From: a virus
Virus record (IMG/VR): IMGVR_UViG_3300012926_000041
Span: 1 to 47,333 of that record
DNA: 47,333 nt
Strand: one strand, 5' to 3'
Part shown: positions 1 through 47,333 of the stretch, one piece after another
Layout: the number at the start of each line of letters is the position of its first letter
How positions within the stretch are numbered: the first letter of the stretch is position 1
Translations under genes and position numbers: made by a program
The notes under the pieces: generated by a model
The model's database searches: none
What the model saw: only the letters and a program-made list of their open reading frames with translations
What the model was told of the DNA's origin: nothing

Positions 1-204
1 AAGGACTTCGCCTGTCTCGCCGCCAAGTCCAAGAACAGGATAGAGAGTCCCATGGCCGATACCAGGGTAGACTGCCGTGGTGATGGCCCATTCATCATAC
101 TGCTTGAACGTCAGCTTTGCCTTTAGCTCGTCAATCTGACGATGGAAGACATCGTGGCCATTAATCCCTTCGGGGCAACCGCATGTAGGACAGATGTCAC
201 TCAT
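1..204 (-). CDS. MazG-like nucleotide pyrophosphohydrolase, N-terminal part (cut by window edge)
   Basis: Sixty-eight codons are visible from the ATG at 204 to the window edge, all open. The protein starts with a CPTCGC cysteine motif. It then carries a segment reading YDEWAITTAVYPGIG followed by LGLGGETGEV, which matches the first helices of phage MazG-like all-alpha NTP pyrophosphohydrolases (the GExGE metal-site motif). Members hydrolyse dNTPs or NTPs to the monophosphate and pyrophosphate. Its ATG overlaps the TGA of the preceding gene (ATGA), so the two are probably translationally coupled. The family call is from motif memory; the catalytic second half lies outside the window. Confidence 0.7.
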   Translation of the reverse strand, partial: MSDICPTCGCPEGINGHDVFHRQIDELKAKLTFKQYDEWAITTAVYPGIGHGTLYPVLGLGGETGEVL

Positions 205-722
205 CGTCTCCCCTTCTTTCCTTTGAACTGAGGAACAGATGCTTTCTCCGTCTCATGGTTTTCTTCTTCCTTATTCAGTTCCTCTTTCTTTTCAGGCTTC
301 GCTGATTCAGGCTCAATAAGACTGACCTTTGCCTCAACCGTTTCAAAACAGGTATCGCAGAGAAGGACTGGATAGAGGACCGAATACTCCCCAGGACGCG
401 GTGCTGCATGCGGCTCAAACTCTGAAAGACAGCTTCCGCACTTCATCCTCAGGACCTGACCGGCCCCGTCACACAGACGGCAAGGATACTCAAAGTAAAG
501 TTTTCCATTCTTTGATGGACGGCCAACATAGCCCCCGCCATTCGGATGCGTTCTCAGGGTCTTCTTCAAGCCAGTACAAACAGGGCAGAGATTAATCAAT
601 CGTCCTGCTTCAGCCAACGCATTAATGATCTTGCTCCGTTGATCCTCGGGCATTGTTGGAGTCTCACGCTCGACAATCTCCCGTGCTTGCTTCATTCCAA
701 GGACAATGTCAATTGCTTTCAT
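201..722 (-). CDS. Zinc-binding protein of unknown function with DnaJ-like CxxC pairs
   Basis: 173 aa. Four CxxC pairs are visible (CPVC, CRLC, CGSC, CDTC), with CRLCDGAGQV resembling the CxxCxGxG repeat of the DnaJ zinc domain. No J domain is present, so it is not a chaperone homologue in the full sense. The last 35 residues are a charged Lys/Glu-rich tail ending KGKKGRR. It sits in a chain of small genes with overlapping starts and stops. I do not recognise a specific function; a nucleic-acid or protein-binding zinc module is the only supported statement. Confidence 0.6.
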   Translation of the reverse strand: MKAIDIVLGMKQAREIVERETPTMPEDQRSKIINALAEAGRLINLCPVCTGLKKTLRTHPNGGGYVGRPSKNGKLYFEYPCRLCDGAGQVLRMKCGSCLSEFEPHAAPRPGEYSVLYPVLLCDTCFETVEAKVSLIEPESAKPEKKEELNKEEENHETEKASVPQFKGKKGRR

Positions 723-1156
723 CTCTCTTCTCCCAAAAAGTATTTCGACTCAAAGATTTTCATCTTCCGTGACCAAAGCTTTATCTTGTCCATCTTCTGA
801 AGACATCTCATGCCGCGCGTGCGGACATACCGATAGGTCCGCTTTGTCCGACGAGCAATCTTGTGCAGGACTTCCTCTTGCTCCGACCATAGCCTCAAGT
901 CTTTAGTCTTCCGGGCATTCTTGATCCGCGCAATACAAAGTGCGGCCATGTAGTCATACATGTCCGAGATCAAGTCTTTTGCCGGAGGGATCAAAAGATA
1001 GGAGCCGGCAAACAGGTTCAGCATCTCCAAGAATTTCGCATCCCCTAGCCACGCCTTGATCTCATTGAGACTTGCCTTTGCATTCTGGTAGCAAATGAAG
1101 TCGGTCAGCGTTACGCCAAGCTCGTCAAAGTATTTATCCTCGATGATCTTCTCCAT
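719..1156 (-). CDS. Hypothetical protein
   Basis: 145 aa, starting at an ATG whose codon overlaps the stop of the upstream sigma-like gene and ending four bases into the start of the next gene. The sequence looks helical and becomes strongly basic in its second half (RRTKRTYRYVRTRGMR), which could bind nucleic acid. No motif I recognise. Its coupling to the sigma-like gene immediately upstream hints at a common transcript but not a common function. Confidence 0.6.
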   Translation of the reverse strand: MEKIIEDKYFDELGVTLTDFICYQNAKASLNEIKAWLGDAKFLEMLNLFAGSYLLIPPAKDLISDMYDYMAALCIARIKNARKTKDLRLWSEQEEVLHKIARRTKRTYRYVRTRGMRCLQKMDKIKLWSRKMKIFESKYFLGEER

Positions 1157-1773
1157 CAGCTCTCCTCACCATATACCTCAAGCAAACGCTTGATCATGAT
1201 GAGAGCTGTGGTGTACGCTTGATAAGCCGCAATCCGATTTCCATTGAAGAAGCGTTGAAGGTTATTTGTCGTGAAGTTAGGACGCTTCCCACTCAGCATG
1301 ATGTAAGCAAACCGGCTTGCTCTTTCAGCGTACTCATCTTCAGGATACCGTGACTTATAGAAATGCTCCAAGGCAGTCTGGATTCGGTGAATCATCTTTG
1401 ACTTCTCATAGGTCTTCGGATAGACCGCCACTTCAATGTGAATGTCATCAATGCGAACAAACTTACAATCATTAGCAGCTTGTGCCCTGAAGAAGTCTGT
1501 AGCAGAATTCGAGAGTGTTCGGAACATGAAGCCCATCAGCTCTCGGATCTTTCCTGCCTTATACTCCCCGGCAATGGTTGGACATTTCTGATAGAGATCC
1601 ATCCGCACTTCCTGTTTCAGATCCTCCCGAAGATACAGCGGGAATCTCTTCGAAGTCATCTCAATGATTGGTTCGCACGTCATGACCATATTCCCGATCT
1701 CAGCCTTCCCCGGATTACTCCCGACCAGTTCAACTGCCCTTGACAAGTCTCCTGAGTTGAGCAGGACCCCCAT
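1156..1773 (-). CDS. Divergent sigma-70-like (region 2) protein
   Basis: About 205 aa from the ATG at 1773. An upstream in-frame start at 1812 is possible but would overlap the preceding gene by 83 nt. The central part (MTSKRFPLYLREDLKQEV, then MGFMFRTLSNSATDFFRA) follows the sigma-70 region 2 pattern: a helix, an E-D-L-x-Q-E motif, then a helix ending in a short aromatic/arginine core-binding-like segment. The C-terminal half does not show a clear region 4 helix-turn-helix. It may be a phage sigma factor or a non-sigma protein using the same fold. Two other sigma-like genes lie at 11.2-11.8 and 23.2-23.7 kb. Confidence 0.45.
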   Translation of the reverse strand: MGVLLNSGDLSRAVELVGSNPGKAEIGNMVMTCEPIIEMTSKRFPLYLREDLKQEVRMDLYQKCPTIAGEYKAGKIRELMGFMFRTLSNSATDFFRAQAANDCKFVRIDDIHIEVAVYPKTYEKSKMIHRIQTALEHFYKSRYPEDEYAERASRFAYIMLSGKRPNFTTNNLQRFFNGNRIAAYQAYTTALIMIKRLLEVYGEES

Positions 1774-2410
1774 CTCGCACCCACCGTTCAAAAAACTCTC
1801 TCCCATCACCAAGGCTTCTCACTCGAGTGAGCGGAAGCATATACACAGCCCCATACCGTTTCGTATTAAGTCTGGCTGCATACCAGAGCAAGTTGGATGG
1901 CAACCAGCGTCTCAAGATCATAATCCAGGCATGGGTCCCTTTCCCCTTGATCACAAGCAGGGGCAGCCTACCATCACATTTTGTCTCAACCTCCTTGATC
2001 CACTTGCAATAGATCTTTGGACTACGCCATACGGTCCAACTGAGAACGTTGTACTGAAGGACATCCTTGTAATTCCGGCACTCTACATACATTGGAGGAT
2101 CTTTTAGGTTGTGCTGACGAGCAATCTCGGGATCGATGCAGACATCCCCCATCTTACTTGAAGACCAGCCGCCCGATAGCGGAGTCCGCTTCAAGTGCTT
2201 TGGATTCTCTTTCCCAAAGATCCATCGGCTAAGGATTCTTGCTGTCTCTCTCTCATGGCTGTTCCCTTTGCTCCGTCCCATCCCTCGCTTATTCGCGGTA
2301 TGGTATCGGACTTTTATTTTCCTACAGGATGTCCTCTGAGAGAGACTGATATCAATTATCCTGCCCTTCTTATCAAACTGAGCCCAGATCGTTTGTACCT
2401 TGTCAGGCAT
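1730..2410 (-). CDS. PDDEXK-type nuclease, Holliday-junction-resolvase-like
   Basis: About 226 aa from the ATG at 2410, chosen because AAGGAGAGCTGATG gives a good ribosome site and a TGATG overlap with the gene before. The order GNSHERETARIL, SGGWSSSKMGDV and YVECRNYKD fits the E...D...ExK-like core of archaeal Hjc-type resolvases and related phage nucleases, with C-R replacing the usual E-x-K spacing partner and K following closely. Expected role: cutting branched DNA during recombination-dependent replication, consistent with the SbcCD, RecA and UvsW-like genes nearby. The family is inferred from motif spacing only; a general restriction-like endonuclease is the alternative. Confidence 0.55.
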   Translation of the reverse strand: MPDKVQTIWAQFDKKGRIIDISLSQRTSCRKIKVRYHTANKRGMGRSKGNSHERETARILSRWIFGKENPKHLKRTPLSGGWSSSKMGDVCIDPEIARQHNLKDPPMYVECRNYKDVLQYNVLSWTVWRSPKIYCKWIKEVETKCDGRLPLLVIKGKGTHAWIMILRRWLPSNLLWYAARLNTKRYGAVYMLPLTRVRSLGDGREFFERWVRDGGPAQLRRLVKGS

Positions 2411-2628
2411 CAGCTCTCCTTCACGCGCTTGCACAAGTCAAAGAGATCAAAAGCGTGAATCTCAAGATGCCTGAACGTTAGACGATCAACAATTGACATG
2501 ATTGGTCTTGGAGCAAGCTCTCTCAGTCTTGGAATTGATGTTGCCGGTTGGATATGGTTTGCCTGAAGCCACTCCTGAAGTGTCTGGGCATCGCGCTTAT
2601 CAATGTGGTCATAAAGATTGCCTTCCAT
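2410..2628 (-). CDS. Small hypothetical protein
   Basis: 72 aa between the SbcC-like gene and the resolvase-like gene. It starts three bases after the SbcC-like stop and ends in a TGATG overlap with the resolvase start. The sequence is mixed hydrophobic and charged, with no cysteine motif or membrane segment. No family recognised; it is kept because it fills the gap exactly in an otherwise gapless operon. Confidence 0.55.
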   Translation of the reverse strand: MEGNLYDHIDKRDAQTLQEWLQANHIQPATSIPRLRELAPRPIMSIVDRLTFRHLEIHAFDLFDLCKRVKES

Positions 2629-2631
2629 CTC

Positions 2632-4440
2632 TCACCCCTCAAGCCTAGAAATCCGATTCTCTTTGACGATCTCCATCCGTTCCGTAAAGAACTGACGAAG
2701 AGAATCGTTGTGGGTTATTACAAAGCAAGATCCAAGCTGTTCTTTCTCCTTGTTCAGGAGAGTGATAATCCTTTCGCATCCAGCAGCATCCAAGCGCTCA
2801 AAGGCTTCGTCGAAGACCATCAAGTTAATTTTCCCCTTGCTCCGACTCCGAGCCAAGTCTTTCAAAGCAAGAGCAACGCAGAGATCAATTCGCTGACGCT
2901 CCCCGGCACTGTTCGCGCCGTAAATTTTCGAGCCATCCTGATTATTTGCCGTGATTGAAAACTTCTCTTTATACTCACCACTCTTGAGTTTCGTGACCGT
3001 GTTGAATCCAATATGGATTGATCCATCTGTGATGATCTCGGAATAGTAATTGGCCCGCTCGTTCAGGAATGGAACAATGCCATCTAATAGATAGGATCGG
3101 ATTCCGGCTGGTGAGAACGCATTCTGCCAGTATTTCCTTTTCTCAAGAAGGTACTTCCCTTTCTTGATATCTTCGTCCTGTTCTTGAATCTCTCGCTGAG
3201 TCTTTTTAATTTGATCCTGAACTTCTTTGATAGCCGAAGTGCTGATGGGAACGACTCTAGAAGAGTGCTCAATGGTTGAACGCATTGAGCCAATTCGTTC
3301 GATAGTTCTACTGACTTCTGCACGAAGTCTCCCAAGTTCAACCGAGTCAAAAGATTCTGAGAGATGAGCATCAAGAGACTTTGCAAGCGATCGAGACTTC
3401 CGATAGCGACGCTCAGCGCGACGAGCCTCAATTCGAAGGCTCTTTGACTTTCTACGGATAACTTTAAGTGTGCGCCCCTTGCTTGATCCAGATACTCTCT
3501 GACCACAGGTAGGACATTCAGCGTGCCCTCCAGAAGATATCTTATCCGCCTCTTGTCCAAGTTCTGATATTTCAGTCTGGTAGTCTTCGAAGAGATCTTT
3601 TGCCCTTGCCGCTTCTGCTTGAGCCTCTTTCTTCCGGTCTTGGAGTGCCCCATACTCTCTCTCCTTGGCTTCTTCGATTTCCAACTCGGCCTTGAGCTTT
3701 CTAAGCTCCTTCTTTTTTATCTTGATGCCTTTCTTCGTCTTCCGCTTCACCTCAAGGATCTCTTTGATCTCTGACTGTTCACGCTCCCTAAGTTCATTCC
3801 ATCGCTGACGGAGTTCCTTTATTTTCTCAAGAGAATGATGCCAGGTTGCCTTGTGCAAGTCTAGACTGATCTTCTGAGCAGAGATCTTCTGGCAGGTTAG
3901 CTTATAAGCTTTTTCATAGATCTCAAGATCAAGGAGACGCTCAAGAACAGACTTCTTCTCTTTATCGGTAAGCTGAGCAAACCTTAGAGTATCTTGCCCA
4001 AACAGTACGCTACTAGCAAAAGTAGTGAAATCACAGCCAACGAGCGCATCAATCTTTTCCTGGGTCGTGGTTGCTGTACTGGCAGATACATTTCTCCCAT
4101 CAACGCTAAGGTCAACGCTAGGGCTAGACCTAACTCCACGAGATCTAAGAAGTGTCCAAGTCTCATTGTCCCCTCTCTCCATCTTCAGCTTTACGGTACA
4201 GCCTTCTGATTTTACATCCTCCCGGATGACTCCATCAGATTCAACATCATCCCGAAGGATGCGCCCGTACAAACACCAGATCAGTGCATCCCAGATGGCT
4301 GATTTCCCCGAACCATTGCTATTTGCAGAAGGCTTGTCAGCATTCCGACCTGTGACCAGAATGATTCCTCGATCCTTCAGAGAGATTTTCATCTCTCCGA
4401 TGCTCATGAAGTTCTTGATGTAGAGGCTAGTGAATTTCAT
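2632..4440 (-). CDS. sbcC: SbcC/Rad50-like (T4 gp46-type) recombination nuclease ATPase subunit
   Basis: 602 aa. Walker A NGSGKS at residues 42-47, then long coiled-coil arms rich in Lys/Glu. A zinc hook CPTCG lies near residue 310, an ABC signature-like NSAGERQRIDL near 503-513, and a Walker B MVFDEAF near 540-546. This is the full SMC/Rad50 layout at the compact size typical of phage gp46. With the SbcD-like gene upstream it should form the Mre11/Rad50-type complex that processes DNA ends for strand invasion. Three small genes' lengths separate the two subunits, unlike the usual adjacent pair. Family assignment is secure. Confidence 0.92.
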   Translation of the reverse strand: MKFTSLYIKNFMSIGEMKISLKDRGIILVTGRNADKPSANSNGSGKSAIWDALIWCLYGRILRDDVESDGVIREDVKSEGCTVKLKMERGDNETWTLLRSRGVRSSPSVDLSVDGRNVSASTATTTQEKIDALVGCDFTTFASSVLFGQDTLRFAQLTDKEKKSVLERLLDLEIYEKAYKLTCQKISAQKISLDLHKATWHHSLEKIKELRQRWNELREREQSEIKEILEVKRKTKKGIKIKKKELRKLKAELEIEEAKEREYGALQDRKKEAQAEAARAKDLFEDYQTEISELGQEADKISSGGHAECPTCGQRVSGSSKGRTLKVIRRKSKSLRIEARRAERRYRKSRSLAKSLDAHLSESFDSVELGRLRAEVSRTIERIGSMRSTIEHSSRVVPISTSAIKEVQDQIKKTQREIQEQDEDIKKGKYLLEKRKYWQNAFSPAGIRSYLLDGIVPFLNERANYYSEIITDGSIHIGFNTVTKLKSGEYKEKFSITANNQDGSKIYGANSAGERQRIDLCVALALKDLARSRSKGKINLMVFDEAFERLDAAGCERIITLLNKEKEQLGSCFVITHNDSLRQFFTERMEIVKENRISRLEG

Positions 4441-4470
4441 CTTATGTTAAACGCAGCAAGAATCATTTCT

Positions 4471-4800
4471 CTATACTGATCCAACTGCCCTAAGAAATCG
4501 TTTGAGGGACCCTTTCCCTCGAACAGCTTTCCACTTGCGGTACATTCGCTTTGTTTTTGAAGGCCGCTTAGAAGCAATTCGGATGAACTTTCGAAGTAGA
4601 TTTTCAGTTGTTCTTGGATAACGGAGGACTCTGTAAACGATTCTCGGCTTGATGACTCCATATCTTGCAAGCTTTTCGATATCGCCTGAAGCGATGGTGG
4701 TATCGCAAATGTAACAATGCAGCGACACATCACAACTTCTTCCACGTTTAATAGATTCATTCTGGTGCCACTGATGTCCGCAGTCATTTGGCTTCGTCAT
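4471..4800 (-). CDS. Small basic zinc-ribbon-like protein
   Basis: About 109 aa from the ATG at 4800, which overlaps the end of the upstream gene. The N-terminus has DCGHQWHQNE followed by CDVSLHCYICD, a plausible Cys/His zinc site. The C-terminal half is very basic (IASKRPSKTKRMYRKWK), suggesting nucleic-acid binding. An alternative ORF at 4437-4787 in another frame overlaps it; I prefer this one because of the zinc motif and codon use like its neighbours. Function unknown. Confidence 0.55.
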   Translation of the reverse strand: MTKPNDCGHQWHQNESIKRGRSCDVSLHCYICDTTIASGDIEKLARYGVIKPRIVYRVLRYPRTTENLLRKFIRIASKRPSKTKRMYRKWKAVRGKGSLKRFLRAVGSV

Positions 4801-5332
4801 CTTTCGTAACCAATTCATAGAAGTTGTCTAGGGTTTCTCTTGCATCAAGACGAGCTTCTTCAATTTCTTGACAGGCGCAGTCTTTTAAGGGTTGATTCTC
4901 GTCACATCTCGGGCATGTCAGCTCCTCTGTCATCTTGATCTGGCTAATGAGCTGAACCAGTTGGTGACGGTCTTTTAGGAGCCGAATAATCCGGTCACCA
5001 ATCTTGTTCTGCTTCGTGATCTCGAGAAGCTTCTCAACAAATTTACAGAGCTTGCACTCTTCGCCAGGAGCCGAATGCACGTGGAGATCCTTCTTGAACT
5101 CCTCAAGAATCTCTTTGATGGCAGCCTTCAACTCGCCGGCAGCAACGTTGGTGTGGACAAATTCTTTGTTAAGTTCTTTGTACAGGATAGCGGTGTCAAG
5201 ACATCTTTGCCTAAGAAATTCAATGTGGAGTTCCTTACAGACTGTGCAGACGTGTTCAAGACTAAGAACCATTCCATGACAGGGACACTCACAACCTTCC
5301 AGTTCTTCAGCAATTAATTCTTCTTTAGTCAC
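4784..5332 (-). CDS. Cysteine-rich hypothetical protein
   Basis: 182 aa between the two recombination nuclease subunit genes. Cysteine groups are seen at the N-terminus (CECPCHG, then CTVCKE), the middle (CKLCKF) and near the C-terminus (CPRCDE, then CAC). Between them are helical, acidic stretches. It may be a multi-site zinc protein; no named family is recognised. It starts inside the last codons of the SbcD-like gene, so it is probably co-translated with it. Confidence 0.6.
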   Translation of the reverse strand: MTKEELIAEELEGCECPCHGMVLSLEHVCTVCKELHIEFLRQRCLDTAILYKELNKEFVHTNVAAGELKAAIKEILEEFKKDLHVHSAPGEECKLCKFVEKLLEITKQNKIGDRIIRLLKDRHQLVQLISQIKMTEELTCPRCDENQPLKDCACQEIEEARLDARETLDNFYELVTKDDEAK

Positions 5333-6449
5333 TGGACTCTGCCTCTCGTAACAACTTCATGCCCGTCTTCAACAGCCCAGCGACGGAATGATTTGGAGGG
5401 ATTGTCTTCTTGATGTACTTCTTCAAAACCTTTTTACTGGACATTCCTAATCTGATCCTTGGCCGCCCTTTGTTCTCAGCCTCAACATCCTTCTCAACAG
5501 TCACCGTAAATCCCTTAGCCTTTTCTCGAAGGACTTCGCAAGCAGCTTGAAAATCGCCCTCCTGAGAAACCTTGCAGGCAACGTAATTTCCGGAGGAGAG
5601 CCTTTCAAAAGTTCCCAGCTCTTTGGGCCTGAATTGAAGCCTAACAAAATTAGGGCAATGGCTTGGAATAAACTTGAGGCTTTTTCTTTCCAGATCCAGA
5701 GTCCAAGAGCCTCTAAGACTTCCGATGTCCCCATAATTATGTTGGACAGGAGCGCCAGGAACCAGTATAGAGCCCTCCTTGAACTTTCGGACGCTCTCTT
5801 CATCAACGATTTTTCTTGAATCATAGCCGTTCTCTGGACTCATCATTTGAGGTTGATGGAAGTGGCCAGCAATGACAAGCTTTATCCTTGTATCCTCAAG
5901 CTTCATCCTATGAGGCTGAACGAAATGCTTTTGGTCTGCTATGTAATCGAACCCGGCAGTTGCGCCAGCAAAACCCGTATGAGCAAGTACCAGATCAGAA
6001 TCTTGTAGCCGAGCAAGACAACGATAAAAATCACGATTACTACTTGTAAAAGGAATGCCTCCAATTTTCGTCCCTGAGATTTCAACTGACCGACCTTCAC
6101 GATCATCAAGGACAATACACTTAGCGAGGCCATGGAGACTCCTCATCGTGTGGTAGTGCGCCATTTTCTCCGCTTCATCGTGGTTACCGGGAATCATGAC
6201 AATCGGGATCTCTGATCTACGGAGGGCTCTGGCGACCAAGTCCATCGTCACGGCGTCTGTCTTTGGGACATGGAAGAGATCCCCACTGAACAAGATCGCA
6301 TCGCAGCTTTCTTCGTGAGCAGCTTCGATGATTTTCTTTAAGACGCCAACGATCTCAGCGAGACGGCTATTGAGCCCACTCTTTGTGATCTTTGCAAAGG
6401 CAGTCCACGGATGAACGTGGATGTCGCTAAAAATCTTAAATTTGGGCAT
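5325..6449 (-). CDS. sbcD: SbcD/Mre11-like (T4 gp47-type) nuclease subunit
   Basis: 374 aa calcineurin-like metallophosphoesterase. The metal motifs are in order: SDIHVH (8-13), SGDLFH (55-60), GNHDE (88-92), AHTG (156-159) and GHFHQ (195-199). This is the complete Mre11-type active site. The C-terminal 120 residues should hold the capping and Rad50-binding parts. Partner of the SbcC-like ATPase at 2632-4440; together they resect or trim DNA ends. The start overlaps the preceding gene's last base. Confidence 0.9.
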   Translation of the reverse strand: MPKFKIFSDIHVHPWTAFAKITKSGLNSRLAEIVGVLKKIIEAAHEESCDAILFSGDLFHVPKTDAVTMDLVARALRRSEIPIVMIPGNHDEAEKMAHYHTMRSLHGLAKCIVLDDREGRSVEISGTKIGGIPFTSSNRDFYRCLARLQDSDLVLAHTGFAGATAGFDYIADQKHFVQPHRMKLEDTRIKLVIAGHFHQPQMMSPENGYDSRKIVDEESVRKFKEGSILVPGAPVQHNYGDIGSLRGSWTLDLERKSLKFIPSHCPNFVRLQFRPKELGTFERLSSGNYVACKVSQEGDFQAACEVLREKAKGFTVTVEKDVEAENKGRPRIRLGMSSKKVLKKYIKKTIPPNHSVAGLLKTGMKLLREAESSD

Positions 6450-6745
6450 TAGTTCAAATCGAAGTTAAATGACCCATCAGAGTTATTAATCTGTACAACT
6501 TCTCTAACAATCTCCGAAACCATCTCGCCGTATTTTTTGGATTGTTCGCTGATCTTTCGGATGTTCTTTGAGTCCAGAACAGGCTTCCCATTTACAATCT
6601 TCATTGGATTCGAGATTAGGACTCCAGACAGCGTTGCTAGGATCTGAAGCGCCCTTTCAGGACTCAGGTCTTGCTTCTTGAAATAATTGGTGATGGACTG
6701 AACATGAGGATGATTTTCAAGCCTGTCCTCTTCTGAGATACTCAC
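6449..6745 (-). CDS. Small hypothetical protein between recA-like and sbcD-like genes
   Basis: 98 aa, helical and acidic, with no cysteines. It overlaps the RecA-like stop by four bases and the SbcD-like start by one, so all three genes are probably one translational unit. The segment VLDSKNIRKISEQSKKYGEM looks like an amphipathic helix. No family recognised. Position suggests an accessory role in recombination, but nothing in the sequence proves this. Confidence 0.6.
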   Translation of the reverse strand: MSISEEDRLENHPHVQSITNYFKKQDLSPERALQILATLSGVLISNPMKIVNGKPVLDSKNIRKISEQSKKYGEMVSEIVREVVQINNSDGSFNFDLN

Positions 6746-7749
6746 AGCAGGTCCTCCAGCAACTCCGGACGCTTGTCAACAATGATCTTCAAGTTCTTTC
6801 GACGGAATCTTATCTTCCCGATCTTTAGAAATCCTGGCTTGCCGCCCGATACGATCCGTCCAGACTCTTCAAGGACTTCGGCCAGCCCTGCCCACTCGTC
6901 AAATCCTCTTTTCCAAATGATTCTCAGTGGCGCTTTCCTGAACGGCTCCGCGCATTTGTTCTTCTTGACGAAGGCATTGCAGATAACACCAATTGGACGC
7001 TGGCCTTCAACATCAATTCTCCCGCCACGGTTGAGTTGAAGACGTAGACTGGCATGAAACTTGATTGCACGCCCACCTGGGGTTGTTGTCTTCTCGCCAA
7101 ACATAACCCCGATTTTGTCACGGACTTGATTGACTCCAATATAGACTGCGTTATACTTTGAGATAACTGCTGCACAATGTCGCATGAGTCGGGACATTGC
7201 CCTGGCACGTGCGGCCATTTCTGCTTCCTTCGGAACGAGCATTTTTGCTTTCTTGTCATACTCCCATTCCCCCGCTGAGCACGTGGCAGCAATTGAATCA
7301 TGAATGAACAAGATCTTCGCTTCCTTGTCTGCCTTTGTAAGGACATTCAAAAGCAAGAGCAGCTCTTTTTCAAGCTCCTCGATGGTATCGGGACGACGGT
7401 AGATCAGTTCCTCAATATTCACGCCTACCCTGCGCATGAATTTCCTTGGAGCAGTCGCCTCCGTGTCGAAGACGACAACAACCCCGCCTTGCTCCTGCCA
7501 AGCCTTCGCAATGGTCCACGCCAGAAGGGACTTCCCCGTAGACTCATCTCCGAAGACTTCAATGATGCGCCCCAAAGGGATTCCGCCGCCAAACATCAAG
7601 TCCAACGCATGAATCCCAGTTCGAACCCATTTGATGGAAGGAGGTTGTCCAAGTGACCCGATGATTTTCCGGATCTTATCGCTCAGCTTGCTCTCAACCC
7701 CGGCCAGCCTTGGAAAGCGTTTCTTTTTCTTTCTTTTCATTTTCATCAC
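6742..7749 (-). CDS. recA: RecA/UvsX-like recombinase
   Basis: 335 aa if the GTG at 7749 is used; the ATG at 7746 directly follows and may be the true start. Walker A GDESTGKS at 67-74, Walker B-like ILFIHDS at 146-152, and the RecA signature TTTPGGRAIKFHAS at about 221-234. The short basic N-terminus (KMKRKKKKR) is unusual. It promotes strand exchange in recombination-dependent replication and sits with SSB, UvsY-like, SbcC and SbcD genes. A 14-bp perfect hairpin lies just upstream. Confidence 0.93.
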   Translation of the reverse strand: MMKMKRKKKKRFPRLAGVESKLSDKIRKIIGSLGQPPSIKWVRTGIHALDLMFGGGIPLGRIIEVFGDESTGKSLLAWTIAKAWQEQGGVVVVFDTEATAPRKFMRRVGVNIEELIYRRPDTIEELEKELLLLLNVLTKADKEAKILFIHDSIAATCSAGEWEYDKKAKMLVPKEAEMAARARAMSRLMRHCAAVISKYNAVYIGVNQVRDKIGVMFGEKTTTPGGRAIKFHASLRLQLNRGGRIDVEGQRPIGVICNAFVKKNKCAEPFRKAPLRIIWKRGFDEWAGLAEVLEESGRIVSGGKPGFLKIGKIRFRRKNLKIIVDKRPELLEDLL

Positions 7750-7755
7750 CCAAGG

Positions 7756-7789
7756 AGTACCGGGGGCAACACCACTTGCCCCCGGTACT
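7756..7789. terminator. Perfect 14-bp hairpin between SSB and recA-like genes
   Basis: Left arm 7756-7769 (AGTACCGGGGGCAA on the plus strand) pairs perfectly with 7776-7789, leaving a 6-nt loop. It lies 24 nt past the SSB stop and just before the recA-like start. No T-run follows on the minus strand, so it may be a partial terminator, an RNA-processing or stability element, rather than a classical intrinsic terminator. A similar perfect 14-bp hairpin follows the VWA gene at 27913-27960. Confidence 0.6.
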
Positions 7790-7812
7790 TGATTGGAGGA
7801 TGGTTTTCAGTT

Positions 7813-9192
7813 CTACTTCTTCTTGCCTTTCATCTTCCGGAGACGATCAAGGGCATTTTTGACATCGCCCTTCGAGGACTTCTTGTCGTCCTCATCATCG
7901 TCATCCTCTTCGTCTTCGTCGTCCTCATCATCGTCGTCATCCTTGGACTTGGACTTCTTCTTGGACTTCTTTTCGTCTTCGTCGTCCTCATCCTCATCAT
8001 CGTCGTCGTCTTCTTCCTCCTCCTCCTCGTCGTCATCATCGTCCTTCTTGGACTTCTTCTTGGACTTCTTGGACTTTTTGTCGTCCTCGTCATCCTCGTC
8101 GTCATCCTCATCGTCGTCTTCATCCTCGTCGTCCTCATCGTCCTTTGACTTGGACTTCTTGGATTTGTCCTTCTTGGACTTCTTCTTCTTTACGCTGTCT
8201 TCGTCTTCGTCGTCTTCCTTGTCATCATCTCCGTCATCATCGTCATCATCGTCGTCATCATCATCGTCGTCTTTTTCATCATCGTCATCGTCGTCCTCAT
8301 CCTCATCGTCATCTTTGGACTTGGATTTCTTGGACTTCTTTGACTTTTTGCTCTTTGAAGAAGACTCATCATCGTCGTCATCCTTGTCATCGTCTTCCTC
8401 ATCATCCTCATCATCTTCTTCGTCTTCATCGTCGTCCTCGTCTTCATCATCATCCTCCTTCTTGGATTTCTTGGACTTGTCTTTCTTGGACTTTTTCTTC
8501 TTTTTGCTCTCTCCTTCGTCCTCGTCATCGTCCTCCTCATCATCGTCGTCATCACCGGAGTCTGAGGCACCGCCCTCGATCATCTCGATGATGTCCTCAG
8601 GCTCCGGGTACTCCACAAGCTCGTCAAGATCACTCGCCTTTTTCATGATTCTCTCCACTTTCAAAACCTGACTCGACTCTTTCGCCGTCCGTACTGCATA
8701 CTTGGTATCAATTCCTTCCCCAGTCTTCTCGATGATGATGTCGTAGCCCTTCTGGGGATCTGATATGTCGCCCCACTCATCGTCCGCAAAGTACGACAGG
8801 ATCTGTTCATAGATCTGAGGGCCTGAAGCAAACACCATCGGGACGTTGTCCCCGGCCTTCCGGTCAAGGATGTTGTAGAAATAACGCTTCCTTGCCTTGA
8901 ACTTCTTGGCCAGCTCGATGTCGCCCGGATCCTTTGACTTGAACAGGGTGTTGACCATGTCGCAAGCGGGACATTCCTTACCAACATCCTTTGGGCAAGC
9001 AATGGAGCTGTCCCCGATGTTGTAGTGGTAGGAAGCCTCTTTGCAGAACGAATCCTGATCCCCCTTCGGAGGAAGAATCCGGATACGATTCTTTTCGTGT
9101 TCAGGCTTCCACCAGTTGCGGCCACGGCTGTCCTTCTTCTTCTGGACATCCTGCATCCGCCGCTTCATCTTCTTTAGATTGACGCTACCCAT
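7813..9192 (-). CDS. T4 gp32-like single-stranded DNA-binding protein with giant acidic/lysine tail
   Basis: 459 aa. The N-terminal 200 residues carry the gp32-like core: a basic start, WWKPEHEKNRIRILPP, then a zinc site built from H56, C66, C74 and C77. From about residue 209 to 448 the chain is nearly only Asp/Glu runs alternating with Lys/Ser blocks such as KSKKSKK, ending in a short basic helix-like segment. Acidic C-tails are normal in SSBs for recruiting partners, but usually a few dozen residues. The alternating charge blocks are unusual and may drive condensate formation (inference). It neighbours the UvsY-like and RecA-like genes. Confidence 0.82.
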   Translation of the reverse strand: MGSVNLKKMKRRMQDVQKKKDSRGRNWWKPEHEKNRIRILPPKGDQDSFCKEASYHYNIGDSSIACPKDVGKECPACDMVNTLFKSKDPGDIELAKKFKARKRYFYNILDRKAGDNVPMVFASGPQIYEQILSYFADDEWGDISDPQKGYDIIIEKTGEGIDTKYAVRTAKESSQVLKVERIMKKASDLDELVEYPEPEDIIEMIEGGASDSGDDDDDEEDDDEDEGESKKKKKSKKDKSKKSKKEDDDEDEDDDEDEEDDEDDEEDDDKDDDDDESSSKSKKSKKSKKSKSKDDDEDEDDDDDDEKDDDDDDDDDDDDDGDDDKEDDEDEDSVKKKKSKKDKSKKSKSKDDEDDEDEDDDEDDDEDDEDDKKSKKSKKKSKKDDDDDEEEEEEDDDDDEDEDDEDEKKSKKKSKSKDDDDDEDDEDEEDDDDEDDKKSSKGDVKNALDRLRKMKGKKK

Positions 9193-9220
9193 GATTCCTC
9201 CGAAAACAAGATCCGTTCAG

Positions 9221-9679
9221 TTACTTCTTTCCCTTGCGGATACTCAATTCAGTGTCATACTGAGCCCTCCTATTTGCGCCAATTGAAATGAGACAGTCCT
9301 TCTTCTGAGCAGATGCATCTCGCGCTGCAGCAGCAATCTCGTACTGCTCCTTTGCATCCATGAGCTGATTGACCATTGCCAGCCTAGTTGTATTGGAAAT
9401 GATCATCTGTTTAATCCTGCCTTCAGTCATCTTCTCTTCGGGCTCCTTCTTTTTCTTGGCATCCCGAATGGCAGAATCAAGGTTGGCCTCCAGCTCCTCG
9501 AGCTGGTACTCAATGCGCTCAACCTTGGCCTTTGCCATGCCTGCAATCCTGGCATACCGCCCATAAGACCCCGGCTGATCACAAAGAAGCTGATCAAGAT
9601 TTGCTTCGTCGATTTTCAGGTCATCAAAATCAAGCGTAAATTTCCGTTTCTCATCAATCTCGATCTTGATTTTAGCCAT
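9221..9679 (-). CDS. Possible UvsY-like recombination mediator
   Basis: 152 aa, almost fully helical. The pattern resembles T4 UvsY in size and order: a Tyr/Arg-rich helix (GSYGRYARIAGMAKAKVER), an acidic helical linker, then a helix bundle ending near IGANRRAQYDTEL. I could not align it rigorously. It lies between the gp32-like SSB and the polymerase C-half, where a mediator loading RecA on SSB-coated DNA would fit. A generic helical phage protein is the alternative. Confidence 0.4.
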   Translation of the reverse strand: MAKIKIEIDEKRKFTLDFDDLKIDEANLDQLLCDQPGSYGRYARIAGMAKAKVERIEYQLEELEANLDSAIRDAKKKKEPEEKMTEGRIKQMIISNTTRLAMVNQLMDAKEQYEIAAAARDASAQKKDCLISIGANRRAQYDTELSIRKGKK

Positions 9680-9866
9680 TGCTGATCTTCCTCAGAGTTA
9701 GATTCTTAACGTACCCAAATGCCCGTTTGAACTCGTGACAGTTCCTACAATTCCTACAATGCCCAAGATACTTTTTCCGGTCTTCCTTCCTGGTTAGATG
9801 GCACTGACGAACACAAAGACATTCGCAGTGAACTGTTCTTGGCCATTGACGAAAGTAGATTGTCAC
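9672..9866 (-). CDS. Small cysteine-rich protein
   Basis: 64 aa from a GTG that overlaps the TGA of the polymerase/UDG gene; it ends inside the start of the UvsY-like gene. Cysteines are arranged as HCECLCVRQCH and HCRNCRNCHEF, which can hold one or two zinc ions. The rest is basic. No family recognised. The double overlap with its neighbours supports a real coding region despite its size. Confidence 0.5.
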   Translation of the reverse strand: MTIYFRQWPRTVHCECLCVRQCHLTRKEDRKKYLGHCRNCRNCHEFKRAFGYVKNLTLRKISNG

Positions 9867-11239
9867 AGGAAATTCTGAATCGTCTCAGAGAAGTTTTTCA
9901 GTGCTTTTCGGAGGATTGGGAGATTTGCGTTTCGCTCGTAGAGGACGCTGGCAGGGTGGATACAGTACGTCACCCAGGCTTCCGCCCGGTTATTCCACTC
10001 TGTCTTCCCGCTCCACTCCGTGATGCCCTTATTGACCTTCCTAAAGTAATATAAGGCGGTATTCCCGGATGCTAAGATGAATTTCGGTTTGAATCTTCTT
10101 ATGGCCTCAGTTGCCCACGGGCACTTGGAGACATAGGTGATGTTAGGCAATTTATTATTTGGAGGACGGCAAGAGACGGAATTTGCGACAATAACGTCAC
10201 TTCGACTGATGCCAACTCGCTCAAGCTCTTGAAAGAGTAGCTTACCTGACTTCCCCACAAATCCTCTACCCTCCAAGTCCTCTTGCTCTCCAGGTGCTTC
10301 ACCAAGCACCATGACATTGATCTTCCCGATACTTGGAGGAACTGGAGCCTTACAGCCTTGGTGCAACGGGCACAAGGTACAAGCTTGTACTTTTTTCTTC
10401 CACTTCGCTTCATTGAAGCCATCCAGATCCAAGCCTCCAACAATTGGTATCTTGATTTTCCCCGGCTTGCCCGCTGCGATCTTGGACATCAGCTGAAAGT
10501 CCTCGATCATGACATTTTGTTTACGTGCAAACGGAACGTTCACCTTGAAGATAGCAACTTCGCCTTTGATATTTTCAATCGTCTCTTTCTTCCGTTTGTA
10601 AAGATCAGGCTTATAGATTCCCATCGTGAAGGTGGAACCATCGTCCAAGTTGCCATAGATGCCCCCTAGGGCATCTGCAGTCCCGGCCTTCCCGGTTCCG
10701 GCTTGTTTTGCCCGTTCCTTATAACCAAACTTCACGGATGTTGCCTGAGCGACAATGTTCCGCAGCTCCATATCTTTACAGCTATGGTCAATGTCTTTGA
10801 TCTTTTGGATCGGGATGGCATTCATGATCAGCTTACAAAGTCTACGGTATTCTCCGAAGATGTCGCTGCTGATCTTGAAGTTTAGAGATTCCTGCTGATC
10901 CGTTAGAACATCGTCCAGCTTCATCTCCCAGTCTTGCTCGATGTTCTTTTCTTTTTCCTTAATGATCTCAAGGATCTTCTTTGTTCCGAGAAGAGGATAC
11001 AGTTCATCAAAATGCATCTTCCAGAGCTTTGTATTGACTTCTCCAAGCAGCAGGTCAAAGCAACCACTGTTGATCAGCATCCGGACAACTCGGACATTGA
11101 CTTTGCGCCGATCTACTCGCTCAATGAACTGCTCTAGGCTCTTGAACTCGCCGCCGCATTTTTCTCGAGCTTCAAGGATTGCTCGTTGAGCAGTTTCGCC
11201 GCACATCTTGACCTGAGACAGACCAGCTCTTAATTTCAA
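9863..11239 (-). CDS. DNA polymerase III alpha C-terminal half fused to family-4 uracil-DNA glycosylase
   Basis: 458 aa from a TTG with GAGG upstream; an in-frame TAA lies five codons before. Residues 1-110 continue DnaE where the upstream ORF stops: helix-hairpin-helix (LSQVKMCGETAQRAILEARE, then a VDRRKVNVRVV segment). Residues about 180-275 look like the DnaE OB fold. From about 280 on is a family-4/5 UDG: Fe-S cysteines in CTLC, SCRPP and KCPW, the GEAPGEQED motif near 312-320, GRGFVG, and the late IHPASVLY motif. So the polymerase's DNA-binding end and a uracil-removing enzyme are one chain. A sigma-like gene separates it from the catalytic half. Confidence 0.85.
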   Translation of the reverse strand: MKLRAGLSQVKMCGETAQRAILEAREKCGGEFKSLEQFIERVDRRKVNVRVVRMLINSGCFDLLLGEVNTKLWKMHFDELYPLLGTKKILEIIKEKEKNIEQDWEMKLDDVLTDQQESLNFKISSDIFGEYRRLCKLIMNAIPIQKIKDIDHSCKDMELRNIVAQATSVKFGYKERAKQAGTGKAGTADALGGIYGNLDDGSTFTMGIYKPDLYKRKKETIENIKGEVAIFKVNVPFARKQNVMIEDFQLMSKIAAGKPGKIKIPIVGGLDLDGFNEAKWKKKVQACTLCPLHQGCKAPVPPSIGKINVMVLGEAPGEQEDLEGRGFVGKSGKLLFQELERVGISRSDVIVANSVSCRPPNNKLPNITYVSKCPWATEAIRRFKPKFILASGNTALYYFRKVNKGITEWSGKTEWNNRAEAWVTYCIHPASVLYERNANLPILRKALKNFSETIQNFL

Positions 11240-11246
11240 TGGATCC

Positions 11247-11849
11247 TCACTTTAGAACATCAGCAGTTGCCCTGCTGTTCCCAAACATCTTTTCCCTTAT
11301 CGTTCCTCTTGCCCGGTAAGCAAGCGCCCTGATCCTATTGGCAGTCCCACCGTACAGTGCAGCAATCTCTTCGTAAGGCTTCCCAAACATATAGTGTTGA
11401 ACGAAGGCCATTCTCTGGCCATACGTTAGCGTTTCAAGAACTTCAGCAAATTTATCTTTGAACTCATCATAAATGATTTGTTCAAGCCCTTCTCTCCCGT
11501 TTGCCAAAGACTCAAGCCGCTTAAAGACATCTCGCTGGCTTGAAGTATTCCGCTTTGTATCTCTATAATGATGTCGAAAGACATTTAAGAGGATTGAATA
11601 CGCCCAAGTCCTAGGATTTCTTGGTTTGAATTGGTTGTGGTAATGGAACGCCCTTGAAATTGCCTCATCAGTTATCTCCGTCGCAATAGACTCATTGTGA
11701 GTCCATCTGTAGGCCGTCCTTATGTACTTTGACCGATACTGAAAGTAGTCGTGCTCACTCGGAGACAGTCCAGCCGTCTCCGCTACGGTTGATATCCGGC
11801 GGTACAGCTTTGATGCCCATTCGTTTAGCTTCTTTAAGCGCAATGTCAA
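11247..11849 (-). CDS. ECF-like sigma-70 factor inserted between the two polymerase halves
   Basis: The ORF shows both sigma parts: region 2 (YRSKYIRTAYRWTHNE, TDEAISRAFHYHN, then a WAYSILLNVFRHHYRD helix) and region 4 (LETLTYGQRMAFVQHYMFGK, then PYEEIAALYGGTANRI as the helix-turn-helix). This is the layout of a small ECF sigma factor. The start is unclear: TTG at 11849 has AAGGA upstream, an in-frame CTG at 11768 would avoid most overlap with the polymerase, and ATGs exist near 11873-11894. Its stop TGA is eight bases before the UDG-fusion start. It could direct host RNA polymerase to phage promoters. Confidence 0.72.
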   Translation of the reverse strand: MTLRLKKLNEWASKLYRRISTVAETAGLSPSEHDYFQYRSKYIRTAYRWTHNESIATEITDEAISRAFHYHNQFKPRNPRTWAYSILLNVFRHHYRDTKRNTSSQRDVFKRLESLANGREGLEQIIYDEFKDKFAEVLETLTYGQRMAFVQHYMFGKPYEEIAALYGGTANRIRALAYRARGTIREKMFGNSRATADVLK

Positions 11850-14283
11850 TCTTTCCTTCGGCAGACGCAGCATCATCTCCATCGACAGATCCATAATTTA
11901 AGAATGCCGTGAAAAACTCAAGCGGATACTTGATCTTCAGCCAGATGGTGAGGTAACTTAGGATTGCATATTCAACTGCGTGACTCCTGTTGAACGCATA
12001 CACTCCGAAAAACTTTAGATTCTCAAAGAATTCCTCTGCCTCGTCATACTTCATCGTTCCCTTCTTGACACATCCCTTTGCGTACATCTTTTTGTACTCG
12101 CGCCACTTGTCCGTTCCTTCAGACTTTGAGATCACCTTCCTGACTTGATCCGTCGTCTTCCAAGGGATTCCGGCCATGTTGAATAGGAGGAACATAATCT
12201 GTTCCTGATAGATGATCTGGCCACAGGTTGATTCGGTAATCCCTCGATGAATGTCATTGTAATACTTGACCTTCTTTCGACCCAGCTTGATCTCCTGGTA
12301 CTCCTGAGTGATCCCGGCCTTCAAGCATCCCGGTCGCCATAGGGCAGAAGCATCTGCGAGCGTTTCAAAGTCAGATACATTCAAGTCCTTACAGTATTTC
12401 TGTAGGCCCTTAGAGCCAATCTGAAAGCCGCACACCGTGTTCCCGGCTGCGATCTCCTTGTAGACTTCTTCCTTATGAAGATCAATCTTATAGTAGTCAA
12501 TGTCTCTGCCATGCTTCTCTCGGATCAGCCGCTTGGCCTCACTGAGGACCGAGAGTGTTGACAGGCCAAGCACGTCAAGCTTCATCAGCCCCATCTGTTC
12601 AAGGTCTTCCTTATCCCAGTTGACGGTGAGTGTCCCCCTTCGGTTCACAAGATGGCAGTTCCCAGAGTACCTCAGGTCATTTTTGCTAACGACAAATCCT
12701 GCTGCATGAATGCCACAGGTCTTGATCTGTCCTTCAATTTTCGAAGCGTACTTAATGACATGAGGATACTTCTTATAGAAGCGTTTTGCCTCTTCAAAGA
12801 TCTCGACCGTATCCATGATGCTGAAAGAGGCTCGAGCATCCATCTCAGGCCGGATCAGAATGCATTTTGACATCGCATCTGCTTCTTGCCTTGGAACCTC
12901 AAAGAGCCTCGAGACGTCCCGGACAGCTTGCTTCCCGCGCATCATTCCAAAGGTTGAGACATGAGCAACGTTCCATTCTCCGTACTTCTCTTTAAGGTAT
13001 TTCTCAATGAGATGCCGCTTGCGATCTTCAAAGTCAATGTCAATGTCGGGCAGGTCTACTCGCCCTTCAGAGATGAATCGTTCGAAGATGAGATTGTGCT
13101 CGATGGGATCAACCTCAGTAATATGCAAAAGATAAGACACAAGGCTGCCACCAACAGACCCGCGACCGTGTCCCACAAGGATGTCGTTAGATTTAGCCCA
13201 GTTGATAACATCAGCAACAAGAAGCATATAACGTACAAAGCCACCATTGACCATCGCTTCGAGTTCATACGCTGCCCTCTCTCGATACTTTCTTGACGTC
13301 AATCCTCTTTTTTCAAGTTCCTGCTGGCACTTCTCGATCAAGTAAACCGTTTCGTCAATTCCTTTTTCGAGGACTCGAGGGAGTTCAACTGGAATTTTGT
13401 TCAGCTTGAACTGACACTTCTCCCCGATCTCCATCGTGTTTAGGATTGATTCTCTGGCCACTTCCCGATCAATCCCCATTAGCTTCAGAGACTCATACAT
13501 CTCCTGAGCATCCCGCATGTAGTTCAGATGTGTATCAAATTTCCAACGCTTCGGATTGTTCCAGGTCATTCCTCGCTGACCAATTCCAAGAATGACATCG
13601 TGGACTTTGTGGTCTTTCTCGCACAAGAAATGAATGTCATTTGTTGCAATCAGCTTGATGCCAAGCTCCTCAGCCGCAACAAGAGCTTGAGCGTTGATAT
13701 TCGTCTGATGGTCAAGATCGTGCAGCGGCATGATCTCGGCATAAAGATCTTGCTTGAAGGCTTCGTAATATTTTCCAAGGAGATCAATCCCGTTCTCCGC
13801 ATTCCAGAAGGGACTCGAGGCACATCCCGTCTGAATGATGACATCTCCGGCCCAGTCGTGCTCTAAGGGATATTCCATTGGCAGGAAGGCTCTCGAGGAC
13901 CAGCCTTTCTTGGAAATGCCATTAATGTTTGCATATCCTAGACCAACTAGCAGCTTCTTCAGGCCGCGCTCATTCTTGGCATGAGCAATGAGGTGAAGAT
14001 TTTTTTGCTTTAAATTGAAATCATCCTTCTTATCCCAGTGCTCCAGCATGTAAAGTTCAACTCCAAAGATTGGCTTGATCTTGTATTCCTTTTTCTCCTT
14101 GTCATAGCAAGCATTATTGAACTTGACGATTCCGTCCATGCTCCCATGATTTGTACTCGCAATATACCGATGCCCCTTTTCAATTGCGCCCTTAACAAGC
14201 TCCTTTGTCTTGACGGCCCCATCCAGGAGACTGAACTCATCGTGGACGTGCAAATTACAGAAATCTTTGTTCTTCAGCGTCAT
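11755..14283 (-). CDS. dnaE: DNA polymerase III alpha (DnaE), N-terminal catalytic half
   Basis: 842 aa. PHP domain first (HVHDEF at 12-17, TNHGSM, HLIAHAKN, TNDIHF), then the PolIII palm and fingers. GRGSVGGS and the two metal aspartates in LPDIDIDF lie near 410, and the third aspartate in MKLDVLGLSTL near 566. The protein stops at WTVSE, right after the family motif PPDIN, exactly where the helix-hairpin-helix part should follow. That part is found in the ORF at 9863-11239. All catalytic residues are present, so the half is probably active when joined by its partner. PHP has Asn for the usual Asp in T-D-H. Confidence 0.93.
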   Translation of the reverse strand: MTLKNKDFCNLHVHDEFSLLDGAVKTKELVKGAIEKGHRYIASTNHGSMDGIVKFNNACYDKEKKEYKIKPIFGVELYMLEHWDKKDDFNLKQKNLHLIAHAKNERGLKKLLVGLGYANINGISKKGWSSRAFLPMEYPLEHDWAGDVIIQTGCASSPFWNAENGIDLLGKYYEAFKQDLYAEIMPLHDLDHQTNINAQALVAAEELGIKLIATNDIHFLCEKDHKVHDVILGIGQRGMTWNNPKRWKFDTHLNYMRDAQEMYESLKLMGIDREVARESILNTMEIGEKCQFKLNKIPVELPRVLEKGIDETVYLIEKCQQELEKRGLTSRKYRERAAYELEAMVNGGFVRYMLLVADVINWAKSNDILVGHGRGSVGGSLVSYLLHITEVDPIEHNLIFERFISEGRVDLPDIDIDFEDRKRHLIEKYLKEKYGEWNVAHVSTFGMMRGKQAVRDVSRLFEVPRQEADAMSKCILIRPEMDARASFSIMDTVEIFEEAKRFYKKYPHVIKYASKIEGQIKTCGIHAAGFVVSKNDLRYSGNCHLVNRRGTLTVNWDKEDLEQMGLMKLDVLGLSTLSVLSEAKRLIREKHGRDIDYYKIDLHKEEVYKEIAAGNTVCGFQIGSKGLQKYCKDLNVSDFETLADASALWRPGCLKAGITQEYQEIKLGRKKVKYYNDIHRGITESTCGQIIYQEQIMFLLFNMAGIPWKTTDQVRKVISKSEGTDKWREYKKMYAKGCVKKGTMKYDEAEEFFENLKFFGVYAFNRSHAVEYAILSYLTIWLKIKYPLEFFTAFLNYGSVDGDDAASAEGKIDIALKEAKRMGIKAVPPDINRSGDGWTVSE

Positions 14284-14495
14284 TCAAGTTTCCTATTTGT
14301 GATGGGGCCAATTGCCTTTGTAGTACATTCTTCGCACCAGATGAATCCAGACCGGAGCCCGCTTCCATTTTTCCTGAAGACGTAAGCTTTATCTCCGGTC
14401 TGGATTTTCTTCTTGCACTCCGCTTTCCAACACTGAAGAACAGATCCGAACTTTAGCTTGAACCAGAACAGTAATTCAAATGCCATGGTTGCCAT
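14280..14495 (-). CDS. Small zinc-ribbon-like protein
   Basis: 71 aa. The ATG at 14495 overlaps the TGA of the small ORF before it and the stop overlaps the dnaE start (ATGA). Cysteines occur as CWKAEC and CEEC around a KAYVFRKN strand-like stretch, a common layout for small treble-clef or ribbon zinc proteins. N-terminus is hydrophobic (FELLFWFKLKFG). Function unknown. Confidence 0.55.
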   Translation of the reverse strand: MATMAFELLFWFKLKFGSVLQCWKAECKKKIQTGDKAYVFRKNGSGLRSGFIWCEECTTKAIGPITNRKLE

Positions 14496-14605
14496 CAGAG
14501 ATCCTTTAGTGGGTACAGCCTAATCAGTTCATCGCCGCCAGGATACTTCCAGCCCATCTTGATTGCATAAAGCTTCAGTCTCGCATTTGCTCGAACAACT
14601 TCCAT
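14495..14605 (-). CDS. Very small ORF (36 aa)
   Basis: Begins at ATG 14605 (preceded by AGAAGAC) and ends in a TGATG overlap with the next start. The protein runs MEVVRANARLKLYAIKMGW and ends RLYPLKDL; it looks like one amphipathic helix. The region would otherwise be an unexplained 145-nt gap in a gapless operon. No homologue recognised. Confidence 0.4.
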   Translation of the reverse strand: MEVVRANARLKLYAIKMGWKYPGGDELIRLYPLKDL

Positions 14606-14640
14606 ATAGTCTTCTGGAAGGTCAGATGAGACTGAAGCGA

Positions 14641-15204
14641 CTACAAATTTCCACCTTGAAGAGCCTTAATTGCGGCATCGTATCGTACAATCAACGCGTC
14701 CTCTTTGGCAAGCTCTTCAAGCCTGAACTGTCTCGCTTGCGTAATCTTGAAAATTGCATCACTGATATGTTCTTCGCCATTGGAAGCATCACTTGAGACC
14801 GCTCTGTTGATCGTCATTGTTGCAGCAACAGCCTTCCTTCCATTCCCTCTTCTTACAGTCTTCCGGTCTGCCATATGGCTCTTGTGGGGCCGGTGCTTCC
14901 AGTTTGAATTCTCGGGACAAGTCGGACAAGTAAACTCTTTGGCCATCTCAAGCTCCTTTCTTTCAATCTTACTAATCGGAATACTTTTTTTCAACTCAAG
15001 TTCTGCCCTCATCGCAATCCCTGCCTGAACGTCAGCAGGATTTTGACAAATCCCCTCAAGAGGGGGCTGCTTGCCATCAGGGCCGATTATCCAGGAATGG
15101 AAACAGTCCAGATTGTGACAGGTAAAGTGTTTGAAGCCATCTTTCTCTTGTACATTAAGCTTCGAACTAAGACATTTCGGACAATTGACTCCTGGCGCAG
15201 CCAT
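14641..15204 (-). CDS. Hypothetical zinc-finger protein
   Basis: 187 aa. An N-terminal zinc ribbon (CPKCLSSKLNV...CHNLDCFHSW) is followed by a second cysteine pair (CPTCPENSN with nearby HRPHKSH). The C-terminal 70 residues are helical and basic. No enzyme motif is visible. Its start is preceded by GATTGGAGGTTAGGG, a duplicated leader also found before the next gene upstream. Confidence 0.55.
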   Translation of the reverse strand: MAAPGVNCPKCLSSKLNVQEKDGFKHFTCHNLDCFHSWIIGPDGKQPPLEGICQNPADVQAGIAMRAELELKKSIPISKIERKELEMAKEFTCPTCPENSNWKHRPHKSHMADRKTVRRGNGRKAVAATMTINRAVSSDASNGEEHISDAIFKITQARQFRLEELAKEDALIVRYDAAIKALQGGNL

Positions 15205-15228
15205 CCCTAACCTCCAATCTTTTCATCA
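15204..15228 (-). repeat. Duplicated ribosome-binding leader, copy 1
   Basis: The stretch GATGAAAAGATTGGAGGTT upstream of the 15204 start is nearly identical to the stretch at 15383-15407 upstream of the 15383 start. It includes the GGAG ribosome site. In copy 1 it also encodes the last residues (DEKIGG) of the 65-aa gene. Suggests a small local duplication. Confidence 0.55.
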
Positions 15229-15383
15229 ACAATAATGCTGTACTCTCGATCTGGACTTTCAGGACAGACAATAGCCACCATTAGTTCATATCCAGAATCC
15301 TTGGTCTGGTCATATAGTTCATGCTTCTCCATTGAGCCCTTATTAGGCTCAAGTTTCCTGCCACACTTCGGACAATGGATCAT
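15207..15383 (-). CDS. Small zinc-ribbon protein
   Basis: 58 aa from the ATG at 15383, chosen because GGAG sits 6 nt upstream; an ATG at 15404 lacks such a site. It begins MIHCPKCGRKLEP, a typical half zinc ribbon, with another cysteine in IVCPESPD. Short strand-rich body ending DEKIGG. Probably a single-domain zinc protein of unknown role, in the same transcript as ThyX upstream. Confidence 0.5.
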   Translation of the reverse strand: MIHCPKCGRKLEPNKGSMEKHELYDQTKDSGYELMVAIVCPESPDREYSIIVDEKIGG

Positions 15384-15407
15384 CCTAATCTCCAATCTTT
15401 TCATCTT
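15383..15407 (-). repeat. Duplicated ribosome-binding leader, copy 2
   Basis: Second copy of the leader (GATGAAAAGATTGGAGATT) described at 15204-15228; it lies between the ThyX-like stop and the start of the 58-aa zinc protein and supplies its GGAG ribosome site. Confidence 0.55.
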
Positions 15408-15410
15408 TCT

Positions 15411-16253
15411 TCACTTCATCACCTCATCTTCCGTTTTCTGTCCACGAGAATGTACAGACTCTTTCCACTGCTGGACCCGTTTCCATTCTGGATGCTTTTC
15501 AGAAAGTCCTAACTTGACATAAAGTGGGCAGCAATGATCAGTATTGCTCTTCCCTTCATACTTTGCCTCCTTGAGCTGCTGTTCGTTCTCAGGGATCAGG
15601 ATACAAGGCCCAAAGCGACAAGGCTCTCCGATTGCATCTGCAATGACCTTATCTAGCTTCAGCTCAACTTCTCTTTGCATCAGTTGACAAAGATATTGGA
15701 ATTCTCCCTGAGTCTTCAGACACATTCGTTTGTTTATTAGATCAATGAACGATTTCAAGTTACACGATGCTGTAATTGTGCTATAGACATTAAGAGGAAG
15801 AATCCCCCTTGCATCCTGAACAGTCTCTCCAGAGCCAAGCATTGAATTGTAAGCCTCTTGGATAACCTCCATCGCACTATGGTATGCAGCTTTATCCTTA
15901 ACAGAAGCTGGACAGTGGTAGAATCCTTTATCTGCAAAACTCTCAAGCGGAACAACTCGGAGACTCTGAATTGAAAATGCCCATCCAATTCTACTCCTTG
16001 TCCACTGTTGCTGAAGAGCGCGACTTACATTTTCAGCCTTCCAGACCATTCCAATGTACTCAAGGAAAGGCGATAGGCGGTCTTTCAAGACACCTCGAAA
16101 TGTTTCTTTAAGAGTCTCTCTAGAAACTTCTCGAGTGATCTGGTCAAGATCATCTGCGACAGGCTCTTTCTGGACTCGCTGAGCCCAGTAGATAGTCTCT
16201 AAAATCTTTGGAGTAAAATTTACAAGCGTTGCTCGAGGTTTAAGCATTTGCAT
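15411..16253 (-). CDS. thyX: ThyX-like flavin-dependent thymidylate synthase homologue
   Basis: 280 aa with AAAGGAGAG before the ATG at 16253. The ThyX core is seen as QQQWTRSRIGW (residues 81-91) followed by SIQSLR (94-99), and later ARGILPLNVYSTITASCNLK and INKRMCLKTQGEFQ. Canonical ThyX has RHRX7S; here it reads R86-S-R88, with the S-x-R at 97-99 one place later, so the dUMP/FAD loop is altered. It may make dTMP, or a modified pyrimidine (some phage dUMP-modifying enzymes are synthase relatives). The neighbours (NMAD1, sugar-type enzymes, dUTPase-like) fit pyrimidine metabolism. Confidence 0.75.
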   Translation of the reverse strand: MQMLKPRATLVNFTPKILETIYWAQRVQKEPVADDLDQITREVSRETLKETFRGVLKDRLSPFLEYIGMVWKAENVSRALQQQWTRSRIGWAFSIQSLRVVPLESFADKGFYHCPASVKDKAAYHSAMEVIQEAYNSMLGSGETVQDARGILPLNVYSTITASCNLKSFIDLINKRMCLKTQGEFQYLCQLMQREVELKLDKVIADAIGEPCRFGPCILIPENEQQLKEAKYEGKSNTDHCCPLYVKLGLSEKHPEWKRVQQWKESVHSRGQKTEDEVMK

Positions 16254-16277
16254 ATTTTCTCTCCTTTCTACTAAAAC

Positions 16278-17177
16278 TCATTTGATCCTCCTGATATCCT
16301 TCAGAACAATCTCCCCAGTCTCGCGCATCTTCTTTATCTTCCTAAGGTAATGAAGTCGATTCAACTTGTCCATGCTACAGACTTCGGGATACCTGTCAAC
16401 AATCAACTTCCCATACTCAAGCCAACGTTTTTGAGTTAGCTCTGACAGACCGCCATTCCCACTTCCTGCCCCGACATGATTCTTGATCGAACGAACATGC
16501 GTTGCATCCGAAAGAGGATTGACCATACATTTCCAGCCAGCAAGGCAAGCTTCAACTTCAAGCTTTGCATCTGCCCTGGCCCTCATCTCCCTACTGAAGT
16601 TGACATTGTCCCTCATCGGGAGAACAGCCCTGATTCCGTAAGCGACCCCAAAGACTCCACATTCAACAGGTTTCCTCAGCTGGCCATAGCTTACAGTCTT
16701 ACCATCCTTCGTCTTATGATGGCAGAAATTACGAAGACTCCCGATGACTCCCATGATGCCACAGGAAGGCTCCCTGTCAAGAGCCTTAACCATATTCTTA
16801 ATGGCATTCTTCTGCAGGTAGACGTCGTCATCAAGACAGAACAAAAGATCATCTTTGTGGCAATATTTCATTGCCTCTTTGATTAGCATTGACCTAGTTG
16901 CCCCAACTCCTTGATTCTGCCTAGAGACATGAAGTCTAAAATCTTTAACCCCAGCATCAAAACAAATTGAGTTCATCATTTGGAATGTGTACTTACTGAA
17001 AACGCCATTTGTTCCGTCATCACAGATATGAACGTTGAACCGATCCCCGTAACCATTGTTACGGATATAGTTCCTGAGACAGCGCTCAAGAATTCCGTTT
17101 TCTAAGCGCCGGTAAGTGCTGATGAGCACGACGCAATCCCTTACCGTCTTCCCGAGACGCGGCCCGCTTCTGTACAT
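16278..17177 (-). CDS. Family-2-like glycosyltransferase
   Basis: 299 aa from the ATG at 17177 (GGAG seven bases upstream). A GTG/ATG further upstream would lengthen the overlap with the NMAD1 gene. VVLISTYRRLE opens the GT-A Rossmann-like fold, and LLFCLDDDVYL is the DXD metal/nucleotide-sugar motif. A later acidic/aromatic region (KLEVEACLAGWKCMVN) suits an acceptor site. Substrate is unknown. Lying between a ThyX-like and an NMAD1 gene, it might glycosylate a modified base, but a cell-surface sugar is equally possible. Confidence 0.68.
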   Translation of the reverse strand: MYRSGPRLGKTVRDCVVLISTYRRLENGILERCLRNYIRNNGYGDRFNVHICDDGTNGVFSKYTFQMMNSICFDAGVKDFRLHVSRQNQGVGATRSMLIKEAMKYCHKDDLLFCLDDDVYLQKNAIKNMVKALDREPSCGIMGVIGSLRNFCHHKTKDGKTVSYGQLRKPVECGVFGVAYGIRAVLPMRDNVNFSREMRARADAKLEVEACLAGWKCMVNPLSDATHVRSIKNHVGAGSGNGGLSELTQKRWLEYGKLIVDRYPEVCSMDKLNRLHYLRKIKKMRETGEIVLKDIRRIK

Positions 17178-17454
17178 TGCTCTTCTCCGATTCAATCAAA
17201 ATCATTCCGAGCAATCCGTAGCCCGTCAGATCAAGGTAGGTTTCTTCAACACTTTCTTTGACTCTTGGCTTGACGCCTTTCCAGACAAGCTCCTTCAAGC
17301 GGACATACTTTTTGTGTACGTCTGCAAAGTTTCCCTTCAAGCCAAGATCCTGCCATCCATCGTTCCCGTAGTCATGAGATTTTTCCTCGATGATACGAAG
17401 AATTTTCTTGGCCATTACTTTCGCAAGTCTTCGGCGTTCTTTAATTGTAATCAT
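17086..17454 (-). CDS. NMAD1 / DUF1599 nucleotide-modification-associated protein
   Basis: 122 aa. The core KSHDYGNDGWQDLGLKGNFA, with KKYVRLKEL, ESVEETYLDLTGYGLLGMIL, follows the DUF1599 pattern (K-x-x-x-YG, K-x-x-R, E-S-x-x-D-x-x-D-L-x-x-Y). This family is named Nucleotide modification associated domain 1. The Glu/Asp pairs resemble MazG-type metal sites. Its last 30 residues overlap the glycosyltransferase gene and look unstructured. Start overlaps the SDR stop (ATGA). Confidence 0.65.
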   Translation of the reverse strand: MITIKERRRLAKVMAKKILRIIEEKSHDYGNDGWQDLGLKGNFADVHKKYVRLKELVWKGVKPRVKESVEETYLDLTGYGLLGMILIESEKSNVQKRAASREDGKGLRRAHQHLPALRKRNS

Positions 17455-18116
17455 CGTTGATTGTTCTCGATTTCAAAACAATGGCCAGACATCTGATCAG
17501 CCTGACCTGAAAGACAGAATTTCACGACGCCAATGATGGACTCAACTGAAACCATTTTACCTGATGGAAAGCTTTTTGCGATTCCATCAACAATTTCCTC
17601 TTGAGACATTCTCTTCATGATTCCTGTTGTCCTCACTGTCTTCTCAAGCATCGGTGTGTAAGCGACCGTCCCTGGAGCAATACACCAGATCTTCAAGAAA
17701 CAGTCTCTTAATTTTGCCTCTTCATAAGCAAGATGCCTAACAAAGGAAACAATCCCTGCCTTCGCTGCCCCATAGACTGAATGTCCATTCAAAGCCTTCC
17801 GGTGAGCCATCGAGCTTATCAGGATGATCCGCTTATTTAAGGTAGGATAGGCGGAAATGAAACTTGAAATAAGCTTCAATGGAACGGTGAGATTTTGAGC
17901 AATCTCCTTTTCGATCTCTGTTGAAGTCTTGTCTTGAAAAGCCGCTATGTCAAGTCCTCCAATTGAGCAAGTCAATGAAACGTTGCCAGTCTTTCCCACA
18001 TACTCCGGGAAGTATTCATTTCCTTTTCGAAGGATGCTGCCATCAATTGAATTAGCAATCTGCCAGCCAATATTTTTGGTATGCTGATTTGCGCCTGCAA
18101 CAAAGTTCCTCTTCAT
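17451..18116 (-). CDS. Short-chain dehydrogenase/reductase (SDR), first of a tandem pair
   Basis: 221 aa. SDR active-site motif VYGAAK (Y115, K119) and a serine strand ILISSMAH (S101/S102). The N-terminal dinucleotide-binding segment is unusual (AGANQHTKNIGW) and lacks a clean glycine motif, so cofactor use may be altered. Start overlaps the other SDR's stop by four bases. The pair probably acts on one pathway, perhaps with one as a dedicated binding subunit. Confidence 0.75.
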   Translation of the reverse strand: MKRNFVAGANQHTKNIGWQIANSIDGSILRKGNEYFPEYVGKTGNVSLTCSIGGLDIAAFQDKTSTEIEKEIAQNLTVPLKLISSFISAYPTLNKRIILISSMAHRKALNGHSVYGAAKAGIVSFVRHLAYEEAKLRDCFLKIWCIAPGTVAYTPMLEKTVRTTGIMKRMSQEEIVDGIAKSFPSGKMVSVESIIGVVKFCLSGQADQMSGHCFEIENNQR

Positions 18117-18817
18117 GCTTCAGCTCCGTCAATCTTCAGACAGTTCCCCGTCGCAAAGTGCCCCTTATCCGCAATGAATGAAATCCATTCTGCCGCCTGC
18201 TCTGCGGTGAATGCTTCGGGCCATTTCTGTCGGTAGGCCAGTTCCTTATACGTCTTCTTGAACTGGACCTGACTCTGACCCGTCATTGGAGTCCCTCTCA
18301 CGATGCCGAAGTCTACCTGAACTACCGCGATTCTCTTGGAAGCGAGATCCCGAGCAAGATGCTTCGTCAGTCCAGACAACGCCATCTTTGAAGCCCCGTA
18401 GACAAACGATCCTGATCTCGGGACGCTCGTTGTATTGGAGCCGACCAACACGACAATGGACCGCTTCTTGTTACAGACCCTTGTGAACTTATCAATGCAC
18501 GTCAGCGCCCCTTTGGCATTGACATTCATCGTATCGTTCCAAGCTTCATAGATCGAGCCTGTCTCGGAATCTGAATTGTAGTCGATGGTCTTCGGGATAT
18601 TGATGCCCGCCGTGTAGATTAGGGCATCATAGTCCCCTGTACGCTTCAACATCATTTCCATGACGGAGTAATACTGAGTGACATCGACATGGTGCCGATT
18701 TGCAACTTGCTCCCTGTCGAACCACTCGACATGCCAGCCCAGCGAGATCAACAGATCTCGCGTGTGCCAGCCAATAGATCCCTTGCGACAGCCTACAACA
18801 ATCGCATTCTTCCTCAC
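18113..18817 (-). CDS. Short-chain dehydrogenase/reductase (SDR), second of a tandem pair
   Basis: 234 aa. GCRKGSIGW (9-17) is the cofactor glycine turn, LIYTAGIN the NAG-like motif, VGSNTT with S127, and VYGASK with Y140 and K144 as the catalytic pair. A complete classical SDR. NAD(P)-dependent oxidation/reduction of a hydroxyl, ketone or sugar-like substrate is expected. It overlaps both neighbours by four bases, so it is in one transcript with the VOC protein and the second SDR. Confidence 0.82.
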   Translation of the reverse strand: MRKNAIVVGCRKGSIGWHTRDLLISLGWHVEWFDREQVANRHHVDVTQYYSVMEMMLKRTGDYDALIYTAGINIPKTIDYNSDSETGSIYEAWNDTMNVNAKGALTCIDKFTRVCNKKRSIVVLVGSNTTSVPRSGSFVYGASKMALSGLTKHLARDLASKRIAVVQVDFGIVRGTPMTGQSQVQFKKTYKELAYRQKWPEAFTAEQAAEWISFIADKGHFATGNCLKIDGAEA

Positions 18818-19263
18818 CGCTTCATCCTCTCAATGATTTTAAGCCGATACCCATAAATAACCTTGGTGTCAAAATAGATATACTTCCAACCCCGCTCGCC
18901 CTTCCAAAGCTCTCCCTCGAGCAGCTTCATGTTGGCCATATAAGGATTCAGTTCAAGGAATTCCTTGCACGATTGCACATGCGTTCCAAGATGGCTGATC
19001 TCCCCTTCCTCGAGTTGATGATGGAAGGAATCTCCGCTGACGTACTGAAGGAACTCAACTTCCATCCCGTTCACGTAACAGTAGGCAAGCTTCAGATTCC
19101 ATTCTGCGGGCTTCCCCTGATAGTGACCCTTTGCACTGTGGTCAAGGTCAACAACAATTTTCTTTGGATCAAGACCAAAGTTCATCGAGAACTGGACAGC
19201 CTTGTCTACTGAATTCTTTGAAGCAAGACAGATCTGATCAAACTTGACCGCGAAGCTTAACAT
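18814..19263 (-). CDS. VOC-superfamily (glyoxalase/epimerase-like) protein
   Basis: 149 aa from the ATG at 19263, preceded by GGAGGAGAAAA and overlapping the upstream stop. KFDQICLASKNSVDKAVQFS is like the first beta-alpha unit of VOC proteins. GMEVEFLQYVSGDSFHH with ISHLGTHV recalls the metal-binding E and H of methylmalonyl-CoA epimerase-type members. These catalyse epimerisation or related metal-assisted enolate chemistry. Fits a small-molecule pathway with SDRs next door. Confidence 0.55.
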   Translation of the reverse strand: MLSFAVKFDQICLASKNSVDKAVQFSMNFGLDPKKIVVDLDHSAKGHYQGKPAEWNLKLAYCYVNGMEVEFLQYVSGDSFHHQLEEGEISHLGTHVQSCKEFLELNPYMANMKLLEGELWKGERGWKYIYFDTKVIYGYRLKIIERMKR

Positions 19264-20216
19264 TTTTCTCCTCCATTTGTAAACCAGTTTAGGTTCCACA
19301 TGATTTCTCTGAACTCCTTGAATCTTGTAATCGGTAGCCCCTCCGTGCTTCCTTGGTTGTACTCCGTCTCACGGAGATAGACATGAATGTTTTTCGAAGC
19401 AATCTTGATGGCATTTACAAGTGTGTCCTCAACGACAAACTTTGCAAAGGAGTAGTCTTTGATGATCCGATCTTCCTTGTTCTCGTCAAACAGAATGGCG
19501 TTGTACGGGAAGCCATACCGCTTCAGCCATCCAATCGTGTCGGCCATGATTCGCCGGTACTTCTTGTAGGGCCGAGCCGTCATCAGAAGAATGTAAAAGT
19601 TGTAATGTCTTAGATAGTTCATGTACTCCAGGGAGCCTTTGATGACATCAAGCCCCTGAGACTCAACGCCTGTCTCGCGGAAAATATGCTTCAGCTCATA
19701 CGCTCTCTCATGCCCAATGTACTTCCCGACATGAGCGTAGAATTCTCCTCCCGTTAGCGGAGGAATTTCTATTCCAGTCTTCTCTTTGATGAATCCAAAG
19801 ATGCCCTTGATGTAGTCTGCGAGGACGCCATCGATGTCAACAACAGCGCATCCTTCATACTTGCTAGGGTCCCATGGATTTGAGAACTCTTGAATATACT
19901 TCTGCTCAACCACTTCTGTTTTCCGTTCCCATTCCTGAAGGAACTCCTCAAGGGTCATGTCCCAGATCAGAGCAATGCCATTCCAATACTTGAAGATATC
20001 TATGATCTCTTCTTTGACATTTTCTCGAATGATCCTGGTGTTCTCTCGACGATGAGTTTTCCAGCTTAGATTTTTTAGTAGCTCCATCAACTCATCTTGA
20101 ACATACAGAACAAAGTCTTTTGTTAAGGCTTCGCGGTCTGCTTGCGTGAGGTGTCCAAGGTGATGGAAGTTGTTATTGAACTGTGCCTGACGTTCCCAAA
20201 TCTCTCTCAAGTCCAC
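19257..20216 (-). CDS. Fusion: all-alpha NTP pyrophosphatase (dUTPase-like) + HAD phosphatase
   Basis: 319 aa starting at a GTG with GGGAGAG upstream. Residues 1-110 are helical with YVQDELMELLKNLSWK and NVKEEIIDIFKYWNG, the E-x-x-E and E-E-x-x-D metal sites of dimeric dUTPase/MazG folds. From residue 120 a HAD domain begins: VVDIDGVLAD (D127, D129), LLMTARPY near 211-218, and FDENKEDRI with VEDTLVNA as the later motifs, like deoxynucleotidase relatives. One chain could take a dNTP to dNMP and on to the nucleoside. Confidence 0.7.
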   Translation of the reverse strand: MDLREIWERQAQFNNNFHHLGHLTQADREALTKDFVLYVQDELMELLKNLSWKTHRRENTRIIRENVKEEIIDIFKYWNGIALIWDMTLEEFLQEWERKTEVVEQKYIQEFSNPWDPSKYEGCAVVDIDGVLADYIKGIFGFIKEKTGIEIPPLTGGEFYAHVGKYIGHERAYELKHIFRETGVESQGLDVIKGSLEYMNYLRHYNFYILLMTARPYKKYRRIMADTIGWLKRYGFPYNAILFDENKEDRIIKDYSFAKFVVEDTLVNAIKIASKNIHVYLRETEYNQGSTEGLPITRFKEFREIMWNLNWFTNGGEKC

Positions 20217-20245
20217 GTTCTCTCCCTGCTTATAGCCGTCCTAGG

Positions 20246-21148
20246 CTACGGTAGGTCTTTCCCTAGGGATGCCGATTCCGCCCAGACATGACTCGTTAGT
20301 CCTTTTGGGCGCCATTCCCCATAACGGCCATAGAGCAACACTCCATGGCGCTTTAGATAGAGCTTCATTCGCTCTAGGTCATTCCGGTCCTTATCGTCAT
20401 GAATCCAAATCTTACCGGGGTAGAGCTTTTGCCGTCTTCCAAAGCTTTCCGGGCCGTCCCCTATCTCCTGAGCATGCTCTTCAGTGTACTGGCCAACATA
20501 GCCGGGCTGAATTGAAGTCACCGAGCGATACCAAGGATGGCATGAGCTGGCGCAGTACTTTACAGACATGACTCCGTATTCAGCCGAGTCTGTGGAGTTG
20601 CTAAGAATATAGATGGGCTTCGAACAGAATCGAGGAACGCTGATGAAGTGCCCAATTGGTGTGTCTTCGCAGTGGGCAACTGCTGAAAGGATCGGTAGGG
20701 GAATCGTCGAGAGGAGGGTTGAATATTTCCAGCATCGGCCTGATGAGTCATGGATAAGCTTTGATTCAATGTCAACGTGATAGACTTCTGATTTTATAAC
20801 TTCTACTCCATCTGCTAATATTTCTCTTGAATACGCCCAGCCGTTCCCGGTAACAATCTGGCCCTTAATACCAAATCGTGCAAAGCTGCTTGTATCAAGA
20901 TTTGCCTTTGGATCTCCGTACACCTTCGCGGCATACTTTTCAACCGTCCCTCCTTCACAAGCATCTGATACAATCTTGAATGATTCTTTCCTTGTAAAAG
21001 GATTTTCCTCATGCGAGTAAAAAAAGCCTTGATCATTCCCGCTCGACATTGGGCCACCTTTGTCGAGAATAAGATATCTTCGTTTTGCCTCTTTCATGCG
21101 CTGAGCAAGAAGAAGGCCGCTGATGCCGGCGCCCATGATAATGATCAT
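20246..21148 (-). CDS. FAD/NAD(P)-binding oxidoreductase, amine-oxidase or UDP-galactopyranose-mutase-like
   Basis: 300 aa. IIMGAGISGLLLAQRM at the N-terminus is the dinucleotide-binding GxGxxG, followed by an acidic end of strand 2 (YLILDKGG). The C-terminal GVLLYGRYGEWRPKGLT with later ASLGKDLP resembles the FAD-contacting end of UGM and related flavoproteins. The length is a bit short for either family. Possible role in sugar or modified-nucleotide chemistry along with the SDR pair. Specific substrate unknown. Confidence 0.65.
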   Translation of the reverse strand: MIIIMGAGISGLLLAQRMKEAKRRYLILDKGGPMSSGNDQGFFYSHEENPFTRKESFKIVSDACEGGTVEKYAAKVYGDPKANLDTSSFARFGIKGQIVTGNGWAYSREILADGVEVIKSEVYHVDIESKLIHDSSGRCWKYSTLLSTIPLPILSAVAHCEDTPIGHFISVPRFCSKPIYILSNSTDSAEYGVMSVKYCASSCHPWYRSVTSIQPGYVGQYTEEHAQEIGDGPESFGRRQKLYPGKIWIHDDKDRNDLERMKLYLKRHGVLLYGRYGEWRPKGLTSHVWAESASLGKDLP

Positions 21149-21163
21149 TCTTTCGCCTTATTG

Positions 21164-21198
21164 GTCATTCGTCCTTCGCTTTAGCTAAGAAGGGCGAA
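21164..21198 (-). repeat. Repeat copy with hairpin upstream of the FAD oxidoreductase gene
   Basis: A 29-bp unit (21164-21192) is repeated at 21426-21454 with one mismatch, each just upstream of a start. This copy forms a hairpin: 21168-21177 pairs with 21189-21198 (10 bp, one wobble), loop 11 nt. It may act as a leader or partial terminator. Confidence 0.5.
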
Positions 21199-21430
21199 TC
21201 TCTTTTGGAAGATCGGCCCACGACTTCAAATCATGCCCACTAAAAACTCGCTCCTTGCCGTCCTCACACAAAGCAATGACGTCCCATTCGCCCTGGAAGC
21301 TGACCCCGCAATCCTTTACGACAAGCAGATAGTGAGGATTGAATCCGTCCGCTCTGGCCGCGTTCGTCATCAGCGACCCTAGCAGCATCACTTCTTCGCC
21401 TTGTTCGAATCGTTTCATAGTTTTTGTCAT
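21185..21430 (-). CDS. Small hypothetical protein
   Basis: 81 aa (an ATG at 21418 is an alternative start). A strand-rich sequence (EEVMLLGSLM, HYLLVVKDCG, ERVFSGHDLKSWADLPKE) that resembles a small SH3-like or beta-barrel phage protein. The two copies of a 29-bp repeat flank it. No family recognised. Confidence 0.5.
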   Translation of the reverse strand: MTKTMKRFEQGEEVMLLGSLMTNAARADGFNPHYLLVVKDCGVSFQGEWDVIALCEDGKERVFSGHDLKSWADLPKEIRPS

Positions 21431-21454
21431 TCATCCTTCGCTTTAGCTAAGAAG
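21426..21454 (-). repeat. Second copy of the 29-bp leader repeat
   Basis: Matches 21164-21192 at 28 of 29 positions. It holds the GAAGGATGAATG ribosome region of the 81-aa gene. The pairing arms seen in the first copy are mostly lost here, so a shared protein- or ribosome-binding role is likelier than a shared hairpin. Confidence 0.5.
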
Positions 21455-21522
21455 TGACTTTCGCACTATAGCTCTTATGTCTTTCGCTTTTCGCCGGAAA
21501 CGTCTACTTACTTTTGGTTGTT

Positions 21523-21729
21523 CTATGACTCGCGCTTTCTAACGGACCAATACACCATTGCGTCAGTCACGATGCCGCGTCCATTGTCACCGCGCACTTT
21601 TGCGCCATGCCGCCCAGAATGATCCGCCGGGCGCTCGCATTGGACGAATCTCTTGAACGTGGCGTGGACCCTGCTTGAGTCACCAAGCTCAGTACCAAGA
21701 TTGATCCGATCTTCGCAGGGCTGCTTCAT
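21523..21729 (-). CDS. Small hypothetical protein with C-x5-H-x-G-x-H motif
   Basis: 68 aa. Contains CERPADHSGRHGA, a spacing (C, x5, H, x2, H) found in many small phage zinc-like proteins and also twice in the protein at 31833-32147. Basic overall. Start overlaps the stop of its upstream neighbour (ATGA). Function unknown. Confidence 0.5.
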   Translation of the reverse strand: MKQPCEDRINLGTELGDSSRVHATFKRFVQCERPADHSGRHGAKVRGDNGRGIVTDAMVYWSVRKRES

Positions 21730-21935
21730 TTGGCCCCCTTAGACGAATCGCTGGAAACGCGAAGCTCAACCCTCACGGCCTTGTAGGTGTAGAGGCTTCC
21801 GGACAACTTGGCGGCGACGGCTTCGCGCCGGGAGCTATAAAGCTCCACCCCACGGCGAGGAAACCGGGCGTATAGGTTCCGGTTGTAGATCCCCTGGAGC
21901 GCCCACCCTTTGATGTCGTGTCCGCAGGTGCACAT
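21726..21935 (-). CDS. Small hypothetical protein
   Basis: 69 aa, beginning MCTCGHDIKGW, with a mostly strand-rich, arginine-rich body ending in a Ser/Lys tail. A partial zinc motif (CTCGH) is visible. GAGGGATTGTCGA precedes the ATG. No family recognised. Confidence 0.45.
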   Translation of the reverse strand: MCTCGHDIKGWALQGIYNRNLYARFPRRGVELYSSRREAVAAKLSGSLYTYKAVRVELRVSSDSSKGAK

Positions 21936-21955
21936 TCGACAATCCCTCTATAGCT

Positions 21956-22435
21956 CTACTGTGAATGGCATCCAGGCGCGTGATAGCCGACCGGGCCATC
22001 ACAATCACACTTCCGCTTCTTGCAGCACACCGGGCAGTCCAGATCCCCAAGGGCGTCCTTAATGTGCTTCAGCCCACCGCAGGCGATGCAGGGTTGATCG
22101 TTCCGCTTTTCGGTCATTGCTTCTTCGGGATACTTAGCCTGAAGTTCTTCCACCTTGCGACAGGGGATGCACTTCCCGACGTGGTACTCGATCCGCTCTC
22201 CACGCCATGTCAGATGGTGGTCCGAATCCAAGAGCTTCAGGACGCGGCGGTATTCGTCAATCTGAAGATCCGTCTTTGCCTTTTCGCTGGAAACATGTAT
22301 CTCGCCACTGCTTATTTTATCCCAAATAGCTTTCAACTCGCAATAGCCTTTCGGCCAAGTAAGTTTGTGGTACTGCATATCGCGCACAGCGTGGGCAATA
22401 GCGTCCCGCATATCCGGAGTAATCGTAATTGTCAT
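21956..22435 (-). CDS. Hypothetical protein with DnaJ-like zinc-finger end
   Basis: 159 aa. The N-terminal 80 residues are helical. The C-terminal half has CIPCRKV, CIACGGLKHI, CPVCCKKRKCDCDG and GYHAPGCH: DnaJ-like CxxCxG pairs plus a Cys/His cluster. As in the 201-722 protein, no J domain is present. Start overlaps the stop of a small membrane-type ORF upstream. Function unknown. Confidence 0.55.
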   Translation of the reverse strand: MTITITPDMRDAIAHAVRDMQYHKLTWPKGYCELKAIWDKISSGEIHVSSEKAKTDLQIDEYRRVLKLLDSDHHLTWRGERIEYHVGKCIPCRKVEELQAKYPEEAMTEKRNDQPCIACGGLKHIKDALGDLDCPVCCKKRKCDCDGPVGYHAPGCHSQ

Positions 22436-22542
22436 GTTGCATGATCTCCCGCCTCAGCCCAGATCCAACCGCCAAGCACACACGCTAGAATCAAGACTGA
22501 AAAGGCAATGTCCATATGGCTTAACAGGTGAGTAGAGGGCAT
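22432..22542 (-). CDS. Small single-pass membrane peptide (36 aa)
   Basis: From ATG 22542 (or ATG 22515, giving 27 aa) to a TGA overlapping the next start. The middle is a hydrophobic helix, MDIAFSVLILACVLGGWIW, with a short polar end. No strong ribosome site. It lies directly downstream of the structured RNA at 22560-22671, so its expression could be under that element. Function unknown; small size lowers certainty. Confidence 0.4.
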   Translation of the reverse strand: MPSTHLLSHMDIAFSVLILACVLGGWIWAEAGDHAT

Positions 22543-22559
22543 TTCATCATTGACTCTAG

Positions 22560-22671
22560 ATCTATCAAGAGGGTGCACCAGACTCATCTGTTTCGGAACG
22601 CAGACGAGTAATTTATGAGTCCTTTCACAGGGCGCACCCCCTTGATAGATGCCGTCCCTTTCAGGAACGGC
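22560..22671 (-). ncRNA. Structured RNA element with long helix and alternative inner pairings
   Basis: Outer helix: 22560-22579 with 22631-22650, 20 pairs; both plus-strand A/C mismatches become G-U pairs on the minus strand. Inside, 22582-22590 pairs with 22601-22609, or instead 22580-22587 with 22615-22622; the two cannot form together. Just 5', 22651-22658 pairs with 22664-22671 around a 5-nt loop, again with a G-U pair only on the minus strand. The wobble pattern argues for a functional minus-strand RNA. It is downstream of the 22694 gene and upstream of the small membrane ORF, so a cis-regulatory switch, processing site or small RNA is possible. Confidence 0.6.
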
Positions 22672-22693
22672 ACCTAGGACTACAGAGAGAGGG

Positions 22694-23206
22694 TTAGATC
22701 ATTTTCTTGTACTCGCCCTCACCCGCGTACACAATGAGGCCGAGTTTGGTGAAGATCCGGAGCATGATCGGGATCTTTGCATCTGGATTGAACTTGATGT
22801 GCGTTCCGGCCTTCTTTGCCTGCTTACAGAAAACAGTCGTCTTTGATGCAAGCTCAGTGGCCGTTAACTTCTTTCCGCATTCCTCGCGCAGAACCGAATA
22901 AACGGCCCAGCCAGCAGATCCAACACGAAGGCTGCAGTTCTCCTTGTCCTTGAGATAACGCTTCGAAAGAGGACGTGCCTTCTCAGCAGTCTCCTCTTTC
23001 TTTTCCTTGGGCTGCTTCACAGCCTTCTTCTCTTTCGTTTTCGTCGCCATTGTTTCTTCCTTGACTGCGTTTCGTTTTCCAGCACGCCGACAGCGTCTCG
23101 CAACGAGACAGACCTGACATTCGGGTGCCGTTTTCAGGTAATACTTGCCAAAGCAATCGCCTTCAAACTCCGCTTTTGCCTTGGTCGGTAGAGGAGGGTT
23201 TGTCAT
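22694..23206 (-). CDS. Cysteine-rich phage protein with lysine-rich linker
   Basis: 170 aa, ATG preceded by GAGGAGGACG. N-terminal motif CFGKYYLKTAPECQVCLVAR with a further RRC gives four cysteines, a pattern I have seen in small phage zinc proteins. A Lys/Glu-rich linker (residues 55-80) leads to an 80-residue C-terminal domain that looks like a winged helix (VYSVLREECGKKLTATELAS and MLRIFTKLGLIVYAG). Possible DNA-binding regulator; unproven. Confidence 0.55.
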   Translation of the reverse strand: MTNPPLPTKAKAEFEGDCFGKYYLKTAPECQVCLVARRCRRAGKRNAVKEETMATKTKEKKAVKQPKEKKEETAEKARPLSKRYLKDKENCSLRVGSAGWAVYSVLREECGKKLTATELASKTTVFCKQAKKAGTHIKFNPDAKIPIMLRIFTKLGLIVYAGEGEYKKMI

Positions 23207-23240
23207 CGTCCTCCTCTTATAAGGGAGCCTTCCGGGATGC

Positions 23241-23747
23241 TCATAGGTATTCTCTCAATAAATCCTCCTTCTTCTTTAGGTACTGATCATTGATCCGGCT
23301 CGAGACTTCGACCAGACGCTTACAACGCTCCCGTCCCAGTCTCCCTGTTAGAGCAGAGAGCTTTGCGCGGAAGAAGTCGAGTGGAAGTAAGGGACTCCCT
23401 GCAAACGAAGCAGGCCCATCCTGCTCTTGGGAAGCTGGCCCAAGCATCGCTTCAAGCCGGGCCACCCTCCGTTCTGCCTTGATGAGCTTCATCCTGAAGA
23501 TATCCTTGATCCTCCGGCGAAGACTCTTGCGGAACAATCGAATCAGGTCAATCCCTCTGGCAGAGGGATATTCTTCCAGAACCCTCCAAAGAATAATAGA
23601 TGCCTCCTGACAGAGATCCTCTGAATCATAGAGGACCGATCTCCAGGCATGACGCTGTGCAACCGATTTGATTAACAGGGACATCATCGCCAGCTGAAGA
23701 TCATAATCAGCCCGATCCCCTAGCCCCGTTCTCTCTCTCGCTTCCAT
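23241..23747 (-). CDS. Sigma-70 region-2-like protein
   Basis: 168 aa. LLIKSVAQRHAWRSVLYDSE, then DLCQEASIILWRVLEEYP and LFRKSLRRRIKDIFRMK match the helices of sigma region 2, including D-L-x-Q-E. After a Pro/Gly linker the C-terminal part is helical but lacks an obvious region 4. It overlaps the upstream gene by 41 nt. Third sigma-like protein of the window; it could be a phage middle or late sigma or a region-2-only regulator. Confidence 0.5.
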   Translation of the reverse strand: MEARERTGLGDRADYDLQLAMMSLLIKSVAQRHAWRSVLYDSEDLCQEASIILWRVLEEYPSARGIDLIRLFRKSLRRRIKDIFRMKLIKAERRVARLEAMLGPASQEQDGPASFAGSPLLPLDFFRAKLSALTGRLGRERCKRLVEVSSRINDQYLKKKEDLLREYL

Positions 23748-24252
23748 CTAGTCGCCCCTCTTCTCTAGTAGCCTCATCCTTAACCATTGCCAACACGTTT
23801 GTTAGATCGAACTGAAGCATAGAAATCTTCGTTCGATCAAACTGGCTAGGATGCTGTAGATAGTCAAGCGAGATTCTACAGAGTCTTTTCAACTCCCGGA
23901 TTTTCCATTCAGGATCCCGAGCAATTGATTTCGCTTGAGCTAACTGCGGCACCTCATAAGGTGGTAGGCTACACCGACCACGATGGAATTTCCAACAGAG
24001 GAGTTCCCGCGCTCTCCGTTTCTCCTCACCAATGACTCGATCATGAGGAGCATCAACGATTCGGTTCAGAGATGAACTATAGATAAACGTTACAGTCTTA
24101 TCGTAAGTCCGTTTCCCCTTGCGCGTTTCGCGTAGAAGAGCATTGAAGCAATCAACCCTCACTCCGTCCTTAACGCTGTGGACCGTGAAGATATCAGTGC
24201 TTGTCAGGCGGAATAACTCTCCCGTCTTGACGACAAGCAATGCCTTTGTCAT
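23707..24252 (-). CDS. Hypothetical protein
   Basis: 181 aa. The N-terminus is strand-rich (KALLVVKTGELFRLTSTDIF), the middle has LLCWKFHRGRCSLPPYEVP, and the C-terminus is helical, ending in a charged tail that overlaps the sigma-like gene. No family recognised. The four-base spacing to the zinc protein upstream suggests one transcript. Confidence 0.55.
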   Translation of the reverse strand: MTKALLVVKTGELFRLTSTDIFTVHSVKDGVRVDCFNALLRETRKGKRTYDKTVTFIYSSSLNRIVDAPHDRVIGEEKRRARELLCWKFHRGRCSLPPYEVPQLAQAKSIARDPEWKIRELKRLCRISLDYLQHPSQFDRTKISMLQFDLTNVLAMVKDEATREEGRLDGSERENGARGSG

Positions 24253-24255
24253 AGT

Positions 24256-24615
24256 TCACTTCTTCTTGCTCTTGATCTCCTTCTCTTCCTTCCGCTTCTT
24301 CTTGGCAACTTCATGGTTCGCCTTCAGGCAGTCCGGGCAGAAGAGATCCTTGTGCGGGCACATGAACCACCGGGCATACTCATAATCGTAGTTCTTGGAC
24401 TGAACCGTCTTGGACTCCTTACAGCCCGCGCACGGACCAACAACCTTGTCCTCGCCCATGGCATCCTTGAGCTTCTTCTCTTGCTCGTCGATCATTGCAA
24501 GAAGTTTTGGATTGCTCTTGGCAAACTCCTTCATCATGGCAAGGTTTCCAGACAGCATGGCCGCCATGTCCTTCTTGCCAAACTTCTTCTTCTCTTCCTT
24601 CGTTGACGTAGACAT
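24256..24615 (-). CDS. Zinc-ribbon hypothetical protein
   Basis: 119 aa from the ATG at 24615, chosen for GGAGAGAAAGCG before it; the longer ORF start has no support. CAGCKESKTV and CPHKDLFCPDCLKANH form a zinc ribbon in the C-terminal half; both termini are Lys-rich. The leader carries CTAGGATGGAGA, related to the leader motif seen before several genes up to 32.1 kb. Confidence 0.55.
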   Translation of the reverse strand: MSTSTKEEKKKFGKKDMAAMLSGNLAMMKEFAKSNPKLLAMIDEQEKKLKDAMGEDKVVGPCAGCKESKTVQSKNYDYEYARWFMCPHKDLFCPDCLKANHEVAKKKRKEEKEIKSKKK

Positions 24616-24631
24616 TCGCTTTCTCTCCATC

Positions 24632-24760
24632 CTAGTGTTTAGGGAAATTGAAATAGATAACGGCAAGCAACAGCAGTCCAATGATGATCCCCAGTAGACA
24701 GATGGCAAGGCCCTCCTTTCTTTCTTCAACGATAGGATTGAAACGTCCTGTACTGTCCAG
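24632..24760 (-). CDS. Small membrane protein with possible CTG start (42 aa)
   Basis: Reading frame DSTGRFNPIVEERKEG then a single hydrophobic helix (LAICLLGIIIGLLLLAVIYF), ending NFPKH. No ATG, GTG or TTG start fits. A CTG at 24760 lies seven bases after GGAGGAG, a very strong ribosome site with no other use. The frame fills an otherwise empty 160-nt gap. Type: short cytoplasmic N-end and one membrane pass. Function unknown. Confidence 0.42.
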   Translation of the reverse strand: MDSTGRFNPIVEERKEGLAICLLGIIIGLLLLAVIYFNFPKH

Positions 24761-24778
24761 CTTACTTCTCCTCCTCAA

Positions 24779-25060
24779 TTACTTTGCCCTCCTCATCAGC
24801 TTTGCCATGAGAGGACGTAGCGTGATGATCTTGATAGCCACTTCGCCCTTCCCGTCCCGATAGTCCCGGAGACGGAGACGAAGCTTGGCACAGGCCTGAT
24901 AGACCTGAGAAACCGTACAACCGCATAGGGATGCTATCTTGGATGCATGGAAGCCTCGTATCCCGAAATACTCGATGTTCTTGTAGAGGCTGTCCCGACG
25001 TTCTGGCGCTACTCGTTTCCAGAGCGGTGCCGTTGTCCATTGTCCTCTAAGTCTCTTCAC
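24779..25060 (-). CDS. Small helix-turn-helix protein
   Basis: 93 aa. FHASKIASLCGCTVSQVYQA reads as a helix-turn-helix (A-x-x-x-A-x-x-x-G-x-x-x-x-x-V). It is flanked by basic stretches (LRLRLRDYRDG and MAKLMRRAK). Probably a DNA-binding regulator. An overlapping ORF at 24762-25040 in another frame lacks any such pattern and was set aside. Start overlaps the upstream gene's stop. Confidence 0.6.
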   Translation of the reverse strand: MKRLRGQWTTAPLWKRVAPERRDSLYKNIEYFGIRGFHASKIASLCGCTVSQVYQACAKLRLRLRDYRDGKGEVAIKIITLRPLMAKLMRRAK

Positions 25061-25371
25061 TTGCGCATCACCACCGCCACGGGGATTTCGTGGCCGCAGT
25101 TCATGCAGAACCTGATCTCAGAAGACAGCCGATCCCCTTCTTGGACAACTGACGACTTTGGAGGATTCTCCTCCATTTGCTTTGCGATGTTATTGAAGAC
25201 ATGATCCCGGATTCTCTTGCCTTCCTTTGAGATCTTCCGTCTAGGCTTCGTCTTCCGATGATTCTTCCTCCAATGGGCCAGCGCAATGTTCCTTGTCTTG
25301 TAAGGCCCATTGCCGCAAGCGGCACAGGAGATCGTGCCATCAGAATTTGTGGTGACCCTTTCGGTTGACAT
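25057..25371 (-). CDS. C2H2-type zinc-finger protein
   Basis: 104 aa from the ATG at 25371, which has TTGGAGGAATGC upstream. CAACGNGPYKTRNIALAHW with a following H spells C-x2-C-x13-H-x4-H, a C2H2-like finger rarely seen in bacteria and phages. A second pair (CMNCGH) is near the C-terminus. A linker rich in Lys/Arg separates them. Directly behind a strong terminator, so its expression may depend on readthrough. Confidence 0.6.
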   Translation of the reverse strand: MSTERVTTNSDGTISCAACGNGPYKTRNIALAHWRKNHRKTKPRRKISKEGKRIRDHVFNNIAKQMEENPPKSSVVQEGDRLSSEIRFCMNCGHEIPVAVVMRK

Positions 25372-25386
25372 GCATTCCTCCAATCC

Positions 25387-25422
25387 TAGAAAAATAAAGG
25401 CCAAGGCTTCACGGACCCTGGC
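25387..25422 (-). terminator. Intrinsic terminator or attenuator upstream of the C2H2 gene
   Basis: On the minus strand a 7-bp GC-rich stem (25416-25422 with 25400-25406, one G-U pair, 9-nt loop) is followed directly by CCTTTATTTTT. It points with the genes and lies only about 20 nt before the 25371 start, so it would end any transcript coming from 25.4-25.8 kb unless antitermination occurs. Confidence 0.65.
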
Positions 25423-25782
25423 AGAGCCTACAGCACCGACTTCAACTGTATTATTTCACAGCATTAAAAGAATCATCTTAGCGCATCATACGGTCCTCAT
25501 CGTTGTAGCTTTTAAGAAATTAGCGTGCTAGTAATCATATGTTCAAATATAAATAACAGATCGCTTTCAAAGGTCCGAGTAGGCCAGACTCTTAATAGTC
25601 ACTCACATTCCTGACTACAGGGAATCTGTTTGCTATCCTTCACAATGCATGGTCTTAACAGAGGCAGAGCTAGATCGTTAGACCTAGAGATAGCGCGTAG
25701 CATCGGTTTCCAAAGTCAGCGACCGAACTCAGAATCCACTAAGGCCAGTCGATGCTTGTTGAAGGCATCTCAGAGTCTCCTT
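25423..25782 (-). other. 360-nt gene-free stretch: candidate regulatory leader
   Basis: No credible gene. After the upstream stop an AAGGAGACTCTGAG site precedes a 9-codon ORF (MPSTSIDWP). Arms 25750-25756 and 25699-25705 (AGCATCG/CGATGCT) can form a 7-bp helix. An AT-rich part (25440-25560) has promoter-like minus-strand words (TTGAAC, 18 nt, TAATTT). It ends in the terminator at 25387-25422. Together this looks like a leader with conditional termination, or a short ncRNA. Confidence 0.4.
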
Positions 25783-25941
25783 TCAAGTAGTAGGGGAAAC
25801 AGGAGTTTCAACGGAAGGCATTCCATATTCCTCCCGGTACTTCTTCTCGCAGACAAGACACATCGACGTCGAGACGCCATCCACAGGTTTCTCTTCAGTC
25901 TTGTACATGAACTCTCGACACGTCATACAGAAGTATTTCAT
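25783..25941 (-). CDS. Small zinc-ribbon protein (52 aa)
   Basis: From ATG 25941, with AGGAGTGGCCT before it and an ATGA overlap with the upstream gene. MKYFCMTCREF and STSMCLVCEKKY give a Cys4 zinc ribbon, followed by an acidic, Pro/Thr end. A longer reading to 26031 would overlap the upstream gene for 90 nt and was not chosen. Function unknown. Confidence 0.55.
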   Translation of the reverse strand: MKYFCMTCREFMYKTEEKPVDGVSTSMCLVCEKKYREEYGMPSVETPVSPTT

Positions 25942-26543
25942 AGGCCACTCCTGAATCCAACAGCATCTACAAACCGCCCATTCTTGAAGGTCGCAGTAAC
26001 TGATGCCCCTCCAGGAGAATTGGAGTAGCACATGAGCCGATAATGCCTAATCTGAATGCCATCGTTGAAGTAGGCTACCGAAGATGGCTCAATGTGGCGA
26101 TGATTCGTGAAGCCCGATGCGGCATAGCCGATGATCCCCGGCTGCCAGCCCGTCCGATCCATCCCCCGGCCTAGGGTACATTCGAACTGTTCGATGGTTT
26201 CCCCGGCCCATGTCTGAAGCCTCATGATTCGCTCGCAATCGACGCCAGACCACTCCGGATGCCGCGCCTCGAGATCACTAGGAGTCCGGTCTGCCGTTGA
26301 AGCTAGAATCATTGTACAACCGCCAAGCGTAAGGATCAGCGTCGGAACAATCAGGATCATGGAAAAGAATCTTGCGACCATGTTATGATACCTCGTCTTC
26401 TCATGATCAAGCTTTGAACCGATCTTTCGAAGATTATCCTGGGCCGCAACCAAGACCTTTGATTGGGCATCGTAGTCGATGCTCAACCCTTTAACGACAA
26501 AAAGCTGTTTTGTGATTTCACTTGCTTTTTCTTCTTTTGTCAT
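25938..26543 (-). CDS. Single-pass membrane protein with extracytoplasmic domain
   Basis: 201 aa from the ATG at 26543. A first helical, charged part (residues 1-60) is followed by a strongly hydrophobic helix (MILIVPTLILTLGGCTMIL), then a 110-residue domain with several cysteines and Gly/Tyr-rich strands. The LGGC inside the hydrophobic helix resembles a lipobox but is far from the start. It might face the periplasm. A longer upstream start overlaps another gene. No family recognised. Confidence 0.5.
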   Translation of the reverse strand: MTKEEKASEITKQLFVVKGLSIDYDAQSKVLVAAQDNLRKIGSKLDHEKTRYHNMVARFFSMILIVPTLILTLGGCTMILASTADRTPSDLEARHPEWSGVDCERIMRLQTWAGETIEQFECTLGRGMDRTGWQPGIIGYAASGFTNHRHIEPSSVAYFNDGIQIRHYRLMCYSNSPGGASVTATFKNGRFVDAVGFRSGL

Positions 26544-26739
26544 AGGCTTTCTCCCAAACGATCTTTCCACTTTCGTTATCGACAACAAACAAACGATCAA
26601 ACTTCCCTCCGCAAGCAGCATAGCCAATTGCCATTGCTTTGCTTTCGAAGGATCCAAGAGAAATTGGAGAAATGGCACGATACTTAACCATGATGCCGTA
26701 CCGTTTCTCTTTTGAGTAGCGAAGTCTAGAGCGGGCCAT
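26518..26739 (-). CDS. Small hypothetical protein
   Basis: 73 aa from the ATG at 26739, with GAGGGAGTCAGCA upstream; it overlaps both neighbours. Basic start (MARSRLRYSKEKRYG), then strand-like AIGYAACGGKFDRLFVVDN and a Lys/Arg tail. No family recognised. Confidence 0.5.
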   Translation of the reverse strand: MARSRLRYSKEKRYGIMVKYRAISPISLGSFESKAMAIGYAACGGKFDRLFVVDNESGKIVWEKAYDKRRKSK

Positions 26740-27145
26740 TGCTGACTCCCTCTGGATGCTCATCGAAGAATGGGCCATGCATCAGCGCCAACTCCGTCGA
26801 TGAAATGCTTTCTCCCTCATCTTCAATCGGTATGACCATCCTGATTGAAGCCGGAACGCCAACATAGATTTTCTTCCCGCAGCATTCTGACAGAATATAC
26901 CAGCCACCGACATCTTTACGAAGATGCTGTGGCGGCTCTCCGGCCTGGTACAAGTACTGTTCGTAAGTCATCCCCTGAATGGCACAGTTCAATGCCCCGA
27001 CAGCATGGCCTGAGCCGAGTCCCGTTCGTTTATGAACGGCATCAGCTACCAGTTTGAAAAGCTCATTCTTGAGATCAAGATTGGTAGTCATCAGAATCTG
27101 CTCAACCCATTCCCATTCATCTTCGTCCAACAATACTTTAAGCAT
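26726..27145 (-). CDS. Hypothetical protein
   Basis: 139 aa from the ATG at 27145, with GGATTGGAGGATAGA before it. The N-terminus (MLKVLLDEDEWEWVEQIL) is acidic and helical; the middle has ECCGKKIYVGVP, possibly half a zinc site, and the C-terminus is acidic. It has the shared leader motif found before several genes in this region. Function unknown. Confidence 0.55.
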   Translation of the reverse strand: MLKVLLDEDEWEWVEQILMTTNLDLKNELFKLVADAVHKRTGLGSGHAVGALNCAIQGMTYEQYLYQAGEPPQHLRKDVGGWYILSECCGKKIYVGVPASIRMVIPIEDEGESISSTELALMHGPFFDEHPEGVSNGPL

Positions 27146-27163
27146 TCTATCCTCCAATCCAGG

Positions 27164-27382
27164 TTACCAAATCATTTCCGCCAAGGCCATCTCTCTATCC
27201 AAGAGCTTAACGATCATCTCTGCCTCCTCATGACTACAGGGCGTAGCATTCTTCAGAGGAGTTATCCTCCCATGAACGTCAAAGACCCCCTGGCAGATGT
27301 AACTCATCTCGCATGATTCGTTTCGAGGATATGCCCCCTTTGAAACGATAATGCAGACTCCCTCCGTTGATTCTCGCATCAC
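27164..27382 (-). CDS. Small hypothetical protein (start uncertain)
   Basis: 72 aa by the longest reading, which overlaps the upstream gene by about 100 nt; an ATG at 27307 would give 47 aa. The sequence (MSYICQGVFDVHGRITPLKN, then HEEAEMIVKLLDREMALAE) pairs strands with one helix. No ribosome site clearly favours one start. No family recognised. Confidence 0.4.
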   Translation of the reverse strand: MMRESTEGVCIIVSKGAYPRNESCEMSYICQGVFDVHGRITPLKNATPCSHEEAEMIVKLLDREMALAEMIW

Positions 27383-27623
27383 GCTCGCTGGGCCAATGAA
27401 GCGTCACGTCAATGAAACGCTTCCCTAGCGGACCGCGAACCAATTGAACGTCAACATCTGAATAGCCCCAGTCCTGTTCCTTTGAAAGCTCGCAGATCTT
27501 CTGCTCTATCTTTGCAAGATCTCTCGCAATTGCCATGTCGTCCTCCGTCGGTTTCCGAGTAATCCCCAGTAGCTTCTGAACATAGACGCAGAAACGATCC
27601 TGTCCCATTGTCTCAGTGAGCAT
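27279..27623 (-). CDS. Hypothetical protein
   Basis: 114 aa from the ATG at 27623, supported by GGAGTACAAGT and an overlap with the upstream stop. A helical first half and a strand-rich second half (DVDVQLVRGPLGKRFIDVTL, then SLHYRFKGG). No cysteine motif, no membrane segment, no family recognised. Confidence 0.5.
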   Translation of the reverse strand: MLTETMGQDRFCVYVQKLLGITRKPTEDDMAIARDLAKIEQKICELSKEQDWGYSDVDVQLVRGPLGKRFIDVTLHWPSERDARINGGSLHYRFKGGISSKRIMRDELHLPGGL

Positions 27624-27882
27624 ACTTGTACTCCAGAATTCGGTACTCCTGTCCCTGGTCCGATCCGGCTCCGGAGATTTCACTCAGCTGCCCGGTCAGG
27701 ATATCGGAAATGGCAAGCCTGAGTTCTCCTGATTGGCCATGGACCCAGATGGCGGTGATCTCGAATCGTCGCCCGACCCGATCTTTCAACGCGGACATAT
27801 CTGGAATCCCTGTGTCCATGAATCGAATGTACCTGCCAACGAGATTTGTTGAGACTGCCCTTCTCTCTGTCTTTCCAGTCAC
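27613..27882 (-). CDS. Small hypothetical protein with GTG start
   Basis: 89 aa. The GTG at 27882 follows GGATTGGAGGAACGT, the local leader motif; an ATG at 27903 lacks a ribosome site. The protein is strand-rich (GRYIRFMDTGIPDM, RRFEITAIWVHGQSGELRLA) and resembles a small beta-barrel domain. No family recognised. Confidence 0.5.
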   Translation of the reverse strand: MTGKTERRAVSTNLVGRYIRFMDTGIPDMSALKDRVGRRFEITAIWVHGQSGELRLAISDILTGQLSEISGAGSDQGQEYRILEYKYAH

Positions 27883-27912
27883 ACGTTCCTCCAATCCCTT
27901 CATCCTAGTAAG

Positions 27913-27960
27913 TTCCCTGCCTGGAGAGCCGGCAACCCAGAAGCTTCTCCAGGCAGGGAA
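27913..27960. terminator. Perfect 14-bp hairpin after the VWA gene
   Basis: 27913-27926 pairs perfectly with 27947-27960 (TTCCCTGCCTGGAG arm), loop 20 nt. It follows the VWA stop by about ten bases. No T-run follows on the minus strand. Like the hairpin at 7756-7789, it could end transcription weakly, protect the mRNA end, or be an RNase III-type site. Confidence 0.6.
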
Positions 27961-27970
27961 AAGATAGAGA

Positions 27971-29401
27971 CTACTTTGCGTTGATGATCTTGAGCATCTT
28001 GGCAAACACAGCGTCCGTGAGTTCCTCGAGCCTCATGACGCTGATGGCCTTGTCTCCCATGAACTTCGGGAGTTTGTCCGTCAGGATGCTGACGCCAATC
28101 ATGATGATGTTGGCCTTCCGCTTGAGCTCATCGGCAAACTTCCCCATCTCCTCGATACCCGAGTTACATTCATTGGCATCGGTGAGGAAGAACATCATGC
28201 GCCGATCCTCCGGACGCGCCAGGAGACGACGAGCACCGTAGGCTGCTGCATCGTGCGGGATATCAGTACCGGCATCGCAGCGATAATTCCCGATCCGGTC
28301 CCTAACACTGACCCAGGGATCATTGAAGCTCTTATACACCATGGCGTAATGGTTATAAGAGAAGTAAGCCCCTCCCTGGTAGGAAAGGACTTCGAACTGG
28401 ATCCCTAGAGAGTTACAAACCTCTCCAAGCGCATAGGCCAGGACTCCTGCGGTCCCATTCTTGGAGAACAGCAGGGGATCTCCTGTTGCGCTGACCCCGC
28501 CATACGTGACCAACGTTCCACGACCGGGGGTTTGACGCATCGAGGATGAATCGTCCAGGATGATGGTGATGGCCGTCTTGATCGTCTTGCGGTCTGCCTT
28601 CTTGGCAAAGATATCATCCTTGCCCGCCGCCACGAGCCGAGCAACCTGGCCCCGGTCGACCAGACCCGATTTCTGCTGACGCTGGCGAGAGACGCGGGCT
28701 TCAGCCTCCATGGCCAACTGAAGCTGACGACGGAGACGGGGAACGATCTCCAGAGCCTTGTTACGGATGGGGATGGCCCGCTCGCCATTAGCCTTCGGCC
28801 TGAAGATCTCGAGGCTACGGGGCATGCCCGATTCCATCGAGTTCACCATCTCATCCCCGATTTTCTCAAGCCAGTCTTCTGATGCGGGCTCTCCAGGGAC
28901 ATCGTTGTCAATGCCGCTATCGGCATAAAGCATGGTTCCGCCAGAAAGCGTGACCCCTACCTTCTTCTTCTGAGGGCCATTGGATCCTGACCTAGACGTC
29001 GGCACGGGCAGTTCCCAGTCCTCATTTTCTTCCGCTGCCTCTTCCCCTTCCATCTTGGCGATGTGTTCGCGCAGTTCCTTTTTCTCTGCCTCCGTCAATT
29101 CAACCTTGATGAACTTGTCATCCTCGCCCGTATTGATGACAATGTCCTTGCCGTCCTCGAGAGCTTTCTTGATCTCCTCTGCGGTACGCTCCGTGATGAG
29201 GACGGCAGCCACGTCAATCTTGTCGAAGATGTCCTTCAGCTTTTCCTGAAGAGGCTCCGAAAGACCTGCCATTGGATTCTCGTTCAGATCTGAATAGGAG
29301 CCCGCATGCTCCTCGCAACCCCACTCGCCGCATTTCGGGCAGATGCCACGATCCGGCTTGCCATACTCGCCACCGATGATTTCGTCTTCGTTGTGATCCA
29401 T
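27971..29401 (-). CDS. CobT-like VWA-domain protein
   Basis: 476 aa. The first 250 residues are charged and partly disordered, with a CPKCGEWGC zinc-like start. The C-terminal VWA domain begins with the MIDAS motif ILDDSSSM near 281-288; GTDIPHDA and FFLTDANE follow as the later metal-binding loops. The order fits CobT/BchD-type chelatase subunits working with a CobS-like AAA+ ATPase, encoded just upstream (29596). Actual cobalt chelation is not shown: such pairs also remodel or assemble other metal enzymes. Confidence 0.72.
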   Translation of the reverse strand: MDHNEDEIIGGEYGKPDRGICPKCGEWGCEEHAGSYSDLNENPMAGLSEPLQEKLKDIFDKIDVAAVLITERTAEEIKKALEDGKDIVINTGEDDKFIKVELTEAEKKELREHIAKMEGEEAAEENEDWELPVPTSRSGSNGPQKKKVGVTLSGGTMLYADSGIDNDVPGEPASEDWLEKIGDEMVNSMESGMPRSLEIFRPKANGERAIPIRNKALEIVPRLRRQLQLAMEAEARVSRQRQQKSGLVDRGQVARLVAAGKDDIFAKKADRKTIKTAITIILDDSSSMRQTPGRGTLVTYGGVSATGDPLLFSKNGTAGVLAYALGEVCNSLGIQFEVLSYQGGAYFSYNHYAMVYKSFNDPWVSVRDRIGNYRCDAGTDIPHDAAAYGARRLLARPEDRRMMFFLTDANECNSGIEEMGKFADELKRKANIIMIGVSILTDKLPKFMGDKAISVMRLEELTDAVFAKMLKIINAK

Positions 29402-29407
29402 AAAGTC

Positions 29408-29587
29408 CTATCCTTTCGGTTGATTCAGACAAGGTTCACAGTACACATGCCCAGCCAGCTCATTGAGCGGCTCCGTCTTGCTCTTGCAGAGATGGCATTG
29501 ACGCTTCTCTTTCCGGAGTCCTTCCCCGGTACAGAAGCATCTCAGCTTTTCCTGCTCCGTCTTTTTCGGTTTGTAGTTGTATCTCAT
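29408..29587 (-). CDS. Small zinc-ribbon protein between the AAA+ and VWA genes
   Basis: 59 aa from the ATG at 29587, after GGAGATGCC. CFCTGEGL, CHLCKSKTEP and CEPCLNQ provide zinc ligands. It sits inside the CobS/CobT-like pair, so it may be an accessory piece of that complex, but this is position only. Confidence 0.5.
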   Translation of the reverse strand: MRYNYKPKKTEQEKLRCFCTGEGLRKEKRQCHLCKSKTEPLNELAGHVYCEPCLNQPKG

Positions 29588-29595
29588 GGCATCTC

Positions 29596-30759
29596 CTACT
29601 TGGGCCACTTGAGACTGATGATGATCGGATCCACGAGCTTGCGCTCATCCGAGAGAAGCGTGTTGAGATAGATGAGCTCAATCGCTTTCCGACATCCCCA
29701 TTTCATCGCTTTCTGTCCGATGGCGATGATTTGGCGTGTGGAGCAGATCACCGGATTGCTTTCATCCTTGGCTTTCTGGCGGATGGCGCAGGCCATCACC
29801 GTCAGGACGTTCGCAATCTGGCCCTGAATTCCTGCTGCCATGAGAATCTCTTGTTCGTTGGGGGCATAGTCGATGTAGTAGACTCCTCCCTCCCAACGAT
29901 TCAGAAACGCAGCGTTCATGGCCTGAGAGCCCTGATACAAACCGGACTCGTCCAACTTGAAGCTGTTGCCCGTTGCGACGATGGTTAGCATTCCACCAGG
30001 GATCTTGATTTCCTCGCCATCAATCTCGATGGACCGGGATCTGTCTCGAGTATTCATCTCGAGTACTCGATGGAACTTGAAAAGGACTTCGGGCTTGCCC
30101 GCCTGAACCTCATCTGCGAGATACAGGACTCTTTCGCCCTTTGCGGCGAGACGACAGGCCCGAGCCAGTTCTCCATCTTTGAACTCCGTGATGCTGACGC
30201 CATCCTCCACGGTCACGATGGTTGCGCCGATCATGTTGTCCACGACCGTTTCGCCATCAAAGTTCTGCCGGATGAAGGTTGCCTTGATAGCCTTGGAAAG
30301 AGCTTGGGCCGTTACCGTCTTCCCCGATCCCGTAGGGCCATGGAAGAAAAGGTTGCCGCCCATCTCGCAAGCATCCTGCATCCAAGCGAAGTCTGGGACA
30401 GGAATGTAGTCCCCCATCTTGCTTGCTGGAGCAGGAGTAAAGGTAGGGGCTGCGGGAGCCGATGTCCATCCTCCCGCAGGGGCAGCCATCGTTGCGGCCT
30501 TGACCAGCGGACTTGCGCTGCTGGTCATCTTCATCTCCCAGAGGCAATCGTCATTCAGAGGATTGCCATGGGCCACAACGCGGACCCCATTCAGCTTATT
30601 GATGGTTCCGGCGATGTTCTGGACTTGGCAAATCGTCTTGCACACGCGATACGATCCAACCAACTCCTTCGAACTACGCTTGCCAGTCTTGAGCGCCTCA
30701 AACATCTTGTGGGCGCCCGACATCACAAAGACATTGACTAGCTCCTCGAGCTTTGCCAT
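29596..30759 (-). CDS. MoxR/CobS-like AAA+ ATPase
   Basis: 387 aa, AAAGGACCACTCC before the ATG. Residues 1-80 are an alpha/beta part, 81-115 an Ala/Pro linker, then the AAA+ domain: Walker A GPTGSGKT (141-148), Walker B VLYLADEVQ (211-219), sensor TIVATGNS, and AAFLNRWEGG with the Arg typical of MoxR/CbbQ/CobS. With the VWA gene downstream this is the standard ATPase-plus-VWA pair. The partner complex and target are unknown. Confidence 0.78.
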   Translation of the reverse strand: MAKLEELVNVFVMSGAHKMFEALKTGKRSSKELVGSYRVCKTICQVQNIAGTINKLNGVRVVAHGNPLNDDCLWEMKMTSSASPLVKAATMAAPAGGWTSAPAAPTFTPAPASKMGDYIPVPDFAWMQDACEMGGNLFFHGPTGSGKTVTAQALSKAIKATFIRQNFDGETVVDNMIGATIVTVEDGVSITEFKDGELARACRLAAKGERVLYLADEVQAGKPEVLFKFHRVLEMNTRDRSRSIEIDGEEIKIPGGMLTIVATGNSFKLDESGLYQGSQAMNAAFLNRWEGGVYYIDYAPNEQEILMAAGIQGQIANVLTVMACAIRQKAKDESNPVICSTRQIIAIGQKAMKWGCRKAIELIYLNTLLSDERKLVDPIIISLKWPK

Positions 30760-30777
30760 GGAGTGGTCCTTTCTGGC

Positions 30778-30936
30778 CTATTGGCCTTTAGGTTTGAACT
30801 CAACGACATTATCCCCAGTTCGCTTTGCCTTGATCCCCCGTTTCTGAAGACGGCTCAGAAACCTCTTCTTTTGCTGCTCCTTCTCCGAAGGATTCAGATA
30901 GAACTCATGGAGCTTGGCACCGATCTTGCGTTTCAT
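30778..30936 (-). CDS. Small basic protein (52 aa)
   Basis: From the ATG at 30936, starting one base after the upstream stop. MKRKIGAKLHEFYLNPSEKE then a Lys/Arg-rich helix (QQKKRFLSRLQKRGIKAKR). Fully basic, suggesting nucleic-acid binding. A longer frame to 31200 runs through the upstream gene and was not used. Confidence 0.45.
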   Translation of the reverse strand: MKRKIGAKLHEFYLNPSEKEQQKKRFLSRLQKRGIKAKRTGDNVVEFKPKGQ

Positions 30937-30937
30937 C

Positions 30938-31279
30938 CTAATAGCCCGCCAGTTCTGCGGCATGATCGCGCTGCCGGCTCGAGACTTCCTTCCAGTCCGG
31001 ATAAACAACGTCCCCCTCGATCTCGTTGCCCATCTTGAGTTTTCGGACGTGGCATTTGAAGACGGCGTGACGATCCATCCGCCCATCGCAGTCTTTTTCG
31101 ACAGTATCGTACAACTCCGTGACAAAGTTGCCATCGAAGGTCCAGCAGCGATACTCTCGCTTCCAGCCTTCGTCCGTGCTTTGTCCAATTCCGTGCTCAA
31201 GCTCCTGTCCTGGCTTCAGGGTGATCTTGACGTCGCAGCCATTGATGAAAGCGAAAAACCTTGCGTTGTCCTTGCCCAT
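30938..31279 (-). CDS. Hypothetical protein
   Basis: 113 aa from the ATG at 31279, with GGATTGGAGGATTTT upstream. Mostly strands (ARFFAFINGCDVKITLKPGQ, REYRCWTFDGNFVTELYDT). The cysteines are single, so a zinc site is unlikely. No family recognised. Confidence 0.5.
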   Translation of the reverse strand: MGKDNARFFAFINGCDVKITLKPGQELEHGIGQSTDEGWKREYRCWTFDGNFVTELYDTVEKDCDGRMDRHAVFKCHVRKLKMGNEIEGDVVYPDWKEVSSRQRDHAAELAGY

Positions 31280-31315
31280 AAAATCCTCCAATCCAAGAAA
31301 TCCAAGAACCAAATC

Positions 31316-31705
31316 CTATGAATCTCCGTCTTTCCGGCAATGCATCCCGTCCAGGTCGCTGAGGTCAATCTCGCGCAGCTTCCCCTTCTTGAACTTGGAG
31401 CCCTTCGGAGCCCGCTTGAGTTGGCTCCCCATGATGCGCCAGTTCCCGAACGTCCCGAAGTCCACCAGAACGCGCATGCGCGCAATCCTCAGGACCTTCC
31501 CAACGACCCCTTCTGGCATGCGCCGACCGCAGCGCGGAGACAAAACCAAATCCCCATGCCGGAAATCCATCGCTGCCCGAGAAGCGATGTTTGCCGATTC
31601 TTGCTTGAATAGACCCCAGAGCGTTCTGGCCGCGTTCTCCAGTTCCTCTAGGCCGTACCGTTTCTTGGCAACCAGATCTTCAACCTTTTCAGTGAGAGTT
31701 TTCAT
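31316..31705 (-). CDS. Hypothetical protein with SH3-like stretch
   Basis: 129 aa from the ATG at 31705, with GATTGGAGGATAG before it. An N-terminal helix (60 residues) is followed by FRHGDLVLSPRCGRRMPEGV and IARMRVLVDFGTFGNWRIM, which look like a small KOW/SH3-type barrel, and a basic end. Possibly nucleic-acid binding. Name not known. Confidence 0.5.
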   Translation of the reverse strand: MKTLTEKVEDLVAKKRYGLEELENAARTLWGLFKQESANIASRAAMDFRHGDLVLSPRCGRRMPEGVVGKVLRIARMRVLVDFGTFGNWRIMGSQLKRAPKGSKFKKGKLREIDLSDLDGMHCRKDGDS

Positions 31706-31722
31706 CCTATCCTCCAATCATC

Positions 31723-31794
31723 CTAGAAAAAGAAAACCTGCTCAATGTCACAGTCCTGACTCAAGAGGGTCGCAATGATCTCCAGGTCGCTCAT
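31723..31794 (-). CDS. Very small ORF (23 aa)
   Basis: ATG at 31794 with AAGGAACATTTT upstream; encodes MSDLEIIATLLSQDCDIEQV and ends FFF. It follows a UUCG-capped hairpin near 31814-31825 (GGCC TTCG GGCC on the minus strand) and leads into the shared leader of the next gene. May be a leader peptide or a tiny protein. Confidence 0.35.
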   Translation of the reverse strand: MSDLEIIATLLSQDCDIEQVFFF

Positions 31795-31832
31795 AAAATG
31801 TTCCTTTCTTGGCCCGAAGGCCTGTTAGAAAA

Positions 31833-32147
31833 CTATCGACCAGAAACGAAACAATGACTGCCCTTATGACCCTTGACTTGGTTACAGGTTACCATCCGGC
31901 CAGAACCGCCATGGCTTGGATACTTCTTTTTGCAAATCCCGCCAAGCTTTGCCAGACGCTTCAGTATTGCTTCCGACCGCTGATCAAATTCGCGCCGAGC
32001 CTGTTCACGTTCCTTCAAAATCAAACGGTAAGCCAGTCTCAGATTTGAAAGCTCGTGAGTTTTTGATTGATGAGTCTGATGGAGCCCCTTATGACCAACT
32101 TCCTTGACGCAGCGCATGTTCATGAACGTTGCTTTGCATTTCGCCAT
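31833..32147 (-). CDS. Protein with two C-x-H-x-G-x-H-type motifs around a coiled coil
   Basis: 104 aa from ATG 32147, after TTTGGAGGATTCT. Motif one: MRCVKEVGHKGLHQTH; motif two: VTCNQVKGHKGSHC. Between them is a charged helix (AYRLILKEREQARREFDQR). The repeated C...GHKG-x-H likely binds metal. This gene is the first after the large structured RNA. Function unknown; related motif in the 21523-21729 protein. Confidence 0.55.
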   Translation of the reverse strand: MAKCKATFMNMRCVKEVGHKGLHQTHQSKTHELSNLRLAYRLILKEREQARREFDQRSEAILKRLAKLGGICKKKYPSHGGSGRMVTCNQVKGHKGSHCFVSGR

Positions 32148-32179
32148 AGAATCCTCCAAACAGGAATCCAAATTAGATT

Positions 32180-32925
32180 CCCAAGGCGACCTAGGTTTGC
32201 AGTCCCTAGGCCGATGTTGGAAATCTTTCTTGTCGTTGCCTCACAGCATCTGAAGAGACAAGGACCTTCAGAGGTGAGCCACGGGAACCTTGCGGACCCG
32301 CAATTAGATTCTTTCGGATAGCTCCGTTAGACCGTTGCGCCGTTCGAAGTCCACCAGACCGTTCTAGGGTCCAGCATCGTTCCTAGCCCGTTCCTTACTT
32401 GCGCGCCAGGTCCGCATTTTCGCTTCACAGCGTCATGCGGCAGCAGCCTCAACTCCCGGTCCCATTTAAGGGCATCCGTCTTTCGCAAGATCGGACATCG
32501 GGGAGCAGTAGCTTCAGGAAGGTAGCCGACTTCAGGCATTCAACTTAGTTCAGGTCGGAGACGTTTTCCGCGTATCGCGCAGTCTCTACCCTTCCATCGA
32601 CCGGGCGGTCATGGGTCCGGTTTTGGGGTCCGGACTTTCGGAGAAGGGTTTCTACTTCGACCCCTAGTGAAGGAGCGGCCGTTGAAGGCTTTCCTTTTTC
32701 TAGGCCCAGTTCTCACAGAACACGATTTTCGAATCTTCCCGAAGCTTAGACTTCGGTTGCCCCGACCGACAGGTCAGGGAAGTCTTACAGGGATCCCGCA
32801 GGACACTTCACCGCCGTTAGGACGGCCAACCCCTTTATCGTCTCGATTCGAAAGAGCGTTTACTACGTACTAAGTATCGTCTAGGAATGGCTCTCTGGCG
32901 AATTAAATCCAAGTCCGGACTCCTT
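32180..32925 (-). ncRNA. Candidate large structured (ornate) noncoding RNA, about 745 nt
   Basis: No credible ORF on either strand, yet dense local helices. Examples: 32187-32195/32205-32213 (9 bp); 32249-32255/32266-32272 (7 bp); 32412-32417 with 32435-32440 stacked on 32421-32424/32429-32432; 32475-32482/32487-32495; 32594-32602/32607-32614; 32615-32620/32630-32635; 32739-32744/32751-32756; 32760-32767/32772-32779; 32813-32817/32822-32826. On the minus strand two are closed by GNRA tetraloops (GUGA, GCGA), and several plus-strand A-C mismatches become G-U pairs, so the RNA is most likely minus-strand. A TATAAT lies just upstream at 32928-32933. Size and phage setting recall GOLLD/ROOL-like giant RNAs, but I could not match it to either. 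Confidence 0.62.
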
Positions 32926-32927
32926 CT

Positions 32928-32933
32928 ATTATA
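32928..32933 (-). promoter_or_regulatory. TATAAT -10-like element before the large RNA
   Basis: A perfect TATAAT on the minus strand, 32933 to 32928, with predicted start near 32921. No good -35 hexamer is seen 17 nt upstream, so this may be an activator- or sigma-dependent promoter or a chance match. It sits between the primase stop and the structured RNA. Confidence 0.35.
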
Positions 32934-32946
32934 CAGCTATCCGGAC

Positions 32947-32963
32947 CCCCTACGAGCTAGGGG
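32947..32963 (-). terminator. Short hairpin directly after the primase stop
   Basis: CCCCTA (32947-32952) pairs with TAGGGG (32958-32963), 5-nt loop; it starts at the base next to the primase stop. No T-run on the minus strand. Could separate the primase transcript from the RNA below it. Confidence 0.35.
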
Positions 32964-33977
32964 CTATTTGAAGGCTTTCTTGCCCATCCAATTCGATGGT
33001 TCTTTTTGAGTGCGTCCCATCAAACTTTTTTTCGATTTGAGCAATTTTTCTAACAGCTCCTCTGGCGTTAAATCATCCGGATCACCAGATTCCAGTTCTG
33101 TAATATAAACGGGAGCCTCATACCACGTCGAAAGTTCTGCGGCAGTTGACCTTGCGTCCTTCACGGCATCACTATCAAACATGACCCAGAGTGCAGACGG
33201 AGAAAAATATTCCAGGTACATGATCTGGATCCGACTGATCTTGTGACCAAGCAACGCAATCGCTTTGTGAGGCATTTCTAAAAGCCTGAAGACCTTGTCC
33301 AGATAGATCGCATCGAACGGCCCTTCAACGATCACGATGGGGTCATTTTCTTTGACCCATTGGACACCATACAACGCATCCGTCTTGGAGTACGTAGTCC
33401 CATCATCAAACGGATTCTTTGTCTTGGGATCAAAGTTACCAATGAACCGTCTCGCTTGGAACGTGACATTCTTGTGATGCTCGTCTTGGACTGGAAAGAT
33501 CAAGTGTTGAAGATAATCTCCAGACTCTGCGTATCCAATGTTCCAGCGTTTCACGTCCATATAGTCCAAGCCACGTCGTTCAAGAAGCTTGTAGGCCATC
33601 TGACAGGCATTGCTTTTATTTTTCTTATAGATCTCCTTGAACTCTGGAGGGAATGGCATCATCTCAAGTCTTGGTAGTAGTTTGTCCTTACCGTTCCCGA
33701 ATCGTTGATTGGACGAAGCCTTCAAGACTTTATTCCTCAAGTCCTCTGTGCTCATGTTGAGCTGACCTGGCTTGATGTTCAGCTCACGGAATAATCTGAA
33801 GACGTTCCCGGACTCTTCGCAACGGAAGCAATGCCAGCCGGTTCCCTTGACCCAGCATTTGAATTTCTCGTTGCCACAGAACGGACAGTTGATCGAAACG
33901 TCGCCAGTTGAACGTTCCCGGACATCAACGCCATTGCTTTGAAAGAGACTCAGGAGCTGTTCTTTAGTAAAGTTCAT
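32964..33977 (-). CDS. DnaG-type DNA primase
   Basis: 337 aa. An N-terminal zinc finger (C31, C34, then HCFRC at 49-53), a linker, then the primase core and TOPRIM domain with IVIVEGPFDAIYL (E218, D222) and VMFDSDAVKDA (D268, D270). Shorter than host DnaG (about 600 aa) because the C-terminal helicase-binding domain is reduced or absent. Works with the DnaB-like helicase two genes upstream. Start overlaps the previous gene's stop by four bases. Confidence 0.88.
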   Translation of the reverse strand: MNFTKEQLLSLFQSNGVDVRERSTGDVSINCPFCGNEKFKCWVKGTGWHCFRCEESGNVFRLFRELNIKPGQLNMSTEDLRNKVLKASSNQRFGNGKDKLLPRLEMMPFPPEFKEIYKKNKSNACQMAYKLLERRGLDYMDVKRWNIGYAESGDYLQHLIFPVQDEHHKNVTFQARRFIGNFDPKTKNPFDDGTTYSKTDALYGVQWVKENDPIVIVEGPFDAIYLDKVFRLLEMPHKAIALLGHKISRIQIMYLEYFSPSALWVMFDSDAVKDARSTAAELSTWYEAPVYITELESGDPDDLTPEELLEKLLKSKKSLMGRTQKEPSNWMGKKAFK

Positions 33978-34597
33978 GAGTTGACGTAACCGCAGTATTT
34001 GCAGGATATTCTAGCTCGATGACTTGAAATGCAGCTCCTACTTTCAACAGGATACCGTAGGTCCGAAAAATTATCGCACCGGGTACAGACATCGGTAAGG
34101 CGGACGTGATGATCGCAGCATTCATCCAGGCTTTCTTTTTTCTCTGAAGGGTCTACTCTGACTGGCATGGAGCCTTCCTCTTCTGAGGCATAATGTTTTG
34201 CTGTCTTCAAACCGGACGTATCAAGGCAGCTCTTGCACAGAAGAATGCTCCGGTAATCTCCGGTTAACCTTGACGTCTTCCCGTCAAGTGATGCCTGACT
34301 CCTTGATCCCTCACCAATGATGGCCATTCGGATTTTCGCCCAGCCCGTGTAATCCTTGATGATGCCAGACTCCTCATCAACTCTTTGACCCGCCATCAGC
34401 CTCCATTTTGCCTTTTCTCCTTCAACAATTGCCCCATTGTTGGTCCTGGCAACATTCTTCACGAGTCCAACGATTTCAAACGGGACATCTTCGTCGCACC
34501 AAGAGCATTGCTCCGTCAGGTCTGCCCTCATCAGCATCTCCTGAAGAGCAGGCTTCAGATCTTCGCAAAGCTTCTTCAATAGTTCATCGACGGTCAT
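33974..34597 (-). CDS. Cysteine-rich hypothetical protein between helicase and primase
   Basis: 207 aa. CSWCDEDVPFE, CKSCLDTSGL, CCDHHVRLTDVCTRC and CKYCGYVNS suggest several zinc sites. Between them lies an alpha/beta part (WAKIRMAIIGEGSRSQ). Overlaps with both neighbours by four bases, so it may belong with the primosome; a helicase loader or accessory is possible but has no motif support. Confidence 0.5.
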   Translation of the reverse strand: MTVDELLKKLCEDLKPALQEMLMRADLTEQCSWCDEDVPFEIVGLVKNVARTNNGAIVEGEKAKWRLMAGQRVDEESGIIKDYTGWAKIRMAIIGEGSRSQASLDGKTSRLTGDYRSILLCKSCLDTSGLKTAKHYASEEEGSMPVRVDPSEKKESLDECCDHHVRLTDVCTRCDNFSDLRYPVESRSCISSHRARISCKYCGYVNS

Positions 34598-35937
34598 GCT
34601 GCCCTCCCTTCGTCATCATATTCAACTTCCTTCATGAGCGCGATTTTCCAGTTGAACGCAACCCTTGATGTCCGTTCCGTTTGCGCTTCTCTTGAACCCG
34701 CAAAGAACAGCCGGAGCCGTTTCTTTTTCCGCTCTTCCTCCGTACCGCACAACGCAATGATATGGTCAGCAACTTGACATTTTGCGTATGACTCGGCAAT
34801 GTCTTCCATCCGAATGATAGGCTTTGTAGCGGCTGCCCGATTGCACTGAGATGCGGTGACAAGAGTGCAGTCAAACTCTTGAGCCATCGCCCGTAGTCCT
34901 TCAAAAACATCTCCCTGAATAAATCGCTCTGAACTCCCATCTTTATCTTTTCCATAGGCTCCACTCCTCAACAGATCCCCATAGTCCACGATGATGATGT
35001 CAGGCTTGATGTCGTCCTTATTCTGGAGATGGTACAAATAGCTCTTGATCGTTTCAACCGTGGCCGTCTTTGTTGGGTAGCCCTTGACGATCAGCTTGCC
35101 GCCGTGGAGCTGGGCAAACTTCTGAACGCGCTTGATTGTCTTCTTCGGGGCTTTCTCGATTCGAGCAACCCTAGAAATCCTTGAAGCATATCGCTTCATG
35201 ATTTTCTTTTCCGAGATCTCGAGCGTGAAGTGAACCACCGTCTTCCCTCTCAAGAGATTCGCAAAGCCTACGTTAATGAGGGCCATGGACTTCCCGAATT
35301 TTGCCGGAGCAATAAAGACAGTCAATGTTCCCGGATCCATTCCACCATCCATCCACTTGTCAATCCGCTTGAATCCGGTGGTCGCGCAGCGACCCTTATC
35401 TCTATTCAAGAGTTGCGGGAGTTCTTGAATCATCTTAAAGAAGTTGGACCCGCCCTGTTCTAAAACTGACAGTTCCCGGACTTTCTTGGAGATGAACGCT
35501 TTCGATTCTTCGGGATCTCCTTCCAATTCAATCTTCTCAATCGCTTCAATATAAGAGCGTTTCAGAGACTGAACACGACAGAACCGGAGAGCCTCATCCT
35601 TTACATATTGAGTTGAACCATTCGGATGTCTGAAGATTCTCTTTAAGAGTTTCTGAACCGGCCTGAGTACAAACTTCTGTTTCTGAGCTTCATCTTTAAC
35701 TTTTACCTCTTTCATGAGTCTCTGAGAGAGTTCATTCAGGACAGAGACTTTATTGGGGACTTCCCGATTCCTGAGATAGATCTTGTAAATTGATTCTGCC
35801 GCCAACATATGGATTTGCTTGTCAAAGAATTTCGGTTCAAGCAATCCAATCGTCTCTCTCATGAATTTCTTATCATGAAGAAGACAATTCAAGATAGCGG
35901 TCTGGAACTGAGGAGGGAATCCAAATCTTTCAGCCAT
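34594..35937 (-). CDS. dnaB: DnaB-like replicative helicase
   Basis: 447 aa. N-terminal 150 residues helical, as in DnaB. RecA-type motor: Walker A IAPAKFGKS (209-217), HFTLEISEKKI, Walker B PDIIIVDYGDLL (311-322), and TASQCNRAA near 361. The Walker A has Ala-Lys-Phe-Gly in place of the usual R-P-x-x-G. It unwinds DNA at the fork with the primase and DnaE halves. A long inverted repeat lies right upstream. Confidence 0.88.
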   Translation of the reverse strand: MAERFGFPPQFQTAILNCLLHDKKFMRETIGLLEPKFFDKQIHMLAAESIYKIYLRNREVPNKVSVLNELSQRLMKEVKVKDEAQKQKFVLRPVQKLLKRIFRHPNGSTQYVKDEALRFCRVQSLKRSYIEAIEKIELEGDPEESKAFISKKVRELSVLEQGGSNFFKMIQELPQLLNRDKGRCATTGFKRIDKWMDGGMDPGTLTVFIAPAKFGKSMALINVGFANLLRGKTVVHFTLEISEKKIMKRYASRISRVARIEKAPKKTIKRVQKFAQLHGGKLIVKGYPTKTATVETIKSYLYHLQNKDDIKPDIIIVDYGDLLRSGAYGKDKDGSSERFIQGDVFEGLRAMAQEFDCTLVTASQCNRAAATKPIIRMEDIAESYAKCQVADHIIALCGTEEERKKKRLRLFFAGSREAQTERTSRVAFNWKIALMKEVEYDDEGRAA

Positions 35938-35955
35938 TTCTCTCTCTTCTCACTA

Positions 35956-36041
35956 ATCGGATGATGCTACTGTAGTTCCCTTATATTCTCTTAATTACTC
36001 TTCTACTCTTATTACTAGTAATACTAGTAGCATCGTCCGAT
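35956..36041. other. Long inverted repeat with AT-rich loop upstream of the helicase gene
   Basis: Arms 35956-35971 and 36026-36041 match at 15 of 16 pairs (sixteenth is a wobble on the plus strand). The 54-nt loop is pyrimidine-rich on the plus strand and has the nested repeat TTACTAGTAATACTAGTAG. One arm is in the end of the upstream gene. May be an operator, an origin-like element or an mRNA hairpin before dnaB. Confidence 0.5.
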
Positions 36042-36605
36042 CCTAAATTTTGCCTCTCTTTTCATACTTGAAACCCAAAAAGGAGCCACATGAATGATTT
36101 CAAGCTCTCTCATCATGGACATATGTCGATTCTCATCCCTCCTTTGGATTGACTCTTCAGCGGTAACCGAACATGAGACAAGGATCTTGAATTTCGCCTT
36201 AACCTTCGAAAGGGCTTGAATTGAGAATGCGTTGATGCCCTTATCAATCCGGCCTGCCAGAAAAGTCCCTGAATGTCTTGAACCATTCGTTGTTTCCTGA
36301 TAGTCCATCCACTCGACGTCAAGACTTGTGGAGTCTTGTCTCCCAGCAAAAATTGGACCAAGCCCTTCAGAGCGATAGACCCCCATACATCCAAATGCTT
36401 CTCCAAGAATTGCTAGTGGGCCCTGAACTCCATATTTTCCAAGTTCAGAAACCTGGTAGTGGTGCGTTGAGATCTTGTCAGACTGTTCAAGATCAAGAAG
36501 ATCTTTTACCCCGTGCCTCTTCATCAGGGAATACAGATGAGAGTAATGTTTAAGGCTCCGGCGAACGATCATGTTGCAAGCAAACCAGATGTCATCCTTG
36601 TTCAT
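36024..36605 (-). CDS. Hypothetical protein
   Basis: 193 aa, GAGGAAGGGAATCT before the ATG. Helical start (IVRRSLKHYSHLYSLMKRHG), then a mixed region with LGEAFGCMGVYRSEG and FLAGRIDKGINAFSIQALSK. No recognised motif. It sits between the UvsW-like and DnaB-like helicase genes, so a replication role is possible. Its end carries one arm of the inverted repeat at 35956-36041. Confidence 0.5.
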   Translation of the reverse strand: MNKDDIWFACNMIVRRSLKHYSHLYSLMKRHGVKDLLDLEQSDKISTHHYQVSELGKYGVQGPLAILGEAFGCMGVYRSEGLGPIFAGRQDSTSLDVEWMDYQETTNGSRHSGTFLAGRIDKGINAFSIQALSKVKAKFKILVSCSVTAEESIQRRDENRHMSMMRELEIIHVAPFWVSSMKREAKFRIGRCY

Positions 36606-36664
36606 AGATTCCCTTCCTCAGTATGAAATTGATGCCAGTCAGGCTCTCCGGTTGCGTGATACTT

Positions 36665-38089
36665 TCAGGGATCTCCCTTTGGACTTACTTCGTGCCACTG
36701 GATGTCAAAGTCTTCGCCTTCATAGACCTTGATCCGCTCTTCGGTATGCGAGAGCAAGTAATAGTTGCCGTAATGGATGAAGTCGTGGATCTCAGCTGTA
36801 TTCTCGCCTTGACTCTTTTTCCGCAATGCCCGTCCAACTCTTTGTAGGAGGGTGATTGGGGCTTTCCCTCCTCCAGCGAGTACAAGACACTTGATAGCTG
36901 GGACATCAACGCCCTCATCGAAGATAGGAGTTGCCACGATACAACCCAGCTTTCCTTTCTTAAATCGGTCAAGACATTTCTCCCGGTAGACCGTTTGCTG
37001 GGTCGAATCGAGATAGACACTATCAATCTCCTCTCCAAGAAGTCGCTTGTAGATCCGGTGGCCATGCCGCTTCTGATTCACGATGACCAGAACAGGCAAG
37101 CCCTTTTCATATTTCTCTCGGACAATCTGGACAACCGTCTCGTTGTACTCTGAATTGTCGACGATCATGTTGTTGTAGGCCATCCGCCAAGACATGCTGT
37201 TCTCTTCAGCCTTGATCGGCCAGAAATGAATCGTTGGACGGGCACTCCAGCCCTTCTTAATGAGATACTGATTCTTGATGTCAATGAGGACTCGAGGGCC
37301 AAACACCGATACAAGTTTCAAGTCCCGATCATCTTTCTGAGTCCAAGGAGTTCCTGAGAGAGCTATCTTGAATTTTGCCCTCATGACCATTGAAATCTTG
37401 TACCACGTGCTGGCCGAGCCGTGTTGACATTCGTCCATGATCATCAGGTTGAACTGATCATAGAAGGGCTTGTTTTTCTTTATCGGCTTCGGAAGGCTCT
37501 GAATCATGGCAACAGTGATCTGTCCAATTGTCCGCGCCCCATCGCCGTACTTCGTACATTTCATTCCCGTGAACTTTTCAATTTCACGAGCGACCTGATG
37601 GAGAAGCGTCTTGCGATGGACCAGGTACAATGTTTCAGTATTCAAGACCTTGATGATGCCGGCAGCGATTTTCGTTTTTCCGCCATTGGTCGCAACCTTG
37701 ATGATCCCTTTCATATGACGAATAGCCCGTTGAACGGCCTTCTCTTGGTAGGCTCCACGTCCGTCATCAGGGCCTTCAAGGCTGTACTTGAAGCTCTCTT
37801 TTATTTTCTCGTTGTGCCACTGAGGGTCCACTCTCTTCCGGACATCCGTGAGTACAGAGTCTGGATAGAGATCCTGAACGAGCGGGACAAGTCCTGTGGC
37901 CAGTCGTCCGGAGAGTTTGTTGAAGAGATGGGCGTTGCCGTCCCAGGCTCCGTATCGGATTGCTTTGTTCCAGCGAGGATTGAGTTTGGCGTGAGGTATC
38001 TCTACAGTGAAATACTGATACAGCCGCTTAAAAACTTTTTCGTTAGCTTGAACTTTAGCTGTATTGCCGTCGATGACGATGTGGATCAT
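36665..38089 (-). CDS. uvsW: UvsW-like superfamily 2 DNA helicase
   Basis: 474 aa. N-terminal 110 residues fit the UvsW DNA-binding region. SF2 motifs: ATNGGKTK (133-140), DECQH (219-223), SGTPW (245-249), and QRVGRALRK near 429 (motif VI). T4 UvsW restarts stalled forks and dissolves R-loops during recombination-dependent replication, and the nearby gp32-like, RecA and SbcCD genes support the same role. Confidence 0.85.
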   Translation of the reverse strand: MIHIVIDGNTAKVQANEKVFKRLYQYFTVEIPHAKLNPRWNKAIRYGAWDGNAHLFNKLSGRLATGLVPLVQDLYPDSVLTDVRKRVDPQWHNEKIKESFKYSLEGPDDGRGAYQEKAVQRAIRHMKGIIKVATNGGKTKIAAGIIKVLNTETLYLVHRKTLLHQVAREIEKFTGMKCTKYGDGARTIGQITVAMIQSLPKPIKKNKPFYDQFNLMIMDECQHGSASTWYKISMVMRAKFKIALSGTPWTQKDDRDLKLVSVFGPRVLIDIKNQYLIKKGWSARPTIHFWPIKAEENSMSWRMAYNNMIVDNSEYNETVVQIVREKYEKGLPVLVIVNQKRHGHRIYKRLLGEEIDSVYLDSTQQTVYREKCLDRFKKGKLGCIVATPIFDEGVDVPAIKCLVLAGGGKAPITLLQRVGRALRKKSQGENTAEIHDFIHYGNYYLLSHTEERIKVYEGEDFDIQWHEVSPKGDP

Positions 38090-38125
38090 CTCTAGACTTA
38101 TAAGGTCAGTCCCAAAGATGCTTGG

Positions 38126-38674
38126 CTAGATTTCCGATCCGTTGTGGACCTTGTACTGCATCGTCTTCCCGCTATAGAGGATATCAAGCTGCTGGATGAT
38201 TTTATTTCTTTCGAATTCCGAAGTTAACGTGGAGTACAGTGCATCCTTCCGGGTCTGCAAGTCGTAACGCTCGTTCCTAGATTTGTCCTTGGCCTCCCAG
38301 ATTATTGCATTGACCGTGAACAGTTCTGTCAGAAGTTTGCTCATCGCCTCTCGCTGAGACTCGTCATAGAAAATCTGACCAAGTAGGGTCGTCAGATTCC
38401 GTCTCAGCCTTGAGATCCGATAATCCATCTCCTGTTGGTTGCCAATCGACGGGGTGTGCGCTCGCTTCAACGACATGACAGCATACATATCACTCAGCGT
38501 TCCAAAACTGATCGGATAGAAAAAGATCCTGGAGTCTTCTGTAGGCTTTGTGCCCTTGATCATCTTGATGCCCGCGTCGGCCATCCCAAGAGCTTGACGG
38601 CATTGAGTTGAACAGTAAAGAACAGACGCTTCAACATTCTCGAATTCAGACGAGCACATCCAGCAATTGGTCAT
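38126..38674 (-). CDS. Hypothetical protein with N-terminal zinc motif
   Basis: 182 aa. CWMCSSEF, then YCSTQC near 20-25, an MYM/treble-clef-like Cys4 motif. The C-terminal 100 residues are helical (LLTELFTVNAIIWEAKDKSR, then a long charged helix). No family recognised. Start overlaps the stop of the glycosyltransferase gene (ATGA). Confidence 0.5.
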   Translation of the reverse strand: MTNCWMCSSEFENVEASVLYCSTQCRQALGMADAGIKMIKGTKPTEDSRIFFYPISFGTLSDMYAVMSLKRAHTPSIGNQQEMDYRISRLRRNLTTLLGQIFYDESQREAMSKLLTELFTVNAIIWEAKDKSRNERYDLQTRKDALYSTLTSEFERNKIIQQLDILYSGKTMQYKVHNGSEI

Positions 38675-39390
38675 GAGTTCACCTCTGTTTGCCTGAGCGA
38701 AAGATCCAAGTCAATTCCATTATTCTTACAGTGTTGAATGGCCCCATTCTGCCACTGGCCCTTGACGATGGCTGTACAGATATATTCAAGTGGCCATGGA
38801 CGTGGCTCCCGTTTGACAGAAACCGTTACTGCCCCCAGTGTCTCGGCATAGACTGACCCTGCCAATTCAAACTGCCAGGGATTCTCAAACCGATCCAAGA
38901 GCTTCAAAATATAGGTAGGGTCCCAGAGCGCAGCCTGACACGAGACTGAATAGGGGGCATCCTTGTGGACCCGTCCAAGATTCTTCTCTTCAGGAATGTC
39001 TTCATCGGGACCGGGACAAGGATAGAGTCTGAAACAGCCCACTTCAGAATGGCTGTCCATATACTGGATTGCATAATCCAAGTAATCGGTGTCCACTTCG
39101 CGGGACAGGAAATAATCATCTTGAAGATATAAGATTCTACGGGCACCCCCCATCCGTTCAAACCGAATGGCTCGAGCAAGATTGGAACACCATCCAAAGT
39201 CCCCGTTCAAGGAGGTGATACTGTCCCCTTCCCAGGAATGCTTTGAAGTCTCCTGATATTTATCTGTGACCAAGACAGTTAGGAATTTCCGCCTTGGCCA
39301 GAACTTATTCATGAGCTTCATGAACGGTTGCCAGGTGTCGCGGTAAGCCCAGCAGCTTGGAACCATGATGACGGTTTCTTCTGGTCGCAT
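38671..39390 (-). CDS. Glycosyltransferase-like protein
   Basis: 239 aa. Beginning VIMVPSCWAYRDTWQPFMKL and TVLVTDKYQE as the first strands of a GT-A fold; ILYLQDDYFLSREVD has the DxD-like acidic motif. The C-terminal part (DAPYSVSCQAALWDPTYILK) is like known acceptor segments in polysaccharide GTs. It is the last glycosyltransferase gene of the sugar island. Donor and acceptor unknown. Confidence 0.55.
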   Translation of the reverse strand: MRPEETVIMVPSCWAYRDTWQPFMKLMNKFWPRRKFLTVLVTDKYQETSKHSWEGDSITSLNGDFGWCSNLARAIRFERMGGARRILYLQDDYFLSREVDTDYLDYAIQYMDSHSEVGCFRLYPCPGPDEDIPEEKNLGRVHKDAPYSVSCQAALWDPTYILKLLDRFENPWQFELAGSVYAETLGAVTVSVKREPRPWPLEYICTAIVKGQWQNGAIQHCKNNGIDLDLSLRQTEVNS

Positions 39391-39466
39391 ACTCTCCTCT
39401 AGGGCTAGAAGCCCACAGATGGATATTTCCTTGCGTTTAATCTACCCCCGGCGAAATGTGTTTTAT

Positions 39467-39515
39467 ACGCACTGCTACGGTGCGTTTGCTACCACTGTAG
39501 TGGCCAATTCTGGCC
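39467..39515. other. Cluster of small hairpins in intergenic region
   Basis: 39467-39472 pairs with 39480-39485 (6 bp, ACGCAC arm). Next, 39492-39495/39500-39503 and 39502-39506/39511-39515 form two hairpins that share bases and so exclude each other. The 137-nt gap 39391-39527 holds no ORF. No T-run for a classical terminator; could end the glycosylation operon or be a small regulatory leader. Confidence 0.4.
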
Positions 39516-39527
39516 GGGTTGGCATAA

Positions 39528-40457
39528 CTAGGCTCCCCGGAGCCCCATGGCAGTCAATTTCTCTTCCACTGCCTCAGTCATCAGACTTGCCCACTTGTCC
39601 CGGTTAAGCCAGCGCTGCCACATCTCCAATCCGTACTGACCGCGCTGGATCAGCTCTTGATCTGAAGTCTTGTCCAGAAACGCTCGAATCAAGTTGCCCG
39701 CGTCAGGAGCTTGTTCTTCCTTGAAGATCAGACAGCACTTTTCATAATCAATCTTGTTCTCCCAAGGCAACGTGTGGCCCGTACAGAATAGAGCAGGAAC
39801 CCTTCCTGCTGACATCGCTTCAAAGAAGCGATACGGAAAGACCTCCTTGATGGATCGACCGGCCAACGCAATCCGGGATTCCTGAAGAGACTTCTTGTAG
39901 GCTTCCATCCGTTTCTTCGCTTCAGGCGGATTATCACGTTCAAAATAGCCATGGAATTCAACATACTCTGAAAGGTCGCACTTCAAGCCGGTATGTTCAC
40001 GGCAAGAGTCTGCAGATTGCTTCCGGGGCTCATAGTTCCTCCAGCCGTGAAACGAAACATCATACTTGAAGCCTTCTTCAGGAACCGGCGCAAGATGAGC
40101 AAGCGGTTCAACGGGCCATGCCCATGAGATGGTGTTCTTATCAAATTTCTTCATGTACTGCTTGACATTACAGCGAATGAATTGACAGTTCAATCCATAC
40201 ACATGGTCAAAATCAGAGACGTCAAAAAAGACGTGACGCTCCTCTCGGCCTGGCATGTATTTCAGGTTCCTGATTTGAAGGATCTGTTCTGTGGTCCGAT
40301 AGTACATCGTCGCAACTGGAAAGATAAAGACATCGGCCTCATCAGGATTCTCTGTCTTGATGGTTCCGTCCAACCTCAACGTGCCCGAAGGAAGAATCTG
40401 ACAGCCTGGTAGTTCCTGTTTCTCAACTGAATACTCATAAGCTTTTAGCTGGCCCAT
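39528..40457 (-). CDS. Exostosin-like (GT47-type) glycosyltransferase
   Basis: 309 aa. Middle: FHGWRNYEPRKQS, YKKSLQESRIALAGRS, then FPYRFFEAMSAGRVPALFC, closely following exostosin/GT47 domain architecture (a capsular or heparan-type sugar enzyme shape). No signal or membrane segment. Start overlaps the next glycosyltransferase stop by 13 bases. Probably adds a sugar to a surface glycan or to phage particles; substrate unknown. Confidence 0.62.
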   Translation of the reverse strand: MGQLKAYEYSVEKQELPGCQILPSGTLRLDGTIKTENPDEADVFIFPVATMYYRTTEQILQIRNLKYMPGREERHVFFDVSDFDHVYGLNCQFIRCNVKQYMKKFDKNTISWAWPVEPLAHLAPVPEEGFKYDVSFHGWRNYEPRKQSADSCREHTGLKCDLSEYVEFHGYFERDNPPEAKKRMEAYKKSLQESRIALAGRSIKEVFPYRFFEAMSAGRVPALFCTGHTLPWENKIDYEKCCLIFKEEQAPDAGNLIRAFLDKTSDQELIQRGQYGLEMWQRWLNRDKWASLMTEAVEEKLTAMGLRGA

Positions 40458-41320
40458 TGAAGAGTCTCCTTTAGAAGATTTTCGATATGACGATACATAG
40501 CACAGTATTCAAGATAGATCAGCTCAATAGCTTCTGTCTGAAGCGGCCAGCCAGTGTAGTAAAAGCTTCCATCTGGCTTCTTCTGAAATTCGTGAAAGTG
40601 GTAGCAGACCAAGGGATAGGCTCCAGCCTTGAGGATCCCATCCTCTTTCCTGACCGGCCACTGAGAGATATTCCAAGGTCCAGCATTCACTCCGTAGTTC
40701 TCGAGGACCTTACAGCAGCAACGATATCTTGATGGCCAGGCATCAAGGTATTTCTGATCTCCAAACTTTCCGTCCTCCTGCTTGTAGTAGCACCACTCAA
40801 GACAGTCTTCGGCCCAGCGTTGTAGGCATTCCTGGCCCGTCACATTTCGCTTGAATGTAACCCATCCAACATTGAACAGTCCATTCTGCTCAAGGAATTT
40901 CTTTTCCGGGAGCAGTCGATGAGCCGTGATCCCAATCGAGCCTCCAACAAGTTCATCGTGAGCAATCTTAGGGTCATTGAAGAAAAAGAGATCTGCATCC
41001 AGATACGTGATATTTGTCAGGCCATTCTCGTTCATCAGGCCATCGCAGTACTGAGACGCCATGGTCCAACAGAATTCGCGCCAGTCCCGATTACCCTTTG
41101 CCTTGATGATGTCTTCGTTCTCAAAGTCCCGAAGATCGGTGATGACGCAGCCCTTCATCCATCCAAGCTTCTCAAGCTTCTTCAGGATTTCAACCGTCTC
41201 AACATCCATTGCCAGGATGTAGAGCATTGACTGCTCCGTGATGTGTTTCATCAGCGAAGCAAAGAGACAGAGTCCTTTTGCGAGATAGTTCCGGTCAAAT
41301 AGCGTTGCGTAATTTCTCAT
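40445..41320 (-). CDS. GT8-like glycosyltransferase
   Basis: 291 aa. NYLAKGLCLFASLMKH, then LYILAMDVETVEILKK; NITYLDADLFFFND holds the D-x-D of GT-A enzymes, and NVGWVTFKRN and GPWNISQW fit the acceptor side of GT8-like enzymes. A soluble retaining transferase is expected. Start and stop overlap with neighbours in this operon. Confidence 0.65.
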   Translation of the reverse strand: MRNYATLFDRNYLAKGLCLFASLMKHITEQSMLYILAMDVETVEILKKLEKLGWMKGCVITDLRDFENEDIIKAKGNRDWREFCWTMASQYCDGLMNENGLTNITYLDADLFFFNDPKIAHDELVGGSIGITAHRLLPEKKFLEQNGLFNVGWVTFKRNVTGQECLQRWAEDCLEWCYYKQEDGKFGDQKYLDAWPSRYRCCCKVLENYGVNAGPWNISQWPVRKEDGILKAGAYPLVCYHFHEFQKKPDGSFYYTGWPLQTEAIELIYLEYCAMYRHIENLLKETLQWAS

Positions 41321-42018
41321 TTGATCTTCTCACAAAGATACGAGACGTGCGAATAGCCCCCATCATCTGGAAGTGTAAAGATATTCTCCAAGTGAACGAT
41401 CTTGAGACCGGCCATCCTCAGGAGCATGAAGAATTCTGTTTCGCTGAAATGAATCTCGACACACGGGATTCCATAGGCAAGCTTCAGGTAATATGTTGTT
41501 GGCTTGTTGTAGAGAATCGGCTGGCGATGGAAGAGGACATAACGCTTTGAGACTCGGGCAGACTCAAAGACAACTGAACGGTAGTCCTTGATGTGGAGCA
41601 TGCAGCATCCCGAGTGAACAATGTCAAACTGCCCATCGTGGTAGCTGAGACGAGTTGCATCCTCAACATCAAAGTTGACGGTTGGATAAAGATCAGCAGC
41701 AAGAGCCTGAAAGTCCTTACTGAAGTCGCATGCCCGATAATTGTACTTGAAGCCTGCAATCCTCATGATCTTAGAGTAATAGGCTCCGGACGCACCAACA
41801 TCAAGGAAGGTGGTTTCTCGGCTATCTGGACATTGGATCCTGAACAGACATTGAACAAAGGCATCATAGGGCGCAATCTTTGCCCCCTTGGCATAAGCCT
41901 CAAGTTCATTCTTCACAACAGTTTCATATTGAAGCTTCGGGATCTCCTTTGAGAGCCAGCAGTTGCCAGCATCCTCCCAAGCCTTCCTGATCTCTTCAGC
42001 CGATTGTAACTCTTTCAT
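41317..42018 (-). CDS. Class I SAM-dependent methyltransferase
   Basis: 233 aa. TTFLDVGASGAYYSKIM is motif I, YRACDFSKDFQ motif II, FDVEDATRLSYHDGQFDIVH motif III/IV, and LFHRQPILYN the next strand. Lacks a DNA MTase catalytic motif such as DPPY or PC. Sits among sugar genes, so methylation of a sugar or glycan is likely. Overlaps neighbours by four bases. Confidence 0.72.
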   Translation of the reverse strand: MKELQSAEEIRKAWEDAGNCWLSKEIPKLQYETVVKNELEAYAKGAKIAPYDAFVQCLFRIQCPDSRETTFLDVGASGAYYSKIMRIAGFKYNYRACDFSKDFQALAADLYPTVNFDVEDATRLSYHDGQFDIVHSGCCMLHIKDYRSVVFESARVSKRYVLFHRQPILYNKPTTYYLKLAYGIPCVEIHFSETEFFMLLRMAGLKIVHLENIFTLPDDGGYSHVSYLCEKIK

Positions 42019-43094
42019 ACAAGCATCTCCTTGAGGACGTTTGCAATCCCTTCCATTTTCTTTCGGTAGTCATGCTCGATCAGCGTCCGCACTTGACCCT
42101 TGACCGCAATCTCGCCTCGCTGTTCAGGACGCTCAAGATAGAATCGAGCAAGGTCAGCAGCATGGTCAGCATCATTGTAGGTCGCGCACTCGCTGCCAAC
42201 CTCAAACATCTCTTTCATATTGATCTTATGATCCGTCAGGAGCAGCGCCCCCATTCCAGTCGTCTCAAATAGCTTCATATTGTTTGCGTAGTTTCGAGAT
42301 ACTTCCCCGTGTCGGTTCAAGACAATCTTGGATTGAGCAAGGATTCGGTACATGTCAAGTCCCCAAGCCTGCCCCTGATATTTTTTCTTCAACTCATAAT
42401 TGTCAGGAAGCGTCTCAACTCCATAGCCCCACCATTTGAATTCATGGACCCGGCTCGCTACTGTCTCAAGCATCTCAAGTCCAGCCTTCCAATGCGAAGG
42501 ATAGCCAACTCCGCCAACAAAGGTCAGATCGTTATTCCGGACGCTCTTTTTGGACTCGACCATCTCAAGCAGCCGGTTGTCAAAAGCAAGTCGGCTGAAG
42601 ACTCCTCTGACTCCTAGATTATTGAAGATCTCAACGTAATGCGGGAAGCTGGTGAAGATGACATCGCACATCTTGATATGATCTGGGGCCGGAAGCGGGC
42701 AGGAACACTGAGCGGCAATCAGCTTGACTCCATATTCATCCTTAATGAACTGAACCGTCGTCGGATCAAGAAACGAAAGATCCTGAAGGAACAGGACGTC
42801 AGGCTGATACCAGCGGACCTGATCAATCGCATTAGACTTTGGTCCAACATAGTCCCAATTGTGTTGACGATCTTGATGCCAGAGCCTTTGGAGTCGTTCA
42901 TCGTTGACAATGGCATCATAGGCTTCAAACCCAAACTCACTGATATTGAAACTGTAGGAATCCCCGGTCCCAAACATCTTTGAAAGGATGCCCTTCAGAA
43001 CGTCGTTGTAGGCCCCCTTGTATTCAGCGTCTGGAATAGACTTGATGAAGTCAGGATAATAGGTATCTAGGAAGAGGATGCGCAGCTTACTCAT
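42015..43094 (-). CDS. CgeB-like glycosyltransferase (GT-B)
   Basis: 359 aa from the ATG at 43094, which has AGGAGATTCTTCA before it and overlaps the aminotransferase stop. LRILFLDTYYPDF starts the first Rossmann fold, and DLTFVGGVGYPSHWKAGLEM and VLNRHGEVSRNYANNMKLFE, with GMGALLLTDHK, fit the CgeB/glycosyl-transferase group 1 C-terminus. Likely a GT-B enzyme for the same glycan. Confidence 0.68.
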   Translation of the reverse strand: MSKLRILFLDTYYPDFIKSIPDAEYKGAYNDVLKGILSKMFGTGDSYSFNISEFGFEAYDAIVNDERLQRLWHQDRQHNWDYVGPKSNAIDQVRWYQPDVLFLQDLSFLDPTTVQFIKDEYGVKLIAAQCSCPLPAPDHIKMCDVIFTSFPHYVEIFNNLGVRGVFSRLAFDNRLLEMVESKKSVRNNDLTFVGGVGYPSHWKAGLEMLETVASRVHEFKWWGYGVETLPDNYELKKKYQGQAWGLDMYRILAQSKIVLNRHGEVSRNYANNMKLFETTGMGALLLTDHKINMKEMFEVGSECATYNDADHAADLARFYLERPEQRGEIAVKGQVRTLIEHDYRKKMEGIANVLKEMLV

Positions 43095-44199
43095 TGAAGA
43101 ATCTCCTGATTGCACGGACAACGATGTCAACTTGATGCTCCTTCATCCCATACCAACACGGTAGGGACAGGACTGTTCGACAGTGGTCTTCCGTCTTCTT
43201 CAAGGAATAAGGGAAGTAATAATCCTTCTCAACCGGCTGACGATGAGCAGGGATTGGATAATGGATCATCGTCTGAATCCCTTCTGTCTCGAGAAAGGTC
43301 TTCAGATGATCTCGTTCATCAGAGTGGATAGGATACAGGTGAACATTCTCCCCATCTAGGACTTCAGAAGCCTTAATGTATTTCATGTTGTGAAGCTTTC
43401 TGAAGTAGCTTGCCCCAACAGCTCGACGATTGTCGTTTATCTTTTTGAGACTTCCGAGACGGATGCTGAGCATGGCCGCTTGAAGCTCATCAAGTCTTGA
43501 GTTGTACCCATAGAAAAGTTGCTTCCCTTCATGGAGTCCATAGTTCCGGGCAAGACGGATTCTTTCAGAGATTTCCTTCTTGTTGGTGAGAACCATCCCG
43601 CCATCACCAATGCATCCAAGATTCTTTGTTGGGTAGAAGCTGTAGCAGACAGCAGACGAAAGGGATCCAATCCGATAGTAGCTGGACGTTGAGCCAGCTG
43701 CTTGACAAGCGTCCTCAATGATTGAGATGCTGTGCTTTTCGGCAATTGGTGCCATCTTTTCAATGTGAGCAATCCTCCCATAGAGATGGACAGGAACGAT
43801 GGCCTTGACCCCTTCCATCATTCGCTTATCTTCAAGATGGGCCGGATCAAATAGGCCGCGCTCATCAACGTCAACAAAGCGGACTCGGGCACCTGTTGAC
43901 TTAATGGCCGTAACCGTTGCGGGAGCACTGTTCGCAACTGTCAAGACTGTATCCATATCTCCAATGCCACAGGCGGCCAGAGCCGTCGTAATAGCATCAG
44001 TCCCAGAAGCAACCCCGACACCGTACTGAAGCCCAGTGTAGTCTGAGAATTCAATCTCAAAGTCCCGGACTCTTTTCCCAAGAATGTACTGTCCTGATTC
44101 CAGCACGTCCTTGAAGACTTGAGTCATGCGATGGGCATCAGGATAAATCCCTTCGTAGAGATTATTGAATGGAACTACTGGCTTTTTCGAAGTCTTCAT
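43087..44199 (-). CDS. DegT/DnrJ-type sugar aminotransferase (FdtB/QdtB-like)
   Basis: 370 aa. PLP-enzyme of the sugar aminotransferase type: VASGTDAITTAL near 63-74, IIEDACQAAGS (160-170), PLP lysine K192 in FYPTKNLGCIGDGG, and LDELQAAML. Together with the FdtA-like ketoisomerase upstream it should make dTDP-3-amino-3,6-dideoxy sugars (Fuc3N or Qui3N type). Start overlaps the ketoisomerase end by 38 nt. The enzymes upstream of the ketoisomerase (RmlA, RmlB) are not in the window and may be supplied by the host. Confidence 0.85.
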   Translation of the reverse strand: MKTSKKPVVPFNNLYEGIYPDAHRMTQVFKDVLESGQYILGKRVRDFEIEFSDYTGLQYGVGVASGTDAITTALAACGIGDMDTVLTVANSAPATVTAIKSTGARVRFVDVDERGLFDPAHLEDKRMMEGVKAIVPVHLYGRIAHIEKMAPIAEKHSISIIEDACQAAGSTSSYYRIGSLSSAVCYSFYPTKNLGCIGDGGMVLTNKKEISERIRLARNYGLHEGKQLFYGYNSRLDELQAAMLSIRLGSLKKINDNRRAVGASYFRKLHNMKYIKASEVLDGENVHLYPIHSDERDHLKTFLETEGIQTMIHYPIPAHRQPVEKDYYFPYSLKKTEDHCRTVLSLPCWYGMKEHQVDIVVRAIRRFFNE

Positions 44200-44587
44200 A
44201 AACGTTCAAATAATCCTCGACATCATACGATTCTGAAGCGAGAACAAGACAAACGGTGTCCTTGTCAAAGCCTGTTAGTGTTAGCCAGTTGAGCGGAGGG
44301 ACAAGCAAGCCTTTCCTTGGGCTGTCGAGCGTCAGTTCAAACGAGCCATACTTGTTCTTGATGTGTGCATCAATTGTCCCACAGATTGGGATAATGAACT
44401 GATAACAACGCTTGTGAGCGTGGTTCCCTCGCTCCCTCCCTTCAGGGACATTTCGGATAAAGAAAGCCCGCTTGGGAACGAATGGAAGATCCTTGCCATG
44501 GAACTCAATCGGGACAAGGACTCCATCCTCTTGAGGATATTCCCGAAGCATGACAAAGACAGGGATCTCTACACGTACTGGAGACAT
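44162..44587 (-). CDS. fdtA: FdtA/QdtA-like dTDP-sugar 3,4-ketoisomerase (cupin)
   Basis: 141 aa from the ATG at 44587 (GGAGGGGAATGT ahead; overlaps the upstream stop). GNHAHKRCYQFI (HAHK 56-59) and GLLVPPLNWLTL are the characteristic cupin motifs of WxcM/FdtA-type isomerases. It turns dTDP-4-keto-6-deoxyglucose into the 3-keto form for the aminotransferase next door. The family is firm; which isomer it yields is not decided. Confidence 0.82.
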   Translation of the reverse strand: MSPVRVEIPVFVMLREYPQEDGVLVPIEFHGKDLPFVPKRAFFIRNVPEGRERGNHAHKRCYQFIIPICGTIDAHIKNKYGSFELTLDSPRKGLLVPPLNWLTLTGFDKDTVCLVLASESYDVEDYLNVYEDFEKASSSIQ

Positions 44588-45756
44588 ACATTCCCCTCCC
44601 AGTTCACAATGACGTCTAGATTTGGTTCCTTCTTGTAGAACCATTTGCGCAGAAGTCTCTGATCAGGGCCAATCGTATTTGGACCTGAACGGAACAGACG
44701 ACAGAGTGCCTTAGAGACATCTTCGTCATAGAGTTCCTTGATCCATCCTTTGGTCTTCCTCATGAAGCGAATTGGGCCTCCAGTTTTCTCAGCCGGAAAG
44801 ATCCACCACTTGTGGTCCTCTTCTTCGTCAAGGAAGAGAAATTCCTTGAAGGCACTAGGGACTGCGATGACTCCGCATTTTCCAATTCGGCTGATCTCTT
44901 TGAGTGCTGCCTCAGGATCATCAAGATGTTCAAGGACGTGAGAGCAGAACACATAGTCAAAATACTTGTCTGGGAAGGGAGTCTTTCCCTGAATATCTGA
45001 ATTGATCTTCTCTCCAGCAGGAGCATTATTGAGATGATTCTGAGAAACATCAAGATAGTGCGTTGCAATCTGTAATGGATATTTTCCAGGCCCAATGTCA
45101 AGGATTCTTGAGCCTGCTTTCCATGTCGTTCCGGAAGGGATTGCATACTCGACCGGGATTCTCCCATAAGGCTTTTGGAACCGGAGACAGAAGGCAGGAT
45201 AGAAGTGGATGTTTTGCTCTTCTTCAATGAAGACGAAGCCATGGGACTCAACAATCTTCTGAAGAAGAGTCCGCGTGTATGACATCAGGTGATAACCACG
45301 CTCATCTTTTCTTGGCCCAAGCAGATGGCGAATGAAGAATTCATCTCCGGTCTTTTTGAATTGACGTAGCGTCTCTTCGTGGTCCGGGACATCTAGGCGA
45401 AGAATCCCCCCTTCCTTCATCTTCCGGTCGATCTCATCCAGAGCTTGATGTGCTTCCGTAAGAGAGAGATGCTCAAACACATGACGCGCCAAAAGCTCCT
45501 CAATACTCCAAGTAGATCCCGGAAGGTCAAAGAATGTTCCGTACTCATCGCAGACCATCTCCTGTTGTAAAGGACCTGATCGAAGTTTCTCCATCGTCTT
45601 GTCCTGATGACGCCCGTAATACCTGTCATCCGTGGTAATCAAGGCAGAGACTAGGTCAGGACGGTCATGCGCAAGGAATGTCTTTGGTCCTCGCACATCA
45701 ACATTGATGTAGCCGTCCAGATACACCGACCCGCAGCCTACGTGTACTTTACTCAT
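44569..45756 (-). CDS. Tandem methyltransferase fusion
   Basis: 395 aa. First unit: KVHVGCGSVYLDGYINVDV and ARHVFEHLSLTEAHQALDEI, then LRLDVPD. Second unit from about residue 205: SRILDIGPGKYPLQIATHY, DIQGKTPFPDKYFDYVFCSH and LEHLDDPEAALKEISR. Both halves have the motif I-to-IV set of class I SAM methyltransferases. The 2-domain fusion could methylate two positions or one may be structural. Likely sugar or surface methylation. Confidence 0.7.
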   Translation of the reverse strand: MSKVHVGCGSVYLDGYINVDVRGPKTFLAHDRPDLVSALITTDDRYYGRHQDKTMEKLRSGPLQQEMVCDEYGTFFDLPGSTWSIEELLARHVFEHLSLTEAHQALDEIDRKMKEGGILRLDVPDHEETLRQFKKTGDEFFIRHLLGPRKDERGYHLMSYTRTLLQKIVESHGFVFIEEEQNIHFYPAFCLRFQKPYGRIPVEYAIPSGTTWKAGSRILDIGPGKYPLQIATHYLDVSQNHLNNAPAGEKINSDIQGKTPFPDKYFDYVFCSHVLEHLDDPEAALKEISRIGKCGVIAVPSAFKEFLFLDEEEDHKWWIFPAEKTGGPIRFMRKTKGWIKELYDEDVSKALCRLFRSGPNTIGPDQRLLRKWFYKKEPNLDVIVNWEGNVCLQYV

Positions 45757-46466
45757 CAGTAAACCTCGTTCAGAATTAATGGTCCACAGAGATGCTGAGT
45801 ACGATTGAAGACGTCAAGCATGTAAGGGAGATGAGGACGGTACTTGTTCATCAGATTCTCGGCATCTAGCTCTCTCCCAATTTGATTCTGACGTCGCTGA
45901 CTGTCCTGTTCTGAGTGATGCCAGATCCTTGCCCCTTGGATTGTTCCAATGCCAAGCCCCTCAAGAAGCACTCTAAAGGCAATACTATTGTCGTTGCCGT
46001 ACATCCTGACGACGCGGTCCATCCAGCCAATCTTGTTTCCAAGGGCTCTTGAGAGGATTCCAAAGTTGGCGTAGATCATCTGGTGGTATGTCTGGACAAC
46101 AAAGGGCAGTGTCCTCTCGGCATAGTACAGCGCCCCAAGTCCAATCTCTGGATGCTCTTCCATGAAATCAATTGCGGCACGGTCATAGCCGGGGAGGACT
46201 TCGGCATCATCATTGAGGTAGATGACCCACTTGCCCTTGCATTGAGCAAAGGCTTTGTTGTAACCATTGACGCAGCCTAGGCGTGGACGCTCTGGCAGGA
46301 TTCGGACATTTTCGGGGTAGGCCGTTTCATAAGGCTTGTCAGAGGCATCCGAGACAACAAGCTCCCAAGGAACTGTTGTCCGCTCAATGATGCTCTGAAC
46401 GAGCCGATTGAAAGGATTTGGCCGGTTCAGTGTGCCTGTGACCAGGGAAAGGACTGGATCATCCAT
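45756..46466 (-). CDS. Family-2 glycosyltransferase
   Basis: 236 aa from ATG 46466, after TTGGAGAAAACA; a longer start would overlap the holin-like gene. SLVTGTLNRPNPFNRLVQSI, WELVVSDASDKPY and GKWVIYLNDDAEVLPGYD (the D-D-A-E/DXD motif) are GT2 hallmarks. ARIWHHSEQDSQRRQNQ is like an acceptor segment. First gene of the sugar island after the membrane proteins. Confidence 0.75.
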   Translation of the reverse strand: MDDPVLSLVTGTLNRPNPFNRLVQSIIERTTVPWELVVSDASDKPYETAYPENVRILPERPRLGCVNGYNKAFAQCKGKWVIYLNDDAEVLPGYDRAAIDFMEEHPEIGLGALYYAERTLPFVVQTYHQMIYANFGILSRALGNKIGWMDRVVRMYGNDNSIAFRVLLEGLGIGTIQGARIWHHSEQDSQRRQNQIGRELDAENLMNKYRPHLPYMLDVFNRTQHLCGPLILNEVY

Positions 46467-46503
46467 TGTTTTCTCCAAGCTATCATTCTCATCAAAGCTC
46501 TTT

Positions 46504-46797
46504 CTACTTCCCTTGGATTGCCGTCTCATGCAGGTTGTGAGCCGCAATTGCGCCAGTTCCATACATGATCATGTCTTTAAGAGCGTCCATTAGCGTCTGA
46601 TCATGCATGTAGCCAATCACAAAGGCGCACAGGAATGGAATCGCAGGATAGAACCGATACAGTTTATCCTTCAGGCCAAACGCAACGATCTGGTCCGTGA
46701 TCCATTCTGAAGCGCCATTGACAGAGGCAACAATCCCTGCATTCAACGCAACGGTTGCTGGATCAGCATTCTGAATCAGCGTCATCAGTTCGTCCAT
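46504..46797 (-). CDS. Holin-like small membrane protein
   Basis: 97 aa. Three hydrophobic stretches: ATVALNAGIVASVNGASEWI, FYPAIPFLCAFVIGYM and DMIMYGTGAIAAHNL, separated by charged turns, as in small phage holins. No signal peptide. It follows the lipoprotein-like gene, so a lysis role is possible, but no endolysin is seen in the window. Confidence 0.45.
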   Translation of the reverse strand: MDELMTLIQNADPATVALNAGIVASVNGASEWITDQIVAFGLKDKLYRFYPAIPFLCAFVIGYMHDQTLMDALKDMIMYGTGAIAAHNLHETAIQGK

Positions 46798-46806
46798 AGT
46801 CCATCC

Positions 46807-47333
46807 CTACGATGCCGCCGGAGGAGCAGGAGCAGGAACAACAGGGGCGCTAGGAACGGGCGGTGCAGCCGGAGCCGGAACTGTGGCCACAACCGTTTTC
46901 TGTGTCAGCTTCTTGATGCCTGCCCAAAGTAATCCAATCAAGCCAAGAGCCCCAAGGGCAGTTCCGCCATCCTTCAAGCGCTGAGCCCCTTGTGACTTCG
47001 TGATCTCCCCCGCTGCGACGGCTCTTGCTGTATTCTGAGCGATGTACAGAGCAACCTTCGCAAGCTCTCCAGGTGCCAGGGCGCCAGAGGCTCCTTTGTC
47101 GGCAGCGAAGTCTTTCCATGTTTTTACAACATCATTCCCATCAGCATCCTTGGTCTTTATCAAGGCCAGCTGAGCATCAAGGGCAGCCAGCTCCTTGTCT
47201 GACTTTGCCTGAAGCGCCTTGTTTGCTGCATCAGTCGCCTTCTGTTCAAGGATTGGCCCAAGCTCCTTTGCCTTTGCCTCAAGGAAGTCTGCAGCCTTCT
47301 GCTCTAGCGAACACCCACTTGAGAAGAGGCTAA
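46807..47333 (-). CDS. Lipoprotein-like or membrane protein, C-terminal part (start outside window)
   Basis: The frame is open up to the right edge with no stop, so the gene continues beyond 47333. The visible 175 aa start SLFSSGCSLEQKAADFLEAK (possible lipobox, imperfect at -3), then a coiled-coil Ala/Lys/Glu part, a hydrophobic helix (GTALGALGLIGLLWAGI) and a Pro/Ala-rich end. A spanin- or anchor-like role is possible. A TTG at 47163 would only be the start if the upstream frame were a shadow, which the coiled coil argues against. Confidence 0.5.
   Translation of the reverse strand, partial: SLFSSGCSLEQKAADFLEAKAKELGPILEQKATDAANKALQAKSDKELAALDAQLALIKTKDADGNDVVKTWKDFAADKGASGALAPGELAKVALYIAQNTARAVAAGEITKSQGAQRLKDGGTALGALGLIGLLWAGIKKLTQKTVVATVPAPAAPPVPSAPVVPAPAPPAAS

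Follow-up and report, generated by a model that had tools for sequence, protein, structure and literature searches.

The polymerase locus described here raises the question of whether a replicative DNA polymerase gene that lies in two pieces is a broken gene or encodes two chains of one working enzyme. In the window (the whole stretch of DNA that was analysed, 47,333 nucleotides of the IMG/VR virus record IMGVR_UViG_3300012926_000041), the dnaE gene for the DNA polymerase III alpha subunit (PolIII alpha) is found as two ORFs on the minus strand. The first (N-chain) closes with TGA at 11755 after the C-terminal residues PPDINRSGDGWTVSE. The second (C-chain) starts with TTG at 11239, with GAGG five bases upstream, and its N-terminus reads MKLRAGLSQVKMCGE; the ORF opens as MKLRAGLSQVKMCGETAQ. 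About 515 bases lie between them and contain a sigma factor ORF, which ends at 11247, eight bases before the TTG. The N-chain, the sigma ORF and the C-chain are each in a frame of their own. This layout had been given in a preliminary description of the sequence, with a first ORF of 842 residues ending in WTVSE and a second in a different frame, and the ORFs agree on it with the Pfam and phrog_405 matches. On phrog_405, a profile of the whole DnaE, the N-chain covered positions 40-861 (E 7e-245) and the C-chain 864-996. Because the profile resumes at 864 after 861, nothing is missing at the junction, and the earlier statement that the second ORF resumes the sequence with little or no loss is upheld by this alignment. 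Coordinates of the features are collected in the table.

Table. Features of the split dnaE locus in the window
Feature	Position	Strand	Description or evidence
DnaE/PolIII alpha N-chain	11755..14283	-	842 aa; PHP, palm, thumb, fingers
PHP domain	13732..14253	-	Pfam PF02811
Catalytic Asp pair D413/D415 (PDIDIDF)	13039..13047	-	invariant in alignment A1; alignment to Taq PolIII alpha
Third catalytic Asp D570 (MKLDVLGL)	12574..12576	-	invariant in A1
WTVSE, N-chain C-terminus, first strand of the cut beta-hairpin (as read from the model)	11758..11772	-	A6 columns, L085 model
ECF-type sigma factor gene	11247..11768	-	TIGR02937 75 bits; PF04542, PF08281
DnaE C-chain	9863..11239	-	458 aa; HhH, helical region, OB, UDG
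GCTGGTCTGTCTC near C-chain start	11215..11227	-	12/13 match with 11762-11774, across the sigma gene
Helix-hairpin-helix (HhH) part	11048..11233	-	PF14579 profile positions 23-83
OB-fold	10490..10774	-	predicted strands, C-chain residues 156-250
Family-4-like uracil-DNA glycosylase (UDG)	9869..10411	-	PF03167 4.3e-20; TIGR00758 1.5e-30

The N-chain matched the Pfam PHP domain, PF07733 and the finger domain PF17657, and it matched the structures of E. coli and Taq PolIII alpha. It scored 637.7 bits with NCBIfam polc, against a cutoff of 434.35, and residues 8-773 matched NCBIfam PRK09532, which, together with PRK07373, we take to represent the halves of cyanobacterial DnaE. All three catalytic aspartates are in this chain, as had been noticed before, and with the three domains they place it among the DnaE-type PolIII alpha subunits. 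In the PHP domain, nine candidate metal-site residues (H12, H14, D21, H46, E76, H97, C154, D216 and H218) were invariant in alignment A1. We assign them as candidates to the PHP metal motif HHDHEH[C/H]DH (PMC12926913). Inspection by eye gave no clear beta-clamp binding motif.

The tandem HhH and OB fold of DnaE-type PolIII alpha are also present, but in the separate C-chain. The HHH_6 match (2.7e-14) and the predicted OB strands agree with the placing of both elements in the second ORF by the preliminary description. The start of the HHH_6 profile falls within the N-chain, so that the C-chain covers the remaining positions only, and this part aligned to residues 887-947 of Taq alpha and 833-894 of E. 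coli alpha. In Foldseek, matches of the C-chain to PolIII alpha structures covered about 310 alignment columns. An AlphaFold2 model of the C-chain (pLDDT 85) contained HhH helices, a helical stretch, an OB fold and a UDG.

The UDG, overlooked in the preliminary description, makes up the last ~180 residues of the C-chain. It has the intact motifs GEAPGEQED and HPASVLY and the Fe-S cysteines C287, C290, C357 and C373, and it superposed on the T. thermophilus UDG 1ui1 with a VIA-align Z of 25.5 and an rmsd of 1.8 over 181 residues; motifs, cysteines and fold are thus those of a family-4 UDG (GEAPGxxED, HPA, four Fe-S cysteines). The PF03167 score was above its own cutoff, and the TIGR00758 score was 106.2 bits with a cutoff of 125.3. 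Since ThyX and a dUTPase_2-like protein are also encoded nearby in the window, a uracil-guarding role of the C-chain UDG, whose activity is predicted, is plausible. The polymerase activity is likewise predicted.

The closest genes were found on two IMG/VR contigs, L001 and L002, with identities of 83% and 82% for the N-chain and 77% and 74% for the C-chain. In both, dnaE is split at the same point as in the window, and the three gaps are different. In L001 there is no gap: the N-gene ends in ACA GAA TGA and the ATG of the C-gene overlaps its end (GAATGA). In L002 the gap is about 190 bases and contains a different ORF of 60 aa, and the C-gene starts with GTG. DnaE-type PolIII alpha is usually one polypeptide, although this trait is not strictly defining, and the three loci depart from it. 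The order of the neighbouring genes (p9672, UvsY-like, SSB, RecA and SbcD) is kept in L001 and L002.

The UDG catalytic motifs are altered in L002 and in the one-chain homologue L003. In the C-chain of L002 (8700-10079) they are degraded (GEAPREQED, and IPSGIAVY in place of HPAS) with the remainder conserved, which implies that not every member depends on catalysis by its UDG; the UDG of L002 perhaps has a non-catalytic, structural role.

Comparison with related phages for an unsplit gene, which had been suggested in the preliminary description, identified L168 as the nearest one-chain relative (58% identity in the N part and 45% in the C part). It has one unbroken frame, 1,286 codons or longer, which reads DINKSLPGWKIIKDKKLLAGLAQVANCG across the split place. 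Among 88 phage DnaE loci that were checked, all 84 others whose contig reaches the split place continue there in one frame. In trees of the N part, the three split genes formed one clade (100/100) with L168 as sister (99/98), and the one-chain DnaE-UDG polymerases L003, L081 and L085 came next, with the one-chain L005 also around. Since one change on the tree suffices, the split is, by the trees, a single event that took place in a one-chain DnaE-UDG polymerase before the gaps received their inserts. Scans with A3 and A4 gave L001 and L002 as the only further split members, and a search of genome contigs gave none. The split group has three known members, all metagenome assemblies of uncultured phages, and no DNA-level match to isolate phages was found.

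The cut position was located on an AlphaFold2 model of L085 that starts at the palm and has a pLDDT of about 90 in this region. The model has strands at residues 509-512 and 515-517 with a two-residue turn between them. By alignment, the N-chain ends at the equivalent of 512 and the C-chain starts at 514, placing the split at 513-514. We read the two strands as a beta-hairpin that is cut in its turn, just before the HhH. The break had been described as exactly at a domain border; it does lie just before the HhH, but the tight turn of a small hairpin is near such a border rather than at it. Both inner ends are conserved: the three split loci do not differ at G837, W838, V840 and E842, in the GWxVxE of the N-chain C-terminus, or at K2, R4, A5, G6 and L7, in the KxRAGL of the C-chain N-terminus (window numbering). 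When aligned with one-chain homologues, neither inner end has lost or gained a residue.

Synonymous differences between the split phages were near or at saturation, and dN/dS was 0.10 or lower for the N-chain, for the DnaE part of the C-chain and for the UDG part. This result indicated that the pieces are not dead fragments. Because both have been under selection since the cut, a natural two-part assembly is probable. The earlier proposal of a working two-chain enzyme is therefore well founded as regards a real split and functional chains, given the relatives, the unsplit L168 and purifying selection, while for the co-assembly of the two chains we infer it from conservation and gene order. Taken together, we consider it likely that the replicative family-C polymerase of this phage consists of two polypeptides that assemble without covalent joining and that descend from a split one-chain DnaE-UDG ancestor.

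The strongest competing explanation is that the chains work independently: the N-chain would be a shortened polymerase that is sufficient by itself, and the C-chain a DNA-binding uracil-DNA glycosylase in its own right. Phages commonly carry free UDGs, and OB and UDG are absent from some phage DnaE proteins of the same wider clade (about 900 aa; L087, L088 and others). Even the shortest DnaE proteins retain the HhH, however, and none in the sample stops before it. Strong constraint has kept the start of the HhH and the first strand in the C-chain as well as the last strand of the N-chain, and the two genes have remained adjacent. We regard independent proteins as improbable for these reasons.

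Much less probable still is a full-length protein made by recoding, bypass, splicing or an intein. The frames overlap in L001, where a frameshift could join them, but no slippery heptamer was seen at that overlap, the gaps in the window and L002 hold whole ORFs, and each C-chain carries a start codon of its own (TTG in the window, ATG in L001, GTG in L002). No Rfam match to a group I or II intron was found in the gap. The alignment with one-chain homologues contains no intein tail or intein residues, and the lack of extra residues at the inner ends excludes an intein or split intein. Local folds were unremarkable for a structured or slippery recoding site (z 0.14 and 0.74, and -1.8 at the border of sigma gene and C-chain). 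A decayed gene or a sequencing or assembly error is hardly credible, because, although metagenome assemblies often carry frameshifts, three separate assemblies have a common split point with different gaps and both chains are under strong purifying selection. The preliminary description had named two outcomes as fatal to its reading; both of them, an error of sequencing and a full-length product made by splicing or recoding, are thus effectively excluded.

For the two-chain polymerase we propose the following origin. The ancestor would have been a one-chain DnaE-UDG polymerase, in which a small frameshift (an insertion or deletion) at the turn of the hairpin that links fingers and HhH may have created an overlapping stop and start, as still present in L001. 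Such an overlap would turn the gene into two translationally coupled cistrons, and the coupling would keep their products together. The hairpin would consist of the last strand of the N-chain and the first strand of the C-chain, and their pairing, with the HhH and DNA contacts, would rebuild the enzyme. The C-chain would supply the DNA-binding HhH and OB together with a UDG that could detect uracil at the fork or excise it. The gap would later have taken in unrelated genes, namely the sigma gene in the window and the 60-aa ORF in L002. More tentatively, and with somewhat more doubt than confidence, we suggest an obligate heterodimeric PolIII alpha with a hairpin completed across chains. Its catalytic chain could then be made in another amount or at another time than the DNA-binding, uracil-reading chain, and the gap would be a site where genes, here that of a sigma factor, are taken up under the translation of the polymerase.

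The gene in the gap was correctly recognized in the preliminary description as an ECF-type sigma gene: its TIGR02937 score is well above the cutoff of 42.9 bits, and sigma regions 2 and 4 are both present. Its ORF has no ATG, GTG or TTG start outside dnaE; the candidates are a CTG at 11768 or ATGs within dnaE, up to 11894. The sigma gene does lie between the two pieces, but the split had been attributed to it, and since L001 and L002 are split without it, it did not cause the split. No sigma homologue was found in six records of related contigs, including those of L001 and L002, and a search among phages gave a single weak match. As the gene was found in the window only, it either arrived later or was lost from L001 and L002; on these comparisons later insertion, after the split, is simpler. 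The 12/13 match between the two sides of the sigma gene was reached in 0.3% of draws of random pairs of 66-base stretches. The copies are in the reading frames of the sigma gene and the C-chain, both as AGLS. We rejected the direct repeat as a scar of sigma insertion because each copy is made of native codons that have their counterparts in related genes; microhomology at insertion is possible only.

Split PolIII alpha had been called rare, and precedents do exist. In jumbo phages of group 2.2, a minimal PolIII alpha is split (PMC7824862); as proposed here, a phage family-C polymerase is found in two proteins for which reassembly was suggested. There, however, a minimal catalytic module is cut between the NTP- and Mg-binding subdomains, with the genes far apart and a family-B polymerase adjoining, whereas the window has a full DnaE with PHP, HhH, OB and UDG that is cut after the fingers, from PHP to fingers in one chain, in adjacent genes. 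Cyanobacterial DnaE is also split over two genes and joined by a split intein (PMC3919608), but by the PRK09532 match the cut is about 70 residues earlier, and the products are ligated, whereas no intein halves are found at the inner ends in the window. DnaE of Bacteroides phage BS-TP1 (L166, PQ571274.1) is cut around the equivalent of N-chain residue 400; a gene for a Dda-like helicase separates the pieces, and the end of the N-piece resembles a split-intein half. In Alicyclobacillus phage KKP_3916 (L165, OQ846916.1), DnaE is broken up at several places, and at two of these the insert is a homing-endonuclease-like ORF; all pieces are annotated as hypothetical proteins. Given the jumbo phages, BS-TP1 and KKP_3916, a split family-C phage polymerase is not new as a kind.

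A DnaE-UDG fusion, DnaEX, is known from some strains of Yersinia pestis and Salmonella enterica (PMC3919608). Its UDG (PF03167) is C-terminal as in the window, but it is one chain and the UDG replaces the OB and CTD, whereas our C-chain retains the OB fold. L168, L003, L005, L081 and L085 are one-chain phage forms that have the C-terminal UDG too. Family-4-like UDGs are also fused to phage polymerases in PaBG (PMC7412058) and phiLo (PDB 9qhs), but these are family-A polymerases in one chain with an N-terminal UDG. The polymerase of Methanothermobacter thermautotrophicus, as cited in PMC7776575 from Kelman 1999, is a replicative enzyme that is naturally in two polypeptides, but it is an archaeal family-B polymerase of unrelated fold. 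In the searched literature, with subscription papers and preprints outside it, the place of the cut, the absence of anything that joins the chains, the presence of the UDG in the C-chain and the series of intermediates appear to be new. That series, from one chain in L168 through the bare overlap in L001 to the filled gaps in L002 and the window, may record the birth of a two-subunit replicative polymerase. Complementation studies could use the cut as a natural place to divide PolIII alpha, and a uracil-DNA glycosylase would here be placed on a separable subunit of the replicase.

Other DnaE architectures were noticed among the loci. In L006 (1673-4642) and L007 (4012-7236), DnaE is enlarged at query residues 521/522 and 766/767 by inserts of about 265-280 codons that keep the frame and are probably inteins. 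Six loci (L087, L088, L089, L091, L092 and L094) form a clade nested among the DnaE-UDG polymerases in which DnaE ends after the HhH, at about 900 aa, and OB and UDG were lost or moved elsewhere. In L113 (5308-9327) the UDG is at the N-terminus of DnaE instead of the C-terminus. PHROG 7513, 13169, 12219, 21652 and 4335 resemble other DnaE pieces.

Elsewhere on the minus strand of the window, the single-strand binding protein (7813-9192) has a repetitive tail of Asp, Glu, Ser and Lys, ~250 residues long, and the reverse strand of its gene reads as an artefactual poly-Ser ORF. A CobT-type VWA protein adjoins a MoxR/dynein-type AAA ATPase at 27971-30759, and a sugar cassette at 39528-46562 contains glycosyltransferases, a DegT aminotransferase, an FdtA-like isomerase and methyltransferases.

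Follow-up and report, generated by a model that had tools for sequence, protein, structure and literature searches.

The stretch of viral DNA analysed here (IMG/VR record IMGVR_UViG_3300012926_000041; the window, i.e., its entire 47,333 nucleotides) encodes a DnaE-type DNA polymerase III alpha in two genes and not as a single polypeptide. The C subunit of this split polymerase ends with a family-4 uracil-DNA glycosylase (UDG). In the explanation that we favour, with a probability of about 0.6, the two genes provide one C-family (DnaE-type) replicase, the C subunit of which puts the UDG at the replication fork, where it would excise uracil.

The C-subunit gene (9863-11239, minus strand) is an ORF of 458 aa with a TTG start, situated 5 nt downstream of a GAGG ribosome-binding-like site (11248-11245, minus strand) that overlaps the stop codon of a sigma-like ORF. 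Pfam searches and the AlphaFold model divided the product into an (HhH)2 domain, an OB-like/linker region, and the UDG. The (HhH)2 DNA-binding domain of DnaE (residues 3-64, 11048-11233, minus strand) was recognised by PF14579 (HHH_6, E 2.9e-14) and aligned with Pol III alpha structures; in the PDB sequence search, residues 3-89 matched Pol III alpha. The UDG domain occupies residues 276-458 (9866-10414, minus strand), with the PF03167 match covering residues 307-444 (E 4.3e-20, 72.7 bits versus a cut-off of 24.3), and the top PDB matches to the C subunit were family-4 UDGs: 4zbx (7e-25), 1vk2 (1l9g/1vk2, 2e-22), and 1ui0 (5e-21). The model, built on a 49-sequence alignment, reached pLDDT >90 for approximately residues 20-110 and 276-450 and was poor between them; the region aligning between (HhH)2 and the C-terminal domain, where the OB fold of DnaE would lie, stayed at pLDDT <60. 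The UDG part of the model (residues 276-458) superimposed on the Thermus thermophilus UDG 1ui0 with Z 25.6 and rmsd 1.8 Å over 181 aligned residues. The UDG directly follows the template-handling (HhH)2/OB region and occupies the position of the tau-binding C-terminal domain of DnaE, which is absent in the window. The first-pass annotation had correctly described this gene as the C-terminal half of a polymerase, the other half of which is encoded separately (11755-14283). A candidate clamp-binding motif in the segment QQESLNF was dropped, as the segment resembles a conserved DnaE segment of the ETLGLYLTGHP type.

The UDG of the window contains the GEAPG, CRPPNN, and HP motifs and four cysteines. 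All the invariant or near-invariant UDG positions of the 49-sequence alignment were kept, namely C287, C290, E314, N353, C357, C373, H428, and P429. E314 of motif 1 (GEAPG; 10298-10300, minus strand) and N353 (10181-10183, minus strand), the latter presumably the uracil-contacting Asn according to general knowledge of the family, were invariant in the 49 UDGs. The H428-P429 pair of motif 2 (HPAS) lies at 9953-9958, and the span of the four Fe-S cysteines (C287, C290, C357, and C373) at 10121-10381, both on the minus strand. The four cysteines fit the predicted binding of a 4Fe-4S cluster, and the retained residues suggest that the UDG of the window is active in uracil excision. UdgX, a covalent uracil-DNA binder with a KRRIH-type loop and a covalent His as its hallmark, scored well under family 4 in the PDB search with the C subunit; no such loop was present in the C-subunit sequence. 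Hence, the earlier call of a family-4 UDG fusion with GEAPG, RPPNN, HP, and four cysteines was borne out by Pfam, PDB, and alignment, and the alignment revealed no loss of key UDG residues in the window. The C-subunit ORF was kept in two related contigs, L002 and L003, at 74-77% identity, which is far beyond chance, and its dN/dS was ~0.1 in the comparisons that allowed an estimate of dS; in many, dS was saturated.

The N subunit (11755-14283, minus strand, 842 aa) comprises the PHP, palm/thumb, and fingers of DnaE (PF02811, PF07733, and PF17657). It carries the PDIDID and LKLD motifs with the catalytic aspartates, and its alignment with Pol III alpha of Taq and E. coli extends to the residues immediately preceding (HhH)2. 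Between the halves lies a sigma-70/ECF-like ORF (11247-11894, minus strand; PF08281 3.3e-9, PF04542 6.3e-7), which, if started at its first ATG, overlaps the last 140 nt of the N-subunit gene. The first-pass annotation, right about the C-terminal DnaE/UDG part, had overlooked the two-gene split with the sigma-like ORF in between. This ORF showed no detectable kinship to the Rhizobium phage sigma or to the second sigma-like ORF of the window (23241-23747, minus strand), which resembles sigma-70 region 2 at 22.6 bits, under the Pfam cut-off.

The polymerases of L002 and L003 are split at the same point as that of the window (N part 83% identical, C part 77% and 74%, respectively), and the sigma-like ORF is absent from the polymerase junction in both. 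In L002 the halves are joined by an ATGA stop/start overlap, and the junction of L003 has a TAGTG overlap and a separate small ORF that contains Cys/His residues (60 aa, 7813-7995). The three genomes share the site but differ in their junctions; the split is therefore genuine and was inherited, and unrelated genes have been taken up at the junction. That a sequencing frameshift had produced the split was ruled out by the three different junctions in three genomes. An intein or a group I intron between the halves was also ruled out: no intein motifs and no Rfam match were detected across the whole window, and N- and C-intein halves were not found at the break in the junction sequences of the window, L002, and L003.

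The first-pass annotation had linked the fusion to the ThyX and dUTPase-like genes of this phage. The fusion proved not to be specific to these genes of the phage; it is an old and widespread viral DnaE architecture. The search with the N part revealed unsplit orthologues, one 58% identical in DnaE (L089) and four 39-41% identical (L090, L091, L093, and L095), in which DnaE-UDG is a single chain of ~1120-1290 aa. The search with the UDG alignment gave ~40 distinct viral contigs with the complete single-chain DnaE-UDG. In one search of genome contigs, no cellular host or prophage copy was found. L149, apparently frameshifted, was left out of the split count, and L120, broken by an intein, was not counted as a simple split.

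The DnaE and UDG trees were quick trees with few outgroups. In the DnaE tree all C-terminal DnaE-UDG fusions formed one group (SH-aLRT 97), apart from the UDG-less DnaEs of Moorella and Streptomyces phages and of a faecal contig, and apart from L051, a viral contig with another UDG arrangement. The three split members grouped at 100 beside the unsplit L089 and L104, which argues that the split is derived. L092, devoid of UDG, was placed inside the fusion clade and has probably lost the domain. The UDG trees agreed with the DnaE tree for the intact forms, with support for the fusion of 98-99. A single clade of intact and decayed forms was not rejected in the AU test (p 0.86), the constrained tree being better than the free one. 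Inteins typically sit in conserved sites. The one found in the DnaE-UDG polymerase of L158 (1705-6336; also in L159) is inserted inside the UDG exactly at the Fe-S cysteine C357 (HITNVVK/C...VSHN/CWPSKT); inteins were also seen in the DnaE part of L110, L134, and L120, the L120 intein region consisting of two ORFs, either a split intein or a frameshift.

Within the set of 58 DnaE-fused UDGs, HP was kept in 57 (the exception being L003), position 314 was E or Q throughout, the four cysteines were present in all members with data there, and N353 in all with data but two. In L003, 74% identical to the C part of the window, GEAPG is changed to GEAPR and HPAS to PSGI (CIPSG), and the domain is retained. 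The L003 UDG was considered as a decaying pseudogene and this was rejected: unique changes were slightly raised, without reaching significance (Fisher p 0.33 and 0.06), and dN/dS was low. Six contigs (L121, L124, L129, L138, L180, and L185) encode family-4-type UDGs with GQDPG in place of GEAPG in motif 1, which is similar to GQDPY, the motif of family-1 UNG with the catalytic Asp.

Different forms were found in cultured phages. More distant queries detected a UDG-like domain on DnaE of the Rhizobium phages RHph_Y2_11, RHEph10, and B1VFA; it was also present in the Pseudomonas phages nickie, hairong, ZY21, phiK7B1, and Nican01, in the Stenotrophomonas phages ANB28 and BUCTxx99, and in the phage-plasmids, Salmonella SSU5 and its E. 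coli/Klebsiella kin. Where annotated, the fusion of the cultured relatives was labelled simply as DNA polymerase III alpha. The C-terminal domain of the Rhizobium, nickie, and ANB28 polymerases is a UDG according to Pfam, and that of SSU5 matched the UDG HMM built here (2e-12). Three phrogs (phrog_405, phrog_4335, and phrog_13175) span the DnaE C-terminal/UDG region, and we suggest that phrog_4335 and phrog_13175, annotated as of unknown function, be re-annotated as the DnaE C-terminal/UDG-fold region. Catalytic residues were lost in each of the six cultured relatives examined in full, with E changed to D, N353 to A, S, or G, and HP to NP or SP. No Fe-S cysteines were left in the Rhizobium, SSU5-type, and ANB28 forms; nickie and hairong retain three of the four.

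Because L003 and all cultured relatives examined have lost catalytic residues, excision is not the sole role of the domain across the family. It is conceivable, and we put this forward tentatively, that a viral replicase lineage adopted the UDG as a structural, template-gripping domain of DnaE, with excision as an option that most metagenomic lineages retained but that disappeared once in the ancestor of the cultured Rhizobium, Pseudomonas, Stenotrophomonas, and SSU5 phages and again in L003; the lineage of the window would then have moved the UDG onto a separate, exchangeable subunit. The main rival to the favoured reading, which we regard as rather unlikely, takes the UDG mainly for a DNA-binding/processivity module that replaced the tau-binding/C-terminal domain, catalysis being secondary or dispensable. 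The pseudo-UDGs retained in the Rhizobium, Pseudomonas, Stenotrophomonas, and SSU5-type phages and in L003 speak for such a module, as does the location of the UDG at the CTD position, and a precedent exists in vaccinia virus, where D4 with A20 forms the processivity factor (PMC5682278). However, the catalytic site was kept in nearly every sequence of the metagenomic clade of the window, which goes beyond the demands of binding. The retention of catalytic residues over deep divergence in this clade makes excision at or near the fork the best explanation, and the survival of the domain elsewhere without these residues makes a structural or DNA-binding role also probable.

In the favoured reading, the N subunit would supply PHP, palm, and fingers, and the C subunit (HhH)2, the OB-like region, and then the family-4 UDG in place of the tau-binding domain. 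The two subunits would reassemble into one polymerase, with the UDG held beside template and nascent DNA at the fork, where it would bind and excise uracil, either from the template (after cytosine deamination) or from the nascent DNA (after dUTP incorporation), and the abasic gap or the stalled fork would be passed to the products of the neighbouring SSB/UvsX/SbcCD recombination genes. Since the sigma-like ORF sits in the junction, co-translation and stoichiometry of the halves are only presumed. Two points stand against excision: cutting uracil out of the single-stranded template ahead of the fork would do harm unless a repair route existed, and L003 and the six cultured relatives keep the UDG domain without its key residues, so excision is not needed everywhere. 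The first-pass proposal of a tie between uracil handling and the replication fork fits the comparative evidence; the fork as the site of action is what we infer.

The genes downstream of the C subunit offer a plausible route for abasic gaps. They encode a conserved 152-aa protein (9221-9679, minus strand) that is weakly UvsY-like (phrog_1069 of unknown function, 8e-18; phrog_231, UvsY-like, 0.0015) and syntenic in relatives, a single-strand DNA-binding protein (SSB; 7813-9192, minus strand; phrog_1192, 1.1e-29) with a very long acidic tail, and a UvsX/RecA-like recombinase (6742-7749, minus strand; PF00154 1.7e-48, phrog_97); SbcD/SbcC-like proteins are encoded downstream as well. In related contigs, too, the fusion is followed by the genes for SSB, the 152-aa protein, and UvsX, which also lie downstream of UDG-PolA fusions such as L058. 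The SSB tail exceeds 200 residues and is rich in Asp, Glu, Lys, and Ser; an apparent poly-Ser ORF on the opposite strand (7793-8671) is an artefact of composition. CobT- and CobS-like genes (27971-30759, minus strand) were also noted in the window, and the same pair is located just upstream of DnaE-UDG in nickie and the Rhizobium phages.

According to another view, which we consider improbable, the UDG is a read-ahead sensor that, on binding uracil in the template, stalls the polymerase but does not cut. Archaeal family-B polymerases stall at template uracil in this way. The loss of catalytic residues with retention of the domain in some lineages would suit a sensor, and so would the likely placement of the UDG next to the template-binding domains. 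On the other hand, the decayed forms also lack N353 and therefore may not bind uracil, and the UDG of the window looks, from its residues, competent for cutting.

Least credible, and hardly to be expected, is the policing of base identity, with the UDG removing unmodified or wrong pyrimidines from a modified-pyrimidine genome: SPO1, a hydroxymethyluracil phage, also has a UDG domain on its PolA (gp31), one contig carries UDG-PolA near a gene annotated as 'pyrimidine hmase synthase', and ThyX of the window is divergent, but no clear DNA-modification enzyme was recognised among the window ORFs tested, and many fusion contigs gave no evidence of modified pyrimidines. The ThyX call of the first-pass annotation (15411-16253, minus strand) was supported by Pfam (PF02511, 2e-28), with a deviating signature motif, TRSRIGWAFSIQSLR in the window and TRHTLGFSYSIQSLR in L002 instead of the usual RHRxxSxNxxSxR, which possibly points to an altered chemistry. 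The dUTPase-like call was weak (PF08761, 22.5 bits versus a cut-off of 22.9). The ORF at 19257-20216 (minus strand) is a fusion that resembles dUTPase_2/MazG in its N-terminal part and NT5C/polynucleotide kinase in its C-terminal part. At 39528-46562 (minus strand), a gene cluster reminiscent of a surface-sugar pathway encodes glycosyltransferases, methyltransferases, and a DegT/DnrJ aminotransferase.

The closest described system is the DnaEX variant with a UDG domain, which Timinskas et al. 2014 (PMC3919608) presented as an additional polymerase of certain Yersinia pestis and Salmonella strains. One sentence there describes the Yersinia/Salmonella form as DnaE with OB and CTD replaced by UDG (PMC3919608). 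It shares with the window the PHP-Pol3-(HhH)2 core and the replacement of the C-terminal domain by the PF03167 UDG, and it corresponds to the SSU5-type phage-plasmid polymerase; unlike the window, with its two genes and intact UDG, it is one chain (PMC3919608). Judging from the sequence of the SSU5 member, the Yersinia/Salmonella form appears decayed, with Fe-S and catalytic residues lost. The UDG domain on phage PolA is known from PaBG gp205 (PMC7412058) and was also noted in SPO1 gp31 and the Thermus phage phiLo (PDB 9qhs). In these fusions, too, a family-4-like UDG is tethered to a phage polymerase (window versus 9qhs, Z 14.2), but the polymerase belongs to family A, the UDG is N-terminal, and the UDG tree sets them apart. 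L051 encodes a UDG-PHP protein (7960-9534) and a separate DnaE palm/fingers gene (11095-13539); like the window it has a split DnaE with one half bearing UDG4, but its UDG is N-terminal on the PHP half. As it groups with stand-alone UDGs, L051 is likely a second, independent fusion. Cyanobacterial split-intein DnaE is encoded by two genes, as in the window, where, in contrast, no intein is present at the split, the halves have separate starts and stops, and unrelated ORFs lie between them. In vaccinia virus a uracil-DNA glycosylase, D4, is also part of the replicative polymerase and tethers it to DNA, but D4 is a separate polypeptide bridged by A20 to the family B polymerase E9 (PMC5682278). 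The survey of polymerase swapping in Caudoviricetes (PMC11348598) does not mention UDG, and no description of split or catalytically intact DnaE-UDG was found in the open-access literature. What is new is that a two-gene DnaE carries an intact UDG, that the viral family is broad, and that its active forms contrast with decayed ones.

If the favoured reading is true, base-excision chemistry and a bacterial-type replicase share one assembly, which physically and directly links uracil sensing with replication. Poxviruses are the only case in which a comparable link is known in detail; for some PolA phages it has been suggested. The family provides a natural experiment, with matched polymerases whose UDG is intact, freshly broken (L003), or anciently decayed (SSU5, nickie, RHph), and it spans both split and unsplit polymerases; the catalytic and structural roles are therefore separable. 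Altogether, the fusion is a system in which to ask whether uracil is repaired or read by viruses right at the replication fork.

Follow-up and report, generated by a model that had tools for sequence, protein, structure and literature searches.

The stretch of DNA analysed here, referred to as the window, is the whole of IMG/VR virus record IMGVR_UViG_3300012926_000041, a linear fragment of 47,333 bases. Its minus strand carries a phage replication block that encodes a split DnaE, UvsX, SbcCD, a single-strand binding protein, a primase, DnaB and a helicase, and within this block an RNA element is sited between two genes. The upstream gene (22694..23206, minus strand) encodes a small Cys-rich protein of unknown family, and the downstream gene (21956..22435, minus strand) encodes a Cys-rich, zinc-ribbon-like protein that was not found in relatives. 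A small membrane ORF occupies 22432-22587, with shorter starts at 22542 and 22515; its longest reading begins inside the RNA structure, and none of its starts is preceded by a Shine-Dalgarno sequence, which many neighbouring genes possess.

Several other features of the block were recorded in the window and in contigs of related phages, labelled L087 to L091. Three of these phages carry DnaE as two genes, divided at the same point (window 9863-14283, minus strand; L087:6360-10273; L088:7160-11244), and the halves measure 842 and 458 aa in the window. L089 has it unsplit, at 1218 aa. The gap between the halves holds an ORF for an ECF-type sigma factor in the window (approximately 11240-11762, with Sigma70_r2 and r4_2), a short unknown ORF in L088 and nothing in L087, where the ORFs overlap. 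A second sigma-like gene (23241-23747, minus strand), whose Sigma70_r2 match falls just below the cut-off, lies one gene upstream of the RNA element and has a homologue near DnaE in L089. Two tandem short-chain dehydrogenase genes and a glyoxalase-like gene are also present in the replication block (17451-19299, minus strand).

Predicted architecture and stability

Read 5′ to 3′ on the minus strand, the modelled element consists of a pyrimidine tract, a first hairpin (hairpin I) and an abutting long irregular hairpin, the latter built in order from a 17-20 bp helix, an asymmetric CUGUGA internal loop, an inner helix B and an apical region conserved in sequence. The pyrimidine-rich spacer (CCCUCUCUCU..., 22672..22693) stands directly 3′ of the upstream gene's stop codon, and its motif is absent from the other intergenic sites on the minus strand. 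Hairpin I (22651..22671, 8-9 bp) is the separate hairpin described in an earlier reading of this DNA from sequence alone, and it abuts the long helix without a spacer. That reading had also proposed a 20-bp helix between 22560-22579 and 22631-22650 that would be complete only in a minus-strand transcript, and this is borne out: all 20 pairs form on that strand, two of them G-U, and the same two are A-C mismatches on the plus strand. The 5′ arm (22631..22650) and the 3′ arm (22560..22579), both backed by the inverted repeat, the fold and the alignment with L088, are listed as 90% complementary among inverted repeats and form the longest such pair at a distance of at most 150 nt, barring one self-overlapping palindrome. 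Inside the long helix, the internal loop CUGUGAAA (22623..22630) faces 0-1 nt on the opposite side. Helix B, of 8 bp, joins 22615..22622 to 22580..22587, and the apical region of this fold (22588..22614) contains UCUGC and CCGA stretches in common with L088. Visual inspection showed a further stem closing off the two hairpins (CUAG/CUAG in the window, GGGUU/AACCC in L088), which was left out of the model because it is missing from the optimum fold of L088.

The minus-strand RNA of 151 nt folds at -66.1 kcal/mol (z -7.35), a value that none of 200 dinucleotide shuffles equalled, and the plus strand of the same 151 nt gives -54.5 kcal/mol (z -4.66). Among 9444 windows of 120 nt, taken from both strands of the whole record, the element ranks first for stability once GC content is taken into account. 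One whole-record shuffle in 100 produced a 20-bp helix spanning at most 140 nt, so that the helix alone corresponds to p of about 0.01; it is conservation in a relative that settles the reality of the element.

Conservation in a diverged relative

A query with the DnaE alignment returned relatives that were too distant, and a query with the single DnaE protein returned two contigs, L087 and L088, at 82-83% identity. L088 (contig IMGVR_UViG_3300047160_002644), whose DnaE is 82% identical to that of the window, starts partway through the gene homologous to the upstream gene, with the last 17 codons 71% identical. Located 3′ of the stop codon of this homologue are a hairpin at about 83-100 and then a 17-bp helix (101-117/168-184) enclosing CUGUGA...UCUGG; in both phages the element directly follows the homologous upstream gene in the same orientation. 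No stretch of the L088 sequence is more stable, and the fold z is -7.8 to -7.95. A covariance model built from the window sequence alone with the B fold (model R2) gave L088:79-193 as its best non-self match (E 1.9e-5, with 67 kb searched and filters off), and the corresponding model of the alternative inner fold A (R1) found the L088 element at E 7.6e-4.

The sequence-only reading had proposed looking for covariation in homologues, and this yielded compensatory changes, in one relative. In the fitted alignment of the window with L088, 71 of 71 cells are paired and 17 pairs have changed on both sides, comprising nine in the outer helix, five of the nine pairs of hairpin I and three in helix B; when the 3′ partners are slid as a control, compensatory pairs drop to 0-3. 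Since the alignment was fitted to the structure, the count leans towards structure. A segment test independent of the structure-fitted alignment found conserved sequence in the spacer (18 identities, p<0.001; 22672..22693 against L088:57-82, the alignment beating all 1000 shuffles) and in the inner region (36 identities, p 0.003), where the CUGUGA of the internal loop is identical in the two phages. In the helix arms and in hairpin I, similarity does not exceed that of shuffles (p 0.16-0.40), yet pairing is retained. All nine non-Watson-Crick helix pairs of the window and L088 are sense-strand G-U wobbles, with none A-C; the outer helices and hairpin I account for five.

What these observations establish is a predicted fold on a defined strand, conserved in one relative through compensatory changes. 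They also bear on the reading of the locus as a DNA-level inverted repeat, whether a MITE or a recombination or replication site, rather than an RNA. A long inverted repeat in an intergenic gap is what such a reading would lead one to expect, but every imperfection is a G-U on the sense strand, the L088 arms remain paired although unlike those of the window in sequence, each record holds a single copy with no target duplication visible at its ends, and the arm sequence is absent elsewhere in IMG/VR. We consider a DNA-level repeat to be scarcely credible. A MITE in particular was rejected, there being no conserved terminal repeats in several copies and the arms not being conserved in sequence. 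Because L088 keeps the same pairing with different stem sequences together with the CUGUGA core, the structured RNA is judged genuine, and we hold with high confidence that a real conserved RNA element, unmatched in Rfam, lies on the minus strand.

Only two members are known, the window and L088. L087 has no element in the 198 nt before the gene that it shares, and is too short to reach the place; L089-L091, the rest of the clade in IMG/VR, gave no match. The L089 record encodes, between a sigma-like gene and DnaE, a protein weakly like the upstream gene product (28% over 39 residues, E 0.006), and the model search did not find the element there. Only the window and L088 were recovered by model R3 over 27 related records, and models R1 and R3 run over the records of other relatives gave no further match. 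A pattern for the conserved core found 53 stretches in IMG/VR, of which only that in L088 has an enclosing helix, a result that serves as a useful negative control; a pattern for the arms found their sequence nowhere else in IMG/VR. The DNA of the element had no match in phages and plasmids, and nothing was found by searching IMG/VR with the neighbouring proteins or genome contigs with the UvsX alignment. At the gathering threshold of Rfam 15 no family matches the window, none matches L088 even at E 10, and the sole match near the window element is a poor chance match beside it (E 1.1). A tRNA reading was considered and rejected. We regard the element as very likely real: a structured phage RNA of a familiar general type that had not been listed before. 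One diverged relative has turned a structure call in a single genome into a covariation-backed RNA element, and has thereby supplied a concrete candidate for control after transcription in phages that have no close cultivated member.

Alternative inner helices

In the window, the inner part of the long hairpin can also form a helix A of 9 bp, in which 22601..22609 pairs with 22582..22590. The two mutually exclusive inner helices noticed from the sequence alone are therefore both present, with a 3′ strand common to both. They are unbalanced, since A is favoured in isolation by 3.3-4.9 kcal/mol (3.3 when B takes its best apical fold, 4.9 when it takes the consensus one), and the predicted pairing probabilities in the window are about 0.99 for A and 0.006 for B. 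The predicted optimum differs between the two phages: A is optimal in the window only, whereas the optimum fold of L088 has a 10-bp stem of the B type and no comparable counterpart of A. The models R1 and R2 differ only modestly, and R2 also gives a better score on the sequence from which it was built, so that the fold of L088 itself provides most of the case for B.

A two-state riboswitch or attenuator built on these helices had been the regulatory interpretation first offered, the RNA being taken as a leader of the small membrane ORF and the zinc protein gene. Mutual exclusivity of A and B in the window fits such a device. Its working, however, would call for near-isoenergetic, conserved, exclusive states, which are found in neither the window nor L088, where the energies lean in opposite directions. 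It would also call for an expression platform: no intrinsic terminator or U tract follows the element on the minus strand, and sequestration of a ribosome site was likewise not seen, the small ORF having no Shine-Dalgarno sequence. Nor is there a conserved downstream gene. The small membrane ORF and the four small genes of the window between 21185 and 22435, the zinc protein gene among them, are missing in L088, where the element is kept and the next gene is a homologue of window 20246-21148. A switch is therefore very unlikely. Of the original proposal, the minus-strand RNA element stands, upheld by compensatory changes, sense-strand wobbles and a shared orientation and upstream gene, and the two-state leader does not find support.

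With helix A, the window RNA combines a long helix with a three-way junction, an arrangement which we take to resemble the phi29 packaging RNA (Rfam Phage_pRNA). A packaging RNA of the phi29 type was rejected, as the junction, with its two hairpin loops, appears only in the predicted optimum of the window and is not formed in L088; the element further differs from that RNA in having no Rfam match even at E 10 and no packaging genes seen nearby.

Possible modes of action

We tentatively favour, at somewhat less than even probability, a putative protein-bound intercistronic RNA that acts in cis on its own transcript, because what stays constant about the position of the element is the gene that precedes it, not the gene that follows, and because switch or terminator machinery is absent. 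The long helices would serve as a scaffold presenting the conserved loops, which a putative binding protein of host or phage origin may recognize, and the resulting RNA-protein complex might act in cis just past the upstream gene in the polycistronic transcript, as an element for processing or stability or for antitermination. The cis reading overlaps RNase III processing and put-like antitermination as outcomes, and the probabilities that we attach to the several readings sum to slightly more than one. Against it stands the fact that a free non-coding RNA would have the same sequence appearance.

Such a stand-alone phage RNA, of about 110-130 nt and working in trans, is the principal competing reading; it would either bind a protein or act as a base-pairing small RNA whose C/U-rich tract is the seed against purine-rich ribosome sites. 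The persistence of the element while the downstream gene changes, and the conservation of the apical core and the pyrimidine tract, agree with this possibility, and the purine-rich AGAGAGAG just before dnaB is complementary to the tract. A free RNA is nonetheless rather unlikely in our estimation, given that no promoter-like site was found on the minus strand near the 5′ end (a search confined to the sigma-70 consensus) and no intrinsic terminator at the 3′ end.

Known phage RNAs offer parallels to the element. Like RNase III sites of T7 such as R1.1, the element is an irregular long hairpin between genes of a phage polycistronic mRNA (PMC8708148), and it might be a site at which RNase III cuts that mRNA, and nothing more. 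It offers a long double-stranded intercistronic stem with an internal loop on the sense strand, and its helix of 17-20 bp exceeds the minimum of 12 bp reported for R1.1 derivatives (PMC8708148); the element has the long stem expected of such a site, and cleavage itself is putative. RNase III sites, however, lack a strong consensus (PMC8708148), whereas here the internal loop and the apical region are conserved in sequence and the stems are not. Unlike R1.1, the element has a conserved loop sequence, covarying stems and an extra abutting hairpin, and the model search of T7 gave no match stronger than E 0.57. A simple RNase III site is improbable.

The put RNAs of HK022 offer a second analogy, in which the element would bind RNA polymerase directly, as put does at the zinc-binding domain of the beta′ subunit, and suppress downstream termination. 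HK022 put RNA is about 70 nt long and folds into two adjacent stem-loops with bulges (PMC9378689). The element resembles putL and putR as a phage RNA with an adjacent pair of stem-loops and a bulged region on the sense strand of a nascent transcript (PMC9378689), hairpin I abutting the long hairpin in both the window and L088, and it lies ahead of a long block of genes on the same strand. It is, however, longer than put, at about 112-125 nt (about 112 without the spacer), model R3 gave no match better than E 2 in the HK022 genome, and no early promoter was identified nearby; we regard put-like action as quite improbable. Modification of elongation by a putatively protein-recognized RNA hairpin would also recall the leader hairpin bound by LoaP, a small hairpin of the UNCG type (PMC12691694). 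Unlike it, the element has no UNCG-type loop, and no LoaP gene was identified among the annotated genes.

On a bolder and unlikely reading, the window and L088 would be the founding pair of a new class of phage RNA. Its pyrimidine tract, abutting hairpin and long bulged hairpin, with CUGUGA at the core, would recruit a specific partner, be it a phage protein, RNA polymerase or a nuclease, and so govern how the replication operon is expressed in a phage group that has no cultivated members. Binding of polymerase or a nuclease by the conserved loop would, if real, enlarge the small set of RNA handles known from phages.

Other structures were seen in the same records. The dnaB leader (35956-36041, minus strand) forms a 16-bp helix whose arms are 54 nt apart, just before the purine-rich ribosome site AGAGAGAG; unlike the main element, this helix does not favour the gene strand, because its sole imperfection is a G-T on the plus strand. 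Two perfect hairpins lack U tracts: one of 15 bp (27913-27960) behind a CobT-like gene, and one of 14 bp (7756-7789) in the gap separating the genes for SSB and UvsX. A tRNA-like cloverleaf ending in CCA, uncalled by ARAGORN, is found at L090:3215-3290 beside a called tRNA-Pro, and the intergenic stretch L088:1286-1480 is dense in palindromes of the CCCCTAGGGG type, with strong structure on both strands.

Follow-up and report, generated by a model that had tools for sequence, protein, structure and literature searches.

A candidate minus-strand noncoding RNA in a long ORF-free gap of a phage replication operon

GOLLD and ROOL are phage and prophage RNAs that often lie near tRNA islands, and the 3' region of GOLLD is universally conserved (PMC12286853). 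OLE is found in many extremophilic Gram-positive bacteria (PMC11332333). The window analysed here, a 47,333-base IMG/VR virus record of a virus of bacteria (phage) with its recognisable genes on the minus strand, contains an ORF-free gap of 792 nt (32172-32963, minus strand, from the primase gene to the next small gene), in which a sequence-only reading had seen a candidate giant structured phage RNA roughly 745 nt long, possibly a diverged member of one of these classes. The comparison with the Rfam GOLLD, ROOL and OLE models by Infernal, which that reading had proposed, gave no match: in a cmscan of the whole window no family reaches its gathering score, and at E <= 10 the region 31700-33100 yields chance matches only, none of them to GOLLD, ROOL or OLE. 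The search itself works, since a related phage gave tRNAs and a tmRNA with the same tool, and the gap, matching none of the Rfam covariance models, is thus not a recognisable GOLLD, ROOL or OLE. A diverged member of these families is also unsupported, given the lack of an Rfam match at E <= 10, the absence of tRNA genes from the window (0 with ARAGORN) and the different setting.

This setting is a replication operon in which the gene order is helicase, DnaB (Pfam DnaB_C, 1.4e-19), primase, gap and CobS/CobT-like genes, the latter encoding a CobS-like AAA ATPase and a CobT-like VWA protein on the minus strand; genes for PolIII-alpha and a RecA-like protein, assigned by similarity, also lie on the minus strand of the window. 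The gap is flanked by two genes:

32964-33977, minus strand: DNA primase gene (PHROG 47, E 3.2e-45), upstream of the gap
31833-32171, minus strand: small gene without a family match, downstream of the gap

Judged from the sequence, the downstream gene probably begins with the ATG near 32147 that follows a GGAGG, in which case the gap would reach about 32148 and measure about 816 nt. At 792 nt it is the longest noncoding gap of the window, the next longest being 378 and 258 nt, and it makes up about a quarter of the roughly 3.2 kb (about 7% of the window) that is noncoding, a density that is approximate because the working gene list was hand-picked and includes some doubtful small ORFs.

Two other genes of the window have unusual features. 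The 459-aa protein encoded at 7813-9192 (minus strand) has a C-terminal half made almost entirely of Asp/Glu runs alternating with Lys/Ser runs, a tail also present in close relatives, and its N-terminal part resembles, by eye only, a phage single-stranded-DNA-binding protein. PolIII-alpha appears to be split (9863-14283, minus strand), with its main part at 11755-14283 and, at 9863-11239, what by eye seems to be a PolIII-like piece fused to a uracil-DNA-glycosylase-like domain; there are matches in close and distant relatives.

That the stretch is ORF-free was correctly seen by the sequence-only reading and holds over 32172-32963, where we find no credible ORF. Codon log-odds are about 0 in all six frames, indicating no coding signal (nine small control genes score +0.07 to +0.34 in their reading frame), the three minus-strand frames contain 17, 7 and 17 stop codons, and the longest stop-to-stop frame has the length that a shuffled sequence gives. 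When the gap is translated in six frames, with X for each stop, PHROGs yields no family and Pfam a single, sub-threshold match on the plus strand, to an Xre-like HTH (E 9e-4, below the curated cut-off), which we rejected as a sign of a decayed gene. As expected of a noncoding RNA, the gap thus shows no protein-coding signal. At its 5' end (32835-32912, minus strand) the gap has a possible 25-codon ORF, MDLIRQRAIPRRYLVRSKRSFESRR, with a TTG start 7 nt behind AAGGAG, which may be a chance occurrence.

The predicted fold of the gap gives a moderate minus-strand signal that is not decisive. The whole gap has a z of -3.16 on the minus strand (20 shuffles) and of about -1.4 on the plus strand, and the 745-nt stretch delimited by the sequence-only reading one of -2.65 on the minus strand (80 shuffles, 1 of 80 as good). 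Local 150-nt windows average only -1.16 in the gap vs -0.33 elsewhere. When the gap was cut into halves, independently of the predicted fold, the 3' half proved strand-biased, and the 5' half, with a z of -1.81 on the minus strand vs -2.09 on the plus strand, shows no minus-strand bias. Fold energy alone is no proof, because some coding windows reach similar values: z falls below -3.2 in 2 of 39 coding controls of 396 nt, and a 735-nt coding window of low complexity has a z of -5.0. The predicted features of the gap are as follows, the z values of the three subdomains being biased because these were selected from the predicted fold:

32172-32567, minus strand: 3' half with strand-biased fold stability (z -3.36, 0 of 200 shuffles as good; plus strand -0.92)
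32175-32280, minus strand: 3' subdomain (z -4.17, 0 of 200)
32281-32386, minus strand: irregular rod-like hairpin subdomain (z -2.72)
32388-32524, minus strand: subdomain with two GNRA-capped hairpins, GUGA at 32425-32428 and GCGA at 32483-32486 (z -2.69)
32913-32946, minus strand: 8-bp hairpin GUCCGGAU/GUCCGGAC, whose loop holds a TATAAT at 32933-32928

The 3' subdomain is predicted to form a long terminal hairpin, in which 32226-32217 pairs with 32184-32175 and then 32213-32205 with 32195-32187, and a second hairpin (32272-32249) whose CUUGUC loop could form a pseudoknot with GACAAG at 32234-32229; since the plus strand scores equally high in the same test, we do not count this as minus-strand evidence. 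The description of the region as helix-rich did not survive comparison with shuffled sequences, the gap containing 18 perfect hairpins with 6 bp or more vs 13.5 +/- 4.6 (P = 0.19; the genome-window mean is 16.0). The GNRA loops fared slightly better: three minus-strand hairpins of at least 4 bp carry one vs 0.73 expected (P = 0.04) and none does on the plus strand. Both loops named by the sequence-only reading are indeed present on the minus strand only, together with a third that it missed (GUGA, 32241-32244). The upstream TATAAT is also there on the minus strand, in a hairpin loop, but no sigma-70-like promoter is called at this site.

We consider a minus-strand noncoding RNA the most likely reading of the gap, and give a probability of roughly 0.5 to an orphan RNA of this kind encoded there as part of the replication operon. 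It is favoured because (i) a long ORF-free gap lies in a gene-dense, one-strand operon, (ii) the fold of its 3' half is strand-biased and (iii) the GNRA loops occur on one strand. Against it stand the chance-level hairpin count, the low average of the local 150-nt windows, the coding windows that reach the same z, the selection bias in the subdomain values, the lack of a homologue, the small genes at the syntenic place in a related phage, the lack of a promoter and a terminator-like site no commoner than chance predicts. The giant size that had been proposed is not established, the signal being moderate and concentrated in about 400 nt, with no homologue found; the structured part probably covers about 350-400 nt, not the full 745 nt. 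The operon layout, with no promoter called at the TATAAT, suggests that transcription reading through from the primase gene would produce the RNA, and its 3' end would be bounded by the strong hairpin at 32175-32226. During infection it might then persist as a stable folded molecule acting in trans, possibly as a scaffold that binds proteins or self-assembles.

The main rival is that the gap is DNA without RNA function, either a worn-down lost gene or a recently acquired recombination piece, that folds slightly above average by chance. The PolIII-alpha clade pattern found two close relatives, G037 (82%) and G038 (83%), both of which stop at the equivalent of 21-23 kb of the window and do not cover the gap; distant relatives found through PolIII-alpha share about 40% identity, and the DnaB and helicase patterns found no close relative. 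G043, a more distantly related phage of 165.8 kb, keeps the order helicase, DnaB, primase, CobS, CobT and has protein-coding small genes directly after primase, at the place equivalent to the gap. No homologue of the gap was found among INPHARED phages (blastn), in PLSDB plasmids (a 34-nt stretch within catalase genes being the sole match), in IMG/VR single-protein scans with the primase and CobS proteins, in 35 PolIII-alpha-relative records searched with the gap DNA or in GTDB genomes searched with the clade pattern, and 16-mers of the gap RNA in IMG/VR and GTDB gave loci with short chance matches only. Three covariance models run on the relatives, two of them also on 50 whole records, found no homologue either, each being built from one sequence and hence a weak detector. 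A 22-nt match in G032 was taken as chance, and the best 16-mer locus (L194) and an nhmmer match (L130) were rejected because they fall inside coding ORFs, the former of 1310 aa. The lack of a homologue in the phage, plasmid, IMG/VR and GTDB collections, the absence of the gap from the syntenic place in G043, the hairpin count at chance and a longest frame like that of shuffled sequence all speak for functionless DNA. However, 800 bases of idle DNA are seldom retained in a phage genome, a strand-biased fold as in the 3' half is unexpected for worn-down DNA, and the minus strand retains no trace of a protein family; we therefore regard this explanation as possible but unlikely.

Other long gaps occur among the relatives. 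Those of four loci (L112, L116, L119 and L123) were rejected because, when read through, they looked like series of small genes, L116 containing a tRNA-like sequence too, and those of G043 (locus L154) because they contain tRNAs and a tmRNA; this last phage (IMGVR_UViG_3300027917_000019) carries 37 tRNA genes and the tmRNA on one 20-kb stretch. In G042 (IMGVR_UViG_3300031251_000025), more than 2 kb of odd word-rich DNA (L143:6027-8400) holds many copies of CCGTCCGATT, CTAGGCCC and TCGAA and has ORF-free gaps of 663 and 817 nt, with no tRNA and no Rfam match. The 22-nt word CTGTTTAAAGCACTGCAAATAG occurs in intergenic DNA of G037 (L130, about 3319-3340) and G038 (L132, about 1935-1970) in opposite orientations, and might represent a small element that is invertible or mobile.

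A second element of the window, at 22530-22693 on the minus strand, lies directly behind the stop of the gene 22694-23206 and has a z of -6.01 (0 of 200 shuffles as good). Its architecture, a hairpin and, after it, a helix of at least 15 bp that encloses further helices, is similar in the G037 counterpart (L129:55-225, plus strand; z -6.73), the sequence of which is quite different, and RNAalifold on the two sequences (n=2) yields 23 pairs, 7 of them with two-sided compensatory changes. Rfam gave no match to this element beyond one chance snoRNA score, and INPHARED holds no DNA similar to it. Two sequences make a small basis, but it is better supported as an RNA element than the 792-nt gap, and it merits more attention. 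Its compensatory changes also indicate that structured RNA is not foreign to this phage lineage.

As this element likewise lies between two genes of an operon, it lends weight to another reading of the gap, in which the 3' part is a cis-acting structured leader or an RNA-processing site in the operon mRNA that terminates, stabilises or gates translation of the next genes. Such a role stands close behind a trans-acting RNA because the most strongly structured part, 32175-32280, stops just short of the next ribosome-binding site, about 20-30 nt upstream of the GGAGG and ATG. Yet a leader of 792 nt would be long, folding better than that of shuffles extends to the middle subdomains (32281-32524), and the terminator signal, a weak site at 32195-32180, has the frequency expected by chance, all of which makes this explanation rather doubtful. 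Most improbable is a DNA element, that is, a replication origin or protein-binding region by the primase/helicase genes: the gap adjoins primase and DnaB and contains a 13-nt inverted repeat with arms 273 nt apart, but it lacks repeated binding sites (there is a single direct repeat, of 10 nt), is not AT-rich (GC about 0.54) and shows no turn in cumulative GC skew.

Returning to the minus-strand noncoding RNA, it is tempting to speculate that it represents a new large phage RNA class of 400-800 nt, located between primase and CobS/CobT-like genes, unrelated to GOLLD, ROOL and OLE and forming a defined particle that acts in trans during infection. We regard this extension as unlikely; if true, a further unrelated RNA class tied to a replication operon would help to show whether the role of such RNAs lies in replication, translation or host takeover. 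To our knowledge, only a small number of large structured RNAs are known from phages, and what they do is still unsettled. As it stands, the gap is a single orphan sequence, and its value is that of a marker.

Among known systems, OLE resembles the putative RNA in being a large structured bacterial noncoding RNA. The gap differs from it in having no Rfam match and in lying in a phage, beside primase and CobS-like genes, whereas OLE is an RNA of Gram-positive extremophiles (PMC11332333). ROOL comes nearer as a large noncoding phage and prophage RNA with a complex predicted structure (PMC12286853), but the gap has neither an Rfam match nor a tRNA island, and ROOL rests on covariation whereas the gap is a single sequence. 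The gap also differs from GOLLD in matching no Rfam model, and the window has no tRNA genes, neighbours that are common, though not universal, for GOLLD. Like GOLLD, which often exceeds 800 nt, the gap is phage-borne, noncoding and similar in length, and its better-defined predicted fold lies in the 3' region, as does the conserved part of GOLLD (PMC12286853).
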